Of a DNA stretch of 64,000 nucleotides, positions 1 to 64,000 are shown piece by piece (positions within the stretch are counted from its first letter, which is position 1; each line of letters begins with the position of its first letter). Both the position numbers and the translations under genes were made by a program. The notes below the pieces were generated by a model. That model searched no databases and was not told the DNA's origin. It saw only the letters and a list, made by a program, of their open reading frames with translations. Source of the stretch: Sphingomonas sp. M1-B02 (GTDB lineage Bacteria > Pseudomonadota > Alphaproteobacteria > Sphingomonadales > Sphingomonadaceae); NCBI RefSeq assembly GCF_026167525.1, contig NZ_CP110679.1:310001-374000 (forward strand), given 5' to 3'.

Positions 1-1
1 C

Positions 2-3000
2 AAGAGCGTCGACGTGGTCAAGGGCTCCACCGCCGACATGACCGAAGGGTCGCTGGGCGGCACGGTCCAGATCAAGACGCGCACAGGCCTCGATTTCAAG
101 AAGCCCTATGCTTCGCTGCGCGTCGGCGCCGGCCAGAATTCGCTGGGCAAGGATTGGACGCCCGACGTCAACGGGGTGCTTGCGAGCCGCTTCTTCAATG
201 ATCGACTGGGTGTCATCGCCAGCGGCAGCTATTCGAAGCTGCAGAACAATGCCCACGGCTATGAGAATACCACGAGCAACAATCGCGGCTATTCGCGCCT
301 GTATGATTTCGACAATTCGCCCGAGAAGACCTTCGCGTTCAATCCTGCCACGGTCGGCACCGACGCTGCCGATGTTGCCATCGCCAACGCCACGGCGCCC
401 GACGGCTCCACTCTGACTCCGCGCGAACTGGTGACGCTTGCGGCCGGTGCTGCGAGCAAGGCGCAGTGCCTGACCATCTTCCCGAACGCCAGTGCCACCG
501 CTGCTACCGGCGTTCGCGCGCAGCGCATCCTGGAACAGCAGACCTGCCTCAATCAGTGGAACGATTATACGCCGTCGCTGATCCGGCATTTCTCGAATAC
601 CCAGACCGATGAACGCTATTCGTTCGACGCACGGATGGATTATCGCATCACCGACAATCTGACCTTCTTCGCCAAGGGCACGATCGCCAATCGCAAGGTC
701 CACGACCAGAACCGTAGCCGCACGCCGGTCTCGCTGTTCAACGCGAATCTGAACGGCACTTTCGTCGACACCGCGACCGGGTACCCGCGGATCCGCTCGG
801 TTTCGCCAACCGCACCGGCCGGCTACGCCCTCTTCGATCCGCAGTACGGATTCAACAATGTCGCCAATAACGCCACGCTCGGCAACGTGCTCAACGTGGT
901 GCCCGGCAGCGTCGTGGTCGACAGTGCGCATAACGTTACCCAACTCACGACGACCAACAATTCGGTGACGATCGATCAGATCGAGAACCGCATCGATACT
1001 AGCACCAAATATGCCCAGGCCGGCCTGGAGTATCGCAGCGATCGGCTCGAGATCGATCTGTGGGGCGGCTACACCAAGGCGGTCACCAGCCGCGGCGATA
1101 TGCGCACGCAGCGTTCCTACAATTATGGCGATGCGACGCTGACCTTGCAGCCGAATGGCCTGTGGGACATCGATCTCCCGGCCAATTATGACGAAACCAA
1201 CCCGAGCAATTTCGTCCAGGTCGCTCCGGCCACGACCGCACTGGCCGCCGTGGTGGCCGGGCCGAATGGTCCAGCCGTGCCTGCTTACTCGATCGCGCAG
1301 CAGCCGCTGACGACGCCGAACTTCCAGGTCCAATACACCCCGGCTCTGGGTGAAGCATCGGAGAAGATCGCGAAGTTCGACTTTGCCTACAAGACCGACG
1401 AGATTCTGCCCTTCATCACCCGGGTCAAGGTTGGCGCGATGTATCGCAACAACAGCATCAGCCGCTGGAACAATGGCGGCTACACCGCCAAGCCGGCGGT
1501 CGGTACCTTTGGTACGCCGGGCTATGTTCCTGCGGTCATCGTGCCGACGGCGATCGTCCGCGGCACGCTGCGGGCATGCCAGCCGACCGCGACCTCGTCG
1601 GCAGCAGGCGGCCTGTCGTGCAACTATGGATTCGTCCCCAGCACAAATCCCGCCAATGTTCGCTCTGGCGTCGACACGCTGACTCCGGACCAACTGCGCG
1701 AGCTTTTTACGCGCACGCTTGAGCCGGCCGACTCGGACTATTTCGGTGATCTGCCAAACCGGGGCGATCTGCCGCCGTCATGGCAGGGCATTCGGACCGA
1801 CGAGCTGTTCGCAGCGCTCGGCGCGTCGCAGTTCATGAATTTCGACTGCCTGAAGGAGTGCACGGCGAGCGACGGCAACGTTTATGCGCAGCCCGTCACG
1901 CGCGCGAACGAGACGATCAAGAACGTCTATGCCATGGCCGATTTTGAACAGCGTCTGCCGCTCGGCCTGCTGTTCAACGGCAATGTCGGCGTCCGCGGAG
2001 TCTTCACCACGGTCGAAGGCTCGGGCCTGCAGACGCTTTCGCAAGTCGCCGTGACGGCTTCGTACAACCCGGCGAACCCCAATGCGACTGCGGGGATCGT
2101 CACCACCAGCTATTCGCTGCCGGTCACCTTCGACAGCTCGACGACCGACTGGCTCCCGAGCTTCAACTTCAACCTGTGGGGCTTCAACGAGTCGTTGGTG
2201 CTTCGCCTGTATGGCGGCAAGACCATCGCGCGTCCGAACGTCAACAATCTGGTTCCTGCCGGCACCTGCGTCACCTTCGACGAGCGTCAGGCGCTCGATC
2301 CGGGCGCCGACGAATTCAACTGCTCGGGCCGCATCGGCAATCCGGGGCTGAAGCCGTTCACTGCTTGGAACTATAACGCCAGTCTCGAATGGTATCCGAA
2401 CGCGGACACCATGTTCTCGGCGGCCTATGGCAAGCTGGATGTCTCGGTCGGCAACCCGATCCAGGTGACCGAGCTGCGCCAGCCGTTCGCGGGTAGCGCC
2501 GAAGTAGATCCGGTCACCGGCGCAGCGCTGGCGGACTTCACCTTCCTCGTCCCGACCTTTGCGAACGGGCCCGGTTACAAGCGCTCGATCTGGGAATTCT
2601 CGGCAAAGACGGCGTTCACGTTCCTGCCCTGGTTCCTCAAATATACCGGTGCGGACGCCAACTTCTCGATCCTCGCCTCCGCCGCGACCAGCGGCCAGCA
2701 GGACCCCCTGACCGGCGACGTGATGCTGCCGCCCAACGAGTCCAAATATTATACCAACGCCTCGCTTTGGTATGACGACGGCAAGCTGAATCTGCGTGTC
2801 GCATATCAGAAGCGCAGCTCGCGTTTCTCGTGCATCACGCCGTGCGGCGGCAATACGACCGACATCAACTATCCGGGCGAGCAGTGGACTAACGTCCGTC
2901 TGGTCGCACCGGGCTACAACCCTGGCGTGCCGCGCTTCGAGGACGGCAGCACTTTCATCGACGTCAAGGCCTCGTACAACATCACCCGTAACTTCCAGAT

Positions 3001-3151
3001 CTATGCCGAAGGCCGCAACATGCGGCGCGAGGCGCAGACCGTGTCGACGGGCGAATATGTGCCTTTTGGCGACGGTACGCCCCGCATTCTCCGTCTGAAC
3101 TATGGCGGCCGGCGGATCATGGGGGGCGTTCGCGTCCAGTTCGGCAACTGA
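2..3151 (+). CDS. TonB-dependent receptor, 5' end outside window
   Basis: Outer-membrane, TonB-gated uptake channel of the large Xanthomonas/Caulobacter/Sphingomonas receptor type. The frame is already open at the left edge (first readable residues KSVDVVKGS), so signal peptide, TonB box and most of the plug are missing; about 1,049 residues remain. The first 30 visible residues carry the end of the plug (DVVKGSTADMTEGSLGG, then QIKTRT), a signature of this family. The rest is beta-barrel, rich in alternating aromatic residues, and ends GVRVQFGN. The barrel has long Cys-containing loops (for example around visible residues 520-550 and 610-625). The substrate cannot be read from sequence; carbohydrate is a guess from the neighbourhood. 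A GC-rich hairpin follows the stop. The family call is certain; the true start and full length are unknown. Confidence 0.95.
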   Translation, partial: KSVDVVKGSTADMTEGSLGGTVQIKTRTGLDFKKPYASLRVGAGQNSLGKDWTPDVNGVLASRFFNDRLGVIASGSYSKLQNNAHGYENTTSNNRGYSRLYDFDNSPEKTFAFNPATVGTDAADVAIANATAPDGSTLTPRELVTLAAGAASKAQCLTIFPNASATAATGVRAQRILEQQTCLNQWNDYTPSLIRHFSNTQTDERYSFDARMDYRITDNLTFFAKGTIANRKVHDQNRSRTPVSLFNANLNGTFVDTATGYPRIRSVSPTAPAGYALFDPQYGFNNVANNATLGNVLNVVPGSVVVDSAHNVTQLTTTNNSVTIDQIENRIDTSTKYAQAGLEYRSDRLEIDLWGGYTKAVTSRGDMRTQRSYNYGDATLTLQPNGLWDIDLPANYDETNPSNFVQVAPATTALAAVVAGPNGPAVPAYSIAQQPLTTPNFQVQYTPALGEASEKIAKFDFAYKTDEILPFITRVKVGAMYRNNSISRWNNGGYTAKPAVGTFGTPGYVPAVIVPTAIVRGTLRACQPTATSSAAGGLSCNYGFVPSTNPANVRSGVDTLTPDQLRELFTRTLEPADSDYFGDLPNRGDLPPSWQGIRTDELFAALGASQFMNFDCLKECTASDGNVYAQPVTRANETIKNVYAMADFEQRLPLGLLFNGNVGVRGVFTTVEGSGLQTLSQVAVTASYNPANPNATAGIVTTSYSLPVTFDSSTTDWLPSFNFNLWGFNESLVLRLYGGKTIARPNVNNLVPAGTCVTFDERQALDPGADEFNCSGRIGNPGLKPFTAWNYNASLEWYPNADTMFSAAYGKLDVSVGNPIQVTELRQPFAGSAEVDPVTGAALADFTFLVPTFANGPGYKRSIWEFSAKTAFTFLPWFLKYTGADANFSILASAATSGQQDPLTGDVMLPPNESKYYTNASLWYDDGKLNLRVAYQKRSSRFSCITPCGGNTTDINYPGEQWTNVRLVAPGYNPGVPRFEDGSTFIDVKASYNITRNFQIYAEGRNMRREAQTVSTGEYVPFGDGTPRILRLNYGGRRIMGGVRVQFGN

Positions 3152-3157
3152 GGCTAA

Positions 3158-3183
3158 GCGGGCCGCTCTGAAGGGCGGCCCGC
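3158..3183 (+). terminator. GC-rich hairpin after the TonB receptor gene
   Basis: A perfect 9-bp inverted repeat (GCGGGCCGC and GCGGCCCGC) with an 8-base loop begins 7 bases after the receptor stop codon. No T tract follows, so it could be a weak or Rho-assisted terminator or an mRNA 3'-end stabiliser. Confidence 0.45.
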
Positions 3184-3286
3184 CACCTCCGAGATTGGGA
3201 AAGCCGGGGAGCGGTGGTAGGAGCATTTGCTCGAAGCCATGCTCACCTGGCTTTTTCCGTTTCAACCGGGGGTTGGAGAGAGATTG

Positions 3287-3670
3287 ATGCGTCGGATCTG
3301 GCTGCTGACTTCAGCCCTGCTCGCGCTCGGCGCCTGCGCAGCGCCGCCGATTGCGGGCACCGCGCCGCAAGCGCAGCGCGCCTGCTTCTGGTCCTCGCAA
3401 GTCACCGGCTTCGCCGATGCCGGGCCCGACCGCGCTTTGGTGCATATCGGTACCCGCGAGACATGGGAGCTGACGCTGTCCCCCGGTTGCCCCGACGTCG
3501 ATTGGGCGATGAAACTGGGCGTTCGCGCGCGGGGCGGGGAGCGCATCTGTCCCGGGCGGCCCGCCGAATTGCTGGTTCCGAACGCCAGCGAGAGCGGCTT
3601 TCGCCGCTGCCTGGTCCGCAATGTCCGCCGGCTGTCTGCTGACGAGGCCGCCGCTGCACGGGGCATCTGA
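3287..3670 (+). CDS. Small lipoprotein, DUF6491-like
   Basis: Predicted 127-residue envelope lipoprotein of unknown role. The N-terminus is a classic lipoprotein signal: MRR, a hydrophobic stretch, then the lipobox LGAC with Cys at about residue 17. The mature part keeps pairs of cysteines (ACFW, PGCPD, RICPG, RRCLV) in the order seen in DUF6491 proteins. The ATG at 3287 is chosen over an upstream in-frame ATG at 3227 because it places the signal peptide at the N-terminus and has a GGAGAGAG ribosome-binding site just before it. The stop overlaps the next start (TGATG), so the two genes are probably cotranscribed. The DUF assignment is from memory of the Cys pattern and is moderate. Confidence 0.75.
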   Translation: MRRIWLLTSALLALGACAAPPIAGTAPQAQRACFWSSQVTGFADAGPDRALVHIGTRETWELTLSPGCPDVDWAMKLGVRARGGERICPGRPAELLVPNASESGFRRCLVRNVRRLSADEAAAARGI

Positions 3671-4461
3671 TGCCCCGGGGTCCCGAGCTCGTGACGGCGC
3701 TCGTACCTGTCTCGCTGGCAGGCGGACCCGCCGCCGCGCTTCGCCTGCTCGCTGCGCCGGCCCTGGGGGCGGTGGAGATTGCCCGTCCCCCGCTCGATGA
3801 TCTGCCCTACCGCGACTTCGTGCGGACGCTGCTGGGGCGGCAGGGGTTCAAGCTCGACTTCAATCGGATGACCCCGGACGAGGCGCTCGCCTTGGTCTCC
3901 GACCAGCTCCTCGGTCCGGGCGCGTTCCGGCAGGAACGCGGCCTGCTTGCATCCGACATCGCCGAGCTCGCGGATTTCGCGGCGGGGCTGGTGGGCGGGG
4001 TCAGGCCGTCGATTTCGGTGCGCACGCTGTTTGCCCCCGGCGACCTCGTCTGGCATCTCGATCGCCTGAGCGAGCCAAGCGCCTTCCGTCTGCTCTGGCC
4101 GCTCGGACGGCCCGGCGGCATGCGCTTCACCCCGGCGGACAATGTGGATGCGGGGATGCACCGCGCCTACATGCGCCGAGAACATCCGTTGCTGTGCCAG
4201 CTGGATGCGCGCGTGCTACGCGCCGGCGCGGACGTCGAGACCCTCTGGGCGCACCGGCCGGTCCAGCTGGAGGCGATGACGACCGGCCGCTATCCCTTCC
4301 TGCGCGATCCGGATTTGGAGGTTGCGGTCCACCCCGATGCCGCCAGCATCCACCGGGTCGAGACCGGATCGCAGCCGGGCACCTATCATCGCTCTTCCTG
4401 GGCCAATCGCCGTGCGCCGGGGTTCCAGATCGTGATCACTGCCGCGTCGGGGCCGGCATGA
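3670..4461 (+). CDS. Uncharacterised protein, possibly DUF1826-like
   Basis: Predicted 263-residue cytosolic protein without signal peptide or membrane segment. I do not recognise it firmly. The C-terminal half has a motif order (WHLDR around 128-132, FRLLWPLGRPGG around 138-149, and TYHRSSWANR followed by a hydrophobic strand near 241-260) that loosely recalls the cupin-like DUF1826 layout (HxD, then strand, then HRS). That link is weak. It overlaps the preceding lipoprotein gene by 1 base and the following aldo/keto reductase gene by 4 bases (ATGA), so the three form one translation-coupled unit. This suggests, but does not show, a shared pathway. Confidence 0.7.
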   Translation: MPRGPELVTALVPVSLAGGPAAALRLLAAPALGAVEIARPPLDDLPYRDFVRTLLGRQGFKLDFNRMTPDEALALVSDQLLGPGAFRQERGLLASDIAELADFAAGLVGGVRPSISVRTLFAPGDLVWHLDRLSEPSAFRLLWPLGRPGGMRFTPADNVDAGMHRAYMRREHPLLCQLDARVLRAGADVETLWAHRPVQLEAMTTGRYPFLRDPDLEVAVHPDAASIHRVETGSQPGTYHRSSWANRRAPGFQIVITAASGPA

Positions 4462-5420
4462 TCGCGCGCCGCGCTTTTGGCCGTACCGGCATCGAGGTGT
4501 CTTCCTGCACCTTCGGCACCGCCGCGCTGGCGGGGAGCGATCTCATGGAAGCGAAAGCGGCGCTCTCGCTGGCGTTCGAGCGCGGCGTGAATGCAGTAGA
4601 GGTTGATGCCGGCGACAGCGCGTCGATCGATCTTCTGGGCGGCATGCTCCAGCGCGAGGGCGCGCGCGATCGGATGCATGTCCTCGCGCGGCTGACCTCG
4701 CTGCTGCCGTTCGATCTGCCGTCACCGCACGTCATGGTCGGCCAAGCCTATCCTGGCCGGCAACTCCGCGCCGAGACCGAGGCGCTGCTCAGGCAGTTGG
4801 GAGTCGAGCGGCTGGGGATTGCGATGCTCCACGCCTGGTGCCCCGAATGGCTGCGCGAGGGGGACTGGATCGAGACGCTCGATCGGCTGCGGCAGGAGGG
4901 CAAGATCGCCGGCTTCGGCATCTCGCTGTTCGATCATGACGTCGATGCCGGGCTGGAGGCGGTGACCAGCGGGCTGATCGACGCCGTGGAGGTGATGTAC
5001 AATATCTTCGATCAGGGCGCGGCGGCGGCGCTCTTTCCACTGTGCCAGCGGCACGGCGTCGCGGTGATCGCGCGCGCGCCGCTATATTATGGCGCGCTGG
5101 CCGGGGCCAACCTCGCGCGAGGCGACTGGCGGGCGGGCTATTTCTACGACGCGCATCGCAAAGAGACCGAGGCGCGGGCAGGGCGCATCGCGGAGCCAGG
5201 AGAGGCGATATCGGATCTGGCGCTGCGATTTGCCCAGTCGCATCCTGCGGTATCGACTGTGGCGGTGGGGATGCGGACGCGTGCGCAGGTCGAGGCCAAT
5301 CTGCGCGCGTTCGAACAGGGTCCGCTGGATCCGGAGCAGCAGGGCTCGATGGCAAAGCATGCCTGGCTGTGCCTAAGCCCCCACCGCGCTGGGTCCAGCG
5401 CGGTGGGGAGAACATCCTAG
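4458..5420 (+). CDS. Aldo/keto reductase family protein
   Basis: Predicted 320-residue NAD(P)H-dependent oxidoreductase with an aldo/keto reductase TIM barrel. It starts RRAFGRTGIEVSSCTFGTAA, the usual N-terminal strand of the family, and contains DRLRQEGKIAGFGIS, the conserved barrel strand before the cofactor loop. The canonical catalytic Asp-Tyr-Lys-His tetrad is not obvious: GVNAVEVDAGDS stands where DTA-x-x-Y normally does, so activity on ordinary carbonyls is uncertain. The start at 4458 overlaps the upstream stop (ATGA); the frame runs further upstream but without family-like sequence. The last codons run through a perfect 14-bp hairpin, and its stop lies in a CTAG shared with the convergent btuB stop. 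GC content and codon use match the neighbours. Confidence 0.85.
   Translation: MIARRAFGRTGIEVSSCTFGTAALAGSDLMEAKAALSLAFERGVNAVEVDAGDSASIDLLGGMLQREGARDRMHVLARLTSLLPFDLPSPHVMVGQAYPGRQLRAETEALLRQLGVERLGIAMLHAWCPEWLREGDWIETLDRLRQEGKIAGFGISLFDHDVDAGLEAVTSGLIDAVEVMYNIFDQGAAAALFPLCQRHGVAVIARAPLYYGALAGANLARGDWRAGYFYDAHRKETEARAGRIAEPGEAISDLALRFAQSHPAVSTVAVGMRTRAQVEANLRAFEQGPLDPEQQGSMAKHAWLCLSPHRAGSSAVGRTS
5379..5408. terminator. Perfect 14-bp hairpin, probable bidirectional terminator
   Basis: CCCCACCGCGCTGG and its exact reverse complement are separated by only GT. The hairpin lies between convergent genes, but inside the last codons of the aldo/keto reductase and just past the btuB stop. No long T run follows on either side. 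Its position and perfection suggest termination or 3'-end protection for both transcripts. Confidence 0.6.
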
Positions 5421-7339
5421 AAGGCGACTCGCACGCCGCCAAAGGCGCCGCGGCCCTGAGTGGCGAAGCTGAACACCTCCTCATAGCGCTCGTCGAAAAG
5501 ATTCTCGACGCGGCCGAACAGCGAGACCTTGTCGCTGATCTTGTAGTCCGCGTTGAAATTGACCAGCACGAACTCCTGCAGCGAAACGACCGGCGAGCTC
5601 GCATAGGTCGGATCGGTGAAGGTGATGTCGGTCATCCGGCCGTTGTAGCGGACGGTGAGCGTGCCAGCGAAACGCTCGTCCTTGCTAAGCACAGTCGCGT
5701 TGAAGCTTCCCAAATGCTTGGGCCGGCGGACTTCCTCGGCACCATTCTCCTCGGCGTCGAGATAGGTGTAGGTCGCGTCGAGGCGAAGCTGCGGGATCGG
5801 TCGCGCGCTGACGAAGATTTCGACGCCGTGCTGCCTGGAATCGGTCGTGCGGTTGCCCGGGGTCGCGACGAAGATGGGGGCGGGATAGGTCGTGTAGATC
5901 TCGTCCTTCAGCGTCGAATCGAAATAGGTCGCGCCGATCGTCGCGCGGCCCTCGCCGAAGCTCTGCTCGATCCCGGCCTCCCAGCCTTCGGACTTCTCTG
6001 GCTTCAGGTTCGGATTGCCGATGTAGCGTCCGTCCGAATAGCCGTAGAGTTCGAAATAGCCCGGGTTCTTGACGCCGGTGCCATAGGCTGCGCGGATCCG
6101 CGTGTCGGTCGGGAGGCGATAGCTTCCCTGGACGCGCCAGGTCGTGGGATCGCCGAAGCGGTTGTTGTCGTCGTGCCGCACCGAGCCGCCGAGCGACAGC
6201 CGATCGGCCACCGTCAGCTCATATTGACCGACCAGCCCGAGATTGTCGGTATCGCGCTTGCCCTGGAACGCGAAGGGGGAGGGGGTGATGTTCCGGAAGC
6301 TTTCGCGTTCCAGATCCACCGCGCCGGTGATCCGATGGACGACGCTACCGGTGCCGAAGCGGAAACTCGAGACGAAGGAGGCCTTGTAGCGCTGACCCTT
6401 GTCGCCGCTGTCTAGGCCAGCCTGATTGTATCCTTTCCGGGTCGTGTCGGCGAACTGCGCTGAGAGGGCGTTGGTCCAGCGACCGTCGAGTGCCGTCAGT
6501 TCGGCGCTGACGAGGCCGTAGAAAGCGCGGTTGTTGAAGCGCACGCCGGGGCTGTCGACGATCGTGCCGAAGCGGGGGCTGGCCGGGTTTAGCTCGCTAT
6601 TGTTCGAATCGGCGTCGAGCTGGCTGTAGCGGCCGACTGCGCTCAGCTTGAGGTTGGGCGAAGGCATCCAATTGAGCTTGGCGGTGCCGGTCACCGACTC
6701 CGACCCGAGGTTGCGGGCGCCGCCGCGGGCATTGGGGGTGCCGTCGCTATGATAGAAGGACCCCGACACGGCGTAATCGAACGTGTCGGATGCACCGGCC
6801 GCCCGCGCGTTGCCGTTATAGGTGCCGAACGAGCCGCCCTCGGCGCGCGCGCTGAGCCCCGGAGCTTCGGCCCCGGAGAGCGTGATGTAATTGATTACCC
6901 CGCCGATCGCGTCCGATCCGTAAAGCGAGGATTGCTGGCCGCGCAACACTTCGATCCGTGCTGCAGGATCGGCCAGCAAGGTGCTGAAATCGAACTCGCC
7001 GACATAAGGGTCGGCGGCTTCGATGCCGTCGATCAGCACCAGCACCTGATTGCCCTCGGCGCCGCGGATGCGGACCTGGCCCTGGCCGGCAATGCTGTTC
7101 ACCGCGACGCCGGGCACGTCGCGCAATATGTCGGAAACCCGGCGCGTCTGGCGCCGGTCGAGTGCTTCGGCATCGAGCACCGTCACCGATGCGCCGATCT
7201 GGTCCGCCCGCACGGCGTCGCCGGAGCGCGAAGCAGTGACGAGGATGGCGTCGCCAGGATTGGTCTGGTCTTGGTCGGCTTGCGCTAGAGCGGGCGAGGC
7301 CGCGGCAAGCGCGAGCATCGAAATCATGGTCTTCTTCAT
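5417..7339 (-). CDS. btuB: Vitamin B12 TonB-dependent receptor BtuB
   Basis: Outer-membrane cobalamin transporter, about 640 residues, energised by TonB. It has a signal peptide (MKKTMISMLALAAASPALAQ), a TonB-box-like ILVTASR near residue 30, a plug with VLIDGIEAADP and IEVLRGQQSSLYGSDAIGGVINY, and a barrel ending GGVRVAF with the terminal Phe of outer-membrane proteins. The size matches BtuB (about 600-650), much smaller than the roughly 1,000-residue sphingomonad sugar receptors. Start 7339 is chosen because the signal peptide begins there; the frame is open upstream through non-coding leader. The substrate call rests mainly on the cobalamin riboswitch in the 5' leader. It is convergent with the aldo/keto reductase; the two stops share CTAG. 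Confidence 0.95.
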   Translation of the reverse strand: MKKTMISMLALAAASPALAQADQDQTNPGDAILVTASRSGDAVRADQIGASVTVLDAEALDRRQTRRVSDILRDVPGVAVNSIAGQGQVRIRGAEGNQVLVLIDGIEAADPYVGEFDFSTLLADPAARIEVLRGQQSSLYGSDAIGGVINYITLSGAEAPGLSARAEGGSFGTYNGNARAAGASDTFDYAVSGSFYHSDGTPNARGGARNLGSESVTGTAKLNWMPSPNLKLSAVGRYSQLDADSNNSELNPASPRFGTIVDSPGVRFNNRAFYGLVSAELTALDGRWTNALSAQFADTTRKGYNQAGLDSGDKGQRYKASFVSSFRFGTGSVVHRITGAVDLERESFRNITPSPFAFQGKRDTDNLGLVGQYELTVADRLSLGGSVRHDDNNRFGDPTTWRVQGSYRLPTDTRIRAAYGTGVKNPGYFELYGYSDGRYIGNPNLKPEKSEGWEAGIEQSFGEGRATIGATYFDSTLKDEIYTTYPAPIFVATPGNRTTDSRQHGVEIFVSARPIPQLRLDATYTYLDAEENGAEEVRRPKHLGSFNATVLSKDERFAGTLTVRYNGRMTDITFTDPTYASSPVVSLQEFVLVNFNADYKISDKVSLFGRVENLFDERYEEVFSFATQGRGAFGGVRVAF

Positions 7340-7534
7340 CAGGGATATCCCCGGCGTCATGAGCAACGTCGGCGGGGCGTGCCGTTCGCGAACGAACGGT
7401 CGGTGCGCGCCAGCGGGCGGACGCCTTTCGCGCCCGGCAACGTGCACCGATGCGGACCCGCCGCATGGGTTCGTCGCTCAGACGGAGTACCGTGCCTTGG
7501 CCTATCCCTGGACCATGGCAAGAGCGACCGGTGC

Positions 7535-7742
7535 GCTGGCAGGTCTCCTGGCTCGCGGGTCATAGCTTGATGCACGCCTTCCCAGGCCCTCGCTTGCGCT
7601 AAGGCCCAGTGGCTGCTCCCCCCGAGGAGGGCGCATGTGCATCGCGCTCGCCGCTTACAGTTGCAGGGACAGCCGCGGAGTTGGACGCCCGGGGGCACCC
7701 GCACCGCATTCCCTTTCAAGCCCCTTGCGGGGCACCGGCGCG
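7535..7742 (-). promoter_or_regulatory. Cobalamin (AdoCbl) riboswitch of btuB
   Basis: Read on the minus strand, the leader has the conserved blocks of the cobalamin riboswitch in order: GGTGCCCC, AAAGGGAAT-CGGTG, GGGTGCC, GCGGCTGTCCCTGCAACTGTAA, the B12-box region GCCACTGGGC, GGGAAGGCG, then ATGACCCGCGAGCCAGGAGACCTGCC. The last block matches the near-invariant GCCAGGAGACCTGCC. About 200 bases separate it from the btuB start, enough for an expression platform hiding the ribosome-binding site. High cobalamin should turn btuB off. Confidence 0.95.
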
Positions 7743-7832
7743 ATCATGAGAGAAGGGGTCGCCCCCGATCCTCAGGCGCGGGCAATAGGGAAATTTTCCG
7801 CTCAGGCAAGGGGGCCGGGCGCTGCCCGCGGT

Positions 7833-9023
7833 CTACGACGGGTTACGGCGCGCCTCCAGGACATCGGCCAGGCTCGTCCATTTCGCCGCGCCGGCGCTGT
7901 TCGCGATCATCGCCTCGACGAATGTCATTGTTCGCAGGCCATCGGCGATGCCCGGAAACCAGTCGACCGTGTCCCAGGCCGGCGGGCGCGTTTGGCCCGC
8001 GCGCAGGGCGTGGCCGAAGCTCCGGTAGAGGTTCGCGAACGCCTCGATATAGCCTTCTGGATGGCCCGCGGGGGTGCGCAGCCGGGCCGTAGTCGATGCC
8101 TCGAGGCCGGGGCCGCCCGCGCGGATTATCTCGGCCGGCCGGTCGAGCCAGCGGATCGTCAGCGTATTGGGCTCCATCTGCGACCAGTCGAGTCCGCCTT
8201 TCTCGCCATGAATGCGCAGGCGCAGGCCATTTTCGTCGCCCGCGGCGATCTGGCTCGCCTTGAGCACGCCGCGCGCGCCATTTTCGAACTGGAGCAGCGC
8301 GGCAATGTCGTCGTCGAGCCGGCGGCCGGGTACGTGCGTGGTGAGGTCGGCGCTGAGCTGCTCCACCGTTAGCCCCGAGACATGCTCGGTGAGCTGGAAG
8401 GCGTGAGTGCCGATATCGCCCAGGCAACCGCCCAGCCCGGCACGCGCCGGATCGGTACGCCACTCGGCCTGCTTGTTACCTTCGCGGTCGAGGGGACCGC
8501 TGAGCCAGCCTTGCGAATATTCGACCTGGACCAGCCGGATCTTGCCCAGATCGCCGCGCGCGACCCGGGCCCGCGCCTCCTCGACGAGCGGAAAGCCGCT
8601 ATAGGTGAAGGTCAGGCCATAGAGTTTCCCGCTGCGCTGGACGGCCGCCTCGATGGCGAGCGCCTCCGCGAGGTCGAGCGCCATCGGCTTTTCGGACATG
8701 ACGTGGAAGCCGGCATCCAGCGCGGCGATCGCGGCGGGGGCGTGGAGGTGGTTCGGGGTGACGATCGCCAATACCTCCATCCGCTCCTCCGCGGGCAAGG
8801 CGGATTCGCCGGCGAGCAGGGCGTCGAGTGTCGGATAGCTGCGCCCCGGGGCCAGGCCAAGCGCATCGGCGCTGCGCCGTCCGCGCTGGGCATCGCTGCT
8901 GAAAGCGCCGCAGACCAGGGCATAATCGCCGTCAAGCGCCGCGGCCATGCGATGCACTGCGCCGATGAAGGCACCTTCGCCGCCGCCGACCATGCCGTAC
9001 CGGATCTTCGGCATAATGCGCAT
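7833..9023 (-). CDS. Gfo/Idh/MocA family oxidoreductase
   Basis: NAD(P)-dependent sugar oxidoreductase of about 396 residues, apparently cytosolic (no signal peptide). The N-terminal Rossmann fold shows [13 protein letters not shown]; the catalytic-lysine motif is [12 protein letters not shown]; the C-terminal domain has [14 protein letters not shown], whose Asp and His belong to the active site. The ATG at 9023 is chosen over the longer frame because GGAGGAGAGG precedes it at good spacing. It is divergent from the cytochrome c gene of the sugar-oxidation operon and shares a 119-bp regulatory region with it. In 3-keto-glycoside and C-glycoside pathways such enzymes oxidise the sugar C3 hydroxyl or reduce the released 3-keto-sugar. 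The direction here is inference. Confidence 0.92.
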
Positions 9024-9108
9024 GTCTTGCCTCTCCTCCATAATTGCGTTCGAGCCGCCCGCGCGGGGTTGCGCCCGGCGCTACCTATCGGCAAGATGCT
9101 GTCAACGA

Positions 9109-9128
9109 TGTCAACCAAAGGGTTGGCA
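9109..9128. promoter_or_regulatory. Candidate operator between divergent sugar-oxidation genes
   Basis: TGTCAACC-AAAG-GGTTGGCA is a 20-bp dyad with 7 of 8 arm positions complementary. It sits in the 119-bp gap between the oxidoreductase (minus) and cytochrome c (plus) genes, 15 bases before the cytochrome c start. A second TGTCAAC lies 9 bp upstream as a direct repeat (9100-9106). No regulator gene is visible in the cluster. Confidence 0.4.
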
Positions 9129-9142
9129 CGCCGGAGAGGTTT

Positions 9143-9538
9143 ATGAGGTCCATGATCGCGCTGGTGCCCGCCGTGGCGGCTTTGTGCGCAGTGGTATGGG
9201 CGATGCCCCCCGCCATCGTGGCGAAGCCCGTACAGGATCCCGGAGCGCAGGCCTTCGCAACCTGTCGTGCATGCCATACGCTTGCTGCAGGCGGAAGAAG
9301 CGCGATGGGTCCCAATCTTCACGGGCTGTTCGGGCGCAAGGCCGGTTCGATCGCGGGCTTCAACTACAGCCCTGCGCTGAAGGCATCGAACGTCGTCTGG
9401 GACGCGAAGACGCTCGACCAATATATCGCCGCGCCTACCAAACGCGTCCCCGGCACCCGGATGGTGGTGAGCGTGGCCGATCCCGCCCGCCGCGCGGCGC
9501 TGATCGCCTACCTCAAAGCCGAAACGTCGAAAAAGTAG
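9143..9538 (+). CDS. Class I c-type cytochrome, electron acceptor of the cluster
   Basis: Periplasmic or membrane-anchored monohaem cytochrome c of 131 residues. An N-terminal hydrophobic segment (about residues 4-26) is a signal peptide or anchor. The haem site CRACH (C41, C44, H45) is followed by MGPNLHGLFGR, typical of cytochrome c2/c552-type proteins, and the distal Met ligand lies in GTRMVVS (about M107). The start at 9143 has GGAGAGG upstream; the frame extends further upstream but into the divergent promoter region. It is the first gene of a run of eight same-strand genes ending with the GMC oxidoreductase. In known glucoside 3-dehydrogenases a cytochrome c accepts electrons from the GMC subunit, the role inferred here. 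Confidence 0.93.
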   Translation: MRSMIALVPAVAALCAVVWAMPPAIVAKPVQDPGAQAFATCRACHTLAAGGRSAMGPNLHGLFGRKAGSIAGFNYSPALKASNVVWDAKTLDQYIAAPTKRVPGTRMVVSVADPARRAALIAYLKAETSKK

Positions 9539-9548
9539 GGGGGGTGGC

Positions 9549-10592
9549 ATGAAGGGTCCGGCGGTCTTCCTCGCGCAGTTCATGGGCGATGCCGCGCCGT
9601 TCGACACGCTGCCGTCCGCTGCGCGCTGGATGGCGGATGCGGGCTATGTCGGCGTCCAGATCCCGACCTGGGACAGCCGCTGCATCGATCTGGCGCTGGC
9701 GGCCGAAAGCCAGGATTATTGCGACGAGCTCGCCGGCACCTGCCGCGAAGCAGGGGTTGAGATCACCGAATTGTCGACGCACCTGCAGGGCCAGTTGGTT
9801 GCGGTGCATCCGGCTTATGACGTGGCGTTCGACGGTTTCGCGCCCGAGTCGCTGCGCGGCAAGCCTGCCGAGCGCCAGGCCTGGGCAGTCGAGCAACTCC
9901 ATTTCGCCGCCAAGGCCAGCCGCCGCCTTGGTCTGAATGCGCATGCGACCTTTTCCGGCGCGCTCGCCTGGCCCTATCTCTATCCCTGGCCGCAGCGTCC
10001 GGCGGGACTCGTCGAGGAAGCGTTCGGCGAGTTGGCGAAGCGTTGGCGGCCGATCCTCGATGCGTTCGAGGAGCAGGGCGTCGATCTGGCCTATGAGATC
10101 CATCCCGGCGAGGACTTGCACGACGGGGTGACCTTCGAGCGGTTCCTCGCCGGCGTCGGCAACCACCCCCGCGCCAACATCCTCTACGATCCCAGCCATT
10201 ATGTGCTGCAGGCGCTCGATTATCTCTCCTTCATCGATATCTATCACGAGCGGATCCGGATGTTCCACGTCAAGGATGCCGAGCTCAACCCGACCGGGCG
10301 CTCGGGAGTCTACGGCGGCTTCCAGGACTGGATCGATCGCCCCGGCCGCTTTCGCTCGCTAGGCGACGGGCAGGTCGATTTCGGCGGCATCTTCTCGAAG
10401 CTGACGCAATATGGCTATGCCGGCTGGGCAGTGCTCGAATGGGAATGCTGCCTGAAGCATCCCGAGGACGGCGCGCGTGAGGGCGCACCGTTCATCGCCG
10501 CGCATATGATCCGCCGTGCGGACAAGGCTTTCGACGATTTTGCGGGCGGCAGCGATCCGGGGCTCAACCGGGCGCTGCTGGGGCTGGACTAG
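9549..10592 (+). CDS. TIM-barrel sugar isomerase/epimerase-like protein, cytosolic
   Basis: 347-residue AP-endonuclease-2-like TIM barrel (the xylose isomerase-like superfamily, which includes epimerases, isomerases and 3-keto-glycoside lyases). No signal peptide. Metal-binding positions of the fold are recognisable: ELSTHLQGQ, YEIHPGEDLHDG, YDPSHYVLQ, MFHVKDAELN and, near the C-terminus, VLEWECC, supplying the Glu/Asp/His set. It starts 10 bases after the cytochrome c stop, with GGGGGGTGGC before the ATG. It differs clearly from the two Tat-exported TIM barrels downstream and is longer (347 against 302 and 278). Isomerisation of a keto-sugar and eliminative cleavage of a 3-keto-glycoside are both possible; sequence reading alone cannot decide. 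Confidence 0.88.
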   Translation: MKGPAVFLAQFMGDAAPFDTLPSAARWMADAGYVGVQIPTWDSRCIDLALAAESQDYCDELAGTCREAGVEITELSTHLQGQLVAVHPAYDVAFDGFAPESLRGKPAERQAWAVEQLHFAAKASRRLGLNAHATFSGALAWPYLYPWPQRPAGLVEEAFGELAKRWRPILDAFEEQGVDLAYEIHPGEDLHDGVTFERFLAGVGNHPRANILYDPSHYVLQALDYLSFIDIYHERIRMFHVKDAELNPTGRSGVYGGFQDWIDRPGRFRSLGDGQVDFGGIFSKLTQYGYAGWAVLEWECCLKHPEDGAREGAPFIAAHMIRRADKAFDDFAGGSDPGLNRALLGLD

Positions 10593-10615
10593 AGACTCGA
10601 ACGGAGGGGATGGGG

Positions 10616-11917
10616 ATGGCCGAGGCGAGCAACAAAGGACGGCTGTTCTGGCTGGGTATCCTGGCGCTGTTCACTGCAGCATCGGGGCTGGCGATTCGGG
10701 GGGCGATCGCGAGCGGGCTCAAGGCCGAGTGGATCGATCCGATCGCGCCGTTGCAAGCTGGCGAGCTGCTCGCCGCGGCGCTGGGCGCTGCGTTCCTGAG
10801 TTTCGCGATCACCTTGTTTGTCGCCAGCGCATTGCTCGACCAGATCGGCATGAAGCGCTGCCTGGTCGGCGCAGGACTTTGCTTCTTCGCCGGGCCGCTG
10901 CTGGTGATCGCCGCGGGCCATCTGGCAACGGGCATGAGTGTCTATACTTTGGTCTGGATCGGCATGCTGCTCAGCGGCATCGGCTGGGGGCTGACCGAGG
11001 CGGCGATCAATCCGCTCACCGCGCAGCTCTATCCCGAGGATACCACCCACCGGCTCAACGTGCTGCACGCCTGGTTTCCCGGCGGGATCATCATCGGCGG
11101 GCTTGCCGGCTTTTTCCTGTCGGCGGCGCTGCCCTGGCAGGGAATCATGGCGCTGGTGATGATCCCAGCCGCCGCGACCGTGCTGATCGCCGCGACCACC
11201 GATTTCCCGCCGCCGCTGCGCAGCCAGAGTGGGGTGAGCTTCGGCGCGATGATAAGCGAAGTGTTTCGGCGCCCGAGCTTCTTCATCTGGTTCGCGGCGA
11301 TGTTCCTGACCGCCGCGTCCGAACTCGCGCCCGGGCAGTGGATCGATGTTGCATTGTCGAACCGCGTCGGCATGCGGGGCATCCTGCTGCTGGTCTATGT
11401 CAACGCGCTGATGTTCGTCTTTCGTCATTTTGCCGGACGGCTGGCGAACCGGATATCGAACCCCGGTTTGCTTTGGGTATCGAGCCTGTTGGCCGCGATC
11501 GGCCTGTTCATGCTCTCGCAGGCGCAGACCCCGGTCGCGGCGGTGCTCGCATCGACCGTGTGGGGCCTCGGCGTGTGCGTGATGTGGCCGACGATGCTCG
11601 CCTCGGTCGCGGAGCGCTATCCCCGCGGCGGATCCTGGGCGATGGGACTGGTCGGATCGGCCGGCGCGCTTGCGAGCTATTTCGTGCTGCCGCGGCTTGG
11701 CGCGATGTTCGATCAGGCGAAGATCGAGTTCGCCGGCGGGCCCGAGGCGTTCGCGGCGCTGACCGGCGCGGCGAAGCTCGCGGTCGAGGATGCTGCGGCA
11801 TCGGTATCCTTCCAGAAGCTGGCGTTCCTGCCGATCATCCTGCTGTTCGTGTTCGGCTTCATCTGGCTGCGCGAGCGCGGCAAGTCGCGGACCATGCTTG
11901 CAGGAGAGGTTGCATGA
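10616..11917 (+). CDS. MFS sugar transporter
   Basis: Inner-membrane major facilitator of about 433 residues with roughly 12 hydrophobic segments. Characteristic elements are FLSFAITLFVASALLDQIG(M)KR after helix 2 (the loop 2-3 motif region), GIGWGLTEAAINPLTAQLYP in helix 4, and GLGVCVMWPTMLASVAERYP in the second half, a motif recalling fucose/glucose-type MFS permeases. The start is placed at the second ATG (10616), 8 bases from GGAGG; an ATG at 10610 directly abuts the Shine-Dalgarno sequence. The gene overlaps the next by 4 bases. In context it probably imports the keto-sugar or aglycone-free sugar made in the periplasm; the substrate is inference. Confidence 0.9.
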   Translation: MAEASNKGRLFWLGILALFTAASGLAIRGAIASGLKAEWIDPIAPLQAGELLAAALGAAFLSFAITLFVASALLDQIGMKRCLVGAGLCFFAGPLLVIAAGHLATGMSVYTLVWIGMLLSGIGWGLTEAAINPLTAQLYPEDTTHRLNVLHAWFPGGIIIGGLAGFFLSAALPWQGIMALVMIPAAATVLIAATTDFPPPLRSQSGVSFGAMISEVFRRPSFFIWFAAMFLTAASELAPGQWIDVALSNRVGMRGILLLVYVNALMFVFRHFAGRLANRISNPGLLWVSSLLAAIGLFMLSQAQTPVAAVLASTVWGLGVCVMWPTMLASVAERYPRGGSWAMGLVGSAGALASYFVLPRLGAMFDQAKIEFAGGPEAFAALTGAAKLAVEDAAASVSFQKLAFLPIILLFVFGFIWLRERGKSRTMLAGEVA

Positions 11918-12822
11918 AGCTGAGCCGACGAACGATGCTGGCTGCGGGCGCTGCCACGGCGGGGGCGGCGACGATGGGCCAGGCCTTGCCGCGGTCCAAC
12001 GCTGCCCGCTTCTCGCTGGGCTTCGCGCCGCACGAGGGCAGCTTCAAGAGCCGCGGCAGCCGGATCGAGCAGATCGCCTTCGCCGCCGATCAGGGCTTCA
12101 CCGCCTGGGAAGACAATGAGGCGGCAGGCCGGACGATCGCCGAGCAGACGGCGATGGCAAAGGCACTCCAGCAGCGCGGCATGACGATGGGCGTCTTCGT
12201 CGCGAGCATGCCGCGCTGGGCCGAGTTCCGGCCCCTGCTCGGCGGGAATGACGACGCGGATCGCATCGCCTTCCTCGCCGATATCCGCGCCTCGATCGAC
12301 GTCGCCAAGCGGCTTGATGCGAAGTGGATGACGGTGGTCACCGGCTTCCTGGATCGCAAGCTGCCGGTCGAGATCCAGACCGGCCGGATCATCGACACGA
12401 TGCGGCGCGCCGCGGATATCGTCGCCCCGCACGGGCTGGTGATGGTGATGGAGCCGCTTAACACGCTGGTGAACCATCCCGGCGTCTTCCTGCAGACCAT
12501 CCCGCAGGGCTTTGCGGTCGCCAAGGGAGCGAATAGCCCGGCGGTGAAGGTGCTGGCCGACCTCTATCACGAACAGATCCAGGCCGGGCATCTGATCAAG
12601 ACGATGGAGACCTGCTGGGACGAGATCGCCTATATCCAGTTCGGCGACAATCCCGGCCGCAAGGAGCCCGGCACCGGCGAAATCAACTATCGCAACATCG
12701 TCCGCTGGCTCCGCGCGAAGCAGTTCGCCGGGGTGATCGGGATGGAGCATGGCAATTCGATCGACGGCCGCGCCGGCGAGGAGCGGCTCGTCGCCGCCTA
12801 TCGCGAAATCGACCTGCCATGA
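11914..12822 (+). CDS. Tat-exported TIM-barrel protein, hydroxypyruvate-isomerase-like
   Basis: 302-residue AP-endonuclease-2-like TIM barrel with a Tat signal: KLSRRTMLAAGAATAGAA. The mature barrel resembles hydroxypyruvate isomerase (Hyi) relatives: VMVMEPLNTLVNHPG carries the metal-ligand Glu, followed by KVLADLYHEQIQ (Asp/His), YIQFGDNPGRKEPGTGEINY and GMEHGNS. The GDNPGRxEPGTGEINY block is a strong Hyi-type signature. Hydroxypyruvate isomerase itself is cytosolic, so a Tat-exported copy beside a periplasmic sugar dehydrogenase suggests action on a keto-sugar or 3-keto-glycoside. The start overlaps the MFS stop and its own stop overlaps the next gene (ATGA at both ends), so expression is tightly coupled. 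Function beyond the fold is inference. Confidence 0.88.
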   Translation: MKLSRRTMLAAGAATAGAATMGQALPRSNAARFSLGFAPHEGSFKSRGSRIEQIAFAADQGFTAWEDNEAAGRTIAEQTAMAKALQQRGMTMGVFVASMPRWAEFRPLLGGNDDADRIAFLADIRASIDVAKRLDAKWMTVVTGFLDRKLPVEIQTGRIIDTMRRAADIVAPHGLVMVMEPLNTLVNHPGVFLQTIPQGFAVAKGANSPAVKVLADLYHEQIQAGHLIKTMETCWDEIAYIQFGDNPGRKEPGTGEINYRNIVRWLRAKQFAGVIGMEHGNSIDGRAGEERLVAAYREIDLP

Positions 12823-13655
12823 GGCGCCGGTTGAATCTGCTCCTGAGGACGGCTGCAGCCGGACTGATCGCGATGGGGAGCCCGGCCATAGCGCAGGAGA
12901 AACCCGGCTTCCGCGACACGCCGCTGCTGCCCGGCGGCAAGTGGCGCGTGCACGATGCCGATCGCCCGCATCCGCCGGTGGTGACGCCGGGCGCCGTTCC
13001 CGGTGCGCCGCCATCGGACGCGGTAATTCTCTTCGACGGCACGTCGCTCGACGCGTGGCGGCCGAGCGGCGCGGAATGGACGCTGAAGGATGGCGCGATG
13101 ACAGTGCCGCCCCGCGTGCAGGGCGGCGGCGAGAGCCTGCTGGTCAGCAAGCAAAGCTTCGGCAACGTACAGCTCCATCTCGAATTTCGCTCGCCCAATC
13201 CGCCGACCAAAAGCTCACAGGATCGCGGCAATAGCGGCATCTGGTTCATGCAACGCTACGAACTCCAGATCCTCGATAGCTATCGCAACCCGACCTATGC
13301 CGACGGTACCGTCGGCGCGATCTATGGATCGCAGCCGCCGCTGGTGAACCCGTCGCGCCCGCCGGGCGAATGGCAGCAATATGACGTGGTGTTCGAGCGG
13401 CCGCGCTTCGCCGCCGACGGCAAGCTGGTGCGGCCGGCTTATGTCACCGCCTTCCTCAACGGCGTGCTGGTGCAGAATCGCCAGCCCTGGCCGGGCACGA
13501 CGATCTGGCGGCGCCTCGCCAAATATGAAGCGCATGGCGATGCCGCGCCGATCCAGCTGCAGGACCATGATTCGGCGGTGTCGTTCCGCAACATCTGGGT
13601 GCGCCCGCTGCCCGAGGCGGCGGCGAGCCACGACTATCGAGGGGACGTGAAATGA
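12819..13655 (+). CDS. 3-keto-disaccharide hydrolase (DUF1080)
   Basis: 278-residue periplasmic protein of the DUF1080 family, a concanavalin-like jelly roll whose studied members hydrolyse 3-keto-glycosides. It has a signal peptide ending near residue 25 (GSPAIAQ), then the diagnostic VILFDGTSLDAWRP (around 68-81), a central beta-rich region with VQLHLEFRSPNPP and RGNSGIWFMQRYELQILDSY, and the end strand PIQLQDHDSAVSFRNIWVRP. The HLEFRxP, GNSGIW and QDHxxxVxFRNIWxRP blocks are textbook for the family. It sits between a TIM barrel and the small dehydrogenase subunit, overlapping both neighbours by 4 bases. Likely role: hydrolysing the 3-keto-glycoside made by the GMC enzyme. Confidence 0.94.
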   Translation: MRRRLNLLLRTAAAGLIAMGSPAIAQEKPGFRDTPLLPGGKWRVHDADRPHPPVVTPGAVPGAPPSDAVILFDGTSLDAWRPSGAEWTLKDGAMTVPPRVQGGGESLLVSKQSFGNVQLHLEFRSPNPPTKSSQDRGNSGIWFMQRYELQILDSYRNPTYADGTVGAIYGSQPPLVNPSRPPGEWQQYDVVFERPRFAADGKLVRPAYVTAFLNGVLVQNRQPWPGTTIWRRLAKYEAHGDAAPIQLQDHDSAVSFRNIWVRPLPEAAASHDYRGDVK

Positions 13656-14212
13656 GCCTGGACCGCAGAGACGCGCTGGCCGGCATGGCCGCGATGTTCG
13701 GCACCGCATTGTTCGCGCCGATCGCCCGCGCGGCGGGCGTGCAGGTGACTCCGATCAGTGCCGGCCCGCCAAGCGCGCCGGTGTTCAATCCACAGCAACG
13801 CCTGCTGATGACTGCGCTGAGCGAGCGGGTGATGCCGACCACCGACACGCCGGGCGCGATCGTCGCCGGCGTGCCGGGCTTCATCGAGAAGTTGCTCGCC
13901 GATTGGGCGCTGCCCGCCGAGCGCGCGCCGATCCTGAAGGGGCTCGATGCGATCGAGGCGCGCAGCCAGGCCGATTATGCGCAGGCCGCGGACACGGTCT
14001 CCCCCGAGCGGCAGGACGCGCTGCTGACGCTGGCGATGGAAGACAAGCTCCCGGGCGGGGCCGACTTCTTCGAGAAGTTTCGCCAGCTGGTGATCACCGG
14101 CTATTTCACCTCCGAAGTCGGCATCACGCAGGAGCGCGAATATCTGCCCGTGCCCGGGCGCTATGACGGCGCCTTTCCCTATTCTCAGGTCAACAAGGTC
14201 TATTCCTCATGA
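13652..14212 (+). CDS. Gluconate 2-dehydrogenase subunit 3 family protein
   Basis: 186-residue small subunit that partners FAD-dependent GMC dehydrogenases. The N-terminus is Tat-like (LDRRDALAGMAAMFGTALFAP), followed by the family core: LLMTALSERVMPTTDTPGAIVAGVPGFIEKLLADW, then FFEKFRQLVITGYFTSEVGITQE and a Tyr/Pro-rich end. The GMC gene lacks its own signal, so this subunit probably carries it through the Tat system as a folded hitch-hiker, as known for related dehydrogenases. The start overlaps the hydrolase stop (ATGA), and its stop overlaps the next TIM-barrel gene. Unusually, that gene separates it from its presumed GMC partner. Confidence 0.93.
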   Translation: MSLDRRDALAGMAAMFGTALFAPIARAAGVQVTPISAGPPSAPVFNPQQRLLMTALSERVMPTTDTPGAIVAGVPGFIEKLLADWALPAERAPILKGLDAIEARSQADYAQAADTVSPERQDALLTLAMEDKLPGGADFFEKFRQLVITGYFTSEVGITQEREYLPVPGRYDGAFPYSQVNKVYSS

Positions 14213-15045
14213 TGATCAACAGGCGGCAATGGCTGGCGGGCAGTGCGGCGCTGGCGACCGCGGTCGCAGCTGGCCCGCTGGCGGCGCAGGGCAAGGCAAA
14301 GTCGATCGGCATCCAACTCTACACCGTCCGCGAACTCTTCTCGAAGGACCCGATGGGCACGCTCGAGAAGATCGCGGCGATCGGCTATCGCGAAGTCGAA
14401 TATGGCGGCGGGGGCTATGAGAAGCTCGACCCCTCCGCATTGCGCGCGACAATGGACCGACTTGGGCTAAAATCGCCGTCCTTGCATATCGGCTACGATG
14501 CGCTTGCCTCGGATTTCGCGGGCTCGGTGCGGAGGGCGAAGACGCTGGGCGCCGACACCGTAGTCCTTCCCTGGATGGCCGAGAATCTTCGCAATGCGGA
14601 GGGATGGAAAGCCGCGCTCGCCAATTTCAGTCGCTGGGCCGAGCAACTCAAGAAAGCCGGGCTGGGCTTCGCCTATCACAACCATGATTTCGAGTTCACC
14701 GTGAAACCGGACGGTCGCAGCCTGTTCGACATGCTGGTGGCCGATACCGATCCGGCGCTGGTCAAGCTCGAACTCGATCTTTTCTGGGCAGTCGCAGCTG
14801 GCGAGGATCCCAAGGCGATCATCCGGCGCAATCCCGGCCGCATCTATGCCTATCACGTCAAGGATCGCACCGCCGACGGCAAGATGACCAGCGTCGGCAA
14901 GGGCACGATCGATTTCACCGATATCTTCACGCTCAATCGCATCGCGGGCGTGCAGCATTTCTATGTCGAGAATGATCAGTCGCCTGCGCCTTATCTTCCC
15001 GACATTCAGACCAGTTTCGCCGCGCTCAGCCGGCTCGTCGCATAA
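14209..15045 (+). CDS. Tat-exported sugar phosphate isomerase/epimerase-like TIM barrel
   Basis: 278-residue AP-endonuclease-2-like TIM barrel, the third of its kind in this cluster. The N-terminus INRRQWLAGSAALATAVAAG is Tat-type and ends near LAAQG. The mature protein starts SIGIQLYTVRELFSKD, typical of sugar phosphate isomerase/epimerase family proteins, and keeps metal/substrate residues in YHNHDFEF, VKLELDLFWAVAAG and YAYHVKDR. The LDLFWAxxAGxDP block is characteristic of exported family members found beside GMC dehydrogenases and DUF1080 hydrolases. It overlaps the upstream small-subunit stop by 4 bases and is 21 bases from the GMC start. Candidate activity: eliminative cleavage or isomerisation of the 3-keto-glycoside in the periplasm; not proven by sequence. 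Confidence 0.9.
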   Translation: MMINRRQWLAGSAALATAVAAGPLAAQGKAKSIGIQLYTVRELFSKDPMGTLEKIAAIGYREVEYGGGGYEKLDPSALRATMDRLGLKSPSLHIGYDALASDFAGSVRRAKTLGADTVVLPWMAENLRNAEGWKAALANFSRWAEQLKKAGLGFAYHNHDFEFTVKPDGRSLFDMLVADTDPALVKLELDLFWAVAAGEDPKAIIRRNPGRIYAYHVKDRTADGKMTSVGKGTIDFTDIFTLNRIAGVQHFYVENDQSPAPYLPDIQTSFAALSRLVA

Positions 15046-15066
15046 ATTTCATCGGGGGAAATAAGC

Positions 15067-16743
15067 ATGCCTGACATGTTCGATGCGATCGTCATCGGCT
15101 CCGGAGTGAGCGGCGGATGGGCGGCGAAGGAATTGACCGAGAAGGGGCTCAAGGTCCTGATGCTCGACCGCGGGGTGATGGTCGAGCATGGCGAGGGCTA
15201 TGACTATGACGGCAAGCCCGCTTATGAGATTCCCGCGCGTGACATGATGCCCAAGGCGCTGGTCGAGCGCGATTATTTCATCGCCAAATATGGCTATGTC
15301 GCGCCTTCGAGCCAGAAATATTACAACAACGACCGGCTGAACCCCTATGCCTATGGCGAGGGCGACAAATTCTACTGGATCCGCCCCGGCGCAGTCGGCG
15401 GCAAGTCGCTGATCTGGGGGCGCTGGAGCTTCCGCTGGAGCCCCGAGGATTTCGAGGCCAACAAGCGCGAGAATGTCGCGATCGACTGGCCGATCCGCTA
15501 TGACGACCTCGCCCCCTGGTACGATTATGTCGAGAATTATATCGGCGTTTCCGGCTCGCGCGAGAATCTGCCGCAGTTGGCGGACAGCCTGTTCCAGCCG
15601 CCGATGCAGATGAATATCGCCGAGAAATGGCTCAAGGAACGGCTGGAGGCGACGTCGCCCGGCCGCAAGCTGATCAACACGCGCCTCTCGAACATGACCG
15701 AGGACAAACCCGACCAGGGCCGTAGCAAATGCCAGTATCGCAACCAATGCGGCCGCGGCTGTTCGTTCGGCGCTTATTTTTCGACCCAGGCGGTGACGCT
15801 GCCCGCCGCGCGCGCCACGGGGCGGCTGACGCTGCGGCCCGACGCATTGGTCTCCAACCTCGAATATGATCCCGCCACCAAGAAGGTAACGGGCGTACGT
15901 GTAATCGACACCAAGACGAAGCAGGCCGAGGTGATCCCCGCGCGGCTCGTCTTCCTCTGCGCCTCGGCGATGGCGTCGACGCAGATCATGATGAACTCGC
16001 GGATCCCCGGCAGCGGTACCAGCCATTTCGACAGCAGCGGCACGCTCGGCCGCTATGTGATGGACCATATCTTCCGCGTCGGCGTCGGCGGCGAGATCCC
16101 CGGCATGACCGATTTCATCGAATATGGCCGCCGCCCGGGCGGGGTCTATATCCCGCGCTTCCGCAATGTCGGCGGTGAGGAAGGCGTCGGCTTCCGGCGC
16201 GGCTATGGCTATCAGGGCGCGGCGCGCCGCGATCCGGCCACGCCGCAGGGCTTCGGCGCATCGATGAAGCAGGGCATGCGCGGCTATGGCCCCTGGAAGT
16301 TCGGGATGGGCGCATTCGGCGAATGCCTGCCCTATGAAGACAATCGCGTCAGCCTCCATCCCGACAAGCTCGACCGCTTCGGGGTGCCGCTGATGCGCTT
16401 CGACGTCACCTTCCGCGAGAATGAGATCCGGATGATGGACGATGCTCGGACCGAGGGTGAGAAGATGCTGCGCGCGGCCGGCCTGCTCAACGTGACCAGT
16501 ACGCGGAGCGAGCATGTTCCCGGCGACGCGATCCACGAGATGGGCGGCGCGCGGATGGGGGCGGACCCGCGCCAATCGGTGCTCAACAAATGGAGCCAGG
16601 CGCATGACGCGGCGAACCTGTTCGTCACCGATGGCGCGCAGATGACCTCGGTGTCGTGCGTGAACCCGTCGCTCACGTTCATGGCGCTCACCGCGCGCGC
16701 CACGGACCATGCGATAAAGCAAATGAAGGCAGGCGCGATTTAA
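15067..16743 (+). CDS. GMC oxidoreductase, catalytic subunit of a sugar dehydrogenase
   Basis: 558-residue FAD enzyme of the glucose-methanol-choline family. The dinucleotide fold is VIGSGVSGGWAAKELTEKG (residues 8-26). PGAVGGKSLIWGRWSFRWSP is the FAD-attachment/family motif, the insertion CQYRNQCGRGCSFGAYFS has a four-Cys arrangement like gluconate dehydrogenase relatives, and the C-terminus has HEMGGARMGADP and CVNPSLTFMALTARAT (active-site Asn region). No signal peptide is present, so export probably depends on the Tat signal of the small subunit (13652-14212). With that subunit and the cytochrome c it matches glucoside 3-dehydrogenase, which oxidises the sugar C3-OH and passes electrons to the respiratory chain. 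GGGGAAATAAGC supplies the ribosome-binding site. It is the last gene of the operon. Confidence 0.95.
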   Translation: MPDMFDAIVIGSGVSGGWAAKELTEKGLKVLMLDRGVMVEHGEGYDYDGKPAYEIPARDMMPKALVERDYFIAKYGYVAPSSQKYYNNDRLNPYAYGEGDKFYWIRPGAVGGKSLIWGRWSFRWSPEDFEANKRENVAIDWPIRYDDLAPWYDYVENYIGVSGSRENLPQLADSLFQPPMQMNIAEKWLKERLEATSPGRKLINTRLSNMTEDKPDQGRSKCQYRNQCGRGCSFGAYFSTQAVTLPAARATGRLTLRPDALVSNLEYDPATKKVTGVRVIDTKTKQAEVIPARLVFLCASAMASTQIMMNSRIPGSGTSHFDSSGTLGRYVMDHIFRVGVGGEIPGMTDFIEYGRRPGGVYIPRFRNVGGEEGVGFRRGYGYQGAARRDPATPQGFGASMKQGMRGYGPWKFGMGAFGECLPYEDNRVSLHPDKLDRFGVPLMRFDVTFRENEIRMMDDARTEGEKMLRAAGLLNVTSTRSEHVPGDAIHEMGGARMGADPRQSVLNKWSQAHDAANLFVTDGAQMTSVSCVNPSLTFMALTARATDHAIKQMKAGAI

Positions 16744-16906
16744 GGTCCTGCCTCCGCTCGACGGAGAATTCGCCGGATCGGTGGCTCTACGCGCAAGGCT
16801 TCTTGCTATGATCATCCGGGACGCGCAAGAAGGCGATCCCGCAAAGGGCTGGCGCTGAGAATTGAGGCCGCCTCCGTCAAAATAGACGCGGCGCCCTCCG
16901 GTCGGG

Positions 16907-17088
16907 TTACTCGTCGGGCTGGGAAACGCGCAGCAGCGTGCCGACGGCGAAGGCGACGCCGCTCGCCTTGAGGCTGAGGCATTTGGCCGCGGCGTTGCTG
17001 ATCGTCGCGACGAGCGCAGGGACCGGGCGCTCGGTGAGCCCCTGCCCTGCGGACAGGTCTTGTTTGACTTTTCGATCTGCTGGAGCAT
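16907..17088 (-). pseudogene. Possible frameshifted remnant of a small gene
   Basis: On the minus strand, one frame ending at TAA (16907-16909) reads as ordinary protein (DLSAGQGLTERPVPALVATI, then AAAKCLSLKASGVAFAVG and LLRVSQPDE), about 55 residues, but has no start codon. A neighbouring frame begins ATG-CTC-CAG-CAG at 17088 (MLQQIEKS) and would join it after a single frameshift near 17063-17070. I do not recognise the protein. It lies in the 392-base gap between the GMC gene and the small HTH gene; the rest of that gap (16744-16906) shows nothing. Confidence 0.35.
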
Positions 17089-17102
17089 GTACCGCAGTAC
17101 AT
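17087..17102. promoter_or_regulatory. 16-bp perfect dyad, candidate operator
   Basis: ATGTAC-CGCA-GTACAT is a perfect 6-4-6 inverted repeat 34 bases before the TTG start of the small HTH gene and at the 5' end of the opposite-strand remnant. A TTGACT (17064-17069) lies just upstream and could be a -35 box. Autoregulation by the HTH protein would fit; inference only. Confidence 0.35.
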
Positions 17103-17135
17103 ATAGTTAGCCATAGAGGAGGGCAGGGAGATCAC

Positions 17136-17378
17136 TTGGAAAATGGGGTGGAAACTGCAGGCGGCGTCGCCGAGACCGATTTGCAGGCCCTTCGTTCGCG
17201 AGTGCTGGCATGCCAAGAGCGTGATGCTGGCGTGACGCATAAGTGGCTAGCCGATGCCGCTAAGATACAGGGCGGGACGCTGTCGAAGTTCCTGCACCGC
17301 GGACGGGGGCTGGCTCGCTCCCAGTTCATATATCTGCAGCTCGCGCTTTGTCGTGTGCAAGCGAGGGCGGCGGCGTGA
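17136..17378 (+). CDS. Small putative helix-turn-helix protein
   Basis: Predicted 80-residue protein starting at TTG 17136, six bases after a GGAGGGCAGGGAG ribosome-binding site; GTG at 17148 is an alternative. The middle reads as a compact helical DNA-binding unit: VTHKWLADAAKIQGGTLSKF followed by LHRGRGLARSQFIYLQLAL, resembling helix-turn-helix proteins in which a second helix (TLSKFL) contacts DNA. The upstream sequence in the same frame (from 16938) does not look coding. It lies at the border of the decayed island, beside a dyad that could be its operator. No family was identified; it could be a phage or plasmid-type regulator. Confidence 0.45.
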   Translation: MENGVETAGGVAETDLQALRSRVLACQERDAGVTHKWLADAAKIQGGTLSKFLHRGRGLARSQFIYLQLALCRVQARAAA

Positions 17379-17728
17379 CGGGCGTAACGCGATGTCACGC
17401 GCGACGTCACGTGACAGTCATGACCCCGCAGCGGTGTCGGGGGTGCGTAGTGCAATTGCGGGGACGCATCGATGTCCATGAAACTTGCTAACGATCATGG
17501 CCATAGCTGCGGCCAAAAGCGGGTCGCGTTTTGCTTGTTTGGGCTGCGCACACGAAACCGTGCCGAACGCCGCGGCTCAACAAGCTGGTGCACAACAAGC
17601 AAGGGCTGGCGCAAAACGCGGGCGGATGTCGCGAGCCGGACCAGGCCAGCAGTCCCACACTACAAAATGTTAATCAGAGCGCCGATAAGGACTTAGGCCT
17701 GCGGCTTAATAATTCACGGGGGCGGAAA
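17379..17728. other. Non-coding or decayed stretch with GTCAC repeats
   Basis: These 350 bases hold only short open frames with no recognisable protein. Near the left end, GTCAC/GTGAC pentamers recur at 17374-17420, including the perfect palindrome GTCACGTGAC (17406-17415). Base composition is less GC-rich than in the flanking operons, consistent with foreign or decaying DNA. Confidence 0.4.
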
Positions 17729-19922
17729 ATGGCGGTCGCAGTTGGTCAGCCGGCGTTTAATGAGAATTACGCGGGGCTGTTTGAAACCGAATCTATGAAC
17801 CCCTTCCGGTAGAACTCGGGCGCACCGTTGGGCACTCCAATTACGCTATCGTATCGCTTCTCCGAGACGTTGCCAGACTACGATACGCACATGACCGGTT
17901 CGGTCGCCACTTATATGCCGGTGCCAGACCAGCTGCGAGCAATCGCTCGAAGCGCATTCAGCACGGTAAGCGCCGTCACCAATGTAACATTCGTGGAAGC
18001 TCCCGCGTCCAGCGGCTACCGAGACGTAGACATTGTGATAAACGGTACCACAATCTCCGGTGGTGGTGCTGCCTTCTTCCCGACTAGGCAGGGTTACGCC
18101 CTGTTTCCCAGCACAGGTGACATTTATCTGGGCGCGAACACTGTGCAGCAGAATGGGGGCATCAGCAAGTCGACCTACGATGTGGTGGGGAATGGGAGCT
18201 TGGCCGGATTCTACGAGACTTTTCTGCATGAGCTTGGTCACGCCTTAGGCCTGTTTCATCCGATGAACTATTCGGACGCCACGGGAGCCTATAATCCGAA
18301 TACCAGTCGCAATCAATCCAGAGATGCGGAACACGCTTTATATGGTGATGGCTTACGACAACGCTCCAGAGGCCAACGGTGCACAGTGGGACAGGCCCCA
18401 ATGCCGCTCGATATTCTCGCGCTCCAGAAGCTATACGGCATCAATCAGACAGCGAGCGCTGGCGATGATACCTGCACGATCCCGGCCCTCAACCCAGGGC
18501 TTCGTACAATCTGGGACTTCGGCGGTACCGACACCCTTGACCTTTCAAACATGAAGGTCGCCGCACGCCTCGACCTTCGCATCGGCGGAGTGTCGGACAT
18601 AGGGAAGATTTAAATTATATCCCAGTGGTCGGGAAACTCGACTGCCTCGAAGTCTAATGTGATCATCGGCCAAACACCGTCATAGGATTGTAGGATCACA
18701 CTACGCAGACGCGATCGTTGCAAACGATGCTAGCAATACGATTGTGGGCAATGGAGGCTCGGACAACCTCTCGGGGTTAGGGGGGAACGACACCTATGTT
18801 GTCAGTACAATGGACACAGTCGTTATGGAGAGCGTCGGGGAAGGCATCGGCACCGTGATCGTCCAAGCTTAAGGCTTCAATTGGGTTATGACCGGAAACG
18901 CGCACGTCGAGACCGTCTCGGCCGAGGCAGGTAGGGCGGCGATCAACAGTACCGGCAACTATCTTTCGCAGACAATCAACGGCAACGATGGTGCGAACAT
19001 CCCGTCGAGCGGCAGTCCAGACTCGCACGATACGCTCAAGGGCGGGCTGGGTGACGACACGTACCGCGTGTTCGCGAGCGGGGACGTAATCAACGACACT
19101 GGCGGCAACGACATCGTCTACACCAGCGGCACGAGCTATTTCCTTTATTCGACCGCCGCGGTGGAGACGCTTTCGACATCGCTGCATGGCGGAACCGAGA
19201 GTTTCTACCTGATCGGGAACGGCGCGTCGCACCTGATCATCGGCAGTTATGGCGACAACATAGTCAATAGCCGATCGGGCAATGGCGAAGGCAATGCTGA
19301 CACGATCATCGGCCTCTATGGCAACGACACGTTCGCGGTGTTCCTGCAAGGTGACGTGGTACGCGAAGCGGTCGGGCAGGGATTTGATACCGTCGTCGCC
19401 AACACGAATTATCAGCTTCGCGACGGGACCGACATCGAGAACCTGACCGTGGCGGACCAGACGTCCACCGATGCGGGACAGCAGTTCACGCTGCGCGGAA
19501 ACGCATTTGCGCAGACGTTGGTCGGCAACGATACCGCGAATGTCCTCGATGGGCGGGGCGGCGACGATCTTCTGATCGGGCGCGGGGGCAGCGACACCTT
19601 CGCGTTCACGACTGCGCTGGTCGCCGGCAATGTCGATAGAATCCAGGACTTCGCGGCAGGTGACAAGATCGGGCTCGCCTTAGATGCATTCGCGGGAGTG
19701 ACCGGCGGCGGGATCCTGGCGGATGAGCCCGTCGCCGGTGCCGCGGCGGCGGATGGCGACGATCGGCTGGTCTATGGCCAAGCTACGGGGCGGCTATGGT
19801 ATGACGCCGATGGAAATGACGCGGGGGCGGCGATGCTGTTTGCTACCCTGGCGGCAGGGACCCCGCTTCGTGCGGGGGACTTTGTGATTGTCGCGCCGGT
19901 GGCGAGCTTGCCAAGCATTTAA
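17729..19922 (+). pseudogene. Serralysin-type (M10) metalloprotease with RTX repeats, broken
   Basis: Remnant of a secreted zinc metalloprotease of the serralysin/RTX group, normally exported by a type I system. Order: N-terminus from ATG 17729; catalytic domain (GTPITLSYRFSETLPDY); zinc site HELGHALGLFHPM (HExxHxxGxxH, 18228-18260); Met-turn MVMAYDNAPEANGAQWDR in another frame (18342-18396); PLDILALQKLYGIN back in the first frame; then a beta-roll with degenerate RTX units (GGLGDDTYRV, GRGGDDLLIGRGGSDTF). Lesions: TAG at 17810-17812, a frameshift between about 18290 and 18340, a compensating shift near 18396-18400, TAA at 18611-18613, an unclear frame to about 18700, and TAA at 18870-18872. 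The only intact long piece is 18888-19922, the RTX C-terminus. No hlyBD-like transporter lies nearby. GC is lower than in neighbours. Confidence 0.88.
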
Positions 19923-20137
19923 GCTGGAGGGCGTTCGCAGGCACGCGACCTTGAGTTATGTCAGCCATTAGAAGGGGTGCCCAAGCTGAAGCCTAAGCGC
20001 CTTGGAGGCTGTCCTTGTCTGCCCGGTCAGGTGGTGCGGGTGGTAGCTTCCTCGATCATGCGGCGGCTGAACCTGACCGAGCGCGGCCTTCGCGACTTCC
20101 GCGCCGAACGACGTCGTCGGGCCGATCCACCCCAAAC

Positions 20138-20826
20138 ATGCGGGCGATCAAAGCCGAGGAATGGGACACCTGGTTCGACGGAACCACCGAGGAGGTGAAG
20201 GTGCTGGTGCGGCCCTATGATGGGCCGATGGACGTGCAATTACGACGCCGTGCCTCTTCTCACATAAATCAGCTATGCCAGGCGATCGACTAAGCGCAGC
20301 GCGCCTACAACAGGCTATTGACCAAGGCCTCACTATCGCTGTCTTTGCTACTTTGTATTACAGCGACCTTCTGTCCGATGACTGCCATATTGAGGCAGGT
20401 CGCCTTCCGAATGGAGGAGATGGCGCCTTTAGATCAGTGGATGCATACGCCTTTGCGCGAAATTCTTCCCCAAGAAGCCGAACTATACTTCAAGATGGGC
20501 AATCACGGGCCTTGGGCCAAGACCACCTAGCACCATTCGGCACGTCCATTTCCCGCCTAACGCCTCCCGCCCAGCAAACCGCCTTTGAGCAATAGCTAAC
20601 TGACATCCCAGCAATATGAGGGATTCGAGAAACTGGTCGGCGATTTTATGCGCACCACCCTTACAGAGTTCATCAGCTAGGCCGACTGGAATGCGATGAC
20701 CGAAGAAGAACGTCGGGACGACGCGCAAAAGCTGATCGCGTAGGCATCTGCCGGCTGGGCGATGCTTAGAAAGCCGCCGGCGAAAACCTCGAGATTGATC
20801 CCGCGGATTACGTGACGATTAAGTGA
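20138..20826 (+). pseudogene. Decayed gene of unknown, possibly phage, origin
   Basis: One frame from ATG 20138 (MRAIKAEEWDTWFDGTTEE) stays protein-like across several in-frame stops. It continues with VAFRMEEMAPLDQWMHTPLR, EAELYFKMGNHGPWAKTT, then YEGFEKLVGDFMRTTLTEFI and ADWNAMTEEERRDDAQKLIA. The final part (AAGENLEIDPADYVTIK, stop TGA 20824-20826) is in a different frame. At least six stops and one frameshift make it non-functional. I do not recognise the family; phage or conjugative-element origin is a guess from the nearby tRNA. The 215 bases before it (19923-20137) contain no recognisable gene. Confidence 0.6.
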
Positions 20827-20885
20827 GCCGGAAACAGTCGAATTTCAGACCGTTCTATATGGGCGTTAAGTCATTGGTTTAGTGG

Positions 20886-20961
<76 letters not shown>

Positions 20962-21066
20962 ATTCCGGGGCTGGCTTGGCGCATATGGAGGATGCGCCGC
21001 CGCGTTTGGAGGGGGGCGGTTAGCAAAGCTTTGGCGGCTTGCAAACCCTAAAATGATGTCGGCGCA

Positions 21067-22185
21067 TCACCAGCGCGCGACGCGGCGGCTTTCGCGGTCG
21101 ATCGAGAGCAGAATGCCGAAGCAGATCATCAGCGTCATCACCGCGGTGCCGCCCCAGCTGATCAGCGGCAGCGGAATGCCTACTACCGGCGCCAGACCCA
21201 TCACCATCGCCATGTTGATCGCGCTGTAGAAGAAGATCGTCGCCGAGAGGCCCGCGGCAGTCAGCCGGCCGAAGCGGCTCTTGGCGCGCATGCTCACGCT
21301 GATCGCCCAGCCGATCAGGCAACCGAAGGCGATGATCAGGAGCACGCCGCCGACCAGGCCCCATTCCTCCATCATCGTCGCCAGCGCGAAATCGGTATGA
21401 CCTTCGGGAAGATAATCGAGATGGCTCTGGGTGCCGTTGAGGAAGCCTTTCCCGAAGATGCCGCCCGATCCGATCGCTATCTTGGACTGGCTGATATGGT
21501 AGCCGGTGCCGAGCGGATCGCTCTCGGGGCTCAGGAAGGTGAGCACCCGCTTGCGCTGATAGTCGTGGAGCAGGAAGTTGACCGCGAGCGGCACTGCGAC
21601 CGCCATCGCCAATGCGCTGCCGATGAAGAGCCGGAGCGGGATGCCGGCGAGGAACATCACGCTGACCCCGCCGGCAGTGATCATGAGCGCGGTGCCGAGA
21701 TCGGGCTGCAGCATCACGAGCCCCGCAGGCACGCCGATCAGCGCGACCGCTGGCCAGATCGCGCCGAAGCGCCGAATTTCGCCGGCGGGCAGCATCTCGT
21801 AGAAGCGCGCCGTCGCCAGCACGATCATCGGCTTCATCAATTCGGACGGCTGGAGGCGGATGAAGCCGAGATCGAGCCAGCGCTGGCTTCCGCCCGCGAC
21901 CGCGCCCAGCGCCTCGACGCCGATCAGCATCAGCAGAATGAGGATATACATCGGGATGGCGGCAAGCGCCCAGAAGCCCTCCGGGACGCGCGACAGGACC
22001 AGCGCCATGCCGAGGAAAACCAGGAACCGTACGCCCTGAGGAACCGCCCAGGGATAAAGATTGCCCCCTGCCGCGGAGAAGAGGACGACCAGTCCGAAGC
22101 CGCCGATGGCGAGCACGAGCAGGATGACCTTCCAGGGAAGCTGGGCGAGCGGCCGGGGCACGATGCCGGGTCCAAGCGAACTCAT
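21067..22185 (-). CDS. rodA: Rod-shape protein RodA (SEDS glycosyltransferase)
   Basis: 372-residue inner-membrane peptidoglycan polymerase of the SEDS family, partner of PBP2 in lateral-wall synthesis. It has about ten membrane segments and the SEDS signatures RWLDLGFIRLQPSELMKP (around 110-127), QPDLGTALMI, DYQRKRVLTFLSPESDPLG and, near the C-terminus, LPLISWGGTA. The start at 22185 overlaps the stop of the upstream PBP2 gene (ATGA); the frame extends further upstream only as a shadow of the PBP2 tail. It is the last gene of the mreB-mreC-mreD-mrdA-rodA operon, all on the minus strand. Confidence 0.97.
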   Translation of the reverse strand: MSSLGPGIVPRPLAQLPWKVILLVLAIGGFGLVVLFSAAGGNLYPWAVPQGVRFLVFLGMALVLSRVPEGFWALAAIPMYILILLMLIGVEALGAVAGGSQRWLDLGFIRLQPSELMKPMIVLATARFYEMLPAGEIRRFGAIWPAVALIGVPAGLVMLQPDLGTALMITAGGVSVMFLAGIPLRLFIGSALAMAVAVPLAVNFLLHDYQRKRVLTFLSPESDPLGTGYHISQSKIAIGSGGIFGKGFLNGTQSHLDYLPEGHTDFALATMMEEWGLVGGVLLIIAFGCLIGWAISVSMRAKSRFGRLTAAGLSATIFFYSAINMAMVMGLAPVVGIPLPLISWGGTAVMTLMICFGILLSIDRESRRVARW

Positions 22186-24182
22186 GGCGTGACTTCCTCG
22201 GGGCTCGTATTGGCAGCGTCGCTGTCGATCGTGTTGGTCGTGGCGTTGGCCGCGGCCGACGCGATCGTGCTGGCGGCTTCTGCCGCGTCTTCCGGAACGG
22301 GCGGCGCGGGGGCGGCCTGTGCTGCCCGCCATGCGGCGGACTTGGTGGCCATCCGAGTCGCGATATCGCCGCCCCAGCCCGCCTCGAGCTCGCCCAGCCG
22401 GGTCATCGCCTGCTCTCGGTCGAACAGGAAGGTCAGCACATCCTTTGCGATCGGCGCCGCCGCACGCGCGCCGCCCATGCCGTGCTCGATCACGACCGAT
22501 GCAGCGTAGCGAGGATTGTCGACGGGCGCGAAGCAGATGAAGAGTCCGTGATCGCGATATTTCCAGTCGCCGCCCTGGCCGCGATTGCGATCCATGATGC
22601 GGCGCACCTGTGCGGTGCCGGTCTTGCCGCCCATGCGGACCCCGTCTAGCCGGAGCTTCGACGCGCCCGCGGTGCCATGGCCGTTGACCACCTCATCCAT
22701 TCCGGCGCGCACGATCGCAAGATGCTCGGCGGGGAAGGGCAGCGGCGGGAAGTTGCGCGGCGGGGCGTGAAGCAGCGAGGGATCGACGAGAAGACCAGAG
22801 GCGAGACGCGCGGCCGACAAAGCGAGCTGGAACGGGCTTACCAGCACATAGCCCTGGCCGATCGCCGCGTTGAGGGTGTCGGACTGAGTCCATTTCTGTT
22901 TGTAGCGGCGCAGCTTCCACGCCTCGTCGGGGATCGTGCCGTAGCGCTGCGAGGGCAAAGGGAGGGCATGCTCGGCACCGAATCCCAGCGCGCGCGCGGC
23001 AACTGCGATCCGATCGACGCCGATCTCACGACCGACCGTGTAGAAATAGGTGTTGCAGCTGCGCGCGATGGCGGTGTGCATCGTCATCGGCCCGTGCCGC
23101 CCCAGGCAGCCGAAACGGCGATTGCCGAGGGTGTAACCGCCATTGCAGTAAATCACGCGCTTCGGGTCCACGCCGGCTCCCAGCGCGGCGAGAGCGGTCG
23201 CGGGTTTGAAGGTCGAGCCGGGGGGATAGAGCCCCTGGAGCGTCTTGTTCATCAGCGGGATGTGATCGTCCTCCGACAGCATCCGCCATTCGCTGTTGCT
23301 GATCCCGTCCGAGAAAGCGTTCGGATCGTAGGCCGGCATCGAGACCATCGCGAGGATATGGCCGGTCATGCAGTCGAACACCGTAACGGAGCCCGATTCC
23401 TCGCCCATCCGTCGCGCCGCATAGTCCTGAAGCCCCGCGTCGATCGTGAGCTTGATCGTCTCGCCCGGCACGTCGGCGCGGGTCTCGAGTTCACGCACCA
23501 GCTTGCCGCGCGCGGTAACTTCGACCCGCTTGGCGCCAGGGGCACCGCGAAGCCGCTTTTCGAGCGATTTCTCAAGCCCCTCCTTGCCCAGCTTGAAGCC
23601 GGGCGCGAGCAGCAACGGGTCTTTCTCCTTGCGATACTGCTCGGCCGAGGCGGCACCGACATAGCCGACCAGATGGCCCACCGCAGCGCCCAGCGGATAG
23701 TTGCGGGCGAAGCCGCGGGTGGGCGCCACGCCGGTCAGCTCGGGCAGGCGCACGCTGACCGCGGCAAAGCGTTCCCAATCGAGATTTTCGAGGACCGGAA
23801 CCGGCTGGAAGCCGGCGGCGCGCTTCAGATCGGTGCGGATCCGCGCCATGTCTTCGGGCGTGAGCTTCAGGATCGGCTGGAGCCCGGCGACAGTCGCCTC
23901 CTTGTTCTGGATCCGGTCGGGGATCAGATCGACGCGAAAGTCGGTCCGATTGTTGGCGATCGGCTTGCCATTTCGATCGACCAGCCAGCCGCGGCGGGGC
24001 GGCGTCAGCGTCAGATTCACGCGATTGCTCTCGGCCATCAGCCGATAGCGCTCATTCTCGAACACCGCGAGCCACGTCATCCGTCCGGCGAGAATAACCC
24101 CCACCGCGGCCTGCGCTCCGCCGAGCAACAGCGCCCTTCTCGAGAAACTATAGGCCTGCGCCGCTTCGGTTACGCGCAGCAT
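22182..24182 (-). CDS. mrdA: Penicillin-binding protein 2 (transpeptidase)
   Basis: 666-residue class B penicillin-binding protein that cross-links lateral-wall peptidoglycan with RodA. A single N-terminal membrane anchor (about residues 18-36) precedes the dimerisation domain (RRGWLVDRNGKPIANN), then the transpeptidase with motifs YPPGSTFKPATA (active-site Ser in STFK), SCN in ARSCNTYFY, and GGKTGTAQV (KTG). The C-terminus carries an unusual Ala/Thr/Pro-rich tail of about 45 residues (after TKSAAWRAAQAAP), absent from enterobacterial PBP2 and probably disordered. Its start lies directly after mreD, and its stop overlaps the rodA start. Confidence 0.97.
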   Translation of the reverse strand: MLRVTEAAQAYSFSRRALLLGGAQAAVGVILAGRMTWLAVFENERYRLMAESNRVNLTLTPPRRGWLVDRNGKPIANNRTDFRVDLIPDRIQNKEATVAGLQPILKLTPEDMARIRTDLKRAAGFQPVPVLENLDWERFAAVSVRLPELTGVAPTRGFARNYPLGAAVGHLVGYVGAASAEQYRKEKDPLLLAPGFKLGKEGLEKSLEKRLRGAPGAKRVEVTARGKLVRELETRADVPGETIKLTIDAGLQDYAARRMGEESGSVTVFDCMTGHILAMVSMPAYDPNAFSDGISNSEWRMLSEDDHIPLMNKTLQGLYPPGSTFKPATALAALGAGVDPKRVIYCNGGYTLGNRRFGCLGRHGPMTMHTAIARSCNTYFYTVGREIGVDRIAVAARALGFGAEHALPLPSQRYGTIPDEAWKLRRYKQKWTQSDTLNAAIGQGYVLVSPFQLALSAARLASGLLVDPSLLHAPPRNFPPLPFPAEHLAIVRAGMDEVVNGHGTAGASKLRLDGVRMGGKTGTAQVRRIMDRNRGQGGDWKYRDHGLFICFAPVDNPRYAASVVIEHGMGGARAAAPIAKDVLTFLFDREQAMTRLGELEAGWGGDIATRMATKSAAWRAAQAAPAPPVPEDAAEAASTIASAAANATTNTIDSDAANTSPEEVTP

Positions 24183-24183
24183 C

Positions 24184-24696
24184 TCAGATCTTCTTCACGT
24201 CGCGGTCGAGCCACGCGCAGAAACGATAGATGAGCGGAAACAGCGCCGCGGAGATCAATATCTGTAGAAGCAAAGCCGTATCGACATGTGCACTGAAGGG
24301 GGTGGCGACAAGGCGTCCGGCAATCAGGCAGAAGCCGATGGCACCTGCCGCGATCAGCCAGTCCTGCCAGAAATCGCGCCAGACGAGGCGGGTATCGAGT
24401 ATGTCGATCGCGAGAATGCACAGGCTCCACAGCAGCATCGCACTGCCAATCGGCTGTCCGCTGACCATATCGTCGAAAAGGCCGAGGGGAACGGGCGCCC
24501 AGACCCGCATCGAATCGCCGCGTGTCATCCGCCAGCCGAGCAGGATCATCAGGCCGAAGGGCGGCAGGAAGGGGACCGATGCAATGACCGGCACCAGCGT
24601 CGTCAGCGAACCGATCACGACCGAAAGCGGCGCGAGCCACACTGCGCGCGGCGGCTTTTCGTTCTGGCCGAAAGGGATGAACTCGGCCGGGCTCAC
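24184..24696 (-). CDS. mreD: Rod-shape protein MreD
   Basis: 170-residue inner-membrane protein with five or so hydrophobic segments and little conserved sequence, as usual for MreD. Recognisable elements are PFGLMILLGWRMTRGD, APVPLGLFDDMVSGQPIGSA and the C-terminal CAWLDRDVKKI. Identity rests on size, topology and position between mreC and mrdA. It overlaps the mreC stop by 4 bases and is followed almost immediately by mrdA. Role: part of the MreBCD-PBP2-RodA elongasome. Confidence 0.93.
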   Translation of the reverse strand: MSPAEFIPFGQNEKPPRAVWLAPLSVVIGSLTTLVPVIASVPFLPPFGLMILLGWRMTRGDSMRVWAPVPLGLFDDMVSGQPIGSAMLLWSLCILAIDILDTRLVWRDFWQDWLIAAGAIGFCLIAGRLVATPFSAHVDTALLLQILISAALFPLIYRFCAWLDRDVKKI

Positions 24697-25592
24697 GGCG
24701 CGGCCGCGGGAGCGCCGGGGGCGGGAGAAGGGCTGGGAGCGGTGACCGGATCAGGAAGGAAGGCGCGCTGCACCAGGGCGAAGTCGAGCGCATCGGGGTT
24801 TGCGCTTGGCACCGCGATGGCGACGTCGCCGGTAGTGCGGACCACCCGCGCAACGGGGATGTCTGGAGAGAAGATACCACCGGTGCCAGAGGTAACGAAG
24901 GAATCGCCGGGCTTGAACCCCTGCGCCGCCACGCTCGCCGAGCGGATGTCGATCAGACCGTCACCACGGCCAGAGGCGATCGCGGGCAGGCCGTCACTGG
25001 TGCGGCGGACGGGAACGATGCTCTCTGCATCGACGATCAGCAGCACGCGCGCGGTGTTCGGGCTCGTCTCCACCACCTGGCCGATGAGCCCCGCGGCTTC
25101 GCGCACCGGCTGGCCGCGCTGCACGCCCTGCCACGCGCCGGCATTGAGGGTCGCATAGCGGCGCGTGCTCGAGGATGAGCTGTTCACCAGCCGCGCAATG
25201 ACGACGCGTTCCGGCGCGACCTCGCGAAGCTGCAGCAAGGCACGCAGGCGGCGATTTTCCTGGTCCAGGGTTCGGGCGCGGGTGACGACCCGCGCATCGT
25301 CGGCGACCTGCTTCTTGAGCCGTGCATTCTCGCCGCGCACGGCGAAATAGCTGCCGATCCCCTCGGGTACGCCGGAGACACTGCGACGCACCCATGCAAG
25401 GCTCGATGCGATCGGAGTAGTGATTTCCGAGATGGCGCCGCGAACGGTCGAGAAAGCGGAGGGGTTGAAGGTAGACAGCAGCAGAAGGCCCGCACCGATC
25501 AATGCACCGCCGATCGCGCCGACATAACCGATGAAGAGCCCGTATTGCGCCCGCCGCGAAAATCCCGGGCGCCGGTTTCGTGGCGGCGCCAT
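24693..25592 (-). CDS. mreC: Rod-shape-determining protein MreC
   Basis: 299-residue bitopic periplasmic protein of the elongasome. A cytosolic Arg-rich start (PPRNRRPGFSRRAQYG) is followed by a membrane helix (about residues 18-42), a coiled coil (GENARLKKQVADDARVVTRA, then LDQENRRLRALLQL) and the double beta-barrel MreC domain (LNAGAWQGVQRGQPVREAAG, TNxARVLLIVD-type strand, GDSFVTSGTGGIFSPDIPV). It ends in a Pro/Ala tail. It is 16 bases downstream of mreB and overlaps mreD by 4 bases. Confidence 0.96.
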   Translation of the reverse strand: MAPPRNRRPGFSRRAQYGLFIGYVGAIGGALIGAGLLLLSTFNPSAFSTVRGAISEITTPIASSLAWVRRSVSGVPEGIGSYFAVRGENARLKKQVADDARVVTRARTLDQENRRLRALLQLREVAPERVVIARLVNSSSSSTRRYATLNAGAWQGVQRGQPVREAAGLIGQVVETSPNTARVLLIVDAESIVPVRRTSDGLPAIASGRGDGLIDIRSASVAAQGFKPGDSFVTSGTGGIFSPDIPVARVVRTTGDVAIAVPSANPDALDFALVQRAFLPDPVTAPSPSPAPGAPAAAP

Positions 25593-25608
25593 GTCCCCCC
25601 GCCTTTCT

Positions 25609-26652
<1,044 letters not shown>

Positions 26653-26798
26653 TTAATCCGTCCTGCCGCGCGTCGCCCCGAGACGCGGCTGTTCGCACAA
26701 AATTTTTGCCCTGACCCTTCCGGGACGGATGAGAAATCCACCTCGGTGCCATCGGATGCGGGTCGCGGGATGCCGCCGATTGGGCTACGGCGTCTGCC

Positions 26799-28604
26799 AT
26801 GTCAATACGTCGTCTGCCCGAGCATCTTGTCAATCGAATTGCAGCCGGCGAGGTGGTCGAACGCCCTTCCAGCGCGCTGAAGGAACTGGTCGAAAACGCC
26901 GTCGATGCCGGCGCAACCCGCATCGCCATTCGACTCGCCGCAGGTGGGGCAGAGTTGATCGAAGTTATCGACGATGGCTGCGGGATGGCGCCGCCCGAAA
27001 TGTCGCTCGCGCTGGAGCGTCATGCCACCTCGAAACTGCCCGACGACGCAATCGAGCAAGTCACCACGTTGGGTTTTCGCGGCGAAGCGTTGCCGTCGAT
27101 CGCAAGCGTCGCGCGGCTGACGATCGAGAGCCGGGTGCGGGGCGCGGAAGGCTGGGCGCTGACCGTCGACAATGGCGAGCGCGTGGCGGACGGGCCCGCA
27201 GCCTTGCCGCCGGGCACGCGGGTTCGCGTCGAGCAATTGTTCGCGCGGGTGCCCGCGCGGCGCAAGTTCCTCCGCTCGACACGCGCCGAATATGCCGCCT
27301 GCCTGGACGTGGTGAAGCGGCTTGCGATGGCCCGGTCCGACACCGCCTTCTCGGTCGAGCATGACGGGCGCCGCGTGCTCTCGGTCCAAGGGGGCGAAAC
27401 GCGGCCCGAGCGGGTCGCAGCGCTGACCGACCGTGCGCTGCATGAAAACAGCGTCGCGATCGACTTCGAGCGCGAGGGACTGCTCCTTGGCGGCGTCGCC
27501 AGCCTGCCGACCTTCAACCGCGGCGTGGCCGATCACCAATATCTGTTCGTGAACGGTCGGCCGGTGAAGGATAGGCTCTTGGTCGGCGCGGTGCGCGGCG
27601 CTTATGCCGAGATGCTCGCGCGCGACCGGCACCCGGTGGTGGCGCTGTTTCTCGAAGTGCCGACCGATGCGGTGGATGTGAACGTGCATCCGGCAAAGAC
27701 CGAGGTGCGCTTTCGCGATCCCGCCCTGGCGCGGGGGTTGATCGTGAGCGGGCTGCGGCGCGCGCTGGACGAGGCGGGGCATCGCGCGGTGCAGCGGCCG
27801 AGCGCGGCTGCGTTGGGAATGTGGACAAGCGACCTTGATCGTCATCCCGGCGAAGGCCGGGATCCAGAGTCACAAGCGATGGCGTCCCTGGCTCTGGATC
27901 CCGGCTTCCGCCGGGATGACGGACGTGATTCAGGGGGCGTCCACGATCGCCGCGCATCCTTCTTCGCCCCGCCTCCACAGGCGCGCGCCGAAGCGGCCAT
28001 CCACGCCGTCCCCGCCGGCACCGACTTTCCCCTCGGCGTCGCCCGCGGCCAAGTCGCGAAAACCTATATCGTTGCGGAGGCCGAGGACGGGCTGGTACTC
28101 GTCGACCAGCACGCCGCACACGAACGGCTCGTCCTCGAGCGCATGCGCCGCGGCGTGCAGGGGAGCGGCGTGCCGAGCCAGGCGTTGCTGCTCCCCGAAG
28201 TCGTCGAGCTAGACGAGCCCGGCTGCGACCGGCTCGAGGCGCGCGCCGACGAACTGGGCCAGTTCGGGCTGGAGCTCGAGCGTTTCGGACCGCGGGCGAT
28301 GCTCGTCCGCGCGATGCCGGCGGCGCTGGGACAGGGGGATGTGCACGGCCTCGTCACCGATCTCGCCGACGAACTCGGTAGCTTCGACGAGGCGCTGAGC
28401 CTGAAGGAGCGGCTGGATCATGTCGCCTCGACGATGGCCTGCCACGGCTCGGTGCGCGCGGGGCGAATCCTCTCGGTCGCGGAGATGAACGCGCTGCTGC
28501 GCGAGATGGAAGTCACCCCGCATTCGGGCCAGTGCAACCATGGCCGCCCGACTTGGGTGAAGCTCGCGCACGGCGATATCGAGAAACTGTTCGGGCGGAA
28601 ATAA
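26799..28604 (+). CDS. mutL: DNA mismatch repair protein MutL
   Basis: 601-residue mismatch-repair ATPase. The GHKL domain is complete: LVENAVDAGAT (catalytic Glu about residue 32), DDGCGM, FRGEALPSIASVA, followed by the transducer domain with HPAKTEVRF. The C-terminal endonuclease motif DQHAAHERLVLE fits DQHA(X)2E(X)4E, and CNHGRPT is also present, so this is the nicking type of MutL found in bacteria without MutH. The linker (about residues 345-375) is encoded by an 80-bp REP-like palindrome translated in frame (HPGEGRDP and LDPGFRRDDG), which lengthens a region expected to be disordered. It is convergent with the CAP-domain gene, with only 6 bases between stops. Confidence 0.98.
   Translation: MSIRRLPEHLVNRIAAGEVVERPSSALKELVENAVDAGATRIAIRLAAGGAELIEVIDDGCGMAPPEMSLALERHATSKLPDDAIEQVTTLGFRGEALPSIASVARLTIESRVRGAEGWALTVDNGERVADGPAALPPGTRVRVEQLFARVPARRKFLRSTRAEYAACLDVVKRLAMARSDTAFSVEHDGRRVLSVQGGETRPERVAALTDRALHENSVAIDFEREGLLLGGVASLPTFNRGVADHQYLFVNGRPVKDRLLVGAVRGAYAEMLARDRHPVVALFLEVPTDAVDVNVHPAKTEVRFRDPALARGLIVSGLRRALDEAGHRAVQRPSAAALGMWTSDLDRHPGEGRDPESQAMASLALDPGFRRDDGRDSGGVHDRRASFFAPPPQARAEAAIHAVPAGTDFPLGVARGQVAKTYIVAEAEDGLVLVDQHAAHERLVLERMRRGVQGSGVPSQALLLPEVVELDEPGCDRLEARADELGQFGLELERFGPRAMLVRAMPAALGQGDVHGLVTDLADELGSFDEALSLKERLDHVASTMACHGSVRAGRILSVAEMNALLREMEVTPHSGQCNHGRPTWVKLAHGDIEKLFGRK
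27841..27920. repeat. REP-like palindromic element inside mutL
   Basis: Two 29-base arms (GTCATCCCGGCGAAGGCCGG-GATCCAGAG and its near-exact reverse complement, 27 of 29 positions) flank a 22-base centre; each arm is itself a small hairpin (ATCCCGGC/GCCGGGAT). This is the dispersed intergenic palindrome common in alphaproteobacterial genomes. Here it lies inside a coding region, in frame and without stops, in the MutL linker. Confidence 0.9.
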
Positions 28605-28610
28605 ACCGGG

Positions 28611-29228
28611 TCAGCGCGCCGGGCTATAATGTCCGGTCGCTGTGCGCGCGAACTCGGCCACGCACATGGTGCGATACACTTTGTGCGGTCCGCATTTCAC
28701 GCCGACGAAGCGCATCTCGTCGGCATAGACGGTGCGGCGATGCCCGCGCGTCGGCACGCCGTCGTCGATGATCAGCTGGCGCACCACCTCGACCGCGCTG
28801 GGCGGACCGTAGGTAATCGTCTCCGCCACATAGATGCCGCCGCCGCGTCGCCGGACTCGGTCGCGCGGATTGGATCCGTCGCTTGCGATATGGCCGGTGG
28901 CGCCGCGCGGGCCCTGCTCGACGACATGGTCGTCGGCTGCGCGCGCCAGCAGCGGGGCGGGGGAAAGCGCTCCGACCGGCACCTGTTTCTCCAGGAAGGC
29001 GATCGCTTCGTCCACGGCGCGCGTGCCTTCCTGGGTACGCAGCCCCTCGGGCCTGCCGGGATAGTGGACGATCTTGCCACGAAAATAGCCGCGATAGGCG
29101 CGAAGCCGCTCGGCGTAGGCGCGCGGCTGCTGGCGCGCGAAGTTGAGCTCCGCGACGATATCGCGTTCGAGCGCCGGGTGGGGGAGCGAGGCCAGAGCGA
29201 TCAACGGCGCGGCGAGAGCGATGAACAT
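28611..29228 (-). CDS. CAP-domain (SCP/PR1-like) secreted protein
   Basis: 205-residue exported protein with a cysteine-rich secretory protein/PR1-type CAP domain. A short signal peptide (MFIALAAPLIALASLPHPA) is followed by VAELNFARQQPRAYAERL, the usual first CAP helix, then AADDHVVEQGPRGATGHIAS (CAP histidine), YVAETITYGPPS and the end strand VGVKCGPHKVYRTMCVAEFA, with two Cys that could pair. Bacterial CAP proteins bind lipids or peptidoglycan-type ligands; the role here is unknown. The gene is monocistronic, facing mutL. Confidence 0.88.
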   Translation of the reverse strand: MFIALAAPLIALASLPHPALERDIVAELNFARQQPRAYAERLRAYRGYFRGKIVHYPGRPEGLRTQEGTRAVDEAIAFLEKQVPVGALSPAPLLARAADDHVVEQGPRGATGHIASDGSNPRDRVRRRGGGIYVAETITYGPPSAVEVVRQLIIDDGVPTRGHRRTVYADEMRFVGVKCGPHKVYRTMCVAEFARTATGHYSPAR

Positions 29229-29349
29229 ATCGGCTTCTTGTCTGCCCGGAAGGTGAACGCAATCCGAACAAGCGATTCAGATCCGTGCAACCTTCTTGGA
29301 CGCGGCCCGTTTCGGGCTTGAGTGTCAACTTCCAGGTCGGGGTCCGGTG

Positions 29350-29427
29350 ATGAGCAAGCTTTTTCCAGTGATCTGTGCGCTGATCCCGCTGGCCGCCGTG
29401 ATCGGCGCCTGCATCACCTGCCCCTGA
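29350..29427 (+). CDS. Possible 25-residue lipoprotein-like peptide
   Basis: ATG at 29350 opens a 25-codon frame: MSKLFPVICALIPLAAVIGA-CITCP. The positively charged start, hydrophobic core and IGAC lipobox resemble an entericidin-like small lipoprotein, and it sits before a terminator. The Shine-Dalgarno sequence is weak. It could be an unannotated small gene or chance. Confidence 0.35.
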   Translation: MSKLFPVICALIPLAAVIGACITCP

Positions 29428-29452
29428 TCAACGCATAATCGAGCACATGGCA

Positions 29453-29486
29453 AAAGGGCCGCCCCGGAAAACCGGGACGGCCCTTT
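29453..29486 (-). terminator. Rho-independent terminator of rpsF-rpsR-rplI
   Basis: A 15-bp stem (14 paired) with a 4-base loop: AAAGGGCCGTCCCGG-TTTT-CCGGGGCGGCCCTTT on the minus strand, 21 bases past the rplI stop and followed by TTG. The flanking A/T runs make it usable from both sides, so it may also end the small plus-strand frame. Confidence 0.88.
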
Positions 29487-29507
29487 GCTTTTGTCGAAGC
29501 GTCAGCT

Positions 29508-30119
29508 TCAGGCGTCGTCGCCCTCGGCACTCGTGCCTTCGCCAGCATCGTCGCGGGCTTCGGCAGTGGCGCCCGGCTCGGCATTGGGATCGTAGTCCTC
29601 GACGAAGCCGGCCTCGTCCTTCTCGAACATCGTCGCCATGACGTCGACGCCCTGCGACTGCATCTCGGCCTCTTCGGGCGAGCGAGCCACATTGACCTTG
29701 ACGGGCACCGAAACCTCGGGATGCAGCGCGACGTTGACGTCATAGACGCCGATCGCCTTGATCGGCTTGTTCAGCACGATCTGCGACTTGTTGACCTTGT
29801 GGCCGTCGGCCACCAGCGCATCGACCAGATCGCGAACCGCGACCGAACCGTAGAGCTGGCCGGTGTTCGACGCCTGACGGATCAGGGTAACCGAAACGCC
29901 CTCGAGCGTCTTGGCTTCCTGCTCCGCTTCGCCGCGGCGGTTGGCGTTCTCCGAGACGATCCGCTCGCGGTTCGCTTCGAAGACCTTGCGGTTGGCGGCG
30001 TTCGAACGAAGCGCCTTCTTGTTGGGCAGCAGGAAGTTACGGGCGAACCCGTCCTTCACCGTGACCACGTCGCCGATGGCGCCGAGCTTTTCGACGCGCT
30101 CAAGCAGAATGACTTCCAT
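29508..30119 (-). CDS. rplI: 50S ribosomal protein L9
   Basis: 203-residue bL9 of the large ribosomal subunit. The N-terminal domain MEVILLERVEKLGAIGDVVT-VKDGFARNFLLPNKKA carries the family signature, a long connecting helix follows, and the C-terminal domain contains GSVAVRDLVDAL and KPIKAIGVYDV. The protein is about 50 residues longer than E. coli L9 because of an acidic, Ala/Glu-rich C-terminal tail (from about residue 165), common in sphingomonads. It is the last gene of the S6-S18-L9 operon, 11 bases after rpsR. Confidence 0.98.
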   Translation of the reverse strand: MEVILLERVEKLGAIGDVVTVKDGFARNFLLPNKKALRSNAANRKVFEANRERIVSENANRRGEAEQEAKTLEGVSVTLIRQASNTGQLYGSVAVRDLVDALVADGHKVNKSQIVLNKPIKAIGVYDVNVALHPEVSVPVKVNVARSPEEAEMQSQGVDVMATMFEKDEAGFVEDYDPNAEPGATAEARDDAGEGTSAEGDDA

Positions 30120-30130
30120 GCGTCTGCTCC

Positions 30131-30355
30131 TTACTTAACGATGTAGGGCAGCAGGCCCAGATGGCGGGCGCGCTTGATGGCCTGGGCCAGCTCGCGCTGC
30201 TTCTTCGCGCTCACCGAGGTGATGCGCGAGGGGACGATCTTGCCGCGCTCGGACACGAAGCCCTGGAGCAGACGGACATCCTTATAGTCGATCCGGGGAG
30301 CATCCTTCGCGGAGAAGGGGCAGCTCTTGCGACGGCGGAAAAATGGGCGTGCCAT
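30131..30355 (-). CDS. rpsR: 30S ribosomal protein S18
   Basis: 74-residue bS18, full length for the family. [20 protein letters not shown] is followed by [20 protein letters not shown] and [20 protein letters not shown], which contain the conserved RNA-binding helix. A CxxF rather than a four-Cys arrangement is present, as in most proteobacteria. It lies between rpsF (14 bases) and rplI (11 bases). Confidence 0.98.
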
Positions 30356-30369
30356 GGTCTATATCTTCC

Positions 30370-30762
30370 TTATTCGCCGTTGCCGCCGAAGCCGCCGGCA
30401 TCGTCGCGATCACGACGGCCGCGGCCGCGCTCGCGGTCCTGACCCTTGCGCATCATCACGGTCGGACCTTCTTCCAGCCCATCGACCTTGACGGTCATGT
30501 AGCGGATGACGTCTTCGTTGATCTGCGTCTGGCGCTCGAGCTCGGCGACGACGCCCGAGGGGGCATCGATTTCGAGCATCACATAATGCGCCTTGCGGTT
30601 CTTCGCGATGCGATAGGCGAGGCTGCGGAGACCCCAGCTCTCGGTCTTGACGACCTTGCCCTTGTTATCGGTGATGATCTTGGTGGCGGCTTCCGCCAGT
30701 GCGTCCACTTGCGCCTGTGCCAGATCCTGGCGCGCAAGGAACACATGCTCGTATAGAGCCAT
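30370..30762 (-). CDS. rpsF: 30S ribosomal protein S6
   Basis: 130-residue bS6. [20 protein letters not shown] begins the ferredoxin-like fold; [19 protein letters not shown] is the conserved strand-helix region. The C-terminus is a basic/Gly-rich tail ([20 protein letters not shown]). The ATG at 30762 is chosen over the longer open frame because the family start (MALYE) is there and AGAGAGAAG precedes it. First gene of the S6-S18-L9 operon. The 179 bases upstream (30763-30941) hold its promoter and no other gene that I can see. Confidence 0.97.
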
Positions 30763-30941
30763 GTGGTCTTCTCTCTCTTGGCCGATCGCTGACGTGCGCA
30801 CCATGCGCAACGCCCCTCCGGCTGTCGTCTTCGAATGCAACGGCGGCGGAAAGCAGAAGCTCCCGCCGCCGAAGCGCTGGGCCTTGCGTCAGAATGGCCG
30901 GAATTGCAAGCCGATACTCGCCCACCGTCCCGGTCGATAGC

Positions 30942-31268
30942 TTATTGCGCAGGCTGGGCTGTCTCGTTGCCGCCTTCGTCGCGCGAGACGCGGGCGGTCA
31001 TGCCGGTGGCATCCGCGTCGACCTGGGTCTGCTCGTCGGGGCTGAGGGTGACCGGGGGCGCGACCTCGGTGCTGGCGCTATTGTCGACGCGCGTGGCGGC
31101 AGGTGCCTCGACCATCACGTTCGCCACATTCTCCGGCTCGACGAGAGTCAGGTTGGCGGCATTGGCCTCGACATCCTCCTGATCGGCTTCGCTCGATCCC
31201 GAGCAGGCTGCAAGTGCCAGCGCGGAAGCGGCGGCGACGGTCAGCAGGGAGATGCGCTTGATGTTCAT
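30942..31268 (-). CDS. Small acidic lipoprotein of unknown function
   Basis: 108-residue predicted lipoprotein. MNIKRISLLTVAAASALALA precedes the lipobox Cys (LAAC, about residue 22). The mature part is acidic and low-complexity (many Glu, Asp, Ala, Val, Thr), with no domain I recognise. Start 31268 has AAGGAAC upstream and places the signal correctly; the frame extends upstream without meaning. It lies 13 bases after the L,D-transpeptidase stop on the same strand, so the two may be cotranscribed and share an envelope role. Confidence 0.78.
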   Translation of the reverse strand: MNIKRISLLTVAAASALALAACSGSSEADQEDVEANAANLTLVEPENVANVMVEAPAATRVDNSASTEVAPPVTLSPDEQTQVDADATGMTARVSRDEGGNETAQPAQ

Positions 31269-31281
31269 GTGCGTTCCTTCT

Positions 31282-32760
31282 TCAGCGTGCGGCGACGGCA
31301 GTGAGAGCCGAGCGCTTTTCGATCTTGGCGGCGAGTGTCTTGTCCCAGCCATAGGGGTCGGCGCGGAAGCTCATCTCGCCGTTCGCGCTGGCAAAGGCGG
31401 TCCAATAGAGCAGATAGACCTGAACCTGATCCTGCGGCTGGAGCGAGACGCGCAGCGTCTTGCCCTTGGCGAGTGCGGTGTCGATCTGCTCGGGCTGCCA
31501 GGCGGGATCGTTGCGCAATAGCAGGCGCGCCAGCGGGCCGGGTTTCTCAAACCGCACGCAGCCATGGCTGGCGAGCCGGCTGAAGCTGGCGAAGGTCGAT
31601 TGCGACGGCGTATCGTGCAGATAGACCGCATAAGGATTGTCGAAATCGAACTTGTAGAGGCCGAGCGCGCTCTTGGGGCCGGGCTGCTGCTGGAGGCGGC
31701 GACCGGGTCCGGTGCCGATGATCTTGTAGCCCTGGCGTGCGAGGGCGGCGGCGCCCTTCGGCCATAATTCCTTGGTGGCGATGCTGGTCGGCACGTTCCA
31801 CGGCGGATTGAGCACTACCGAATGAATCCGCGACTGGAGCATCGGCGTCTCGTTCCCTGGACGGCCGGTGACCGCCTTCATCGAGGCGATCGGCGCATCG
31901 CCTTCGAAAACGGTGAGCACCGCCGCGGCGATATTGACCTGGATCCGCTTGGCGGGAAGCTCGGCGGGCAGCCAGCGCCAGCGCTCCATGTTCGCCATGA
32001 TCTGGCGGACGCGATCGGCGGCGGGAACGTTGAGCGCCGCAAGCGTTCCGGTCGAAACCAGACCGGTGGGGTTGAGGCCATAACGCCGCTGGGCGCGGAC
32101 CACGGCTTCCTTGAGTTCCGCGTCGAATTTGCTGCCCGTTGCGACTACGTCGCGATCCTCGACCGCAAGTCTCTGCCGGAGCGCGAGCACGCGCGCTCCG
32201 CTGGCGCCGACGCCCATGTCCGGGCCCGCCGGTATCGCTTTCCAGCCGCCCGCGGTTTCGATCGCGCGATAGGCGACCAGGCCTTTTTGCAAGGCATCAT
32301 AGCCCGAATAAGGCGGCGGTAGCGAGCGGATCCAGGCGGCGACGCGGTCGCGCTTCACCGCGTCCGCGAAAGCGGGGAGGGGGTCATAGGCCATCGGCCG
32401 CAGACCCCAGTCCGCCTGGAAGTCGCTGCTGTCGAGCCGTCCCGAATGCACCGCCCGCGCATAATCGAGCGCGGCGCGGACGATCGCGTCATTGTCCTGC
32501 GGACGCGGCGCGGCGGTGGCGCCGTGACGAAGTCCCTGTGCAAAGCCGGATTCGGCGATCAGCTGCGAAAGCTGTGCGGCCTGCGCGGGGTTCAACACCG
32601 GCAGCGCGACGGACTGGATCGGTTGCACCATCGGCGCGGCCTGCGGCGTCGTCGAGGGGGGCGCCTGCTGTGCGAGACCCGGCGCGCTCAGCACACCCGC
32701 GATCGTCGCCAGGGCGGTGCTCCACCCGATGGTTCGGCCCTTAGTCGCTCGCGAAATCAC
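31282..32760 (-). CDS. L,D-transpeptidase, YcbB (LdtD) type
   Basis: About 492-residue peptidoglycan cross-linking enzyme making 3-3 bridges. Signal segment near residues 10-30 (ending GLAQQ); then an N-terminal scaffold domain; a peptidoglycan-binding-like repeat (RVLALRQRLAVEDRDV and KEAVVRAQRRYGLNPTGLV, around 195-245); and the YkuD catalytic domain with the HGCVRFEKP motif near residue 425 (catalytic Cys). The insertion before the motif (GLYKFDFDNPYAVYLHDTP) is typical of the YcbB group. The start is placed at GTG 32760, 8 bases after AGGAG; a GTG at 32769 directly abuts that Shine-Dalgarno sequence. Confidence 0.93.
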   Translation of the reverse strand: MISRATKGRTIGWSTALATIAGVLSAPGLAQQAPPSTTPQAAPMVQPIQSVALPVLNPAQAAQLSQLIAESGFAQGLRHGATAAPRPQDNDAIVRAALDYARAVHSGRLDSSDFQADWGLRPMAYDPLPAFADAVKRDRVAAWIRSLPPPYSGYDALQKGLVAYRAIETAGGWKAIPAGPDMGVGASGARVLALRQRLAVEDRDVVATGSKFDAELKEAVVRAQRRYGLNPTGLVSTGTLAALNVPAADRVRQIMANMERWRWLPAELPAKRIQVNIAAAVLTVFEGDAPIASMKAVTGRPGNETPMLQSRIHSVVLNPPWNVPTSIATKELWPKGAAALARQGYKIIGTGPGRRLQQQPGPKSALGLYKFDFDNPYAVYLHDTPSQSTFASFSRLASHGCVRFEKPGPLARLLLRNDPAWQPEQIDTALAKGKTLRVSLQPQDQVQVYLLYWTAFASANGEMSFRADPYGWDKTLAAKIEKRSALTAVAAR

Positions 32761-32852
32761 AATCGGCACTCCTGCGCGCGCACCGATTGGCTCCGGCGGC
32801 GCTGAATCGGCTCCTCATAGGCCAAGTCGGCAGACTAGTGCGAGCAGGGAAT

Positions 32853-32885
32853 GGCCCGCGGACGGGTGAAAGCTGTCCGCGGGCC
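32853..32885. other. Perfect 11-bp hairpin between divergent genes
   Basis: GGCCCGCGGAC and GTCCGCGGGCC are separated by 11 bases. The hairpin lies in the roughly 290-base gap between the L,D-transpeptidase (minus) and the SGNH hydrolase (plus), where both transcripts start, so a simple terminator is not expected. It could be a 5'-leader structure or an operator. The rest of the gap shows no gene. Confidence 0.5.
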
Positions 32886-33048
32886 GAATTGGTGCGCGCT
32901 ACGCCGTGCAACACGAGCCGTGAGTCCGCGCGCAACCGGGCTCGTTTCGGTAAACGGTCGCGCGCGGTGAAGCTTGCCGATTTTCTGGCGGGGCTTAAGC
33001 TTATCGGAAAGCGCGGGAGCAACGTCCACGCGCCGGCAGGAGAGCATG

Positions 33049-33765
33049 ATGATCGTACGTCGCGGATTTCTGGCCGGCGCGCTGGCGCTCCCGATCGTGG
33101 CGCAGGCGCAGACCCGCGAAAGCTGGGAGGAAGCGCATCAGCGCCAGCTCAAGGAGGACTGGCCCTGGCTCGGCCGCTATGCCGAGGAGAACAGGGCGCT
33201 GCTGGCGTCGGGGGCCAAGACCAACATCGTCTTCATGGGCGATTCGATCACCCAGGGCTGGCGCGAGAAGCGTCCCGATTTCTTCCGCGCCGGACGCGTC
33301 TGTCGCGGGATCAGCGGGCAGACCACGCCGCAGATGGTGCTGCGTATGATGGCCGACGTGATCGCGCTGAAGCCGCGCTACCTCCACATCATGGCGGCCA
33401 CCAACGATATCGCCGGCAATACCGGCAAGATGACGCTGGCGCAGACCTTCGACAATTTCCGGATGATGACCGAACTGGCGCAGGCCAACCGCATCCAGGT
33501 GCTGATTGCCTCGGTTCCGCCTGCGGACCAGTTTCCCTGGCGGCCTGGGCTCGAGACGGTGAAGCCGATCCGCGCCATCAACGCCTGGCTCAAACCCTAT
33601 GCGGCGAAGGCGGGCGCGACCTGGATCGATTATTGGCCGGTCCTCGCCGATGCCAAGGGCGCGATGCAGCCCGGCATGGCCTCCGACGGGGTCCATCCGA
33701 CGGGCGAGGGCTATGATCGGATGGCGACCGTGATCGAGCCGCTCCTGCGGACGCGCAAGATCTGA
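33049..33765 (+). CDS. SGNH/GDSL-type hydrolase, exported
   Basis: About 238-residue esterase/acetylhydrolase of the SGNH superfamily. After a short signal (VRRGFLAGALALPIVAQAQ) the catalytic blocks are in order: IVFMGDSITQGW (block I, Ser), GISGQTTPQM (block II, Gly), IMAATNDIAGNTG (block III, Asn) and ASDGVHPTGEGY (block V, Asp and His). ATG 33049 is chosen for its 6-base spacing from AGGAG; ATG 33046 is possible. It resembles exported carbohydrate or lipid deacylases, so removal of acyl groups from sugars before oxidation by the downstream enzymes is plausible. First gene of a same-strand row to 37930. Confidence 0.9.
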   Translation: MIVRRGFLAGALALPIVAQAQTRESWEEAHQRQLKEDWPWLGRYAEENRALLASGAKTNIVFMGDSITQGWREKRPDFFRAGRVCRGISGQTTPQMVLRMMADVIALKPRYLHIMAATNDIAGNTGKMTLAQTFDNFRMMTELAQANRIQVLIASVPPADQFPWRPGLETVKPIRAINAWLKPYAAKAGATWIDYWPVLADAKGAMQPGMASDGVHPTGEGYDRMATVIEPLLRTRKI

Positions 33766-33877
33766 ACCGATCATGCCGACCTGGGCAATATTCTCAGACA
33801 ATTGGGGTTCACAGCTTCGACTTAGGAGCTAGACTGGCCCTCGCTGCGGCGCAGACCGCTGAATGAGGAGAGTGGAA

Positions 33878-34315
33878 ATGGGTATCACTGGCCGTGATCT
33901 GGCGGTGGCGATGGGGGCGATGCTCTGCACCGCCGCGGTGGCGCAGACCCAGCCGGCCCGGCTGGGCCCGGCAGTGTTCGACTGGAGCCGGATGGAGGTC
34001 AAGAAGACCGATGTCGGCGCAATCCGCGACCTGGTCCGCCAGCCGACCGCCACGCTCGACGAACTCGAGATGCACATCACCACGCTCAATCCGGGCCTCA
34101 GCTCGCACCCGCCGCACACCCATCCCAACGAGGAGCTGGTGATCATCCGCGACGGCACCGTCGAGGTCTATAATGACGGCGTGTGGAAGCGGCTGGGGCC
34201 GGGATCGGTGATCTTCAATGCGTCGAACTCTCCGCATGCGCTGCGCAATGTGGGCGACACGCCGGCCACCTATCACGTCATAAACTGGAAGACGCCGGCA
34301 ACGCCCGCGAAGTGA
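33878..34315 (+). CDS. Cupin-domain protein, exported
   Basis: 145-residue single-domain cupin. N-terminal signal (MGITGRDLAVAMGAMLCTAA ending VAQTQ). Cupin motif 1 is SSHPPHTHPNEELVIIRDGT (two His and Glu as metal ligands) and motif 2 is GPGSVIFNASNSPHALRNVG (third His). Start 33878 lies at good spacing from GAGGAG. It is 12 bases upstream of the first of three Gfo/Idh/MocA genes. Cupins of this size act as sugar isomerases, dioxygenases or ligand-binding proteins; nothing here narrows the choice. Confidence 0.88.
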   Translation: MGITGRDLAVAMGAMLCTAAVAQTQPARLGPAVFDWSRMEVKKTDVGAIRDLVRQPTATLDELEMHITTLNPGLSSHPPHTHPNEELVIIRDGTVEVYNDGVWKRLGPGSVIFNASNSPHALRNVGDTPATYHVINWKTPATPAK

Positions 34316-34326
34316 GGAGTAGGGAT

Positions 34327-35484
34327 ATGGATCGTCGCTCGATGCTGACGGGGGCCGGGGTGGCCGGGGTTGCCGCCGCATTACCCGTCGAGTTGCTCGC
34401 CCAATCGCAGACGCAGGGCAATGCGGTGTCGGCCGAAAGCGCGCCGGCGGGCCCCGAGCCGACCGCGAAGCACAAGATCCGCTTCGGGGTCATCGGGCTC
34501 GATCATTCGCACATCTATGGCATGACCGACGCGATGATCCGCGGCGGCGGGACGCCGGTTTCTTTCTTCGCCACCGATCCCAAGCTTATCGAAACCTTCC
34601 AGCGGCGCTACGGCAATGGCGTCAAGCTGGCGCGCAGCGAGGGGGAGATCCTCGACGACAAGTCGATCCAGCTGATCGTCGCCGCGCCGATCCCCGATCT
34701 GCGCGCGCCGCTCGGCATCCGGGCGATGCGCGCGGGCAAGGATTATCTGGGCGACAAGCCGGCGATCACGTCGCTCGCGCAGCTCGCCGACGTGCGGCGC
34801 GCGGTGAAGGAAACCGGGCGCAAGTTCGCGGTGATGTATTCCGAACGGCTCGAAGTGCGCTCGGCGGTCTATGCCGGCGAGCTCGTCGCGCAGGGCGCGA
34901 TCGGCAAGGTGATCCAGACGGTCAACCTCGCCCCGCACCGCACCAGCGCGCCGAGCCGGCCCGACTGGTTCTGGGACAAGGCGCGCTATGGCGGCATCCT
35001 CACCGACATCGGCAGCCATCAGGCCGACCAGTTCCTGTTCTACACGCGATCGACCAGCGCCCATGTCGTCGCCGCGCAGACTGGCAATTTCCACTGGCCG
35101 GACAAGCCGAAGTTCGAGGATTTCGGCGACATGATCGTCACCGGCAACGGCGGGACGGGTTATATCCGGGTCGACTGGTTCACCCCCGATGGCCTGCCGA
35201 CCTGGGGCGACGGGCGGCTGTTCCTGGTGGGGACCGAGGGCACGATCGAGCTGCGCAAATATGTCGACGTCGCCGGGCGGCCGGGCGGCAATCACCTGTT
35301 CCTGACCGACAAGAAAGGCGTGCGGTACATCGATTGCTCGAAGGTACACCTGCCGTTCGGGCCGCAATTCGTGACCGACGTGGTCGAGCGCAGTTCGATC
35401 GCGCAAGACCAGGCGCAGGCACTGCTCGCCGCCGAGCTGGTGCTCACCGCGCAAAAGAACGCCACGCGGCCGATCACGGCCTGA
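34327..35484 (+). CDS. Gfo/Idh/MocA oxidoreductase with Tat signal
   Basis: 385-residue sugar oxidoreductase with an N-terminal Tat-like signal (MDRRSMLTGAGVAGVAAAL). The Rossmann domain begins IRFGVIGLDHSHIYGMTD; its GLDHSHI replaces the usual GxGxxG, which may alter NAD(P) binding. The catalytic-lysine region is LGDKPAITSLAQ, and the C-terminal domain has GGILTDIGSHQADQFLFY with the usual Asp and His. GAGGAGTAGGG precedes the start. Exported members of this family carry tightly bound NAD(P), as in glucose-fructose oxidoreductase. It lies between the cupin and a second exported paralogue and shares little sequence with either later paralogue. Confidence 0.88.
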   Translation: MDRRSMLTGAGVAGVAAALPVELLAQSQTQGNAVSAESAPAGPEPTAKHKIRFGVIGLDHSHIYGMTDAMIRGGGTPVSFFATDPKLIETFQRRYGNGVKLARSEGEILDDKSIQLIVAAPIPDLRAPLGIRAMRAGKDYLGDKPAITSLAQLADVRRAVKETGRKFAVMYSERLEVRSAVYAGELVAQGAIGKVIQTVNLAPHRTSAPSRPDWFWDKARYGGILTDIGSHQADQFLFYTRSTSAHVVAAQTGNFHWPDKPKFEDFGDMIVTGNGGTGYIRVDWFTPDGLPTWGDGRLFLVGTEGTIELRKYVDVAGRPGGNHLFLTDKKGVRYIDCSKVHLPFGPQFVTDVVERSSIAQDQAQALLAAELVLTAQKNATRPITA

Positions 35485-35496
35485 GGGAGAGACTGG

Positions 35497-36849
35497 ATGC
35501 AACTCAGCAGACGCGGACTGATCAAGAGCGGGGCCATCATCGCGGCGCCGACCATCGTGCCTTCCACCGTATTCGGGCAGAATGCGCCCTCGAACCGGAT
35601 CGTCGTGGGTGCGATCGGCGTCGGGCGTATCTCGCGCGGGCACGACATGAAGGAAGTGCACCGTCACGCCGACGCGCAGATCGTCGCGGTGTGCGATGTC
35701 GATACGGTGCGGCTCGGAGCGGGCAAGGAACTGGTCGACGCGCGCTACGCGGCGAGCACGGGCAAGCCTTATTCGGGCACGCGCATGTATCACGACTATC
35801 GCGAGTTGCTGGCCAACAAGGAGATCGACGCAGTCATTATCGCCACGCCCGATCACCAGCATGCGCCCCAGGCGGTGCATGCGGTGCGCGCCGGCAAGGC
35901 GGTCTATCTCCAGAAGCCCGCCGCGCTAACGATCGCCGAGGGGCGCGCGCTGGCGGATGCCGTGAAGGCGACCGGCCAGGTGCTGCAGATCGGATCGCAG
36001 CAGCGCGGGCAGGAGCCCTGGCCGCAATTCCACCGCGCCTGCGAATTGGTGCGCAACGGCCGGATCGGCACGCTCAAGCATGTCGAGGTGGGCCTACCCG
36101 GCGATCCCGCGGGCCCCGAGGCGCCGGCGATGCCGATCCCGCGCAATCTCGACTACGACGCCTGGCTCGGCACCACCCCCGAAGTCTATTATACCGAGAC
36201 GCGGGTGCATCCGCAGGATTCGTTCGAGGGGCGCCCGGGCTGGCTGCGGATGGAGCAGTTCGGCGCCGGCATGATCACCGGCTGGGGATCGCATCACATC
36301 GACACCGCCCATTGGGGCATGGGCATGGAGCATAGCGGCCCGGTCGAAGTGTGGGGCACCGCCGAATTCCCCAGGAGCGGATTGTGGGACGTCCATGGCG
36401 CGTTCGAGACGAATGCCCGCTATGCCAATGGCGTGACGATGAAGGTGTCCGGCGCGCTACCCAATGGCGTCAAATTCATCGGCGACAAGGGCTGGATCTT
36501 CGTGACCCGCAGCGGCTCGGTGACGCCCTCCGATCCGACCAGCGCCAAGGTCGATCCGCTTGTCGCGAGCGATCCGAAGATCTTGACCAGCGTGATCGGG
36601 CCGAACGAGGTCCAGCTGCTCAAGGTGCCCGAGCAGCATCGCAACTGGCTGGATGCGATCAAGACCGGTGCGCCGCTGAGTGCGCCGGCCGAAGTGGGGC
36701 ATCGCGCTTGCTCGACCTGCCTGGTCCACTGGATCGCGATGAAGACCGGACGGCGGCTGAAATGGGACCCGAAGGCCGAGCGCTTTATCGGCGACGACGC
36801 GGCGAATGCGATGCTCAGCCGACCACAGCGCGCGAAATATGCGATTTGA
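35497..36849 (+). CDS. Gfo/Idh/MocA oxidoreductase with Tat signal
   Basis: 450-residue exported oxidoreductase. The Tat signal is QLSRRGLIKSGAIIAAPTIV. The nucleotide fold starts VVGAIGVGRISRGHDM; the usual EKP motif is read as YLQKPAALTIAEG (Glu replaced by Gln, Lys kept); the C-terminal domain contains AGMITGWGSHHIDTAHWGMG with the catalytic His. The length and GWGSHHxDxAxWG pattern match the large exported subgroup frequent in Planctomycetes, Bacteroidetes and sphingomonads, some of whose members act in oxidative glycoside cleavage. The start is 12 bases after the previous stop, so the row is likely an operon. Substrate unknown. Confidence 0.92.
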   Translation: MQLSRRGLIKSGAIIAAPTIVPSTVFGQNAPSNRIVVGAIGVGRISRGHDMKEVHRHADAQIVAVCDVDTVRLGAGKELVDARYAASTGKPYSGTRMYHDYRELLANKEIDAVIIATPDHQHAPQAVHAVRAGKAVYLQKPAALTIAEGRALADAVKATGQVLQIGSQQRGQEPWPQFHRACELVRNGRIGTLKHVEVGLPGDPAGPEAPAMPIPRNLDYDAWLGTTPEVYYTETRVHPQDSFEGRPGWLRMEQFGAGMITGWGSHHIDTAHWGMGMEHSGPVEVWGTAEFPRSGLWDVHGAFETNARYANGVTMKVSGALPNGVKFIGDKGWIFVTRSGSVTPSDPTSAKVDPLVASDPKILTSVIGPNEVQLLKVPEQHRNWLDAIKTGAPLSAPAEVGHRACSTCLVHWIAMKTGRRLKWDPKAERFIGDDAANAMLSRPQRAKYAI

Positions 36850-36907
36850 TGCGGTCGCGGGTCGCGCCTAGAGCGGCTCGCGACTGTTCGCATCGGGAAT
36901 GCCTGCC

Positions 36908-37930
36908 ATGATCCGCACCGGCGTTATCGGCTACGGCCTGGGCGGCATGGCGTTCCACGCGCCGCTGATCGAGGCAGTGCCCGAGCTCGAGCTTGCCGCC
37001 ATCGCTACGTCGCGAGCCGATGCGGTGCGCGAACGCTATCCCGCCGCGCAGGTGACCGACGCTGCCGCGCTGATCGCCGATCCGAACATCCGCCTGGTCG
37101 CGATCTCGACGCCGAACGACAGTCACTTCCCGCTGGCGAAGGCGGCGCTGGAGGCAGGCAAGCATGTCGTGATCGACAAGCCTTTCACCAACAGCGTCGC
37201 CGAGGGGGAGGCGCTCGCAGCGCTGGCCGACGCGCGCGGGCTCATCCTGGCCGCCTTTCACAATCGCCGCTGGGACGGCGATTTCCTGACGGTGCGCAAG
37301 CTGATCGCGAGCGATCGGATCGGCGAGGTGACGCTCGCCGAGCTGCGCTGGGATCGCTATCGGCCCGAAGTGACGACGGCCTGGCGCGACACGCCCGGGG
37401 TGGGGGCGGGGATGCTCGCCGATCTTGGCCCGCATCTGATCGATCAGGCGCTCGTGCTGTTCGGCGCGCCCGAGGCGGTGAGTGCCGATATCGCCGTCCA
37501 GCGCGCGGGCGCTCGCACCGACGACTATTTCGAGCTGACCTTGCACTATGGCGTCCGCCGCGTGCTCCTTTCCGCCAGCCGCTTGATCGCCAGCCCGCGC
37601 CCGCGCTTCGCGCTGCACGGGCGGCTCGGCGGCTTCGTCAAATATGGGCTCGATCCGCAGGAGCCGATGATGAAGGCCGGGGGGAGTGCGAACGATCCGG
37701 GGTTTGGGGTAGAGGACCCGGCAAACCACGGCACGCTCGTGCTGGCCGATGGCACGCGCGAGACCGTGATGAGCGAGCGCGGCGACTATCGGCTTTTCTA
37801 TTCGGGCATGGCGCAAGCGATTACGGAAGGCGGCGCTCCGCCGGTTTCGGCAGGCGACGCGATCCTGGGCCTCCGGCTGATGGAATTGGCGCGGCGCAGC
37901 TCCGACGAAGGGCGGCGGATCGCGCTTTAG
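36908..37930 (+). CDS. Gfo/Idh/MocA oxidoreductase, cytosolic
   Basis: 340-residue NAD(P)-dependent oxidoreductase without signal peptide, resembling scyllo-inositol or myo-inositol dehydrogenases of the IolW/YdgJ group. It begins IRTGVIGYGLGGMAFHAPLI, carries VVIDKPFTNSVAEGEAL (catalytic Lys) and LADLGPHLIDQALVLFG (Asp and His of the active site). ATG 36908 is chosen for spacing from GGGA; ATG 36899 adds three residues. It would process sugar derivatives after import, complementing the two exported paralogues upstream. The stop overlaps the convergent nadE stop by 4 bases. Confidence 0.9.
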   Translation: MIRTGVIGYGLGGMAFHAPLIEAVPELELAAIATSRADAVRERYPAAQVTDAAALIADPNIRLVAISTPNDSHFPLAKAALEAGKHVVIDKPFTNSVAEGEALAALADARGLILAAFHNRRWDGDFLTVRKLIASDRIGEVTLAELRWDRYRPEVTTAWRDTPGVGAGMLADLGPHLIDQALVLFGAPEAVSADIAVQRAGARTDDYFELTLHYGVRRVLLSASRLIASPRPRFALHGRLGGFVKYGLDPQEPMMKAGGSANDPGFGVEDPANHGTLVLADGTRETVMSERGDYRLFYSGMAQAITEGGAPPVSAGDAILGLRLMELARRSSDEGRRIAL

Positions 37931-39972
37931 GGCAAGGCCGCGCGCAGTTCCTCGAGCCATACCGTCGCCACGCTGTCCGACGGCGCGCGCCAATCGCCCC
38001 GCGGGCTGAGCGCTCCGCCCGCCGAGACCTTGGGTCCATTGGGCATCGCCGAGCGCTTGAACTGGCTGGTTTGGAAGAAGCGGAACAGGAATTCCTCAAG
38101 CCACTTCGCGATCGTCGGCAGGTCATATGCGTTGCGGCCGTCCACCGGAAAGTCGATCGGCCACAGCCCGGACTCGCGATCGTGCCAGGCATGCCAGGCC
38201 AGGAAGGCGACCTTGGAAGGGCGCAGGCCGTGGCGAACGATGTAATGGAGGAAGAAGTCGTGGAGCTCGTACGGGCCGATCCGGTCCTGCGTGCTCTGGA
38301 TATTGCCCTCGGCATCCGGGGGCACCAGTTCGGGTGAAATCTCGGTGTTCAGAATCTTCTCGACGGCGGCGGCCGCATCGCCGAGCTGGCCGCCATCCAA
38401 GGTCCAGCGGATAAGATACTGAATCAGCGTCTTGGGAACGCCCGCATTGACGCCGTAATGGCTCATCTGGTCGCCCACGCCATAGGTGCACCAGCCGAGC
38501 GCCAGTTCCGACAGATCGCCGGTGCCGACGACGAAGCCGTGGCGCTGGTTGGCGAGGCGGAAGAGATAGTCGGTGCGCAGGCCGGCCTGGACGTTCTCGA
38601 ACGTGACGTCGTGCACCGGCTCGCCCTTGGCGAAGGGATGACCGAGATCGGCGAGCATCTGGCGTGCGCTCGGCCGGATATCGATCTCCTCGGCGCTGAT
38701 CTCCAAACCGCGCATCAGGTCCCAGGCATTCGCCTTCGTCTCCTCGCCCGTGGCGAAACCCGGCATCGTGAAACCTAGAATGTCACTGCGCGGGCGGCCG
38801 AGCCGGTCCATCGCCTTGCACGCGACGATCAGCGCGTGAGTGGAATCGAGCCCGCCGGAAATGCCGAGAACGAGATGCTTGGCGCCGGTCGATTCGAGCC
38901 GCTTGCGCAGCCCTTCCACCTGGATGTTGAACGCCTCGTAGCAGTCTGCCTCGAGCTTCTCGGGCGTGTTGGGGACGAAGGGGAAGCGGCGCAGCGGGCG
39001 CATAAGCCCGCGATCGGCCATGTCGGGCTGGTGCGCGAAGGCGATACGGCGGAAGCGCGTCTCGGGGTGGTTCGCGTAGCGCGTGCTGTCGTTAAAGGTC
39101 CCGTTGCGGATCCGCTCGAGCCGCAGCCGTTCGAGGTCGATATCGGCGCACACCACTTCGGTGGTAAGCTCGAACCGTTCCGAGCGGGCGAGCAGTTCGC
39201 CATATTCGTAGATCAGCCCTTCGCCATCCCAGGCGAGATCGGTGGTACTCTCGCCCGGGCCGGACGCCGAATAAAGGTAGGCCGAGAGCGTGCGGGCGGA
39301 TTGCGAGGCGCAGAGCAGTTCGCGCTCGCGGCCCTTGCCGATGACGATGTTCGATGCCGAAAGGTTGCAGAGCACCAGCGCGCCGGCGAGCGCGCCATCG
39401 GTGGAGGGCGGGGTGGGCGCCCAATAATCCTCGCAAATCTCGACGTGAAAGACGAAATCCTCGAGATCCGACGCGGCGAAGATCAAATCGGGGCCGAAGG
39501 GCACGCTTTGGCCGGCGAGATCAATGCTGAGCCCGTTCAGGCCCATGCCCGAGGCGAACCAGCGCTTCTCATAATATTCGCGATAGTTGGGCAGGAACTG
39601 CTTGGGCACGACGCCGAGGATGCGCCCGCGGGCAATGACGACCGCGCAATTGTAGAGCCGCCCGTTGCGGCGCAGCGCCGCGCCGACAAGCAGCACCGGG
39701 CTTAGCGTCTCGCTGGCCGCGAGGATCGCGGCGATCCCCGCCTCGGTCGCGTCGAGGATCGCGTCCTGGAGGTGCAGGTCGTCGATCGAATAGGTCGTGA
39801 CGTTGAGCTCGGGGAAAACGAGAATGTCCGCGCCCTCGGCATGGCCCTGCTTCGCAAGATCGATCGTCGAGCGGGCATTTGCGCCGGGATCGCCGACGAC
39901 GACGTGCGGCGTGCAGACGCCCGCACGGATCATCCCCTGGCGGTGGAGCGAGAAAAAGGGATGCTGGGCCAT
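37927..39972 (-). CDS. nadE: Glutamine-dependent NAD+ synthetase
   Basis: 681-residue cytosolic enzyme making NAD from nicotinic acid adenine dinucleotide, ATP and glutamine. The N-terminal nitrilase-type glutaminase has the Glu-Lys-Cys triad in FPELNVTTYS, PKQFLPNYREYYEKRWF and EICEDYWAP; the C-terminal synthetase has the P-loop LGISGGLDSTHALI (around 363-376) and GTGDLSELALGWCTYG. Length and order match the long, glutamine-using form. The start MAQHPFFSLHRQG agrees with relatives. A core gene convergent with the oxidoreductase row. Confidence 0.97.
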   Translation of the reverse strand: MAQHPFFSLHRQGMIRAGVCTPHVVVGDPGANARSTIDLAKQGHAEGADILVFPELNVTTYSIDDLHLQDAILDATEAGIAAILAASETLSPVLLVGAALRRNGRLYNCAVVIARGRILGVVPKQFLPNYREYYEKRWFASGMGLNGLSIDLAGQSVPFGPDLIFAASDLEDFVFHVEICEDYWAPTPPSTDGALAGALVLCNLSASNIVIGKGRERELLCASQSARTLSAYLYSASGPGESTTDLAWDGEGLIYEYGELLARSERFELTTEVVCADIDLERLRLERIRNGTFNDSTRYANHPETRFRRIAFAHQPDMADRGLMRPLRRFPFVPNTPEKLEADCYEAFNIQVEGLRKRLESTGAKHLVLGISGGLDSTHALIVACKAMDRLGRPRSDILGFTMPGFATGEETKANAWDLMRGLEISAEEIDIRPSARQMLADLGHPFAKGEPVHDVTFENVQAGLRTDYLFRLANQRHGFVVGTGDLSELALGWCTYGVGDQMSHYGVNAGVPKTLIQYLIRWTLDGGQLGDAAAAVEKILNTEISPELVPPDAEGNIQSTQDRIGPYELHDFFLHYIVRHGLRPSKVAFLAWHAWHDRESGLWPIDFPVDGRNAYDLPTIAKWLEEFLFRFFQTSQFKRSAMPNGPKVSAGGALSPRGDWRAPSDSVATVWLEELRAALP

Positions 39973-40027
39973 AAGCGCGTCCTAGTCGCGCGCGCGATGG
40001 GCTGCAAATCTTGCGGGTGGTAAGCGC

Positions 40028-40729
40028 TCAGACCTTTGCGGAGTAGATCATCCGACCGGGCCCGAGCCGCTCGAACACCTTCGCCAATTCCTGCTCGCCG
40101 ACCGCGAAACAGCCCTGGCTTCGGCCGAGCTTGCCATGCTTGGCGATCATGTCGCTGTTCGCATACCACGATGAGTGGACTACGATCGCGCGGTCATAGG
40201 CGTTGTTGTTGGTCGGATCGAGCCCGCGCAGACGCTGCGAATGGCCATGCTTGCCAACATAATATTCATCGGTGAGGAAGGCGCCTTCGCAGGTCGCTTC
40301 CGAATTCACTTCGTTCGAGAAGCGATGCAGCAGCCCGGTATGCTCGGGATCGGAGCCGATTCCATGCGCGACCAGGAAGCTCTCGACGGTGCCCGAGCCA
40401 AGATGCACCAGGTGGAAACGCGGCCGATAGGAAGGCGCTGCGAAATCGGCGATGGCGATGCGATCATGCGACGGCACGCGCATCGAGTGGCGATCGAGCG
40501 CCGCGACGGCGCGCTTAACCAGTTCGGGGCGAATGCCGGTCGGCAGCTTTTTCGCGGCGACCGCAGGCGCGCTGGGGATCGGGGCAGCGCTGGGCACCGC
40601 CAAAGGCGGGGCGGATGCGACATGCGTCGTCCGCGAAACGCAGGCAGTGACCGCTGCGCCGCTGGCGATGACGAATGCCGATTTGATCAGCGCACGGCGC
40701 GTCGTCGCCGGATCGATGTTCTGAGTCAC
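40028..40729 (-). CDS. Murein L,D-transpeptidase catalytic-domain protein (YkuD_2 type)
   Basis: 233-residue exported protein. A Tat/lipoprotein-like N-terminus (TTRRALIKSAFVIASGAAVT followed by AC) suggests export and perhaps lipidation. The catalytic region reads VVHSSWYANSDMI and GRSQGCFAVGEQEL, the SxGC motif of the YkuD_2 family, in which SQGC replaces the SHGC of classical L,D-transpeptidases. A proline/alanine linker (about 38-60) precedes the domain. The gene is divergent from another L,D-transpeptidase gene at 40985 across about 255 bases without other genes. Likely role: peptidoglycan remodelling; activity is not demonstrable from sequence. Confidence 0.9.
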   Translation of the reverse strand: MTQNIDPATTRRALIKSAFVIASGAAVTACVSRTTHVASAPPLAVPSAAPIPSAPAVAAKKLPTGIRPELVKRAVAALDRHSMRVPSHDRIAIADFAAPSYRPRFHLVHLGSGTVESFLVAHGIGSDPEHTGLLHRFSNEVNSEATCEGAFLTDEYYVGKHGHSQRLRGLDPTNNNAYDRAIVVHSSWYANSDMIAKHGKLGRSQGCFAVGEQELAKVFERLGPGRMIYSAKV

Positions 40730-40984
40730 GCTTTGCCTTTACCCGCCAAGTTTGCCCCAAGTCCTTCTACCAGACCCTCGTCTCTATATGGGTTTAACAA
40801 CTGCCTCGTGCCGCGCGATTCGCCGTGCTTCGAGCCCGGTTCGCCGATCTATCGCCGTTCCAATTCGAAACGATCGGCTTTGCAGGGAACCTAATCCGAT
40901 TCGCCCAAGCCCTTAATTTCGGGTAACTACGCTACGGGTTCGAACGGTGTCGCGGGCGAGCCGCCCGGGGAGTTTTTGACGAAG

Positions 40985-41698
40985 ATGCGGTTTCCAACGT
41001 GCAGGTCGCTGCTCGCCTTGGTGGCATTATGCGCCACAAGTCCGGCCGCCGCGCAAACGATCGCGTCGACTGTGACGGAACCGATCGCGCTCAAGGCGGG
41101 CCAGTTCGTCTGGTTCGAGCAACCCGAATTGATCGAGGCGAGCACGAGCGGGGGCGCGGTGACGATCGTCATCAGCCTCGGCGCGCAGCTGGCGAGAATC
41201 TTCCGCGGTGAAAGATTGGTGGGGGTGAGTACGGTTTCCACCGGATCGCGCGGCCGGGAGACGCCCACGGGCGAGTTCACCATCCTGCAGAAGAAGGTGT
41301 TCCACCGCTCCAACCTCTACAGCAATGCGCCGATGCCCTATATGCAGCGGCTCACCTGGGACGGGATCGCGCTCCATGCCGGACATTTGCCCGGGTATCC
41401 CGCCTCGCACGGCTGCATCCGCTTCCCGAAGGCATTTGCGCGGACATTGTACGATCTGACCGAGATGGGCGGCTCGGTGTCTGTGGTGGACGCGTTCAGC
41501 GACGATCTCGGGCCGATTGCGCCGCCGGCCCCCCTGTTGATGGCGGAAGTCCGCAACCTGGGCGGGGGCGCCTATGACGTGCTGACAATGCGCGGCGATC
41601 CGCCCGAGGATCTGCTGCGGGCACGGCCCTCGTCCTGGGTGCTGGGCCCCGCGGAGGAAATCGTCCAGCCGCTGCCCGGGCGGCGAGGGTCGCGCTGA
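40985..41698 (+). CDS. L,D-transpeptidase (YkuD) family protein
   Basis: 237-residue exported YkuD-type enzyme. Signal peptide MRFPTCRSLLALVALCATSP-AAAQ. The catalytic domain shows VGVSTVSTGSRGRETPTGEF, ALHAGHLPGYPASHGCIRFP (HxH...SHGC, catalytic Cys) and a short C-terminal extension. ATG 40985 is chosen because the signal begins there; a TTG at 40976 sits too close to GGGGAG. It is much shorter than the YcbB-type enzyme at 31282-32760 and lacks a peptidoglycan-binding repeat. The ErfK/YbiS-like group to which it belongs anchors lipoproteins or cross-links the wall. Confidence 0.93.
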   Translation: MRFPTCRSLLALVALCATSPAAAQTIASTVTEPIALKAGQFVWFEQPELIEASTSGGAVTIVISLGAQLARIFRGERLVGVSTVSTGSRGRETPTGEFTILQKKVFHRSNLYSNAPMPYMQRLTWDGIALHAGHLPGYPASHGCIRFPKAFARTLYDLTEMGGSVSVVDAFSDDLGPIAPPAPLLMAEVRNLGGGAYDVLTMRGDPPEDLLRARPSSWVLGPAEEIVQPLPGRRGSR

Positions 41699-41796
41699 CA
41701 TCCGGCTGACGGCGCGATCGATGGCGCCTTGGAAGTGCGATGCAACCACGGCATGGGCGACTCGTTCAGTGCGAGAGCTTTTCCAAGAGGACCATC

Positions 41797-42039
41797 ATGA
41801 GCAAATCACCCCCGGTACCCACGCAGAACCAGTCGCCTTATCCGATCCAGGAGCCGCCGCACGATCAGCCGCCCAAGGACAATGAGACCGTGGCGGCGAT
41901 GAAGCAGATCGCGGCGCAGAAGAAGCGCTGGGCGCCTTCGTCGACGGAGATCGGCATCGGCGCAGCGGTTGGCGTGGGCTCGGCGGCAGTCGTCGCGGCC
42001 TTGCTCTACTGGCGCGGCAACCGGCGCGACGGCCAGTAA
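41797..42039 (+). CDS. Small membrane protein of unknown function
   Basis: 80-residue protein. The first half is Pro/Gln-rich and polar (PTQNQSPYPIQEPPHDQPPK); then a short charged helix (AAMKQIAAQKKRW); then one C-terminal membrane segment (about 49-70, GIGAAVGVGSAAVVAALLYW) ending RGNRRDGQ, so a tail-anchored topology is likely. Start 41797 follows AAGAGGACC; the open frame extends 19 codons upstream without support. A strong terminator follows. No family recognised. Confidence 0.72.
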   Translation: MSKSPPVPTQNQSPYPIQEPPHDQPPKDNETVAAMKQIAAQKKRWAPSSTEIGIGAAVGVGSAAVVAALLYWRGNRRDGQ

Positions 42040-42062
42040 GACCGTTCTCCGATCGGACCGGC

Positions 42063-42101
42063 AAAACGCCATGTCTCGCTTGCGTGAGACATAGCGTTTT
42101 T
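42063..42101. terminator. Bidirectional Rho-independent terminator
   Basis: AAAACGC-c-ATGTCTC, an 8-base loop, GAGACAT-a-GCGTTTT, then T. A 14-bp stem with one internal C/A mismatch and A/T runs on both sides, set between the small membrane protein gene (plus) and the AI-2E-type transporter gene (minus). It can serve both. Confidence 0.9.
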
Positions 42102-42109
42102 CCTTGGCC

Positions 42110-43174
42110 TCAGCCCTTGCCGGCTACCTCGACATCCTTGCCGAGCAGGGTGCGCACATAGACACGCTGGACGAGCACATAGACCACCACGGTCAGCGGT
42201 GCGGCGAGCAGGACGCCGAGGAAGCCGAAGATCGTGCCGGCCGCGACCACGGCGAACAGCAACACCGCCGGTGGCACGTCGACCGCCTGTTTCTGGATCA
42301 TCGGCTGGAGGAAATTGCCCTGAAGCTGCTGGATCAGCAGGAACAGGCCCACCGTCCAAAGCGCGACGGCGGGCGAGACGGTGAAGGCAAGCAGGACGGC
42401 GGGCACCGCGGCGATGATCGGCCCGATCATCGGGATCACGTCGAGCAGGCCGGCAATCAGGCCGAGACCGCCGGCGGCGGGAACGCCCAGCAAGGCCAGC
42501 CCGGCCCAGGTGAGGATAGCCACGAGCGCCGAGGAGGCGGCCTGGCCGACCATCCAGCCCTGTAGCCCGCGACCCATATCTTCGAGCGACTTGTCCGCGG
42601 TTTCTTCGGCGCGCTTCGGCATCAGGTGGATCAAGCCGCGGCGATAGGCGCCCGGATCGCTGGCGATGAAGATCGCCCCCACCAGCACCAGCACGAAATC
42701 GGCCACCCCGCTGCTCGCGGCGAGAACATAGCCGCCCGCCTGCGACATCAGTTTCGAGACATCGCTGCTGCCCTGATTGAACAATTCGCGGGCGCTCTGG
42801 CCCACACCGACGCTCTGCAGCAAAGCATCGACCTGCGCGAGCGCGGGCGGGATGCTCTCGACGATCGTGTCGAACTCGCGCGCCATCTGCGCGCCGAACA
42901 AAGCGAACGCGCCGATGAAGAGCGCGAGCAACGCGACGATCGACAATGCGAGCGCTGGCCCGCGGGGCATGCGGGTGGCCTTGGAGACGCCGCGTGCCAT
43001 TGCGTCGAAGACCACTGCGAGCACCAGAGCGGCGAAGACGAGCATGAGGAAGCGCGTGAGTTCGAGGAACAACCACGCGACCCCGATGATCGCAATCACG
43101 GTAACGGTGGCCGTCGCGATTCGCGCCATTCCCAGCGCCGGCTTGGAGGCTTCGTCGTTGGTCGAGTCGGTCAT
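42110..43174 (-). CDS. AI-2E family transporter
   Basis: 354-residue inner-membrane protein with about eight membrane segments. Diagnostic elements are the N-terminal helix pair with FLMLVFAALVLAVVFDAMAR, the central DFVLVLVGAIFIASDP, the LDVIPMIGPIIAAVPAVLLA motif and the C-terminal LQGNFLQPMIQKQAVDVPPA and GFLGVLLAAPLTVVVYVLVQ. Start 43174 is chosen because GGGGA precedes it; an upstream extension lacks coding character. Members include AI-2 exporters and Na+/H+ antiporters, so the family name does not fix the substrate. It stands alone between other genes and shares the terminator at its 3' end. Confidence 0.92.
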   Translation of the reverse strand: MTDSTNDEASKPALGMARIATATVTVIAIIGVAWLFLELTRFLMLVFAALVLAVVFDAMARGVSKATRMPRGPALALSIVALLALFIGAFALFGAQMAREFDTIVESIPPALAQVDALLQSVGVGQSARELFNQGSSDVSKLMSQAGGYVLAASSGVADFVLVLVGAIFIASDPGAYRRGLIHLMPKRAEETADKSLEDMGRGLQGWMVGQAASSALVAILTWAGLALLGVPAAGGLGLIAGLLDVIPMIGPIIAAVPAVLLAFTVSPAVALWTVGLFLLIQQLQGNFLQPMIQKQAVDVPPAVLLFAVVAAGTIFGFLGVLLAAPLTVVVYVLVQRVYVRTLLGKDVEVAGKG

Positions 43175-43344
43175 GTTTCCCCCGAAGTGCGCAGGAACGC
43201 GCATGTTATTGCTTTGTAGATCGTGACGCCGCGAACCGCGAGCATCGCGCCGATGGGGGCTCAAACCTATCGACGCAGGGAAATATCCGATATCGATCGC
43301 AGCCGATCGAAAAGCGCTGTCTGGCCTCAACGGGAGAAGTATCC

Positions 43345-43632
43345 ATGAAAACCATGTTCATCATCGCTGCCGCACTCGGCAGCCTGGCGCTCGCCGGCTG
43401 CAACCAGAGCCCGTCGGAGAATCTCGCCGATCGGGTCGAGGATGCCGCCGACAACCGCGCGGATGCGATGGAGAACCAGGCCGAGGCGCTGATCGAGCGT
43501 GCCGAGCAGGTTCGCGAGACCGGCGAGCAGCGGGCCGACGCGATCGAGGCGGCCGACCGCAACGTCGCCGCGACGATGACCGAGGAACGGCGTGACGCCG
43601 TGGTAGCGAACGAAGCGCCGGCGGTGCGCTGA
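43345..43632 (+). CDS. Small helical lipoprotein
   Basis: 95-residue predicted lipoprotein. MKTMFIIAAALGSLALAGCN gives signal and lipobox (LAGC, Cys 19). The mature part (about 25-80) is one long charged helix rich in Ala, Glu, Arg and Asp with heptad-like spacing (NLADRVEDAADNRADAMENQ, then AEALIERAEQVRETGEQRAD), so it could form a coiled coil like Lpp-type spacers. CGGGAGAAG precedes the ATG. No domain recognised; it is common in sphingomonads as a stand-alone gene. Confidence 0.82.
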   Translation: MKTMFIIAAALGSLALAGCNQSPSENLADRVEDAADNRADAMENQAEALIERAEQVRETGEQRADAIEAADRNVAATMTEERRDAVVANEAPAVR

Positions 43633-43654
43633 AGCAGCAGTAGCGCGTCGGGCC

Positions 43655-44533
43655 TCAGCCCGGGCGCCACTCGCTGAGCGTCTTGCCCTCGGCACCCTCG
43701 AACGCGACGCGATCGAGCTTGGTCGCCACCACGCAGACCGGGCGCTGGTCCGGACCTGCCGCGCGGCAGCGGATCGCGCGACCGTCGGGGTAGGAGGCAA
43801 TGCGCCCTTCCAAAATCAAGCGATACCCGTCGGCGGGGGGCGCCAGCGGCGCATCGTCCTCGGGCCGGATCGTGAAGGTATAGGCTCGGCCGTTGCGCCG
43901 GCCGATGCGCGAACTTCCCGCTTCGAAGATCGCGGCTAGACCCAGGGTCTGCGGGGCGGCGGCGGTGTTGGCAGTCTGCAGCGGATCGCCGCGCACATTC
44001 GGGCAACCATCGGACGCGAGCCAGGGGCGCGGCATCCAGAATCCTTCGACCGCCTCCCAATCGGGGGCGTCGCCGCTGCCCGCGATCAGCGCGGAGCCCG
44101 CCCAGTCGCCAGGGGTCATCCGCAACTCGATCGACTTGTTGTCGCGACCCCAGGACCAGCCTGCGAGCCCCGACGCGCCCCCGACCGCCGGTGCATCAGG
44201 GGAGACAGCAGGGGCCGGGGCCGGGCCGGAACAGCCGAATGCGATCTTGATCGAGAAGGTGCGCCCCACCAGCGGATCGGTCCCCTCGCTCGTCTCGCCG
44301 CCCGCATAAGCCGAGGCCGCACGGCTGGCCGCTCCGACCAGATCGCCGCGCGAAAGCACAGGATCTGGAGCGGGAAGCTTGCGCGGCGGGGGCGGCGGCG
44401 CTTCGGTCTGGACATTGGCCTTAGGCTCGGGCGGCTGCTCGCCGCACCCTGCCAGGACAAGCGCGAGGAAGGAGGGGGCGACCAGCCTGCGGGCCAGGCG
44501 AAACTGCGACGGATTCGGCTCCAACGAAATCAT
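43655..44533 (-). CDS. Proline-rich lipoprotein of unknown function
   Basis: 292-residue predicted lipoprotein. The lipobox LAGC (Cys about residue 30) ends a signal region with an N-terminal extension; an internal start cannot be excluded. A Pro-rich linker (EAPPPPPRKLPAPDP) separates the anchor from a globular part containing TFSIKIAFGCSGPAPAPAVS, LAGWSWGRDNKSIELRMTPG and a Trp-rich centre. Cys pairs (ASDGCPN, IRCRAAG, VCVVATK) suggest periplasmic disulfides. I recognise no family. It is convergent with the small lipoprotein gene and divergent from the SLC13-type carrier. Confidence 0.75.
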   Translation of the reverse strand: MISLEPNPSQFRLARRLVAPSFLALVLAGCGEQPPEPKANVQTEAPPPPPRKLPAPDPVLSRGDLVGAASRAASAYAGGETSEGTDPLVGRTFSIKIAFGCSGPAPAPAVSPDAPAVGGASGLAGWSWGRDNKSIELRMTPGDWAGSALIAGSGDAPDWEAVEGFWMPRPWLASDGCPNVRGDPLQTANTAAAPQTLGLAAIFEAGSSRIGRRNGRAYTFTIRPEDDAPLAPPADGYRLILEGRIASYPDGRAIRCRAAGPDQRPVCVVATKLDRVAFEGAEGKTLSEWRPG

Positions 44534-44620
44534 TAGAAGAGGTTAGCAGGTCCCGCTGAAAATGGGAGAGGGCGCCGCTTGATACTTGACGAAAGCGCCG
44601 GGCGAGGGTCTGCAGGTCGA

Positions 44621-45919
44621 ATGGAGTTCAATCAGATCGCTGCGCTGGTCGTGCTGGTGGCCGTGGTGGCGGTCTTGATTCACGGCAAGCTACGTTCCGA
44701 CGTGGCGGCGCTGTCGGCGGCGGCGGCCTTGCTCCTGCTCGGGGTGATCCGGCCGGTCGAGGTGCAGGGCGCATTCGCCAGCCCGGCGATCATCGCGCTG
44801 GCCTGCCTGTTCGTGATTGCCTATGCGATCGAGCTTTCCGGGTTGCTGGGACTGCTGATCCGCGAGGCGACGAAGCTTTGTGCCCGCCTCGGCGCGCTTG
44901 GTATCTGGATGATGCTGGTGGCATGCGGCGCTGCCTCCGCCTTTCTCAACAATACCCCGATCGTCGTGCTCGCCGCGCCGGTGGTGAAGGATGTCGCGAC
45001 TTCGATCGGACTCTCGCCCAAGCGCTTCCTGATCCCACTCAGTTACATTACGATCATGGGGGGCGGCTGCACGCTGATCGGCACCTCGACCAACCTGCTG
45101 GTCAACGACATGGCACGCAATGCAGGGCAGCCGGTCTTCGGAATCTTCGAGATCACGTCGGTCGGGCTCGTGATCGCTGCGGTCGGAGGCCTGTATCTGT
45201 TCTTCGTCGGCGGGCGGCAGCTGTCCAATAGCGATGGCAGCAGCGCACCCGTCCACGAGCCGCACGAGCAGACCGGCGATGGTACGATGGGCGATGCTGA
45301 GCTGTTTGCGGTCGATCGGCCATTCGACGCCAAGCGGGCGACGATCGCTATGGCGGTGTTCGCGGCGGTTATTTTCGGCGCTGCGATCGGCTTCGTCCCG
45401 ATCGCCGCCGCCGCCTTCGCCGGCGCCGTCACCCTGATACTCTTGCGAGTGATCAGCCCCGAGGAGGCCTATGCGGGCCTCCGGCCCGAAGTGCTGCTGC
45501 TGATTGCCGGGATGGTCGTCGTCGGACTCTCGATCGAGGTGACCGGGCTGGCCGCGTCAGGGACCGAATTGCTGATCGACTTCATCCGGCCGTTCGGACC
45601 CTGGGTCGCGCTCGCGGTGCTCTACGGCGTGACGCTGTTCGCCACCGAATTCCTGTCGAACGCCGCAGTGGCGGTGCTGATCACGCCGGTGGCGGTGGCG
45701 CTGGCGGAGAGCTTGGGGGTCGAGCCGCGACCGTTCCTAGTCGCGGTGATGATGGCCGCCAGCGCGGCCTTCGCCACCCCCTTCGGCTATCAGACCAACG
45801 TTCTCGTCTTCCAGCTCGGCAAATATCGCTACATGGATTTCGTGCGGGTCGGCGTGCCGCTGAACCTGCTGACCTGGGCCGCGGGGGTCATCGCGATCCC
45901 CTATTTCTTCCCTTTCTGA
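44621..45919 (+). CDS. SLC13-type (DASS) anion permease
   Basis: 432-residue inner-membrane carrier of the divalent anion:sodium symporter group. Two inverted repeats each carry the expected re-entrant motif: first ASAFLNNTPIVVLAAPVVKD and GGGCTLIGTSTNLLVND, second FLSNAAVAVLITPVAVALAE and FATPFGYQTNVLVFQLG. The central cytosolic loop (about 200-235) is polar (SSAPVHEPHEQTGDGTMGDA) where many relatives hold TrkA_C domains, which are absent here. ATG 44621 is chosen because hydrophobic sequence begins there; a TTG at 44579 would add 14 residues. Substrate (dicarboxylate, sulfate or other) unknown. Confidence 0.9.
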   Translation: MEFNQIAALVVLVAVVAVLIHGKLRSDVAALSAAAALLLLGVIRPVEVQGAFASPAIIALACLFVIAYAIELSGLLGLLIREATKLCARLGALGIWMMLVACGAASAFLNNTPIVVLAAPVVKDVATSIGLSPKRFLIPLSYITIMGGGCTLIGTSTNLLVNDMARNAGQPVFGIFEITSVGLVIAAVGGLYLFFVGGRQLSNSDGSSAPVHEPHEQTGDGTMGDAELFAVDRPFDAKRATIAMAVFAAVIFGAAIGFVPIAAAAFAGAVTLILLRVISPEEAYAGLRPEVLLLIAGMVVVGLSIEVTGLAASGTELLIDFIRPFGPWVALAVLYGVTLFATEFLSNAAVAVLITPVAVALAESLGVEPRPFLVAVMMAASAAFATPFGYQTNVLVFQLGKYRYMDFVRVGVPLNLLTWAAGVIAIPYFFPF

Positions 45920-45938
45920 CCAGGCTGACGCGCGCGCA

Positions 45939-47741
45939 TCACGGCTCTAGCCTCACTGCCTTGCGCGTCTTGCCGGCGCGCGGATGCTGTGCGCCGACGA
46001 CGATCTCGGCCCCTGCGGGCGCCTTGACCACCCATTCGATCGACTTCTCGGCATGGCCGTCGAGCGGGCCTAGCGGCTGGCGGCCTTTGCTGGTGACCAG
46101 CGTCGCGCCCTGCGGCAATTCGATCCAGGCGGTGACCGGAAGTTCGCCTTTCTGCCCCTTGCGGATCGCGAGTTCGGTCGGTTGCTGGCCGAGGTTCGCG
46201 ACTTTGGCGGAGACGCGGTAGACGCCGTCGAACGGCGTTACCTTCACCTCGCCCACCGACAGCAAAGGCGTCGATTTGGCGAGGACATAAGCGAAGTCCA
46301 CGCCCTTCTTGGTCTCGGCCGCGAGCGCGGGGGGAAGTGGGTTGTTCCAGCCCGTCTTGGTCCAGCCGCCGATCTCGACCTCGCCGAGCGTCGGATGCTG
46401 ATATTTCGACCAGCGAGCGAAAGCGGCGCCGCCGAGCTTGCGATCGTTCTGCAGCAGACGATCGACATCGTTGACCTGGCCGTCGTCGTTGAGATCGGGC
46501 GCCATCTCATAGAGTTCGACCGCATAAGCGAGGATGCCGAACATCGGATACGTGGTGTCCATCGAGCCGCCATAAGCGGGATAGCTGCCGGGAATGTAGC
46601 TGGGCATGCTGACGTCGGTGCGTGGCGTGCCGACCTGGATCTTGCCCTTCGCGTTGCGCCAGACCTGATCGGGCTTGCGATCGTCGGTGCCGTTCGGCCA
46701 GCGCCAATCGATCACGGTGGTGCCCAGATTATAGCCGGTGACCTCGAGCCCCTGGCGCGCGAGATCCTTGTAGAGCGACATGTCGCTGGCCGGCATTTGC
46801 ACTTCGGGCACGCCGAACGGATATAGGATCACGCCGCCCGAGGTGTGGAAATGCACCGCGGTGCCGATGTTGGGATGCTCGACATTATAGTTGAGCAATG
46901 CGTGGATTTCGGATTCCGAGCCCGCGAAATAGCCCGCCCCCTTCTGCTCCTTGGCGTTCCAGAAGAAGGGATAGTTGCGGTTGGGATCGATGCCGCCCAG
47001 CCAATCCTCGTTATATTTGCCGTCCTTGTCATTATCGACGCCTTCGAAGGCGGTGCGATAGAAGGGACCCTTGTCGCCGGCCTTGCGCGGGCGCAGCAGG
47101 CGCGGGTCGCGTTCGTCGAGCGCCATCGGCCCGGTCGCGTCGATCCAGCGCATCTGGGTGATCTGGCCGTCGCCGTTCAGATCCTCCGGCGCATCCTCGT
47201 CCTTCAGCCCGTCGCCATCCTCGTCGAACGGGCGCTGGGTCGAATCGTCGGGGCGCAGCGCGCTGTGATGCCAGAGTTCGCCGGTATCGGGGATCACGTT
47301 GGGGACGATGTAGAAGGTGCGGGTGCGAAGCAACTCCAGCGTCTCCGGGTCTTTCGCGGTGAGCAGCTTGTGCGCGGTGGCGAGCGTTGCCTCGACCGAC
47401 GTAACTTCGTCTGAATCGACGCCGCCTTCGACCCAGATGCCGGGCTTGTCCTCGGGCGCGCCGGTCGATTTGTCGGTGATCTTGAGTACCCAGATGTCGC
47501 GCTTCTGGTAGCTTTTCCCGGCTGATTCCAGCACCGTCAGTCCGGGATATGCTGCAGCCATGTCCTGCAGCATTTTCGTCTGCTCGGCATAATCATGATA
47601 GCAGTCGAAGGTCATCGATGGCGACCAGGCGGGGCAGGCCTTGCGGTCGACCGACTGGGCGGATGCGGGCAAGGTAGTCGCGCCCCAGAGCAGAGCCGTG
47701 GCGAGCGGCAGCCGTGCCACGCCGATCAACGAAGACGCCAT
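45939..47741 (-). CDS. M14-like carboxypeptidase with altered zinc site and EF-hand loops
   Basis: About 600-residue exported M14-family protein. Signal peptide ends near LPASAQS (about 30). The domain is clear (GIWVEGGVDSDEVTS, GIDPNRNYPFFW, AVHFHTSGG, and VELYEMAPD carrying the C-terminal Glu), but the first zinc ligand is changed: the usual HxxE is D109-S-D-E112, with Asp in place of His. Arg255 of the substrate site and His299 are kept. Four EF-hand or dockerin-like calcium loops interrupt the domain (DEDGDGLKDED, DLNGDGQITQ, DNDKDGKYNED, DLNDDGQVNDVD). A C-terminal beta domain (about 500-600) follows. It is the last gene after another M14 gene and a TBDR on the same strand. Confidence 0.88.
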   Translation of the reverse strand: MASSLIGVARLPLATALLWGATTLPASAQSVDRKACPAWSPSMTFDCYHDYAEQTKMLQDMAAAYPGLTVLESAGKSYQKRDIWVLKITDKSTGAPEDKPGIWVEGGVDSDEVTSVEATLATAHKLLTAKDPETLELLRTRTFYIVPNVIPDTGELWHHSALRPDDSTQRPFDEDGDGLKDEDAPEDLNGDGQITQMRWIDATGPMALDERDPRLLRPRKAGDKGPFYRTAFEGVDNDKDGKYNEDWLGGIDPNRNYPFFWNAKEQKGAGYFAGSESEIHALLNYNVEHPNIGTAVHFHTSGGVILYPFGVPEVQMPASDMSLYKDLARQGLEVTGYNLGTTVIDWRWPNGTDDRKPDQVWRNAKGKIQVGTPRTDVSMPSYIPGSYPAYGGSMDTTYPMFGILAYAVELYEMAPDLNDDGQVNDVDRLLQNDRKLGGAAFARWSKYQHPTLGEVEIGGWTKTGWNNPLPPALAAETKKGVDFAYVLAKSTPLLSVGEVKVTPFDGVYRVSAKVANLGQQPTELAIRKGQKGELPVTAWIELPQGATLVTSKGRQPLGPLDGHAEKSIEWVVKAPAGAEIVVGAQHPRAGKTRKAVRLEP

Positions 47742-47856
47742 CCTGTTTCTCCAATGTCTGGTGGCGCGGTGCGCCGGTTCTGAAGGCCGCCGGAGCAGTG
47801 CCGGGAAGGCCGCACACGAAGCGCGTCTTCCCGACACCGGCTCCCGGGGGGTATTC

Positions 47857-50661
47857 TTAGGATCCGTCGCCGTTCGTCGGCTTCGAACCGTCATCCTGCT
47901 CGGGGGTGGCATCGAGCGGCAGGCCGGGATCGGGACGCTTGGGCGACATGCCGGTGACGCCGCCCAGCGCCTTCCAGTTCAGCATCGCATTGTAGAGCAT
48001 CCGATACTCGCCCAGCGTCTGCCAGCGCCAGATCGGGCTGGTGGCGAACATCAGCACGCGGCCCTGACCGGTGGGGACGTTGATGATCGCGGGGCGGTTG
48101 CGGACCTCTTCGGCACCGCGCATGAAGCCGCTGACGACCGAGGCCTTGCCGCCCGGGAATTCCATCAGCACCTGCTGGCGGTTGGCCGGACGCACGCCGA
48201 ACAGCGCGTTGGTCGCCCAGCGCACCGGCATCGTCTCCTCGGTATAGCCATAGAAGATCGGGCTGAGCGGCTGGAGCACCTTTGCCTTCACGATCGGGCC
48301 GGGAGCGTAGAAATTGCCGCCCGGCGTGCCGACGGTGATGTCATTCACAAGCCCGAACGACGCCGGCACCGCGCTGGCGTTACCGGTGGTGATCAGCGTA
48401 CCACCCTGTTCGACGAACTTGCGCAGCTCAGCGAGCCCTTCAAGGCCCATTCCGCCACGGATATCATCGGACTGGCCATAGGTGCCGAGCGTCTTGAACT
48501 GTTCCGACGGCTTGTAGGGGAGGGGCTTTCCCTTCACCGGGATGTCGAAGACGATGTCGTTGGTCGAGCGCGCCTGGTGCGGCAGGACGATGACGTCATA
48601 TTTGGCGCGCAGATTGCCGCCACGGACCTGCTCCTTGTAGATCAGGTCATAGGGCGTTTCATACTGATCGAAGGCATAGCGGACCCAGCCGACCTTCTCC
48701 GTCCCGCCCCAGGTGCTGAACACCGCGGTGCGGGGCACTGGAATTTCGTGCGTCGACACGTCGACATTGGTCGGCGCGGCGATGGCGGTGAGGCCGAGCT
48801 CCTGCACGGCGGGGCGCAGCGCGGAGGCGGCGCTTGCGGGCACGATGTACGAGCCCGCTGGAACCGCGGTCCGGCCGATCTTGAAGGGCTTTTCGGCGAC
48901 GCGGATCGATACGTCCTTCAGCCGATAGCGCAGCACCGCCAGATTGACCGAGCCGGTATCGAGCACGACGAAGCCGCCGGGTCCCGCCGATGCGACGCTG
49001 CCGACCGGATCGAAGCTGGTGACCGGCGTGGTGGCCACGCCGAGCGCCGACTTGTCGTCGATCTCGACGATCTTGGTCCCGGTCATCAGCCCCATCGTCC
49101 AGGCCGCATCGTCGTAGGTCGTCAGATTCTCGTTGGGATAATTGTCCTGGATCTTGAGCAGGGTCTTGGCCAGGCGGCCATAAGGCTGGTCGAGCTTCAC
49201 GATCAGCGATCCGGCGGGATATTCGCCTTCCTTGAACTTCAGCGGACCGGTCGCCTTGCCGATTTCGATCCCCTGCATCATCAACTGATCGACGACGAAC
49301 TTGACGCGTGTCTGATCGGCCTGTCCGGCGGGGATGACATAGGCGTAGGGCGCCTTGGCGGTGCCGGCATAGACCCCGTTCGCGCTCTTCTTGTAGAAAT
49401 TCTCTAGGATGACTTCGGGAAAGTTCGAGGCGAGCTGGAGCGCCGAAAGCACGCCGGTCTGCATGTAATTGGTGTTGTTGCGCATCGACCACATGACGTT
49501 GCGGTAGGGCGGGGAGGGGCGGAACCAGTCGCGCTTGAGCTGATTGCCGCCGCGCACGCCCGATTGATCGGCGCCGTTGTCGACATGGCGCAGCATCGTG
49601 GTGGCGCCGCCATTGCCATAGGTTTCGTACATGCGGAGCATGCCGTTATGGTTGGACGACATGAAGCCGACATAGCCCGGCGACCAGGCATCGACGAAGC
49701 CGTGGGTCCACACGCCCGGCATGCCATATTTGGTCAGCTGCGACATCTCGAAGTTCGAGTAGAAGGGCAGCTCGCCATAGAGGATTGGATCGAGGTCCGG
49801 GTTCTGGGGCGACTGGCCGCTATAGGTGTAGAGGAACGGCACCGATTCGTGCAGCTCGTGCATAATCGGGGGATGCCATTCGAGATAATATTTGAGCAGC
49901 TGGCGGGCGCTCGGGTCCGAATAGTTCATGTCACGATTATTGTCGTGATAGATATATTTTCCCCAGTAAGGCGGGCCGCCGGGCTTATCGAGATCATTTG
50001 TCTCGTCGATCAAGCTCTGATGATACCAGTCGACATAGCGTGAGCGCCCATCACCTTCGAGCACGGGGCTGATCGCGACGATCAGATTGTCGCGGATCTT
50101 GCGGATGAGCTCCGAATCCTCGGTGAGCAGGCGATAGGCCAGCTCCATCGTCATTTCGGGCGGCCCAGTCTCGGCGCTGTGGAGGCCGGCGGTAATGTGG
50201 TAGATCGGCTTGGTCTGAGAGATCAGCTGCGTCGCCTCGGTGGCGCTGAGCTTGCGCGGGTCGGCGAGCCTGGCGATGTTCGCCTTGTAGGTGTCGAGCT
50301 TGGCCATGTTTGGCGCGCTTGAAAGCATCACGACGATATTGTCGCGGCCCTCATTTGTCTTGCCGAGATCGAGAATCTTAACGCGATCCGGCGCGGCGGC
50401 GGCCAACTGGCGGAAGTATGCGACGATTTGTTCTTGGCTGTGCAGCTTGTTCGGCACGCCGATATGGTCGCCGAGCGCCTTCTTCGGCGACGGGATGGTC
50501 TCCGAAAGCGGCAGGTGATCGACGAGCGGGCTCATGAATTCCGGGCGGGTCGTCCACTCCTTCACCGATTTGGCGAAGTCGGGATCCATCGTCTGCGCCG
50601 CGGCCTGGGTCGCCATCGCCAGGCTGCTGGCGGTCAGCAAGATCGAGATACTGCGTTTCAT
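47857..50661 (-). CDS. M14-family metallopeptidase, large
   Basis: 934-residue exported peptidase. Signal MKRSISILLTASSLAMATQA-AAQ. The N-terminal M14 domain keeps the zinc HxxE as H161-S-A-E164 in GLHSAETGPPEMTMELAYRL, and has HDNNRDMNYSDPSARQ (Arg of the substrate site) and IMHELHES (268-273) with the third ligand. The C-terminal half (about 560-900) contains a class I glutamine amidotransferase-like fold (RAKYDVIVLPHQARST, GGMGLEGLAELRKFVEQGG) often fused to this peptidase group. It shares strand and close spacing with the TBDR upstream (55 bases) and the second M14 gene downstream (115 bases), suggesting uptake and breakdown of peptides. Confidence 0.93.
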   Translation of the reverse strand: MKRSISILLTASSLAMATQAAAQTMDPDFAKSVKEWTTRPEFMSPLVDHLPLSETIPSPKKALGDHIGVPNKLHSQEQIVAYFRQLAAAAPDRVKILDLGKTNEGRDNIVVMLSSAPNMAKLDTYKANIARLADPRKLSATEATQLISQTKPIYHITAGLHSAETGPPEMTMELAYRLLTEDSELIRKIRDNLIVAISPVLEGDGRSRYVDWYHQSLIDETNDLDKPGGPPYWGKYIYHDNNRDMNYSDPSARQLLKYYLEWHPPIMHELHESVPFLYTYSGQSPQNPDLDPILYGELPFYSNFEMSQLTKYGMPGVWTHGFVDAWSPGYVGFMSSNHNGMLRMYETYGNGGATTMLRHVDNGADQSGVRGGNQLKRDWFRPSPPYRNVMWSMRNNTNYMQTGVLSALQLASNFPEVILENFYKKSANGVYAGTAKAPYAYVIPAGQADQTRVKFVVDQLMMQGIEIGKATGPLKFKEGEYPAGSLIVKLDQPYGRLAKTLLKIQDNYPNENLTTYDDAAWTMGLMTGTKIVEIDDKSALGVATTPVTSFDPVGSVASAGPGGFVVLDTGSVNLAVLRYRLKDVSIRVAEKPFKIGRTAVPAGSYIVPASAASALRPAVQELGLTAIAAPTNVDVSTHEIPVPRTAVFSTWGGTEKVGWVRYAFDQYETPYDLIYKEQVRGGNLRAKYDVIVLPHQARSTNDIVFDIPVKGKPLPYKPSEQFKTLGTYGQSDDIRGGMGLEGLAELRKFVEQGGTLITTGNASAVPASFGLVNDITVGTPGGNFYAPGPIVKAKVLQPLSPIFYGYTEETMPVRWATNALFGVRPANRQQVLMEFPGGKASVVSGFMRGAEEVRNRPAIINVPTGQGRVLMFATSPIWRWQTLGEYRMLYNAMLNWKALGGVTGMSPKRPDPGLPLDATPEQDDGSKPTNGDGS

Positions 50662-50716
50662 AGGAGATCCTCGAAGAGAGATTAGAAAAGCGGACGATGC
50701 CGCCGGCGCAGAGGGG

Positions 50717-53700
50717 TCAGAATTTGTAGCCGACGCTCGCGTACCAATAGCGGGCGAAGGATTGGTACAGCCCGCCCAGATAGCCGCCGTTGGCGATCGG
50801 CGGGTCCTGGTTGAAGACGTTGCGCGCGCCCACGGTCAGCTTGGTGCCATCCAGCGTCCCGCCGTCGAACGTGTAGGATGCGTAGAGATTGGTGGTCGTC
50901 TGATCGTTGACGGTGAACATGTTGCGGTTGGCGTCGAGGATCGCGGTGACCTTCACCGGATCGGTGTACTGAACGAAGGCGCCGACCTGCCAATTGTCGA
51001 GCGACCAGTTGACCGTCGCGGTTCCGCGCCATTTGGGGCGCGTGCCCAACCCCACGAGGTTGCCAGTGCCGGTCGCCGCGACGAAACCGTTGCTGATCGT
51101 GCCGGCCGCCTGCGCATCCAGGAGGGTCTGCTGCGGTATCAGCGGATCCTGCTGGTACTTAATCATCTCACTGACGTTTAGGTTGATGTTGAAGCGACCG
51201 ATGCTGGTGAGCGGCGAAGCATAGCTGAGGCTGAAGTCCATGCCTTCGATCTTCAACGGCTGCAGGTTTTGATATTGCGTGTTAGCGAACTGGATCACGC
51301 CCACCGGGGCGATCCCGGTGCCCGCGAACAGGGCGACATCGTCGGCGGTGACCGGCGCGCGCACGATCGAGTCCGATGAGCCGCCGGTCACTCGCGCGAG
51401 GTAATCGAGTTGGAGCAGCGTGGCCACATTGAGCGAGCTGACGACGTTGTCGAGATTGATCCAGAAGCGATCTGCTGTGAAGGTGAAGCGTCCCCAGGAT
51501 GCGGGAATGAACTTTGGCTCGAATACTACGCCGACCGAGTAGGATTGCGACGTTTCGGGGCGTAGCGCGCGGTTGCCGGAGGTGGTCGACGACACGGTGA
51601 ACTGCTGGGTGCAGGCCGACCAAGTGCTGATGCGACGCGCGCGCAGATCTGCCTCGCAGCGGACAAAGTCGAAATTGCCGTTGCTGGTAAGTCCCGATGG
51701 CGGGATGTTCAGCGCTTCGAGTGTTGGCGCACGGAAGCCGCCGGAAGCCGAGCCGCGCAGGCGCAAGCCGTCGAACAGGTCCCAAGCCACGGCGACCTTC
51801 GGCTTCGCCACGCTGCCGACATCGCTATATCGCTCGTATCGGCCCGCAAGCTGAACATCGACCTTTCGGATCAGGGGGATGTTCATCTCCTCATTGACCA
51901 GCGGAATGGCCAGCTCGCCATACGCCGAGAAGACGGTGCGGCGTCCCGACACGTCCGGGCGAGGGCTGCTCATCGCGAAATCGGTATTGTAGGCGTTGCC
52001 GTTCACCGTATCGCGGAAGGTGATCGTGCCGTCCTGATGCTCGTCGCGATCGTCGGAATAGGTCTCGCGGCGAACCTCAATGCCGAACGCGATGCCAACG
52101 TCGCCGGCCCAAAGCGGCAGCAGCTTGCCATTGGAAACCTTGAAATCCATCAGCCCGAGTGAGGTCTTATTAGTGCGCGTCCCCTTGATCAGGAAGTCGT
52201 CCGCTGAACTGAGCGTGGTATCGGCACCCGATGGGTCAAGGGGATTGCCGCCGCTGAAGGGGTTGTAAGCATCGGCGGTCGTACGATTGACCGCCGCCTG
52301 GAACAGCGTGTTGCTGACGGCATCGCTGACATCGCGGACGCGCGCTTCGGAATAGAGGGCTGCGGTCTGCCAGTCCCAGTTCCCGAGTTCGCCGCGCAGT
52401 CCGGCGAGCAGGCGGAACTGATCGTTGCGAACTTCGACTTCGCGCGGGCCGGTCTCGAACGGCGCATACGCGGTGATCGTCACCGGCAGGCCCGCGGCGG
52501 GAATGTTCAGGCCGGGCAGGCGATTGGGCGAGCCGACCGGGCCGAACGGGTTCCAATAGGCATTGGCCGCGACCGTGATCGGGAATGCCGAGACGATCTG
52601 GGCATTCTGATCGAGTTGACGGGTCTTGGCGTAATAATAGCTGGCTTCGCTGAATAGTTCGACATCGTCGGACAGCTCATATTGGCCAAAAAGGAAGATA
52701 TTGGCGCGGCGCGCCCGCGGAACCGCAGTCGTCTGCGGAAAAGCGCGGGGGATATCCGAACGGGTGTTGCGATCAACGTTGCCGGTATTCGCGCCGTTGC
52801 GGAAGCACACGCCCGCGTACGAGGTGGCGGGCAGGTTGGCTCCGTTCGAGCAGGGCACGAAACTGAAGACGCCGCCTGTGCTCGTCAGCGCAGTGGCGTT
52901 CTGGCGTACTGCTCCGCTGAACCGCGCCGAACTAGGGATCAGGAACTGCGCCCAGGGCGAGGCCTGCTGGCGGCCATCGAAATTGGTCAGGCTGGAAAAG
53001 GCGGGATCGCCGATCAGCGGGCGGACGTCCTGCGAGGCCAGATAGTCGACGTCGGTATAGAGCTCGGCCTCGCGCGCATAGACGCTCGCCAGGACCGAGA
53101 AGTGGCCGCGGCCTCCGGCGAAATCGGAGCCGTAGCTGGCATTGAGCGTCGTTTCCTTGAGTTGAGTGCCTTCGGCGAAGCCATGTTGCAAGTCGATCGC
53201 GCCGCCCTTCAAGTCTTCGGACAGCACCGTGTTGACGACGCCGGCGATGGCATCCGAGCCGTAAAGCGCGGCGGCGCCGTCGCGCAGGATTTCGACACGT
53301 TCCAGGCCGGCGATCGGGATCGTGTTGACGTTGTAGGAAATCTGCGGAGCGCCATCTACGTTCACCGTGGTGGGGTGCTGCACGACGCGGCGACCGTTGA
53401 GGAGCACAAGCGTGGTGCCGAGGCCGAGGCCGCGCAGGCTGACCGTGGAGACGTCGCCGCGCGCCGCATTCTGGCCGGCGCCGGAGGGAAGGCCGGTGAA
53501 GCTCACTGCGCCCGCTTGGGGAATGGTGCGGAATAGGTCGTTGGCGGATACTGCGCCGGTGGCGACGATGTCGTCGGAGGTAACAACCGAGACGGGAAGC
53601 GCGCCGGTGCTGGCGCCGCGAATCTGCGAGCCGACGACGACGATATCGGGCGCCTCGTCTTGGTCCTGCGCCTCACTTATCGGCGGCGCACCTTGGTCGG

Positions 53701-53827
53701 TAACTGCGCTCGGCAGCGGCGTCCCCGGTGTGGGGTCGGCTGCCTGGGCAAAGGCTGTTTGCGGTATCGAAATTGCGGCGATCGCAATGGCAATGATCGA
53801 CCCGCCCGAGATGATACGCTGTTTCAT
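50717..53827 (-). CDS. TonB-dependent receptor, possibly peptide-specific
   Basis: 1,036-residue outer-membrane receptor. Signal peptide MKQRIISGGSIIAIAIAAIS-IPQTAFAQ; TonB-box-like DIVVVGSQIRG near 60; plug with VSLRGLGLGTTLVLLNGRRV, VEILRDGAAALYGSDAIAGV and a long 22-strand barrel ending YWYASVGYKF with the terminal Phe. The LGTTLVLLNGRRV form is the Oar-distant, iron/peptide-type subfamily common in sphingomonads and Xanthomonas. ATG 53827 is chosen because AAGGGG precedes it and the signal begins there. Two M14 peptidase genes follow, so peptides are the likeliest ligand (inference). A 520-base regulatory region lies upstream. Confidence 0.95.
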   Translation of the reverse strand: MKQRIISGGSIIAIAIAAISIPQTAFAQAADPTPGTPLPSAVTDQGAPPISEAQDQDEAPDIVVVGSQIRGASTGALPVSVVTSDDIVATGAVSANDLFRTIPQAGAVSFTGLPSGAGQNAARGDVSTVSLRGLGLGTTLVLLNGRRVVQHPTTVNVDGAPQISYNVNTIPIAGLERVEILRDGAAALYGSDAIAGVVNTVLSEDLKGGAIDLQHGFAEGTQLKETTLNASYGSDFAGGRGHFSVLASVYAREAELYTDVDYLASQDVRPLIGDPAFSSLTNFDGRQQASPWAQFLIPSSARFSGAVRQNATALTSTGGVFSFVPCSNGANLPATSYAGVCFRNGANTGNVDRNTRSDIPRAFPQTTAVPRARRANIFLFGQYELSDDVELFSEASYYYAKTRQLDQNAQIVSAFPITVAANAYWNPFGPVGSPNRLPGLNIPAAGLPVTITAYAPFETGPREVEVRNDQFRLLAGLRGELGNWDWQTAALYSEARVRDVSDAVSNTLFQAAVNRTTADAYNPFSGGNPLDPSGADTTLSSADDFLIKGTRTNKTSLGLMDFKVSNGKLLPLWAGDVGIAFGIEVRRETYSDDRDEHQDGTITFRDTVNGNAYNTDFAMSSPRPDVSGRRTVFSAYGELAIPLVNEEMNIPLIRKVDVQLAGRYERYSDVGSVAKPKVAVAWDLFDGLRLRGSASGGFRAPTLEALNIPPSGLTSNGNFDFVRCEADLRARRISTWSACTQQFTVSSTTSGNRALRPETSQSYSVGVVFEPKFIPASWGRFTFTADRFWINLDNVVSSLNVATLLQLDYLARVTGGSSDSIVRAPVTADDVALFAGTGIAPVGVIQFANTQYQNLQPLKIEGMDFSLSYASPLTSIGRFNINLNVSEMIKYQQDPLIPQQTLLDAQAAGTISNGFVAATGTGNLVGLGTRPKWRGTATVNWSLDNWQVGAFVQYTDPVKVTAILDANRNMFTVNDQTTTNLYASYTFDGGTLDGTKLTVGARNVFNQDPPIANGGYLGGLYQSFARYWYASVGYKF

Positions 53828-54347
53828 TGCAACCCCTTTTGCATTCCGCACCGGGCCGTCGCCTGATGGCGATCGGACAGGCAGTCGGAATCGTTCGAAC
53901 CAGCCCTAACCGGCACCCCCAACGCCCCTAGAAATGCGACCTCGCCTAGCGCCCACGCGCCGGCCAGATTGCTGAGTGCGCCGTCGAGGCTCGGCGCGCC
54001 CTTGGAACCAGGCATGCGGCGCCTATGACCGGCAACGACCTTTTATGTCGTAGCTCCGCGTCACCTGGTTCGTTTCTGCATGGTAGCCCACGATTTGGAG
54101 AAATTTCATATCATTTTTGCGCCCTGCTACAGTTTTTTTGCAAAACTGTGTCGCGATTAGGCCGAAGCGTGATGAGATCGCCCAAGCGCTCTTTTTGCCG
54201 AGATGATTGGGATTCGAATCCCGAAGTGGCGATGTAATTCGCAAGCTTCGGGCGCCGGCGGCGCATAGTCGCAGAGGCGATGTTGCTTGGCCGCAACTGG
54301 GGCGCGATCTTGCCCAAGGCCCCGCGGGCGCAGCCCGGTTCCGCCGG
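53828..54347. other. 520-base intergenic region upstream of the TonB receptor
   Basis: No gene is supported here; all open frames are short and lack family features. It is less GC-rich than its surroundings in the middle (54090-54160) and holds one clear dyad. It lies downstream of the Lrp-type gene and upstream of the TBDR, so the promoter of the receptor-peptidase operon should be here. Confidence 0.6.
54129..54149. promoter_or_regulatory. A/T-rich dyad, candidate operator
   Basis: ACAGTTTT-TTTGC-AAAACTGT is a perfect 8-5-8 inverted repeat in an otherwise GC-rich genome, about 300 bases before the TBDR start. Its symmetry suits a dimeric regulator such as the adjacent Lrp-type protein; as an RNA hairpin it is A/T-rich and too weak to be a typical terminator. 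Confidence 0.35.
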
Positions 54348-54818
54348 TCAGACGGGGACGGCGGTGGTATATTTGGTCGTCGACAGCGCGAAATGCGAAG
54401 CCGCGCCCCCCACGGACGGGTGATCGAGCAAAGTGCGCATCAGAAAATTCTCATAATCGGCGACATCGGCCGCTACGATACGCAGCAGATAATCCCATTC
54501 GCCCGACATAGAATAGCATTCCATCACCTCGGGGCGCGAGCGAATGAAATCCTCGAATGCGCCGCGCACTTCGCGCGCATGGCTGCGGACTCGGACGTTG
54601 CAGATCACGTTGACGCCCCTGCCGACTCGCTCTGCGTTGACCAGTCGTACGGTGGAGGAGAGGACGCCCGATTCCTCCAGCGTACGAATTCGGCGCCAGC
54701 AGGACGCTGAGGAGGATCCGACCCGTTCGGCCAGCTCAGCATGGCTGATCGAAGCGTCTTCCTGCAGTAGCGTCACGATTCGACGCTCGAGCGCGTCCAG
54801 TCCGGCACTTGGCTTCAT
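54348..54818 (-). CDS. Lrp/AsnC family transcriptional regulator
   Basis: 156-residue one-domain-plus-RAM regulator. The N-terminal winged helix is LDALERRIVTLLQEDASISH, AELAERVGSSSASCWRRIRT, LEESGVLSSTV; the RAM ligand domain contains VMECYSMSGEWDYLLRIVA and ALSTTKYTTAVPV, the usual end of the family. It is divergent from phenylalanine hydroxylase across 94 bases and upstream, on the same strand, of the TBDR-peptidase operon. In relatives such regulators sense amino acids, so phenylalanine or tyrosine is a reasonable effector guess. A small dyad TGTTT-CAGA-AAACA (54842-54855) lies just past its start, suitable for an operator. Confidence 0.95.
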   Translation of the reverse strand: MKPSAGLDALERRIVTLLQEDASISHAELAERVGSSSASCWRRIRTLEESGVLSSTVRLVNAERVGRGVNVICNVRVRSHAREVRGAFEDFIRSRPEVMECYSMSGEWDYLLRIVAADVADYENFLMRTLLDHPSVGGAASHFALSTTKYTTAVPV

Positions 54819-54912
54819 ATTTTGCGCCTATTGCGAACGATTGTTTCAGAAAACAGCCTAAGCAGCGGAAGATTGAAAGGCAAGCGCAGGTGAATCATGT
54901 AAATTTATATCC

Positions 54913-55785
54913 ATGGCACAAGAAGAATATCAACGCCCTGAAGGGACGGCGGATGATTGGACCGTTCCGCAATCGTGGTCGCGTTACACCGATGTCGAGC
55001 ATGCGACCTGGGATCGCCTGTTCGAGCGACAATCGAAAATGCTCCCGGGCCGGGTCGCGCCCGAGTTCCTCGCCGGGCTCGATGTGCTGCGCATGTCGAA
55101 GCCGGGCATCCCCGATTTCGATGAACTGAACCGGCGGCTGACCGATCTGACCGGATGGAGCGTGGTGGCGGTTCCGGGGCTCGTTCCGGACGAAGTGTTC
55201 TTCGAGCATTTGGCCAACCGCCGCTTCGTCGCGGGGCGTTTCATCCGAACGCCTGAGCAGCTCGATTATTTGCAGGAGCCGGATATCTTCCACGACGTGT
55301 TCGGGCATGTGCCGCTGCTGTCGAACCCGGTGTTCGCCGATTATATGGAGGCCTATGGCAAAGGCGGGCAGCGGGCTGCCGGGGCCGGGGCGATCGACAA
55401 ATTGTCGCGGCTTTATTGGTACACGGTCGAGTTCGGGCTGATCCGATCGCGTGAGGGGATGCGCATCTACGGTGCGGGGATCGTCTCCTCCTACGGCGAG
55501 TCGCTGTTCGCGCTCGACGATGCATCGCCCAATCGCATTGCATTCGACCTGAAGCGCGTGATGCAGACCAAATATCGCATCGACGACTATCAGCAGAACT
55601 ACTTCGTGATCGACAGTTTCGAGGACCTGCTGCGCGAGACGATCGAGACCGACTTCGGCCCGCTTTATGCCGAGCTGGAGGGAGCCGCGGATATCGAGAT
55701 CGAGACTATCCTGCGCTCTGACAATGTCTATACCCACGGCACTCAGCAATATGCGCGTAGCCGTGACGCGGAGCTGACTGCGTGA
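54913..55785 (+). CDS. phhA: Phenylalanine-4-hydroxylase
   Basis: 290-residue cytosolic iron- and pterin-dependent monooxygenase converting phenylalanine to tyrosine. The iron ligands are H127 and H132 in DIFHDVFGHVPLL and E173 in YWYTVEFGLIR. Other signatures are PGLVPDEVFFEHLANRRF and YGAGIVSSYGES. It has the compact bacterial form, without the regulatory N-terminus of eukaryotic enzymes. No clear Shine-Dalgarno sequence precedes the ATG (AATTTATATCC). The stop overlaps the GTG start of the aminotransferase by 4 bases, so the pair is a catabolic unit for phenylalanine and tyrosine, probably controlled by the divergent Lrp-type regulator. Confidence 0.97.
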   Translation: MAQEEYQRPEGTADDWTVPQSWSRYTDVEHATWDRLFERQSKMLPGRVAPEFLAGLDVLRMSKPGIPDFDELNRRLTDLTGWSVVAVPGLVPDEVFFEHLANRRFVAGRFIRTPEQLDYLQEPDIFHDVFGHVPLLSNPVFADYMEAYGKGGQRAAGAGAIDKLSRLYWYTVEFGLIRSREGMRIYGAGIVSSYGESLFALDDASPNRIAFDLKRVMQTKYRIDDYQQNYFVIDSFEDLLRETIETDFGPLYAELEGAADIEIETILRSDNVYTHGTQQYARSRDAELTA

Positions 55786-56984
55786 TTGAGGTTGTCCAGC
55801 AATCTGCGCCTGGGATGTTCGCGAATCTCGGGCCGCTGCCGGCGGATCCCCTGTTGGTGTTGATCGACATGCACCGCCGCGATCCGCGGCCGGACAAGAT
55901 CGACCTGGGCGTCGGCGTCTACCGCGATGCAGCGGGGGACACGCCGGTGTTGGCTTCTGTGAAGGCGGCCGAGGCGCAGCTGCTCGCTGAACAGGACAGC
56001 AAATCCTATCTAGGCCCCGAAGGCGACATGCGCTTCGTCGAGCTCTTGGCTCCGATCCTGTTCGGGGCGGGCTATCGCCATGGTGACCGGCTGACCGGGG
56101 TGCAAACTCCCAGCGGGACTGGCGCGCTGCGGCTGGGCGCGGAGCTGATCGCGCGGGCGCGACCGGACGCGCGCGTCTGGATCGGAACGCCGAGCTGGCC
56201 GATCCACGCGCCGATCTTCGGCAGGGCGGGCCTCGAGGTGGAAGCGCATCGCCTGTTCGACGAGGCGACCCGCGAACTCGATTTTGCAGGCATGATGGCG
56301 GGGATCGAGCGCGCTGTGCCGGGAGACGTGCTGCTGCTCCATGCCTGCTGCCACAACCCGACCGGCGCGGGCTTCACTATCGAGCAATGGGCCGAGCTGG
56401 CGATATGGATGGCGACGCGCGGCGTGGTGCCGTTCATCGACCTTGCTTATCAGGGCCTGGGCGACGGGCTGGAGGCCGATGCGGCAGGGCTCAGGATCGT
56501 GCTGCAGGCCGTGCCCGAGGCACTGATCGCGTATAGCTGCGACAAGAATTTCGGCCTGTATCGCGATCGAGTCGGCGCGCTCTGGGTGCAGGCGGGTTCG
56601 TCCGCCGCGATCGGCCCGATCACCGATAATGTGCTTACGCTCGCCCGCAGCTTGTGGTCGATGCCGCCCGATCATGGCGCGGCGCTGGTCCGCCTGATCC
56701 TCGAATCGGAACTGCTTATTGCCGACTGGCACCAGGAGCTCGACGCGATGCGCGGCCGGCTCAACGGATTGCGCACCGCCTTCGCCGTGATGCACCCGCG
56801 ACTCGCGCCGATCGGCCGCCAGCGCGGCATGTTCGCAATTCTGCCCCTCAGCCCCGAGCAGGTGGTCCAGGTGCGCGAGGATCACGGGATCTACATGGCG
56901 GGTTCGGGCCGGATCAATGTGGCCGGGCTTCAGGAGGCGACGATCCCCCGCATCGCCACGGCGCTCCTACCCTTTTTCGACTAG
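55782..56984 (+). CDS. Aromatic/aspartate-type amino acid aminotransferase (class I)
   Basis: 400-residue PLP enzyme of the aspartate/tyrosine aminotransferase Ia group. The N-terminal substrate region reads DKIDLGVGVYRDAAGDTPVL; HNPTG is at 191-195; the PLP lysine is K255 in YSCDKNFGLYRDRVGAL; and a C-terminal Arg lies in MAGSGRINVAGL. The GVGVYRDxxGxTPV form is the TyrB/AspC signature. It starts at GTG 55782, overlapping the hydroxylase stop (GTGA), so translation is coupled. With the hydroxylase it would convert tyrosine to 4-hydroxyphenylpyruvate, the next step of phenylalanine breakdown; TyrB-like specificity is inferred from the operon. Confidence 0.93.
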   Translation: MIEVVQQSAPGMFANLGPLPADPLLVLIDMHRRDPRPDKIDLGVGVYRDAAGDTPVLASVKAAEAQLLAEQDSKSYLGPEGDMRFVELLAPILFGAGYRHGDRLTGVQTPSGTGALRLGAELIARARPDARVWIGTPSWPIHAPIFGRAGLEVEAHRLFDEATRELDFAGMMAGIERAVPGDVLLLHACCHNPTGAGFTIEQWAELAIWMATRGVVPFIDLAYQGLGDGLEADAAGLRIVLQAVPEALIAYSCDKNFGLYRDRVGALWVQAGSSAAIGPITDNVLTLARSLWSMPPDHGAALVRLILESELLIADWHQELDAMRGRLNGLRTAFAVMHPRLAPIGRQRGMFAILPLSPEQVVQVREDHGIYMAGSGRINVAGLQEATIPRIATALLPFFD

Positions 56985-57043
56985 CTAGTCGGCAACGGCA
57001 GATCGGGCTTGCATGCGGCGGCGATGGTGCCGAGTGCACCTCC

Positions 57044-58387
57044 GTGACTTCGCACCGAATCCCGAAGAGCGATCGCTTGCGGCTAGGGCTGTTCGCCTTC
57101 GGCGATTTCGCGTTCAATCTCTACTGGCAGAGCGCCACGCTGTTCCTGCTCTTTTACTATACCGAAGTGCTGCGGCTGTCGGTGGGATGGGCGGCGACCA
57201 CCTATATGATCGCCTTGGTGTGGGACGGGCTGGTCAGCCTGGCCGTCGGGATGTGGGCGGATCGGCATCGCGCGCAGGGCTATCGGCGCTATCTGACGCT
57301 GGGCGCGGTGCCGCTGGGGCTCTCCTTCATGCTGGCCTATCTGCCGCCGATGGGGAGCGGGGGCTGGGCTGCGGCGACGGTGCTGGCGACGCACCTGCTG
57401 TTCCGCACCGCGTATGCGGCGGTGAACATCCCCTATCTGGCCATGACCGCGCGGATCAGCGCCGATAGCGGCGATCGGGCGTTGGTGGCGGGATTGCGGA
57501 TGTTGTTCGGGACGGGGGCGATGGTGATCGTCAGCCTGGGGACGGTGCCGCTGGGGCGGTGGCTGAGCGGGGGGGAGGCGCTGGGCAATAGCTATTTCAC
57601 CAGCGCGGCGGCGTTCAGCGTAGTGGGGGCGGCGATTTTGCTGGCGGTGGGCTGGTGGGTGCCCGAGCGGACTGCGCCGATGGTCGAGGCGCGCATCTCG
57701 CTGCGAACGGCCCTCGCGAACCTCGCGGCGAACCGCGCCTTCGTGACGCTCAACGCGGCGATGGCGGCCGTCACGATCGCGTCGATCTTCCTGTCGAAAT
57801 CGGTGCTCTATTATTACAAATACGAGCTTGGGGACGAGGCGGCGGGGCAGCTTGCCCTCGCCGCCATGGGCGTGGTCGGCGCGATCGCCGTGCCCTTCTG
57901 GACGATCGTCTGCCGGCGCGCCGGCGCCCGCGCGACCTGGTTCGCGGCGACGCTGCCGGCGGCGCTGCTGCTCGGACTGTTCGCGGCAGTGGCGGTGCGC
58001 GACACCGGCATGATGCGGCTGTTCCTGGTCGCGATCCAGCTGCTGCTGATCGGGCTGCACATCGCCTTCTGGGCGATGTTGCCGAACACGGTCGAGTGGG
58101 GCGAGCGCGAGACCGGGACGCGGCTGGAGGGCGCGGTGTTCGGGCTGGCGACGCTGGTGCAGCGAAGCGCGATCGGGCTGGCGACGGGACTGTTCGGGCT
58201 CACGCTGGACATGATCGGCTATCGCGCGACGATCGCGCAGTCGGCCGAGACGCTGGAGGGGCTGCGGCTCGCGATCGGGCTGGTGCCGCTGGCCTGCGTC
58301 GGGCTGTCGATCGCGCTGATGGCCGCGAACCCCCTCCGCCGCCGCGCCCATGCCGAACTGGTGGCGGAGCTGGAGCGGAGGGGGTGA
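57044..58387 (+). CDS. MFS glycoside-pentoside-hexuronide (GPH) type symporter
   Basis: 447-residue inner-membrane sugar:cation symporter. About 12 membrane segments; typical GPH elements are GLFAFGDFAFNLYWQSATLF, the loop 2-3 motif WDGLVSLAVGMWADRHRAQG-YRRYLTLGAVPLG, and the helix pattern LLFRTAYAAVNIPYLAMTAR (NxPY). MLPNTVEWGERETGTRLEGA is the conserved second-half motif. The start is GTG 57044 (VTSHRIPKSDRLRL), since there is no in-frame ATG near and upstream sequence is not MFS-like. Its Shine-Dalgarno sequence is weak. Convergent with the GH3 gene only 3 bases away, it probably imports glucosides or glucose released by it. Confidence 0.9.
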   Translation: MTSHRIPKSDRLRLGLFAFGDFAFNLYWQSATLFLLFYYTEVLRLSVGWAATTYMIALVWDGLVSLAVGMWADRHRAQGYRRYLTLGAVPLGLSFMLAYLPPMGSGGWAAATVLATHLLFRTAYAAVNIPYLAMTARISADSGDRALVAGLRMLFGTGAMVIVSLGTVPLGRWLSGGEALGNSYFTSAAAFSVVGAAILLAVGWWVPERTAPMVEARISLRTALANLAANRAFVTLNAAMAAVTIASIFLSKSVLYYYKYELGDEAAGQLALAAMGVVGAIAVPFWTIVCRRAGARATWFAATLPAALLLGLFAAVAVRDTGMMRLFLVAIQLLLIGLHIAFWAMLPNTVEWGERETGTRLEGAVFGLATLVQRSAIGLATGLFGLTLDMIGYRATIAQSAETLEGLRLAIGLVPLACVGLSIALMAANPLRRRAHAELVAELERRG

Positions 58388-58390
58388 GGC

Positions 58391-60682
58391 TCAGGCTTTC
58401 GCCAGCTCGAAGCGGCCCGAAAGCCCCGGGGCCTCGGCGGAGGGGGCGATCCACAGATCGAACAGGCCGGGCTCGACCGTCCAGCGATTGTCGGTCCCCA
58501 CGAACATCAGGTCCGAGCGGCGCAGGGTGAACTCCACCTGCTGCGATTCGCCGGGCTTGAGCGCGATCTTGCGGAAGCCTTTTAGCTCGCGGACCGGGCG
58601 GGTGATGCTGGCGGTGCGATCGCGGATGTAGAGCTGGACGACTTCCTCGGCGGCGCGACTGCCGCTGTTGCGGACGACGGCGCGGACCTTGAGCGTGCCG
58701 TCCCAAGCGAGCGTCGGATCCAATCGCAGGTCGGCATAGTCGATCCGGCCGTAGGTTAGGCCGTGCCCGAACGGATAGAGCGCCGAATTGGGCACGCCGC
58801 GATAGTGCGTCTTATATTCCTGCAGCGGGCCATCGGGATTGGGCCGGCCGGTCGGCTTGTGGCTGTAATGATAGGGGACCTGGCCCGCCGCGCGCGGGAA
58901 GCTGACCGGCAGACGGCCCGAGGGCGCATAGGCGCCGTAAAGGATGTCGGCGAGGGCAGGGCCGGTCTCGGTGCCGAGGAACCAGCTGACCAGGATCGCC
59001 GGCGCATTCGCCACGGCGCCTTCGAGCGCGAGCGCGCGGCCGTTCTTGAGCAGCACGACGATCGGCTTGCCCGTGGCGGCGATCGCCTCCGCGAGCGCCA
59101 TCTGGGGGGCGGGGACGACGATCTCGGTGACCGACTGTGCCTCGCCCGACATGCGCGTACCCTCGCCGATTGCGAGGATGACGACATCGGCGGCGCGCGC
59201 GGCGGCGACTGCAGCCTCGATGCCGCCGGCGAGCGGCGCTTCGACTTCGGAGCCCTCGGCCACGGTGATCAAGGCGGGGTTAGCAGCCGCGGCGCGCATG
59301 CCGGTGGCGAGATCGACTGCCTGCTTGTCGTCGCCATAGACGCACCAGGGGCCGACCAGATCGTGCTGGCCTGCCGCGAAGGGGCCGATCAGTGCGATCT
59401 TCTGATTCTTCCGCAGCGGCAGCAGATCGCCGTCATTCTTCAGGAGCACGACCGAGCGGCGCGCGGCCTCGCGGGCGAGCGCGCGGTGGGGCTTGGAGAG
59501 GACGACCGCTTTCTCGCGCCGCGGTTCGATGCGGCGGAAAGGATCGTCGAACAGGCCGAGCTTGGCTTTTACCGCGAGCACGCGGCGCACCGCCTGGTCG
59601 AGCCGCGCCATCGGCACGTCGCCGGCCTGCACGAGATCAGGCAGATGCTTCATGTAGAAGCCGCTCTGCATGCACATATCGACCCCGGCGAGGAAGGCGA
59701 TGCGCGCGGCGTCGCGCGCGTCCCTGGCGAAGCCGTGCGCGATCATCTCCTCGTCGCCGGTATAATCGGAGACGACCAGCCCGCCATAATTCCACTCGCC
59801 ATGAAGGACTTCGTCGAGCAGCCATTTGTTGCCGGTCGCGGGGATGCCCGACAATTCGTTGAACGAGGCCATCGCCGACAGCGCACCCGCATCGAACGCG
59901 GCCTGGAAGGGCGGGAAGTAGACTTCGCGCAAGGTGCGTTCGGAAACGTCGACCGTATTGTAATCGAGCCCTGCTTCGGCCGCGCCATAGGCCGCGAAAT
60001 GCTTGGCGCAGGCGAGCACCGAGTCGCGATCGGTCAGGCGCTTGCCCTGGAAACCGCGCACGCGGGCGGCGGCGAAGAGGTTGCCGAGATAGACATCCTC
60101 GCCGGCGCCCTCGACGCCGCGACCCCAGCGGGCGTCGCGGGCAACGTCGACCATCGGCGCGAAGGTCCAGTCGATCCCGGCGGCGGCGGCTTCCACCGCG
60201 GCGATGTGCGCGGTGCGCTCGGCGAGATCGGGGTCCCAGCTCGCGGCTTCGCCCAGCGGCACCGGGAAGACGGTGCGGTGACCGTGGATGATGTCCGCGG
60301 CGAAGATCAGCGGGACCTTGAGCCGCGATTCCTGCATCGCGACGGTCTGCATCCGGCGCGACATTTCGGCGCCATTGCCGTTGAACACGCCGGTGAGCTG
60401 GCCATCGCGAACCTGCTGCAACTGCTCTTCGAAACTGGCACCGGCGGTGGGTGGATTGAGGTTCGTGGCAGCCGATCCGGCCCAGGCGGCGGCGTTGAGA
60501 GTCAGCTGGCCGGCCTTTTCCTGCGGGGTCATCCGGGCGATGAGGCCATCGATGAATGCGGGGGTGGCCGGATCCTCGATCGATCGGAACAGCGCGCGCG
60601 CCGGGCTGCTAGCCCAGGCGACGACCGCGCCTGCGCCCATCAGTGCGGCGCGTCGCGAAATCCGTGCTTCGACCATTTCCAT
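58391..60682 (-). CDS. bglX: Glycoside hydrolase family 3 beta-glucosidase, Tat-exported
   Basis: About 763-residue periplasmic beta-glucosidase of the BglX type. The Tat signal lies at residues 5-30 (EARISRRAALMGAGAVVAWA). The GH3 N-domain carries GIDWTFAPMVDVARDARWGR, the KHFAAYG substrate loop and the nucleophile Asp306 in GLVVSDYTGD; the C-domain has ILVSWFLGTETGPALADILY and PFGHGLTYG; a fibronectin-III-like domain ends the protein (VRNSGSRAAEEVVQLYIRD). The start is taken at ATG 60682 after GGAGAGG; ATG 60676 is also possible. Two LacI-type operators lie in its upstream region, shared with the divergent LacI gene. It cleaves beta-glucosides for the GPH symporter. Confidence 0.95.
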   Translation of the reverse strand: MEMVEARISRRAALMGAGAVVAWASSPARALFRSIEDPATPAFIDGLIARMTPQEKAGQLTLNAAAWAGSAATNLNPPTAGASFEEQLQQVRDGQLTGVFNGNGAEMSRRMQTVAMQESRLKVPLIFAADIIHGHRTVFPVPLGEAASWDPDLAERTAHIAAVEAAAAGIDWTFAPMVDVARDARWGRGVEGAGEDVYLGNLFAAARVRGFQGKRLTDRDSVLACAKHFAAYGAAEAGLDYNTVDVSERTLREVYFPPFQAAFDAGALSAMASFNELSGIPATGNKWLLDEVLHGEWNYGGLVVSDYTGDEEMIAHGFARDARDAARIAFLAGVDMCMQSGFYMKHLPDLVQAGDVPMARLDQAVRRVLAVKAKLGLFDDPFRRIEPRREKAVVLSKPHRALAREAARRSVVLLKNDGDLLPLRKNQKIALIGPFAAGQHDLVGPWCVYGDDKQAVDLATGMRAAAANPALITVAEGSEVEAPLAGGIEAAVAAARAADVVILAIGEGTRMSGEAQSVTEIVVPAPQMALAEAIAATGKPIVVLLKNGRALALEGAVANAPAILVSWFLGTETGPALADILYGAYAPSGRLPVSFPRAAGQVPYHYSHKPTGRPNPDGPLQEYKTHYRGVPNSALYPFGHGLTYGRIDYADLRLDPTLAWDGTLKVRAVVRNSGSRAAEEVVQLYIRDRTASITRPVRELKGFRKIALKPGESQQVEFTLRRSDLMFVGTDNRWTVEPGLFDLWIAPSAEAPGLSGRFELAKA

Positions 60683-60732
60683 TCCTCTCCTGACCCAGCG
60701 GCCCAGATGCATTTTTCGCTTGGGTCGTTTTG

Positions 60733-60781
60733 TGTAACCGGTTACATAGCATGCTGCACCGACAGGAACGCAACCGGTTTC
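60733..60781. promoter_or_regulatory. Pair of LacI-type operators between bglX and lacI-like genes
   Basis: TGTAACCGGTTACA (60733-60746) is a perfect 14-bp palindrome with the central CG of LacI-family sites; a second site GCAACCGGTTTC (60770-60781) shares the AACCGGTT core. Centres are 36 bp apart. Both lie in the 161-bp gap between divergent bglX and the LacI-type gene, so autoregulation and control of bglX are likely. Confidence 0.8.
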
Positions 60782-60843
60782 GTCGCGTGCGAGTAGATTT
60801 GGCCCAACCGCAGGAACATGCGCGGGGCAGGGAGACGATCGGG

Positions 60844-61827
60844 ATGGCGCAAGCCACTATTCGAGATGTTGCGCGCGAGGCGGAGGTTTCCGTCGCGTCG
60901 GTTTCGCGCGCGCTCAACGGCGCCGACAACGTTCATCCCGATACGCGTGCCCGCGTGAAGGCGGCGGCCGAGAAGCTGGGCTATGTTCCGCATGCCGGCG
61001 CGCGCAGCCTGAGCATGGCGCGTGCGCATGCGATCGGCGTGGTTCTTCCCGATCTGCACGGCGAATTCTTTTCGGAGATCGTGCGCGGCATGGACAAGGA
61101 AGCCAGCACGCGCGGCTTTCACCTTCTGCTCTCCAACATGCATGCCGATCTGGACGACGCGGTGCATGCGCTGCGCGCGATGCGCGGCCGGGTCGACGGG
61201 CTGGTGATGATGGCGCCGCATCTGGATGTGACCGCCTTGATGCGCAACATGCCGCAAAACGTCCCCGCCGTGCTGGTCAATTGCAGGGCCGATCGCGGTA
61301 CCGCGACGCTGCTGGTGGACAATGTCGGCGGTGCGGACACGATGGTGCGGCACTTGCTGGCCAGCGGGCGGCGCTCGATCGCGCATGTGGCCGGCCCGGC
61401 GGGCAATCTGGACGCCGAGGAGCGACTGGCCGGATTCCGACTCTCGATGCGACGGCATGGCGGCATCGACAATCCGCTGGTGCTGCCCGGCGACTTTACC
61501 GAGGAAGCGGGCGCTGCGGCGGCGCGAGCGCTGATCGCGGGCGGAAAGCGGGTCGACGCGATCTTCGCCGCCAACGACATGATGGCGATCGGCTGCCTGA
61601 TGGCGCTGCGCGAGGCGGGCATTTCGGTGCCCGGCCAGATCGCCGTGGCGGGCTTCGATGACATCCCCGTCGCCCACTATCTGCAACTAACCACGATGCG
61701 CGTGCGTATCGCAGAGATCGGCGCACTAGCCGTCACTCGGCTGACCGATCGGCTCGGCGGTCGAAGTGGCCCCCCGGCCACCGAACTACATGCGCCCGAA
61801 ATCGTGGTCCGCACCACCACCGCTTGA
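60844..61827 (+). CDS. LacI-family transcriptional regulator
   Basis: 327-residue repressor. The N-terminal helix-turn-helix and hinge are intact: MAQATIRDVAREAEVSVASV, SRALNGADNVHPDTRARV, KAAAEKLGYVPHAGARSL. The sugar-binding domain follows with IGVVLPDLHGEFFSEIVRGM and IFAANDMMAIGCLMALREAG, ending HAPEIVVRTTTA. ATG 60844 is selected because the family begins there; the frame is open upstream but crosses the operators. Divergent from bglX and 25 bases before a TBDR gene, it probably controls both and perhaps the GPH symporter, with a glucoside or its product as inducer. Confidence 0.96.
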   Translation: MAQATIRDVAREAEVSVASVSRALNGADNVHPDTRARVKAAAEKLGYVPHAGARSLSMARAHAIGVVLPDLHGEFFSEIVRGMDKEASTRGFHLLLSNMHADLDDAVHALRAMRGRVDGLVMMAPHLDVTALMRNMPQNVPAVLVNCRADRGTATLLVDNVGGADTMVRHLLASGRRSIAHVAGPAGNLDAEERLAGFRLSMRRHGGIDNPLVLPGDFTEEAGAAAARALIAGGKRVDAIFAANDMMAIGCLMALREAGISVPGQIAVAGFDDIPVAHYLQLTTMRVRIAEIGALAVTRLTDRLGGRSGPPATELHAPEIVVRTTTA

Positions 61828-61852
61828 TACCAAAAAAGAAGGAACAGGGAAA

Positions 61853-64000
61853 ATGAACAGCAAGGGGAAGGCATTCCGCGCCTATCTCGCCGCAGCGACG
61901 ATGCTGAGCGCGGGCGCAGTCCTGTTGCCCGCGCCGGTCGCGGCGCAGGTGACGACGTCGCAACTTCGTGGCCAGGTGACCAATGGCGACGGTACCCCGG
62001 CGGCGGGCGCTGCGATCACGGCGCGAAGCACCGCCACCAACCAGACCAGCCGGGCTACCACCCAGGCGGACGGCAGCTACACGTTGGCGGGCCTGCGCGC
62101 GGGCGAATATGAAGTGACCGCAACGCTCGACGCCGTGTCTGACAGCCAGACGATTCAGATCGGGGTTGCGCAATCGGCATCGCTCGATCTGTCGATCGGC
62201 GGCGAGGCGACGGTCGTCGCCGGCGGCACCGCGGGCGGACCCGACATCGTCGTCACCGGATCGCGATTGCGCGAGACGCGGACCAGCGAAGTCGCGACCA
62301 ACGTGAGCCAGGAGCAACTCCGCACGCTGCCGCAGACCGATCGCAACTTCCTGTCGTTCGCAGCGCTCGCGCCGGGCGTGCGCTACAATGACAGCGAGAG
62401 TAACAGGGGCATCCAGTCGGGCGCCGCGACCGCGAGCCAGGTCAATGTGTTCATCGACGGCGTGAGCCTGAAAAACAAGCTGCGCGAGGGCGGCGTCGCC
62501 GGCCAGCAGAACAGCCGCGGCAATCCCTTCGGTCAGCTCGCGGTGCAGGAATTCCGCGTCCTCACCCAGAATTACAAGGCCGAGTATGAACAGGCCGGCT
62601 CGGCGATCATCACCGCGATCACCAAATCGGGCACCAACGAATTTCACGGCGAGATATTCGGCCAATATACCGACAAGAAACTGAGCCAGAAGGGCTATTT
62701 CGACAAGCGCGAGAACCGGCCAGAGCCGGCATTCGAACGCAAGCAATATGGCATCTCGCTGGGTGGCCCGATCGTCAAGGATCGCCTGTTCTTCTTCGCC
62801 GCCTATGAAGGCAATGATCAGAACCGCGCCTTCAACGTCGACAGCACCGGCTCCGCGGAGGCAGTTACCGAGTTCGAGCGATTTTCGGGTCGCCGCCTGG
62901 CCGATTTCGAGGGCGCGTTCGTCAGCCCGTTCCGCGGCGACTTCTACTTCGGGAAGCTGACCCTCACCCCCGACGACCGGCAGATCTTCGATCTCTCGTT
63001 CAGCCGGCGCGAGGAGACCGACATCCAGAACTTCGGCGGCAATACTTCCTATGAGAATGCCGAAAACAAGATCAACCGGGTCGACACCTATCTCTTCAAA
63101 TGGACCTATAGCGGCGATAATTTTACCAATGAATTCAACGCCAGCTATCTGGACTATCTGTTCAACCCGGTATCGCTGAACCCGGATCTGCCGACCTATG
63201 ATTATGATTCGGTGATCATCTTCGGCGGCAAGGATTCGACTCGGAGCGAGCGTCAGAAGGGCCACACGCTGCGCAACGACTTCACCTACACCGGGCTCGA
63301 CGGCCATGCCTTCAAGGTGGGCGCGCGGGTCGAGATCACCGATATCGAGTTCGACAACCAATCCTATATCCAGCCGCGCTTCACCTATCGCCGCGAGCCG
63401 CAGAACAACCTCAACTTCGCCTTCCCGGCGGAGGCGCGGCTGGGCCTCGGCAGCGGGCTGATCCAGGCGTCCAACACGCAGATCGGCCTCTATGCGCAGG
63501 ACGATTGGGACATCACGCCGCGGCTGCAACTCAACCTGGGCGTGCGCTGGGATTATGAGACCAACGGTTTCAACAACGAATATCGCACGCCGGTCGCCGC
63601 GGCTGCGGCGCTGCGGTCGTTGCCGACCACCAGCTATTTCAACCCCGAAAACTACATTTCCGACGGCAGCAACCGCAAGCCTTTCACCGGGGCGATCGCC
63701 CTGCGGGTCGGCTTTTCCTGGGATCTGAGCGGCAATCGTTCGACGGTGATATTCGGCGGGTTCGGCCGCTATTACGACCGCAACAATTTCAGCAATACGG
63801 TCGACGAGCTCTCGCGAGCGATCAATCCGGTGGGCGTATTCCGCTTCTCAGCAAATGGCGCGCCCCGCGACGGCCTGCCGACGATCGCGTGGAACAATGC
63901 CTATCTGACGCGCGACGGCCTGCTGGCGCTCCGCGCAAGTTCGCAGAGCGCGGGCCTGCCGGAACTGTTCGCGGTGAAGAACGACGCCAGGCCGCCGGTC
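61853..64000 (+). CDS. TonB-dependent receptor with carboxypeptidase-like N-domain, 3' end outside window
   Basis: Outer-membrane receptor, 716 codons visible, cut by the right edge. Signal peptide (residues 1-32, ending PAPVAAQ), then a carboxypeptidase regulatory-like beta-sandwich (about 37-115: LRGQVTNGDGTPAAGAAITA, RATTQADGSYTLAGLRAGEY), a TonB-box-like DIVVTGSRLRE near 132, a plug with NVFIDGVSLKNKLREGGVAG and AVQEFRVLTQNYKAEYEQAG-SAIITAITKSGTNEFHG, then barrel strands (FGRYYDRNNFSNT near residue 635). The extra N-domain and this plug form are the Oar/SusC-like architecture used for large ligands. AAGGAACAGGG precedes the ATG, 25 bases after the LacI-type gene. Glucoside uptake is inferred from bglX and the regulator. 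Confidence 0.95.
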   Translation, partial: MNSKGKAFRAYLAAATMLSAGAVLLPAPVAAQVTTSQLRGQVTNGDGTPAAGAAITARSTATNQTSRATTQADGSYTLAGLRAGEYEVTATLDAVSDSQTIQIGVAQSASLDLSIGGEATVVAGGTAGGPDIVVTGSRLRETRTSEVATNVSQEQLRTLPQTDRNFLSFAALAPGVRYNDSESNRGIQSGAATASQVNVFIDGVSLKNKLREGGVAGQQNSRGNPFGQLAVQEFRVLTQNYKAEYEQAGSAIITAITKSGTNEFHGEIFGQYTDKKLSQKGYFDKRENRPEPAFERKQYGISLGGPIVKDRLFFFAAYEGNDQNRAFNVDSTGSAEAVTEFERFSGRRLADFEGAFVSPFRGDFYFGKLTLTPDDRQIFDLSFSRREETDIQNFGGNTSYENAENKINRVDTYLFKWTYSGDNFTNEFNASYLDYLFNPVSLNPDLPTYDYDSVIIFGGKDSTRSERQKGHTLRNDFTYTGLDGHAFKVGARVEITDIEFDNQSYIQPRFTYRREPQNNLNFAFPAEARLGLGSGLIQASNTQIGLYAQDDWDITPRLQLNLGVRWDYETNGFNNEYRTPVAAAAALRSLPTTSYFNPENYISDGSNRKPFTGAIALRVGFSWDLSGNRSTVIFGGFGRYYDRNNFSNTVDELSRAINPVGVFRFSANGAPRDGLPTIAWNNAYLTRDGLLALRASSQSAGLPELFAVKNDARPPV

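Follow-up and report, generated by a model that had tools for sequence, protein, structure and literature searches.

Does this locus of Sphingomonas sp. M1-B02 unite two kinds of oxidase and two cleavage chemistries, as a first-pass annotation had proposed, or is it a form of a glycoside route that is already described? We analysed nine genes in a stretch of 64,000 nucleotides (the window) and consider it very probable that they form a glycoside-utilisation locus of the Caulobacter-lac and Agrobacterium type, working by oxidation, elimination, hydration and reduction. This judgement covers the pathway, the role of one TIM barrel (TIM2) being graded separately, and was reached by comparison of protein families, orthology, conserved residues and gene linkage; we infer the compartment of each step, the substrate of the permease, the reaction of TIM2 and the glycosides actually used.

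Organisation of the locus

All nine open reading frames were found where the annotation had placed them, and Pfam confirmed the family of each (Table 1). The Gfo gene diverges from the eight others, whose junctions measure, in order, +10, +17, -4, -4, -4, -4 and +21 nucleotides; 4-base overlaps thus occur at four of the seven junctions, not at five as had been counted. For the cytochrome c gene the likeliest start is the ATG at 9143, not 9044, and GGAGAGG lies just 5' of that ATG.

Table 1. Genes of the locus, with positions in the window
Gene	Position	Strand	Length	Family and remarks
Gfo/Idh/MocA oxidoreductase (Gfo)	7833..9041	-	402 aa	Pfam Gfo/Idh/MocA
Cytochrome c	9143..9538	+	131 aa	Pfam Cytochrom_C
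TIM1	9549..10592	+	347 aa	Pfam AP_endonuc_2; matches 8ro4
MFS permease	10610..11917	+	435 aa	Pfam MFS_1
TIM2	11914..12822	+	302 aa	Pfam AP_endonuc_2; hydroxypyruvate-isomerase-like TIM barrel, predicted Tat-exported
DUF1080 (3-keto-disaccharide hydrolase family)	12819..13655	+	278 aa	Pfam PF06439 (3keto-disac_hyd), 142 bits
Gluconate-2-dehydrogenase subunit 3-like protein (subunit 3)	13652..14212	+	186 aa	Pfam PF13618 (Gluconate_2-dh3), 109 bits
TIM3	14209..15045	+	278 aa	Pfam AP_endonuc_2; AtOGE-like; Tat leader
GMC FAD oxidoreductase (GMC)	15067..16743	+	558 aa	Pfam GMC

The gene order is kept in eight sphingomonad loci (L006-L013), seven of which hold all nine genes; in L013 a DUF1080 match is absent and the other eight genes are present in order. 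The exact order also recurs in 19 of 107 same-genus loci, the window counted among the 19 and some genomes apparently being common to both sets. The nine-gene arrangement is thus more than chance.

The lac locus of Caulobacter crescentus/vibrioides encodes LacABC, DUF1080, 'two epimerases', a reductase and a transporter (Price et al. 2022, PMC9007349), and from gene content and order we infer that locus L035 is this lac locus. Common to L035 and the window are GMC (47% identity by BLAST), subunit 3 (32%), cytochrome c (52% over 93 aa, against the cytochrome adjoining the Caulobacter TIM1), Gfo (53%), an AtHYD-type TIM1 (75%), a Tat-exported AtOGE-type TIM3 (34%) and DUF1080 (43% with one of the two Caulobacter proteins, the other giving no match to the DUF1080 of the window by BLAST at 1e-3). 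The gene order of L035 differs, TIM2 has no match there, and its MFS protein is of the Nuc_H_symport type, whereas that of the window is an MFS_1 permease. The glycoside operon of Agrobacterium tumefaciens, in the available part of its report, comprises GlycDH, AtOGE, AtHYD and Gfo, the same four-step set as in the window; DUF1080 and TIM2 are not mentioned in that part (Bitter et al. 2023, PMC10628242). The levoglucosan pathway of Bacillus smithii (LgdA/B1/B2/C), again in the portion of the report available, follows the same order of chemistry, with an anhydrosugar as substrate and levoglucosan dehydrogenase as oxidase in place of GMC (PMC7676230). The earlier assignment as a 3-keto-glycoside, or oxidative deglycosylation, cluster is supported; apart from TIM2, its parts match those of the Caulobacter and Agrobacterium loci.

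Oxidation, elimination and hydration

On homology, GMC, subunit 3 and cytochrome c constitute a LacABC-type oxidase, in which GMC is the predicted glycoside 3-dehydrogenase (LacA-like) and the cytochrome, in the LacB-like position, its predicted electron acceptor. H490 and N533 of GMC are present in 107/107 genus rows; GMC has no leader of its own, and subunit 3 has a twin-arginine (RR) leader in 107/107 rows. The flavoprotein would be exported by way of the Tat leader of subunit 3 and would oxidise the C3 hydroxyl of the glycoside in the periplasm, its electrons being drained by the cytochrome.

TIM1 matches AtHYD, the Agrobacterium keto-glucal hydratase, over residues 1-346 of 347 (8ro4, E 1.8e-177) and is predicted to be its orthologue, a cytoplasmic 2-hydroxy-3-keto-glucal hydratase. 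TIM3 is no more than a distant relative of AtOGE (8bvk, E 3.6e-26, 95.6 bits) and also matches 8tcd, 8tcs and 8tct (E about 1e-21), which we take to be structures from the Bacteroides study of Nasseri et al. 2024. The TIM barrels thus amount to more than phosphosugar isomerases, and TIM1 is a hydratase, not an enzyme of cleavage. H157, H159, D190, H216 and E254 of TIM3, kept in 106/106 genus rows, align with H132, H134, D163, H189 and E233 of AtOGE, the five metal and catalytic residues (Mn site and catalytic His) given in the available part of the Agrobacterium report (PMC10628242); AtOGE is beta-preferring. The barrel stands at the very start of AtOGE (the 8bvk alignment begins at residue 8), whereas TIM3 bears a twin-arginine leader; we predict that TIM3 is an AtOGE-like, Tat-exported 3-keto-O-glycoside beta-eliminase.

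DUF1080, which by eye has a Sec-like leader, is the predicted second cleavage enzyme. It weakly matches the solved protein 8rr2 (E 2e-4), presumably the Bacteroides thetaiotaomicron lyase considered below. The DUF1080 family name, a genetic connection of the family with the use of lactose and raffinose in Caulobacter (PMC9007349) and the presence of DUF1080 no more than 10 kb from TIM2 in 88 of 107 loci would suit a purely hydrolytic route, in which GMC oxidises, DUF1080 hydrolyses the product to aglycone and 3-keto-sugar, the permease imports, Gfo reduces and the TIM barrels are accessory. We hold such a route to be quite improbable: TIM3 and TIM1 are found near TIM2 in 106 and 102 of these loci, so that eliminase and hydratase are steadier parts than DUF1080, and the published description of a B. 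thetaiotaomicron 3-keto-O-glycoside enzyme is of a lyase that works by elimination and also has hydration activity (PMC13273386).

In the eliminative pathway that we favour, the 3-keto-glycoside would be cut in the periplasm by TIM3 and, in most strains, DUF1080, beta-elimination by TIM3 yielding 2-hydroxy-3-keto-glucal. This would enter through the MFS permease, a predicted importer of keto-glucal or 3-keto-sugar, of a type that only 36 of the 107 loci have within 10 kb of TIM2; in the cytoplasm, TIM1 would hydrate it to 3-keto-glucose and Gfo would reduce that to glucose.

Reduction and the question of C-glycosides

Gfo had been read as a second oxidase beside GMC, in a locus with two cleavage chemistries for both O- and C-glycosides. 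DgpA-type systems use Gfo enzymes as C3 oxidases, levoglucosan dehydrogenase is of the Gfo type, and the Bacteroides pathway of Nasseri et al. 2024 reportedly combines 3-keto chemistry, DUF1080 and TIM-barrel enzymes, as in the window, with Gfo-type oxidation, unlike the window. The Gfo protein itself has weak sequence similarity to DgpA (7xr9, E 6e-8; 9m3d, E 2e-11); its far stronger PDB matches, however, are to Gfo structures whose label says no more than oxidoreductase (3v5n, E 3.4e-102), and no fewer than 71 of 80 loci have its gene within 1.5 kb of a homologue of the hydratase gene TIM1. Given this adjacency, Gfo is most likely a cytoplasmic NAD(P)H-dependent 3-keto-glucose reductase acting last, not a second oxidase; since it pairs with the hydratase and is the counterpart of the Agrobacterium and Caulobacter reductases, GMC with subunit 3 and cytochrome c is the only likely oxidase.

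Nor is an extension of the cleavage machinery to C-glycosides supported. TIM3 belongs with AtOGE, which in the available text of its report is inactive on 3-keto-C-glucosides (PMC10628242). A two-subunit C-glycoside eliminase of the DgpABC/CarABC type was not found among the nine proteins; as each belongs to another Pfam family, none is left as a candidate second subunit. No C-glycoside enzyme appears by name among the PDB matches of the three TIM barrels listed at E 0.001. As far as sequence can tell, nothing at the locus points to C-glycosides, and we give almost no credence to the two-oxidase reading.

TIM2 accompanies the oxidase

TIM2 is present in 106 of 201 sampled genomes of the genus. 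GMC and subunit 3 lie within 10 kb of it in 107/107 genus loci; of the 95 genomes that lack TIM2, only 18 have subunit 3 of any kind. In relatives of the same order from another family, TIM2 adjoins GMC in 5/5 loci. Two of these loci, L102 and L105, have good coverage on either side; there the genes form a subunit 3-GMC-TIM2 unit, and its surroundings gave no match to TIM1, TIM3, DUF1080 or Gfo. Elsewhere in the genome, TIM1 and TIM3 are present in four of the five relatives and a DUF1080 gene in all five. GMC had no match near the TIM2 homologues of four other alphaproteobacteria (L112-L115, 35-38% identity), nor near a homologue from the order (L107, 33%) that lies close to a contig end. The route itself does not require TIM2, since it was not found in the Caulobacter locus. 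By these comparisons the sphingomonad locus is a form of the known pathway, with TIM2, which travels with the oxidase in relatives, as the extra part; the description of the locus as incompletely described holds mainly for TIM2 and not for the rest.

A predicted role for TIM2

The best sequence relatives of TIM2 are hydroxypyruvate/2-oxo-tetronate isomerases and not YcjR, the E. coli 3-keto-D-glucoside 4-epimerase (6wn6; 14-16% identity). Identity as a hydroxypyruvate isomerase was rejected (123.1 bits against TIGR03234 of NCBIfam, curated cut-off 353.45), as was close sequence kinship with YcjR (33.5 bits over residues 158-278, hydroxypyruvate-isomerase-like proteins scoring higher). E180, D216 and E278, kept in 107/107 loci, align with YcjR, which has the same fold, Glu/Asp/Glu site and strand-5 EPLN motif, E278 pairing with a Glu at the end of the alignment; we assume a metal role for these residues. 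In fold comparison the scores of xylose isomerases fall little short of that of YcjR, YcjR has His at the position of TIM2 Gln242, and TIM2, unlike YcjR, bears a Tat leader.

Two residues after the strand-5 ligand, TIM2 has Leu (107/107) where TIM1 and TIM3 have His. Since it lacks the catalytic histidine of the lyases and keeps an epimerase-like site, TIM2 is predicted to be a periplasmic 3-keto-glycoside epimerase or isomerase. It would act directly on the oxidase product, most likely converting further 3-keto-glycosides, such as C4 or C2 epimers, into a form that TIM3 or DUF1080 can cleave. The same Leu makes it rather unlikely that TIM2 is a third cleavage enzyme, a lyase dedicated to what its partner GMC produces: its adjacency to GMC in the other family, and the L102 and L105 units devoid of the remaining parts, are what an enzyme acting directly on an oxidised glycoside would lead one to expect, but those genomes mostly keep TIM1, TIM3 and DUF1080 elsewhere.

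A sub-case of the epimerase or isomerase reading is that TIM2 returns spontaneously formed 2-keto-glycosides to the 3-keto form, a conversion for which we know of no isomerase. Its nearest relatives are of the aldose-ketose type, and coupling to the oxidase alone would fit. Spontaneous isomerisation from 3-keto to 2-keto is documented, with a 2-keto product that one lyase leaves unused, but it concerned C-glycosides (PMC13273386); as the Caulobacter locus also seems to manage without TIM2, we think this repair role unlikely. For the epimerase or isomerase reading as a whole, we tentatively put forward, as a serious possibility, that TIM2 founds a family of Tat-exported 3-keto-glycoside epimerases or isomerases that partner a GMC glycoside 3-dehydrogenase and funnel non-gluco 3-keto- (or misplaced 2-keto-) glycosides into gluco-specific elimination.

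Significance

With TIM2 in 106 of 201 genomes and oxidase genes beside it at every genus locus examined, a non-hydrolytic route from glycosides is probably widespread in the genus as a means of obtaining glucose. Price et al. left open the roles of the 'two epimerases and a reductase' of Caulobacter lac (PMC9007349), for which eliminase, hydratase and 3-keto-glucose reductase are now likely identities. The comparison also singles out one enzyme, TIM2, with a directly testable role: if the proposal is true, its family would widen the range of substrates open to the route with no need for new glycosidases and, in lactose users possessing an enzyme of this kind, would help to account for what becomes of 3-keto-galactosides.

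Gene content and enzymes of the known pathway

All nine open reading frames that the first-pass annotation had placed at 7833-16743 are present, and their families are confirmed. Within the plus-strand run, the claim of 4-base overlaps at five of the seven junctions was one too many (we found four), and the cytochrome c gene probably starts at 9143. The genome is a single contig of 3.6 Mb and contains one Gluconate_2-dh3 match, that of subunit 3 in this locus. DUF1080 matches number four in the genome, three of which pass the cut-off; the one encoded at this locus is a clear PF06439 member.

Our comparison set consists of 107 genus loci carrying TIM2, that of the window included; TIM2, the hydroxypyruvate-isomerase-like barrel, is present in 106 of the 201 genus genomes at E 1e-30. 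Because matches under 120 bits were dropped from the residue and leader rows, these number 106 for TIM3, 86 for DUF1080, 101 for TIM1 and 99 for Gfo. Over nearly its full length, the first barrel, TIM1, very closely matches 8ro4, the solved 2-hydroxy-3-keto-glucal hydratase of Agrobacterium (E 1.8e-177); TIM1 relatives are at least 69% identical among the best 80 of at least 596 confirmed. The best solved relative of TIM3 by sequence is the Agrobacterium O-glycoside eliminase AtOGE (PDB 8bvk, E 3.6e-26): H157, H159, D190, H216 and E254 of TIM3 align with His132, the catalytic His134, Asp163, His189 and Glu233, the AtOGE residues named in PMC10628242. All five are kept in 106/106 genus rows. 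By Pfam and sequence comparison, the GMC oxidoreductase and its subunit 3 are similar to their Caulobacter counterparts. A His/Asn pair that we take to be catalytic in GMC enzymes is kept in all 107 genus rows.

Gfo is linked to the hydratase

The best structure matches of the Gfo/Idh/MocA oxidoreductase (Gfo) bear the label 'oxidoreductase' only (3v5n). Of 80 loci, the best 80 of at least 596 relatives by TIM1 homology, taken from named genomes of several phyla, 71 have a Gfo relative no more than 1.5 kb from TIM1. The nine loci counted as lacking an adjacent Gfo include two (L058 and L076) in which Gfo overlaps TIM1 by a few bases and so falls outside the counting rule, and one (L036) that is a short contig end. 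Because of this linkage to the hydratase, we read Gfo as a reductase and reject the proposal that it acts as a second C3 oxidase beside GMC. For the Agrobacterium operon, preliminary work described in PMC10628242 gives hydration to AtHYD and 3-keto-glucose reduction to Gfo.

Many rhizobial and marine loci (within L031-L085) have TIM1 and Gfo without GMC or TIM3 matches, and four Variovorax loci (L045, L072, L077, L083) have TIM1 without any Gfo match. Such loci suggest a hydratase fed by other upstream chemistry.

Comparison with Caulobacter and Agrobacterium loci

In the Caulobacter vibrioides locus (L035), the order is a nucleoside-symporter-type MFS gene, Tat TIM3, Gfo, TIM1, cytochrome c, DUF1080 on the minus strand, GMC and subunit 3; no TIM2 match was found there. 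We infer from its gene content and order that L035 is the lac locus of PMC9007349, and likewise infer how its DUF1080 genes correspond to the locus tags. The two 'epimerases' of the lac locus are therefore most likely an eliminase and a hydratase. The Agrobacterium pusense locus (L041) contains a gene of AtHYD type together with Gfo; the ORFs next to them resemble ABC transport genes by eye, with no TIM3 match and no HNHDF-bearing ORF in the locus. The Pfam families of the nine proteins, together with PMC10628242, led us to reject a C-glycoside specialisation; on the same grounds, the combined O- and C-glycoside system suggested earlier did not hold up.

TIM2 is tied to the oxidase within the genus

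Within 10 kb of TIM2 in the genus, we found GMC and subunit 3 in 107/107 loci each, TIM3 in 106/107, cytochrome c and TIM1 in 102/107 each, Gfo in 101/107, DUF1080 in 88/107 and the window's MFS type in 36/107; absences are upper bounds since six loci span less than 15 kb. This count leaves out BLAST matches under 50 bits and L246, a duplicate of the L213 place. As a control, subunit 3 (PF13618) occurs in 124 of the 201 genus genomes and in 18 of the 95 that lack TIM2, three of these 18 (G834, G891, G938) reaching E 2e-30 or better; a close subunit 3 gene is thus found only occasionally in a genome that lacks TIM2. We rejected an ordinary hydroxypyruvate isomerase as the identity of TIM2, since it scores far under the curated cut-off, carries a Tat leader and is tied to the oxidase. 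No published description of TIM2 was found among the open-licence papers listed, judged by titles and abstract openings; PMC10653915 is unrelated.

The commonest alternative order in the genus, TIM1 Gfo cytC TIM2 DUF1080 sub3 TIM3 GMC, occurs in 48 of 107 loci. A regulator gene, recognised by eye, adjoins one example of this form (L157); the window's own cluster run has none inside. The TonB-dependent receptor adjoining the cluster is probably unrelated to it, and the M10 metalloprotease region may represent a disrupted gene or a misreading.

Features in and near the cluster and in two genus relatives
Feature	Coordinates	Strand	Remark
ORF before aldo/keto reductase	3670-4461		No Pfam match at E 0.001
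Aldo/keto reductase	4464-5420	+	
TonB-dependent receptor	5417-7447	-	Top scores with vitamin B12 receptor models, yet under their cut-offs
TIM2	11914-12822	+	
M10 metalloprotease region	17828-19922	+	Serralysin-like, spread over two ORFs
ORF	17828-18613	+	Matrixin and M10 C-terminal matches
ORF	18888-19922	+	RTX calcium-binding repeat match, sub-threshold
Regulator gene, L157	12965-14008	+	LacI-type
Second TIM2-like gene, L100	11978 and 12823		33% identical, beside GMC gene

TIM2 beyond the genus

TIM2-bearing genomes number 13/147 in the order draw (E 1e-20), 7/385 in the class draw and 6/349 in the phylum draw (both E 1e-30), the three draws overlapping. In order relatives of another family, GMC adjoins TIM2 in 5/5 loci and subunit 3 is visible in 3/5. 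A 'stand-alone' TIM2 unit rests on L102 and L105, the latter from a 53% complete genome, because the contigs of L103, L104 and L106 end close to TIM2. Four of the five genomes carry TIM1 and TIM3 on another contig, accompanied there by a separate GMC, subunit 3 and Gfo; the fifth is 53% complete. In a GMC tree of 41 chosen rows with some long branches (16 of them sphingomonad TIM2-linked, of 107 such genus loci), the TIM2-unit GMCs of L104 and L105 group with the sphingomonad TIM2-linked GMCs (100/95), and that of L102 clusters with its own genome's other GMCs (81/85).

At greater distance the TIM2-oxidase pairing breaks down: no GMC match was found near the distant TIM2 homologues L112-L115 (35-38% identity, other orders) or near L107 (33%, same order), whose TIM2 is close to the end of its contig. 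Some GMC clusters also lack a close TIM2 (L021, L035, L042), and those of L075 and L084 have TIM2 matches of only 26-27% without an RR leader. Bacteroidota and gammaproteobacterial clusters (L026, L028, L029, L037, L044, L051) encode TIM2-like Tat proteins of 21-23% identity, which may belong to another family that fills this role.

Predicted compartments of the pathway

A simple pattern test recognised twin-arginine leaders on TIM2, TIM3 and subunit 3, both those of the window and those of 107/107, 106/106 and 107/107 genus rows, respectively. The leader of DUF1080 looks Sec-like by eye, and the test flagged 31/86 of its rows. By eye, TIM1, Gfo and GMC of the window start without a leader; the test flagged 0/107 GMC, 6/101 TIM1 and 18/99 Gfo rows, the last two being read as noise because rows could include up to 15 upstream residues. 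On the simplest map, oxidation and cleavage would take place in the periplasm, and hydration and reduction in the cytoplasm; the MFS permease would be the carrier of keto-glucal or 3-keto-sugar. The cluster thus represents the sphingomonad form of a pathway already known, and TIM2 is its one new element.
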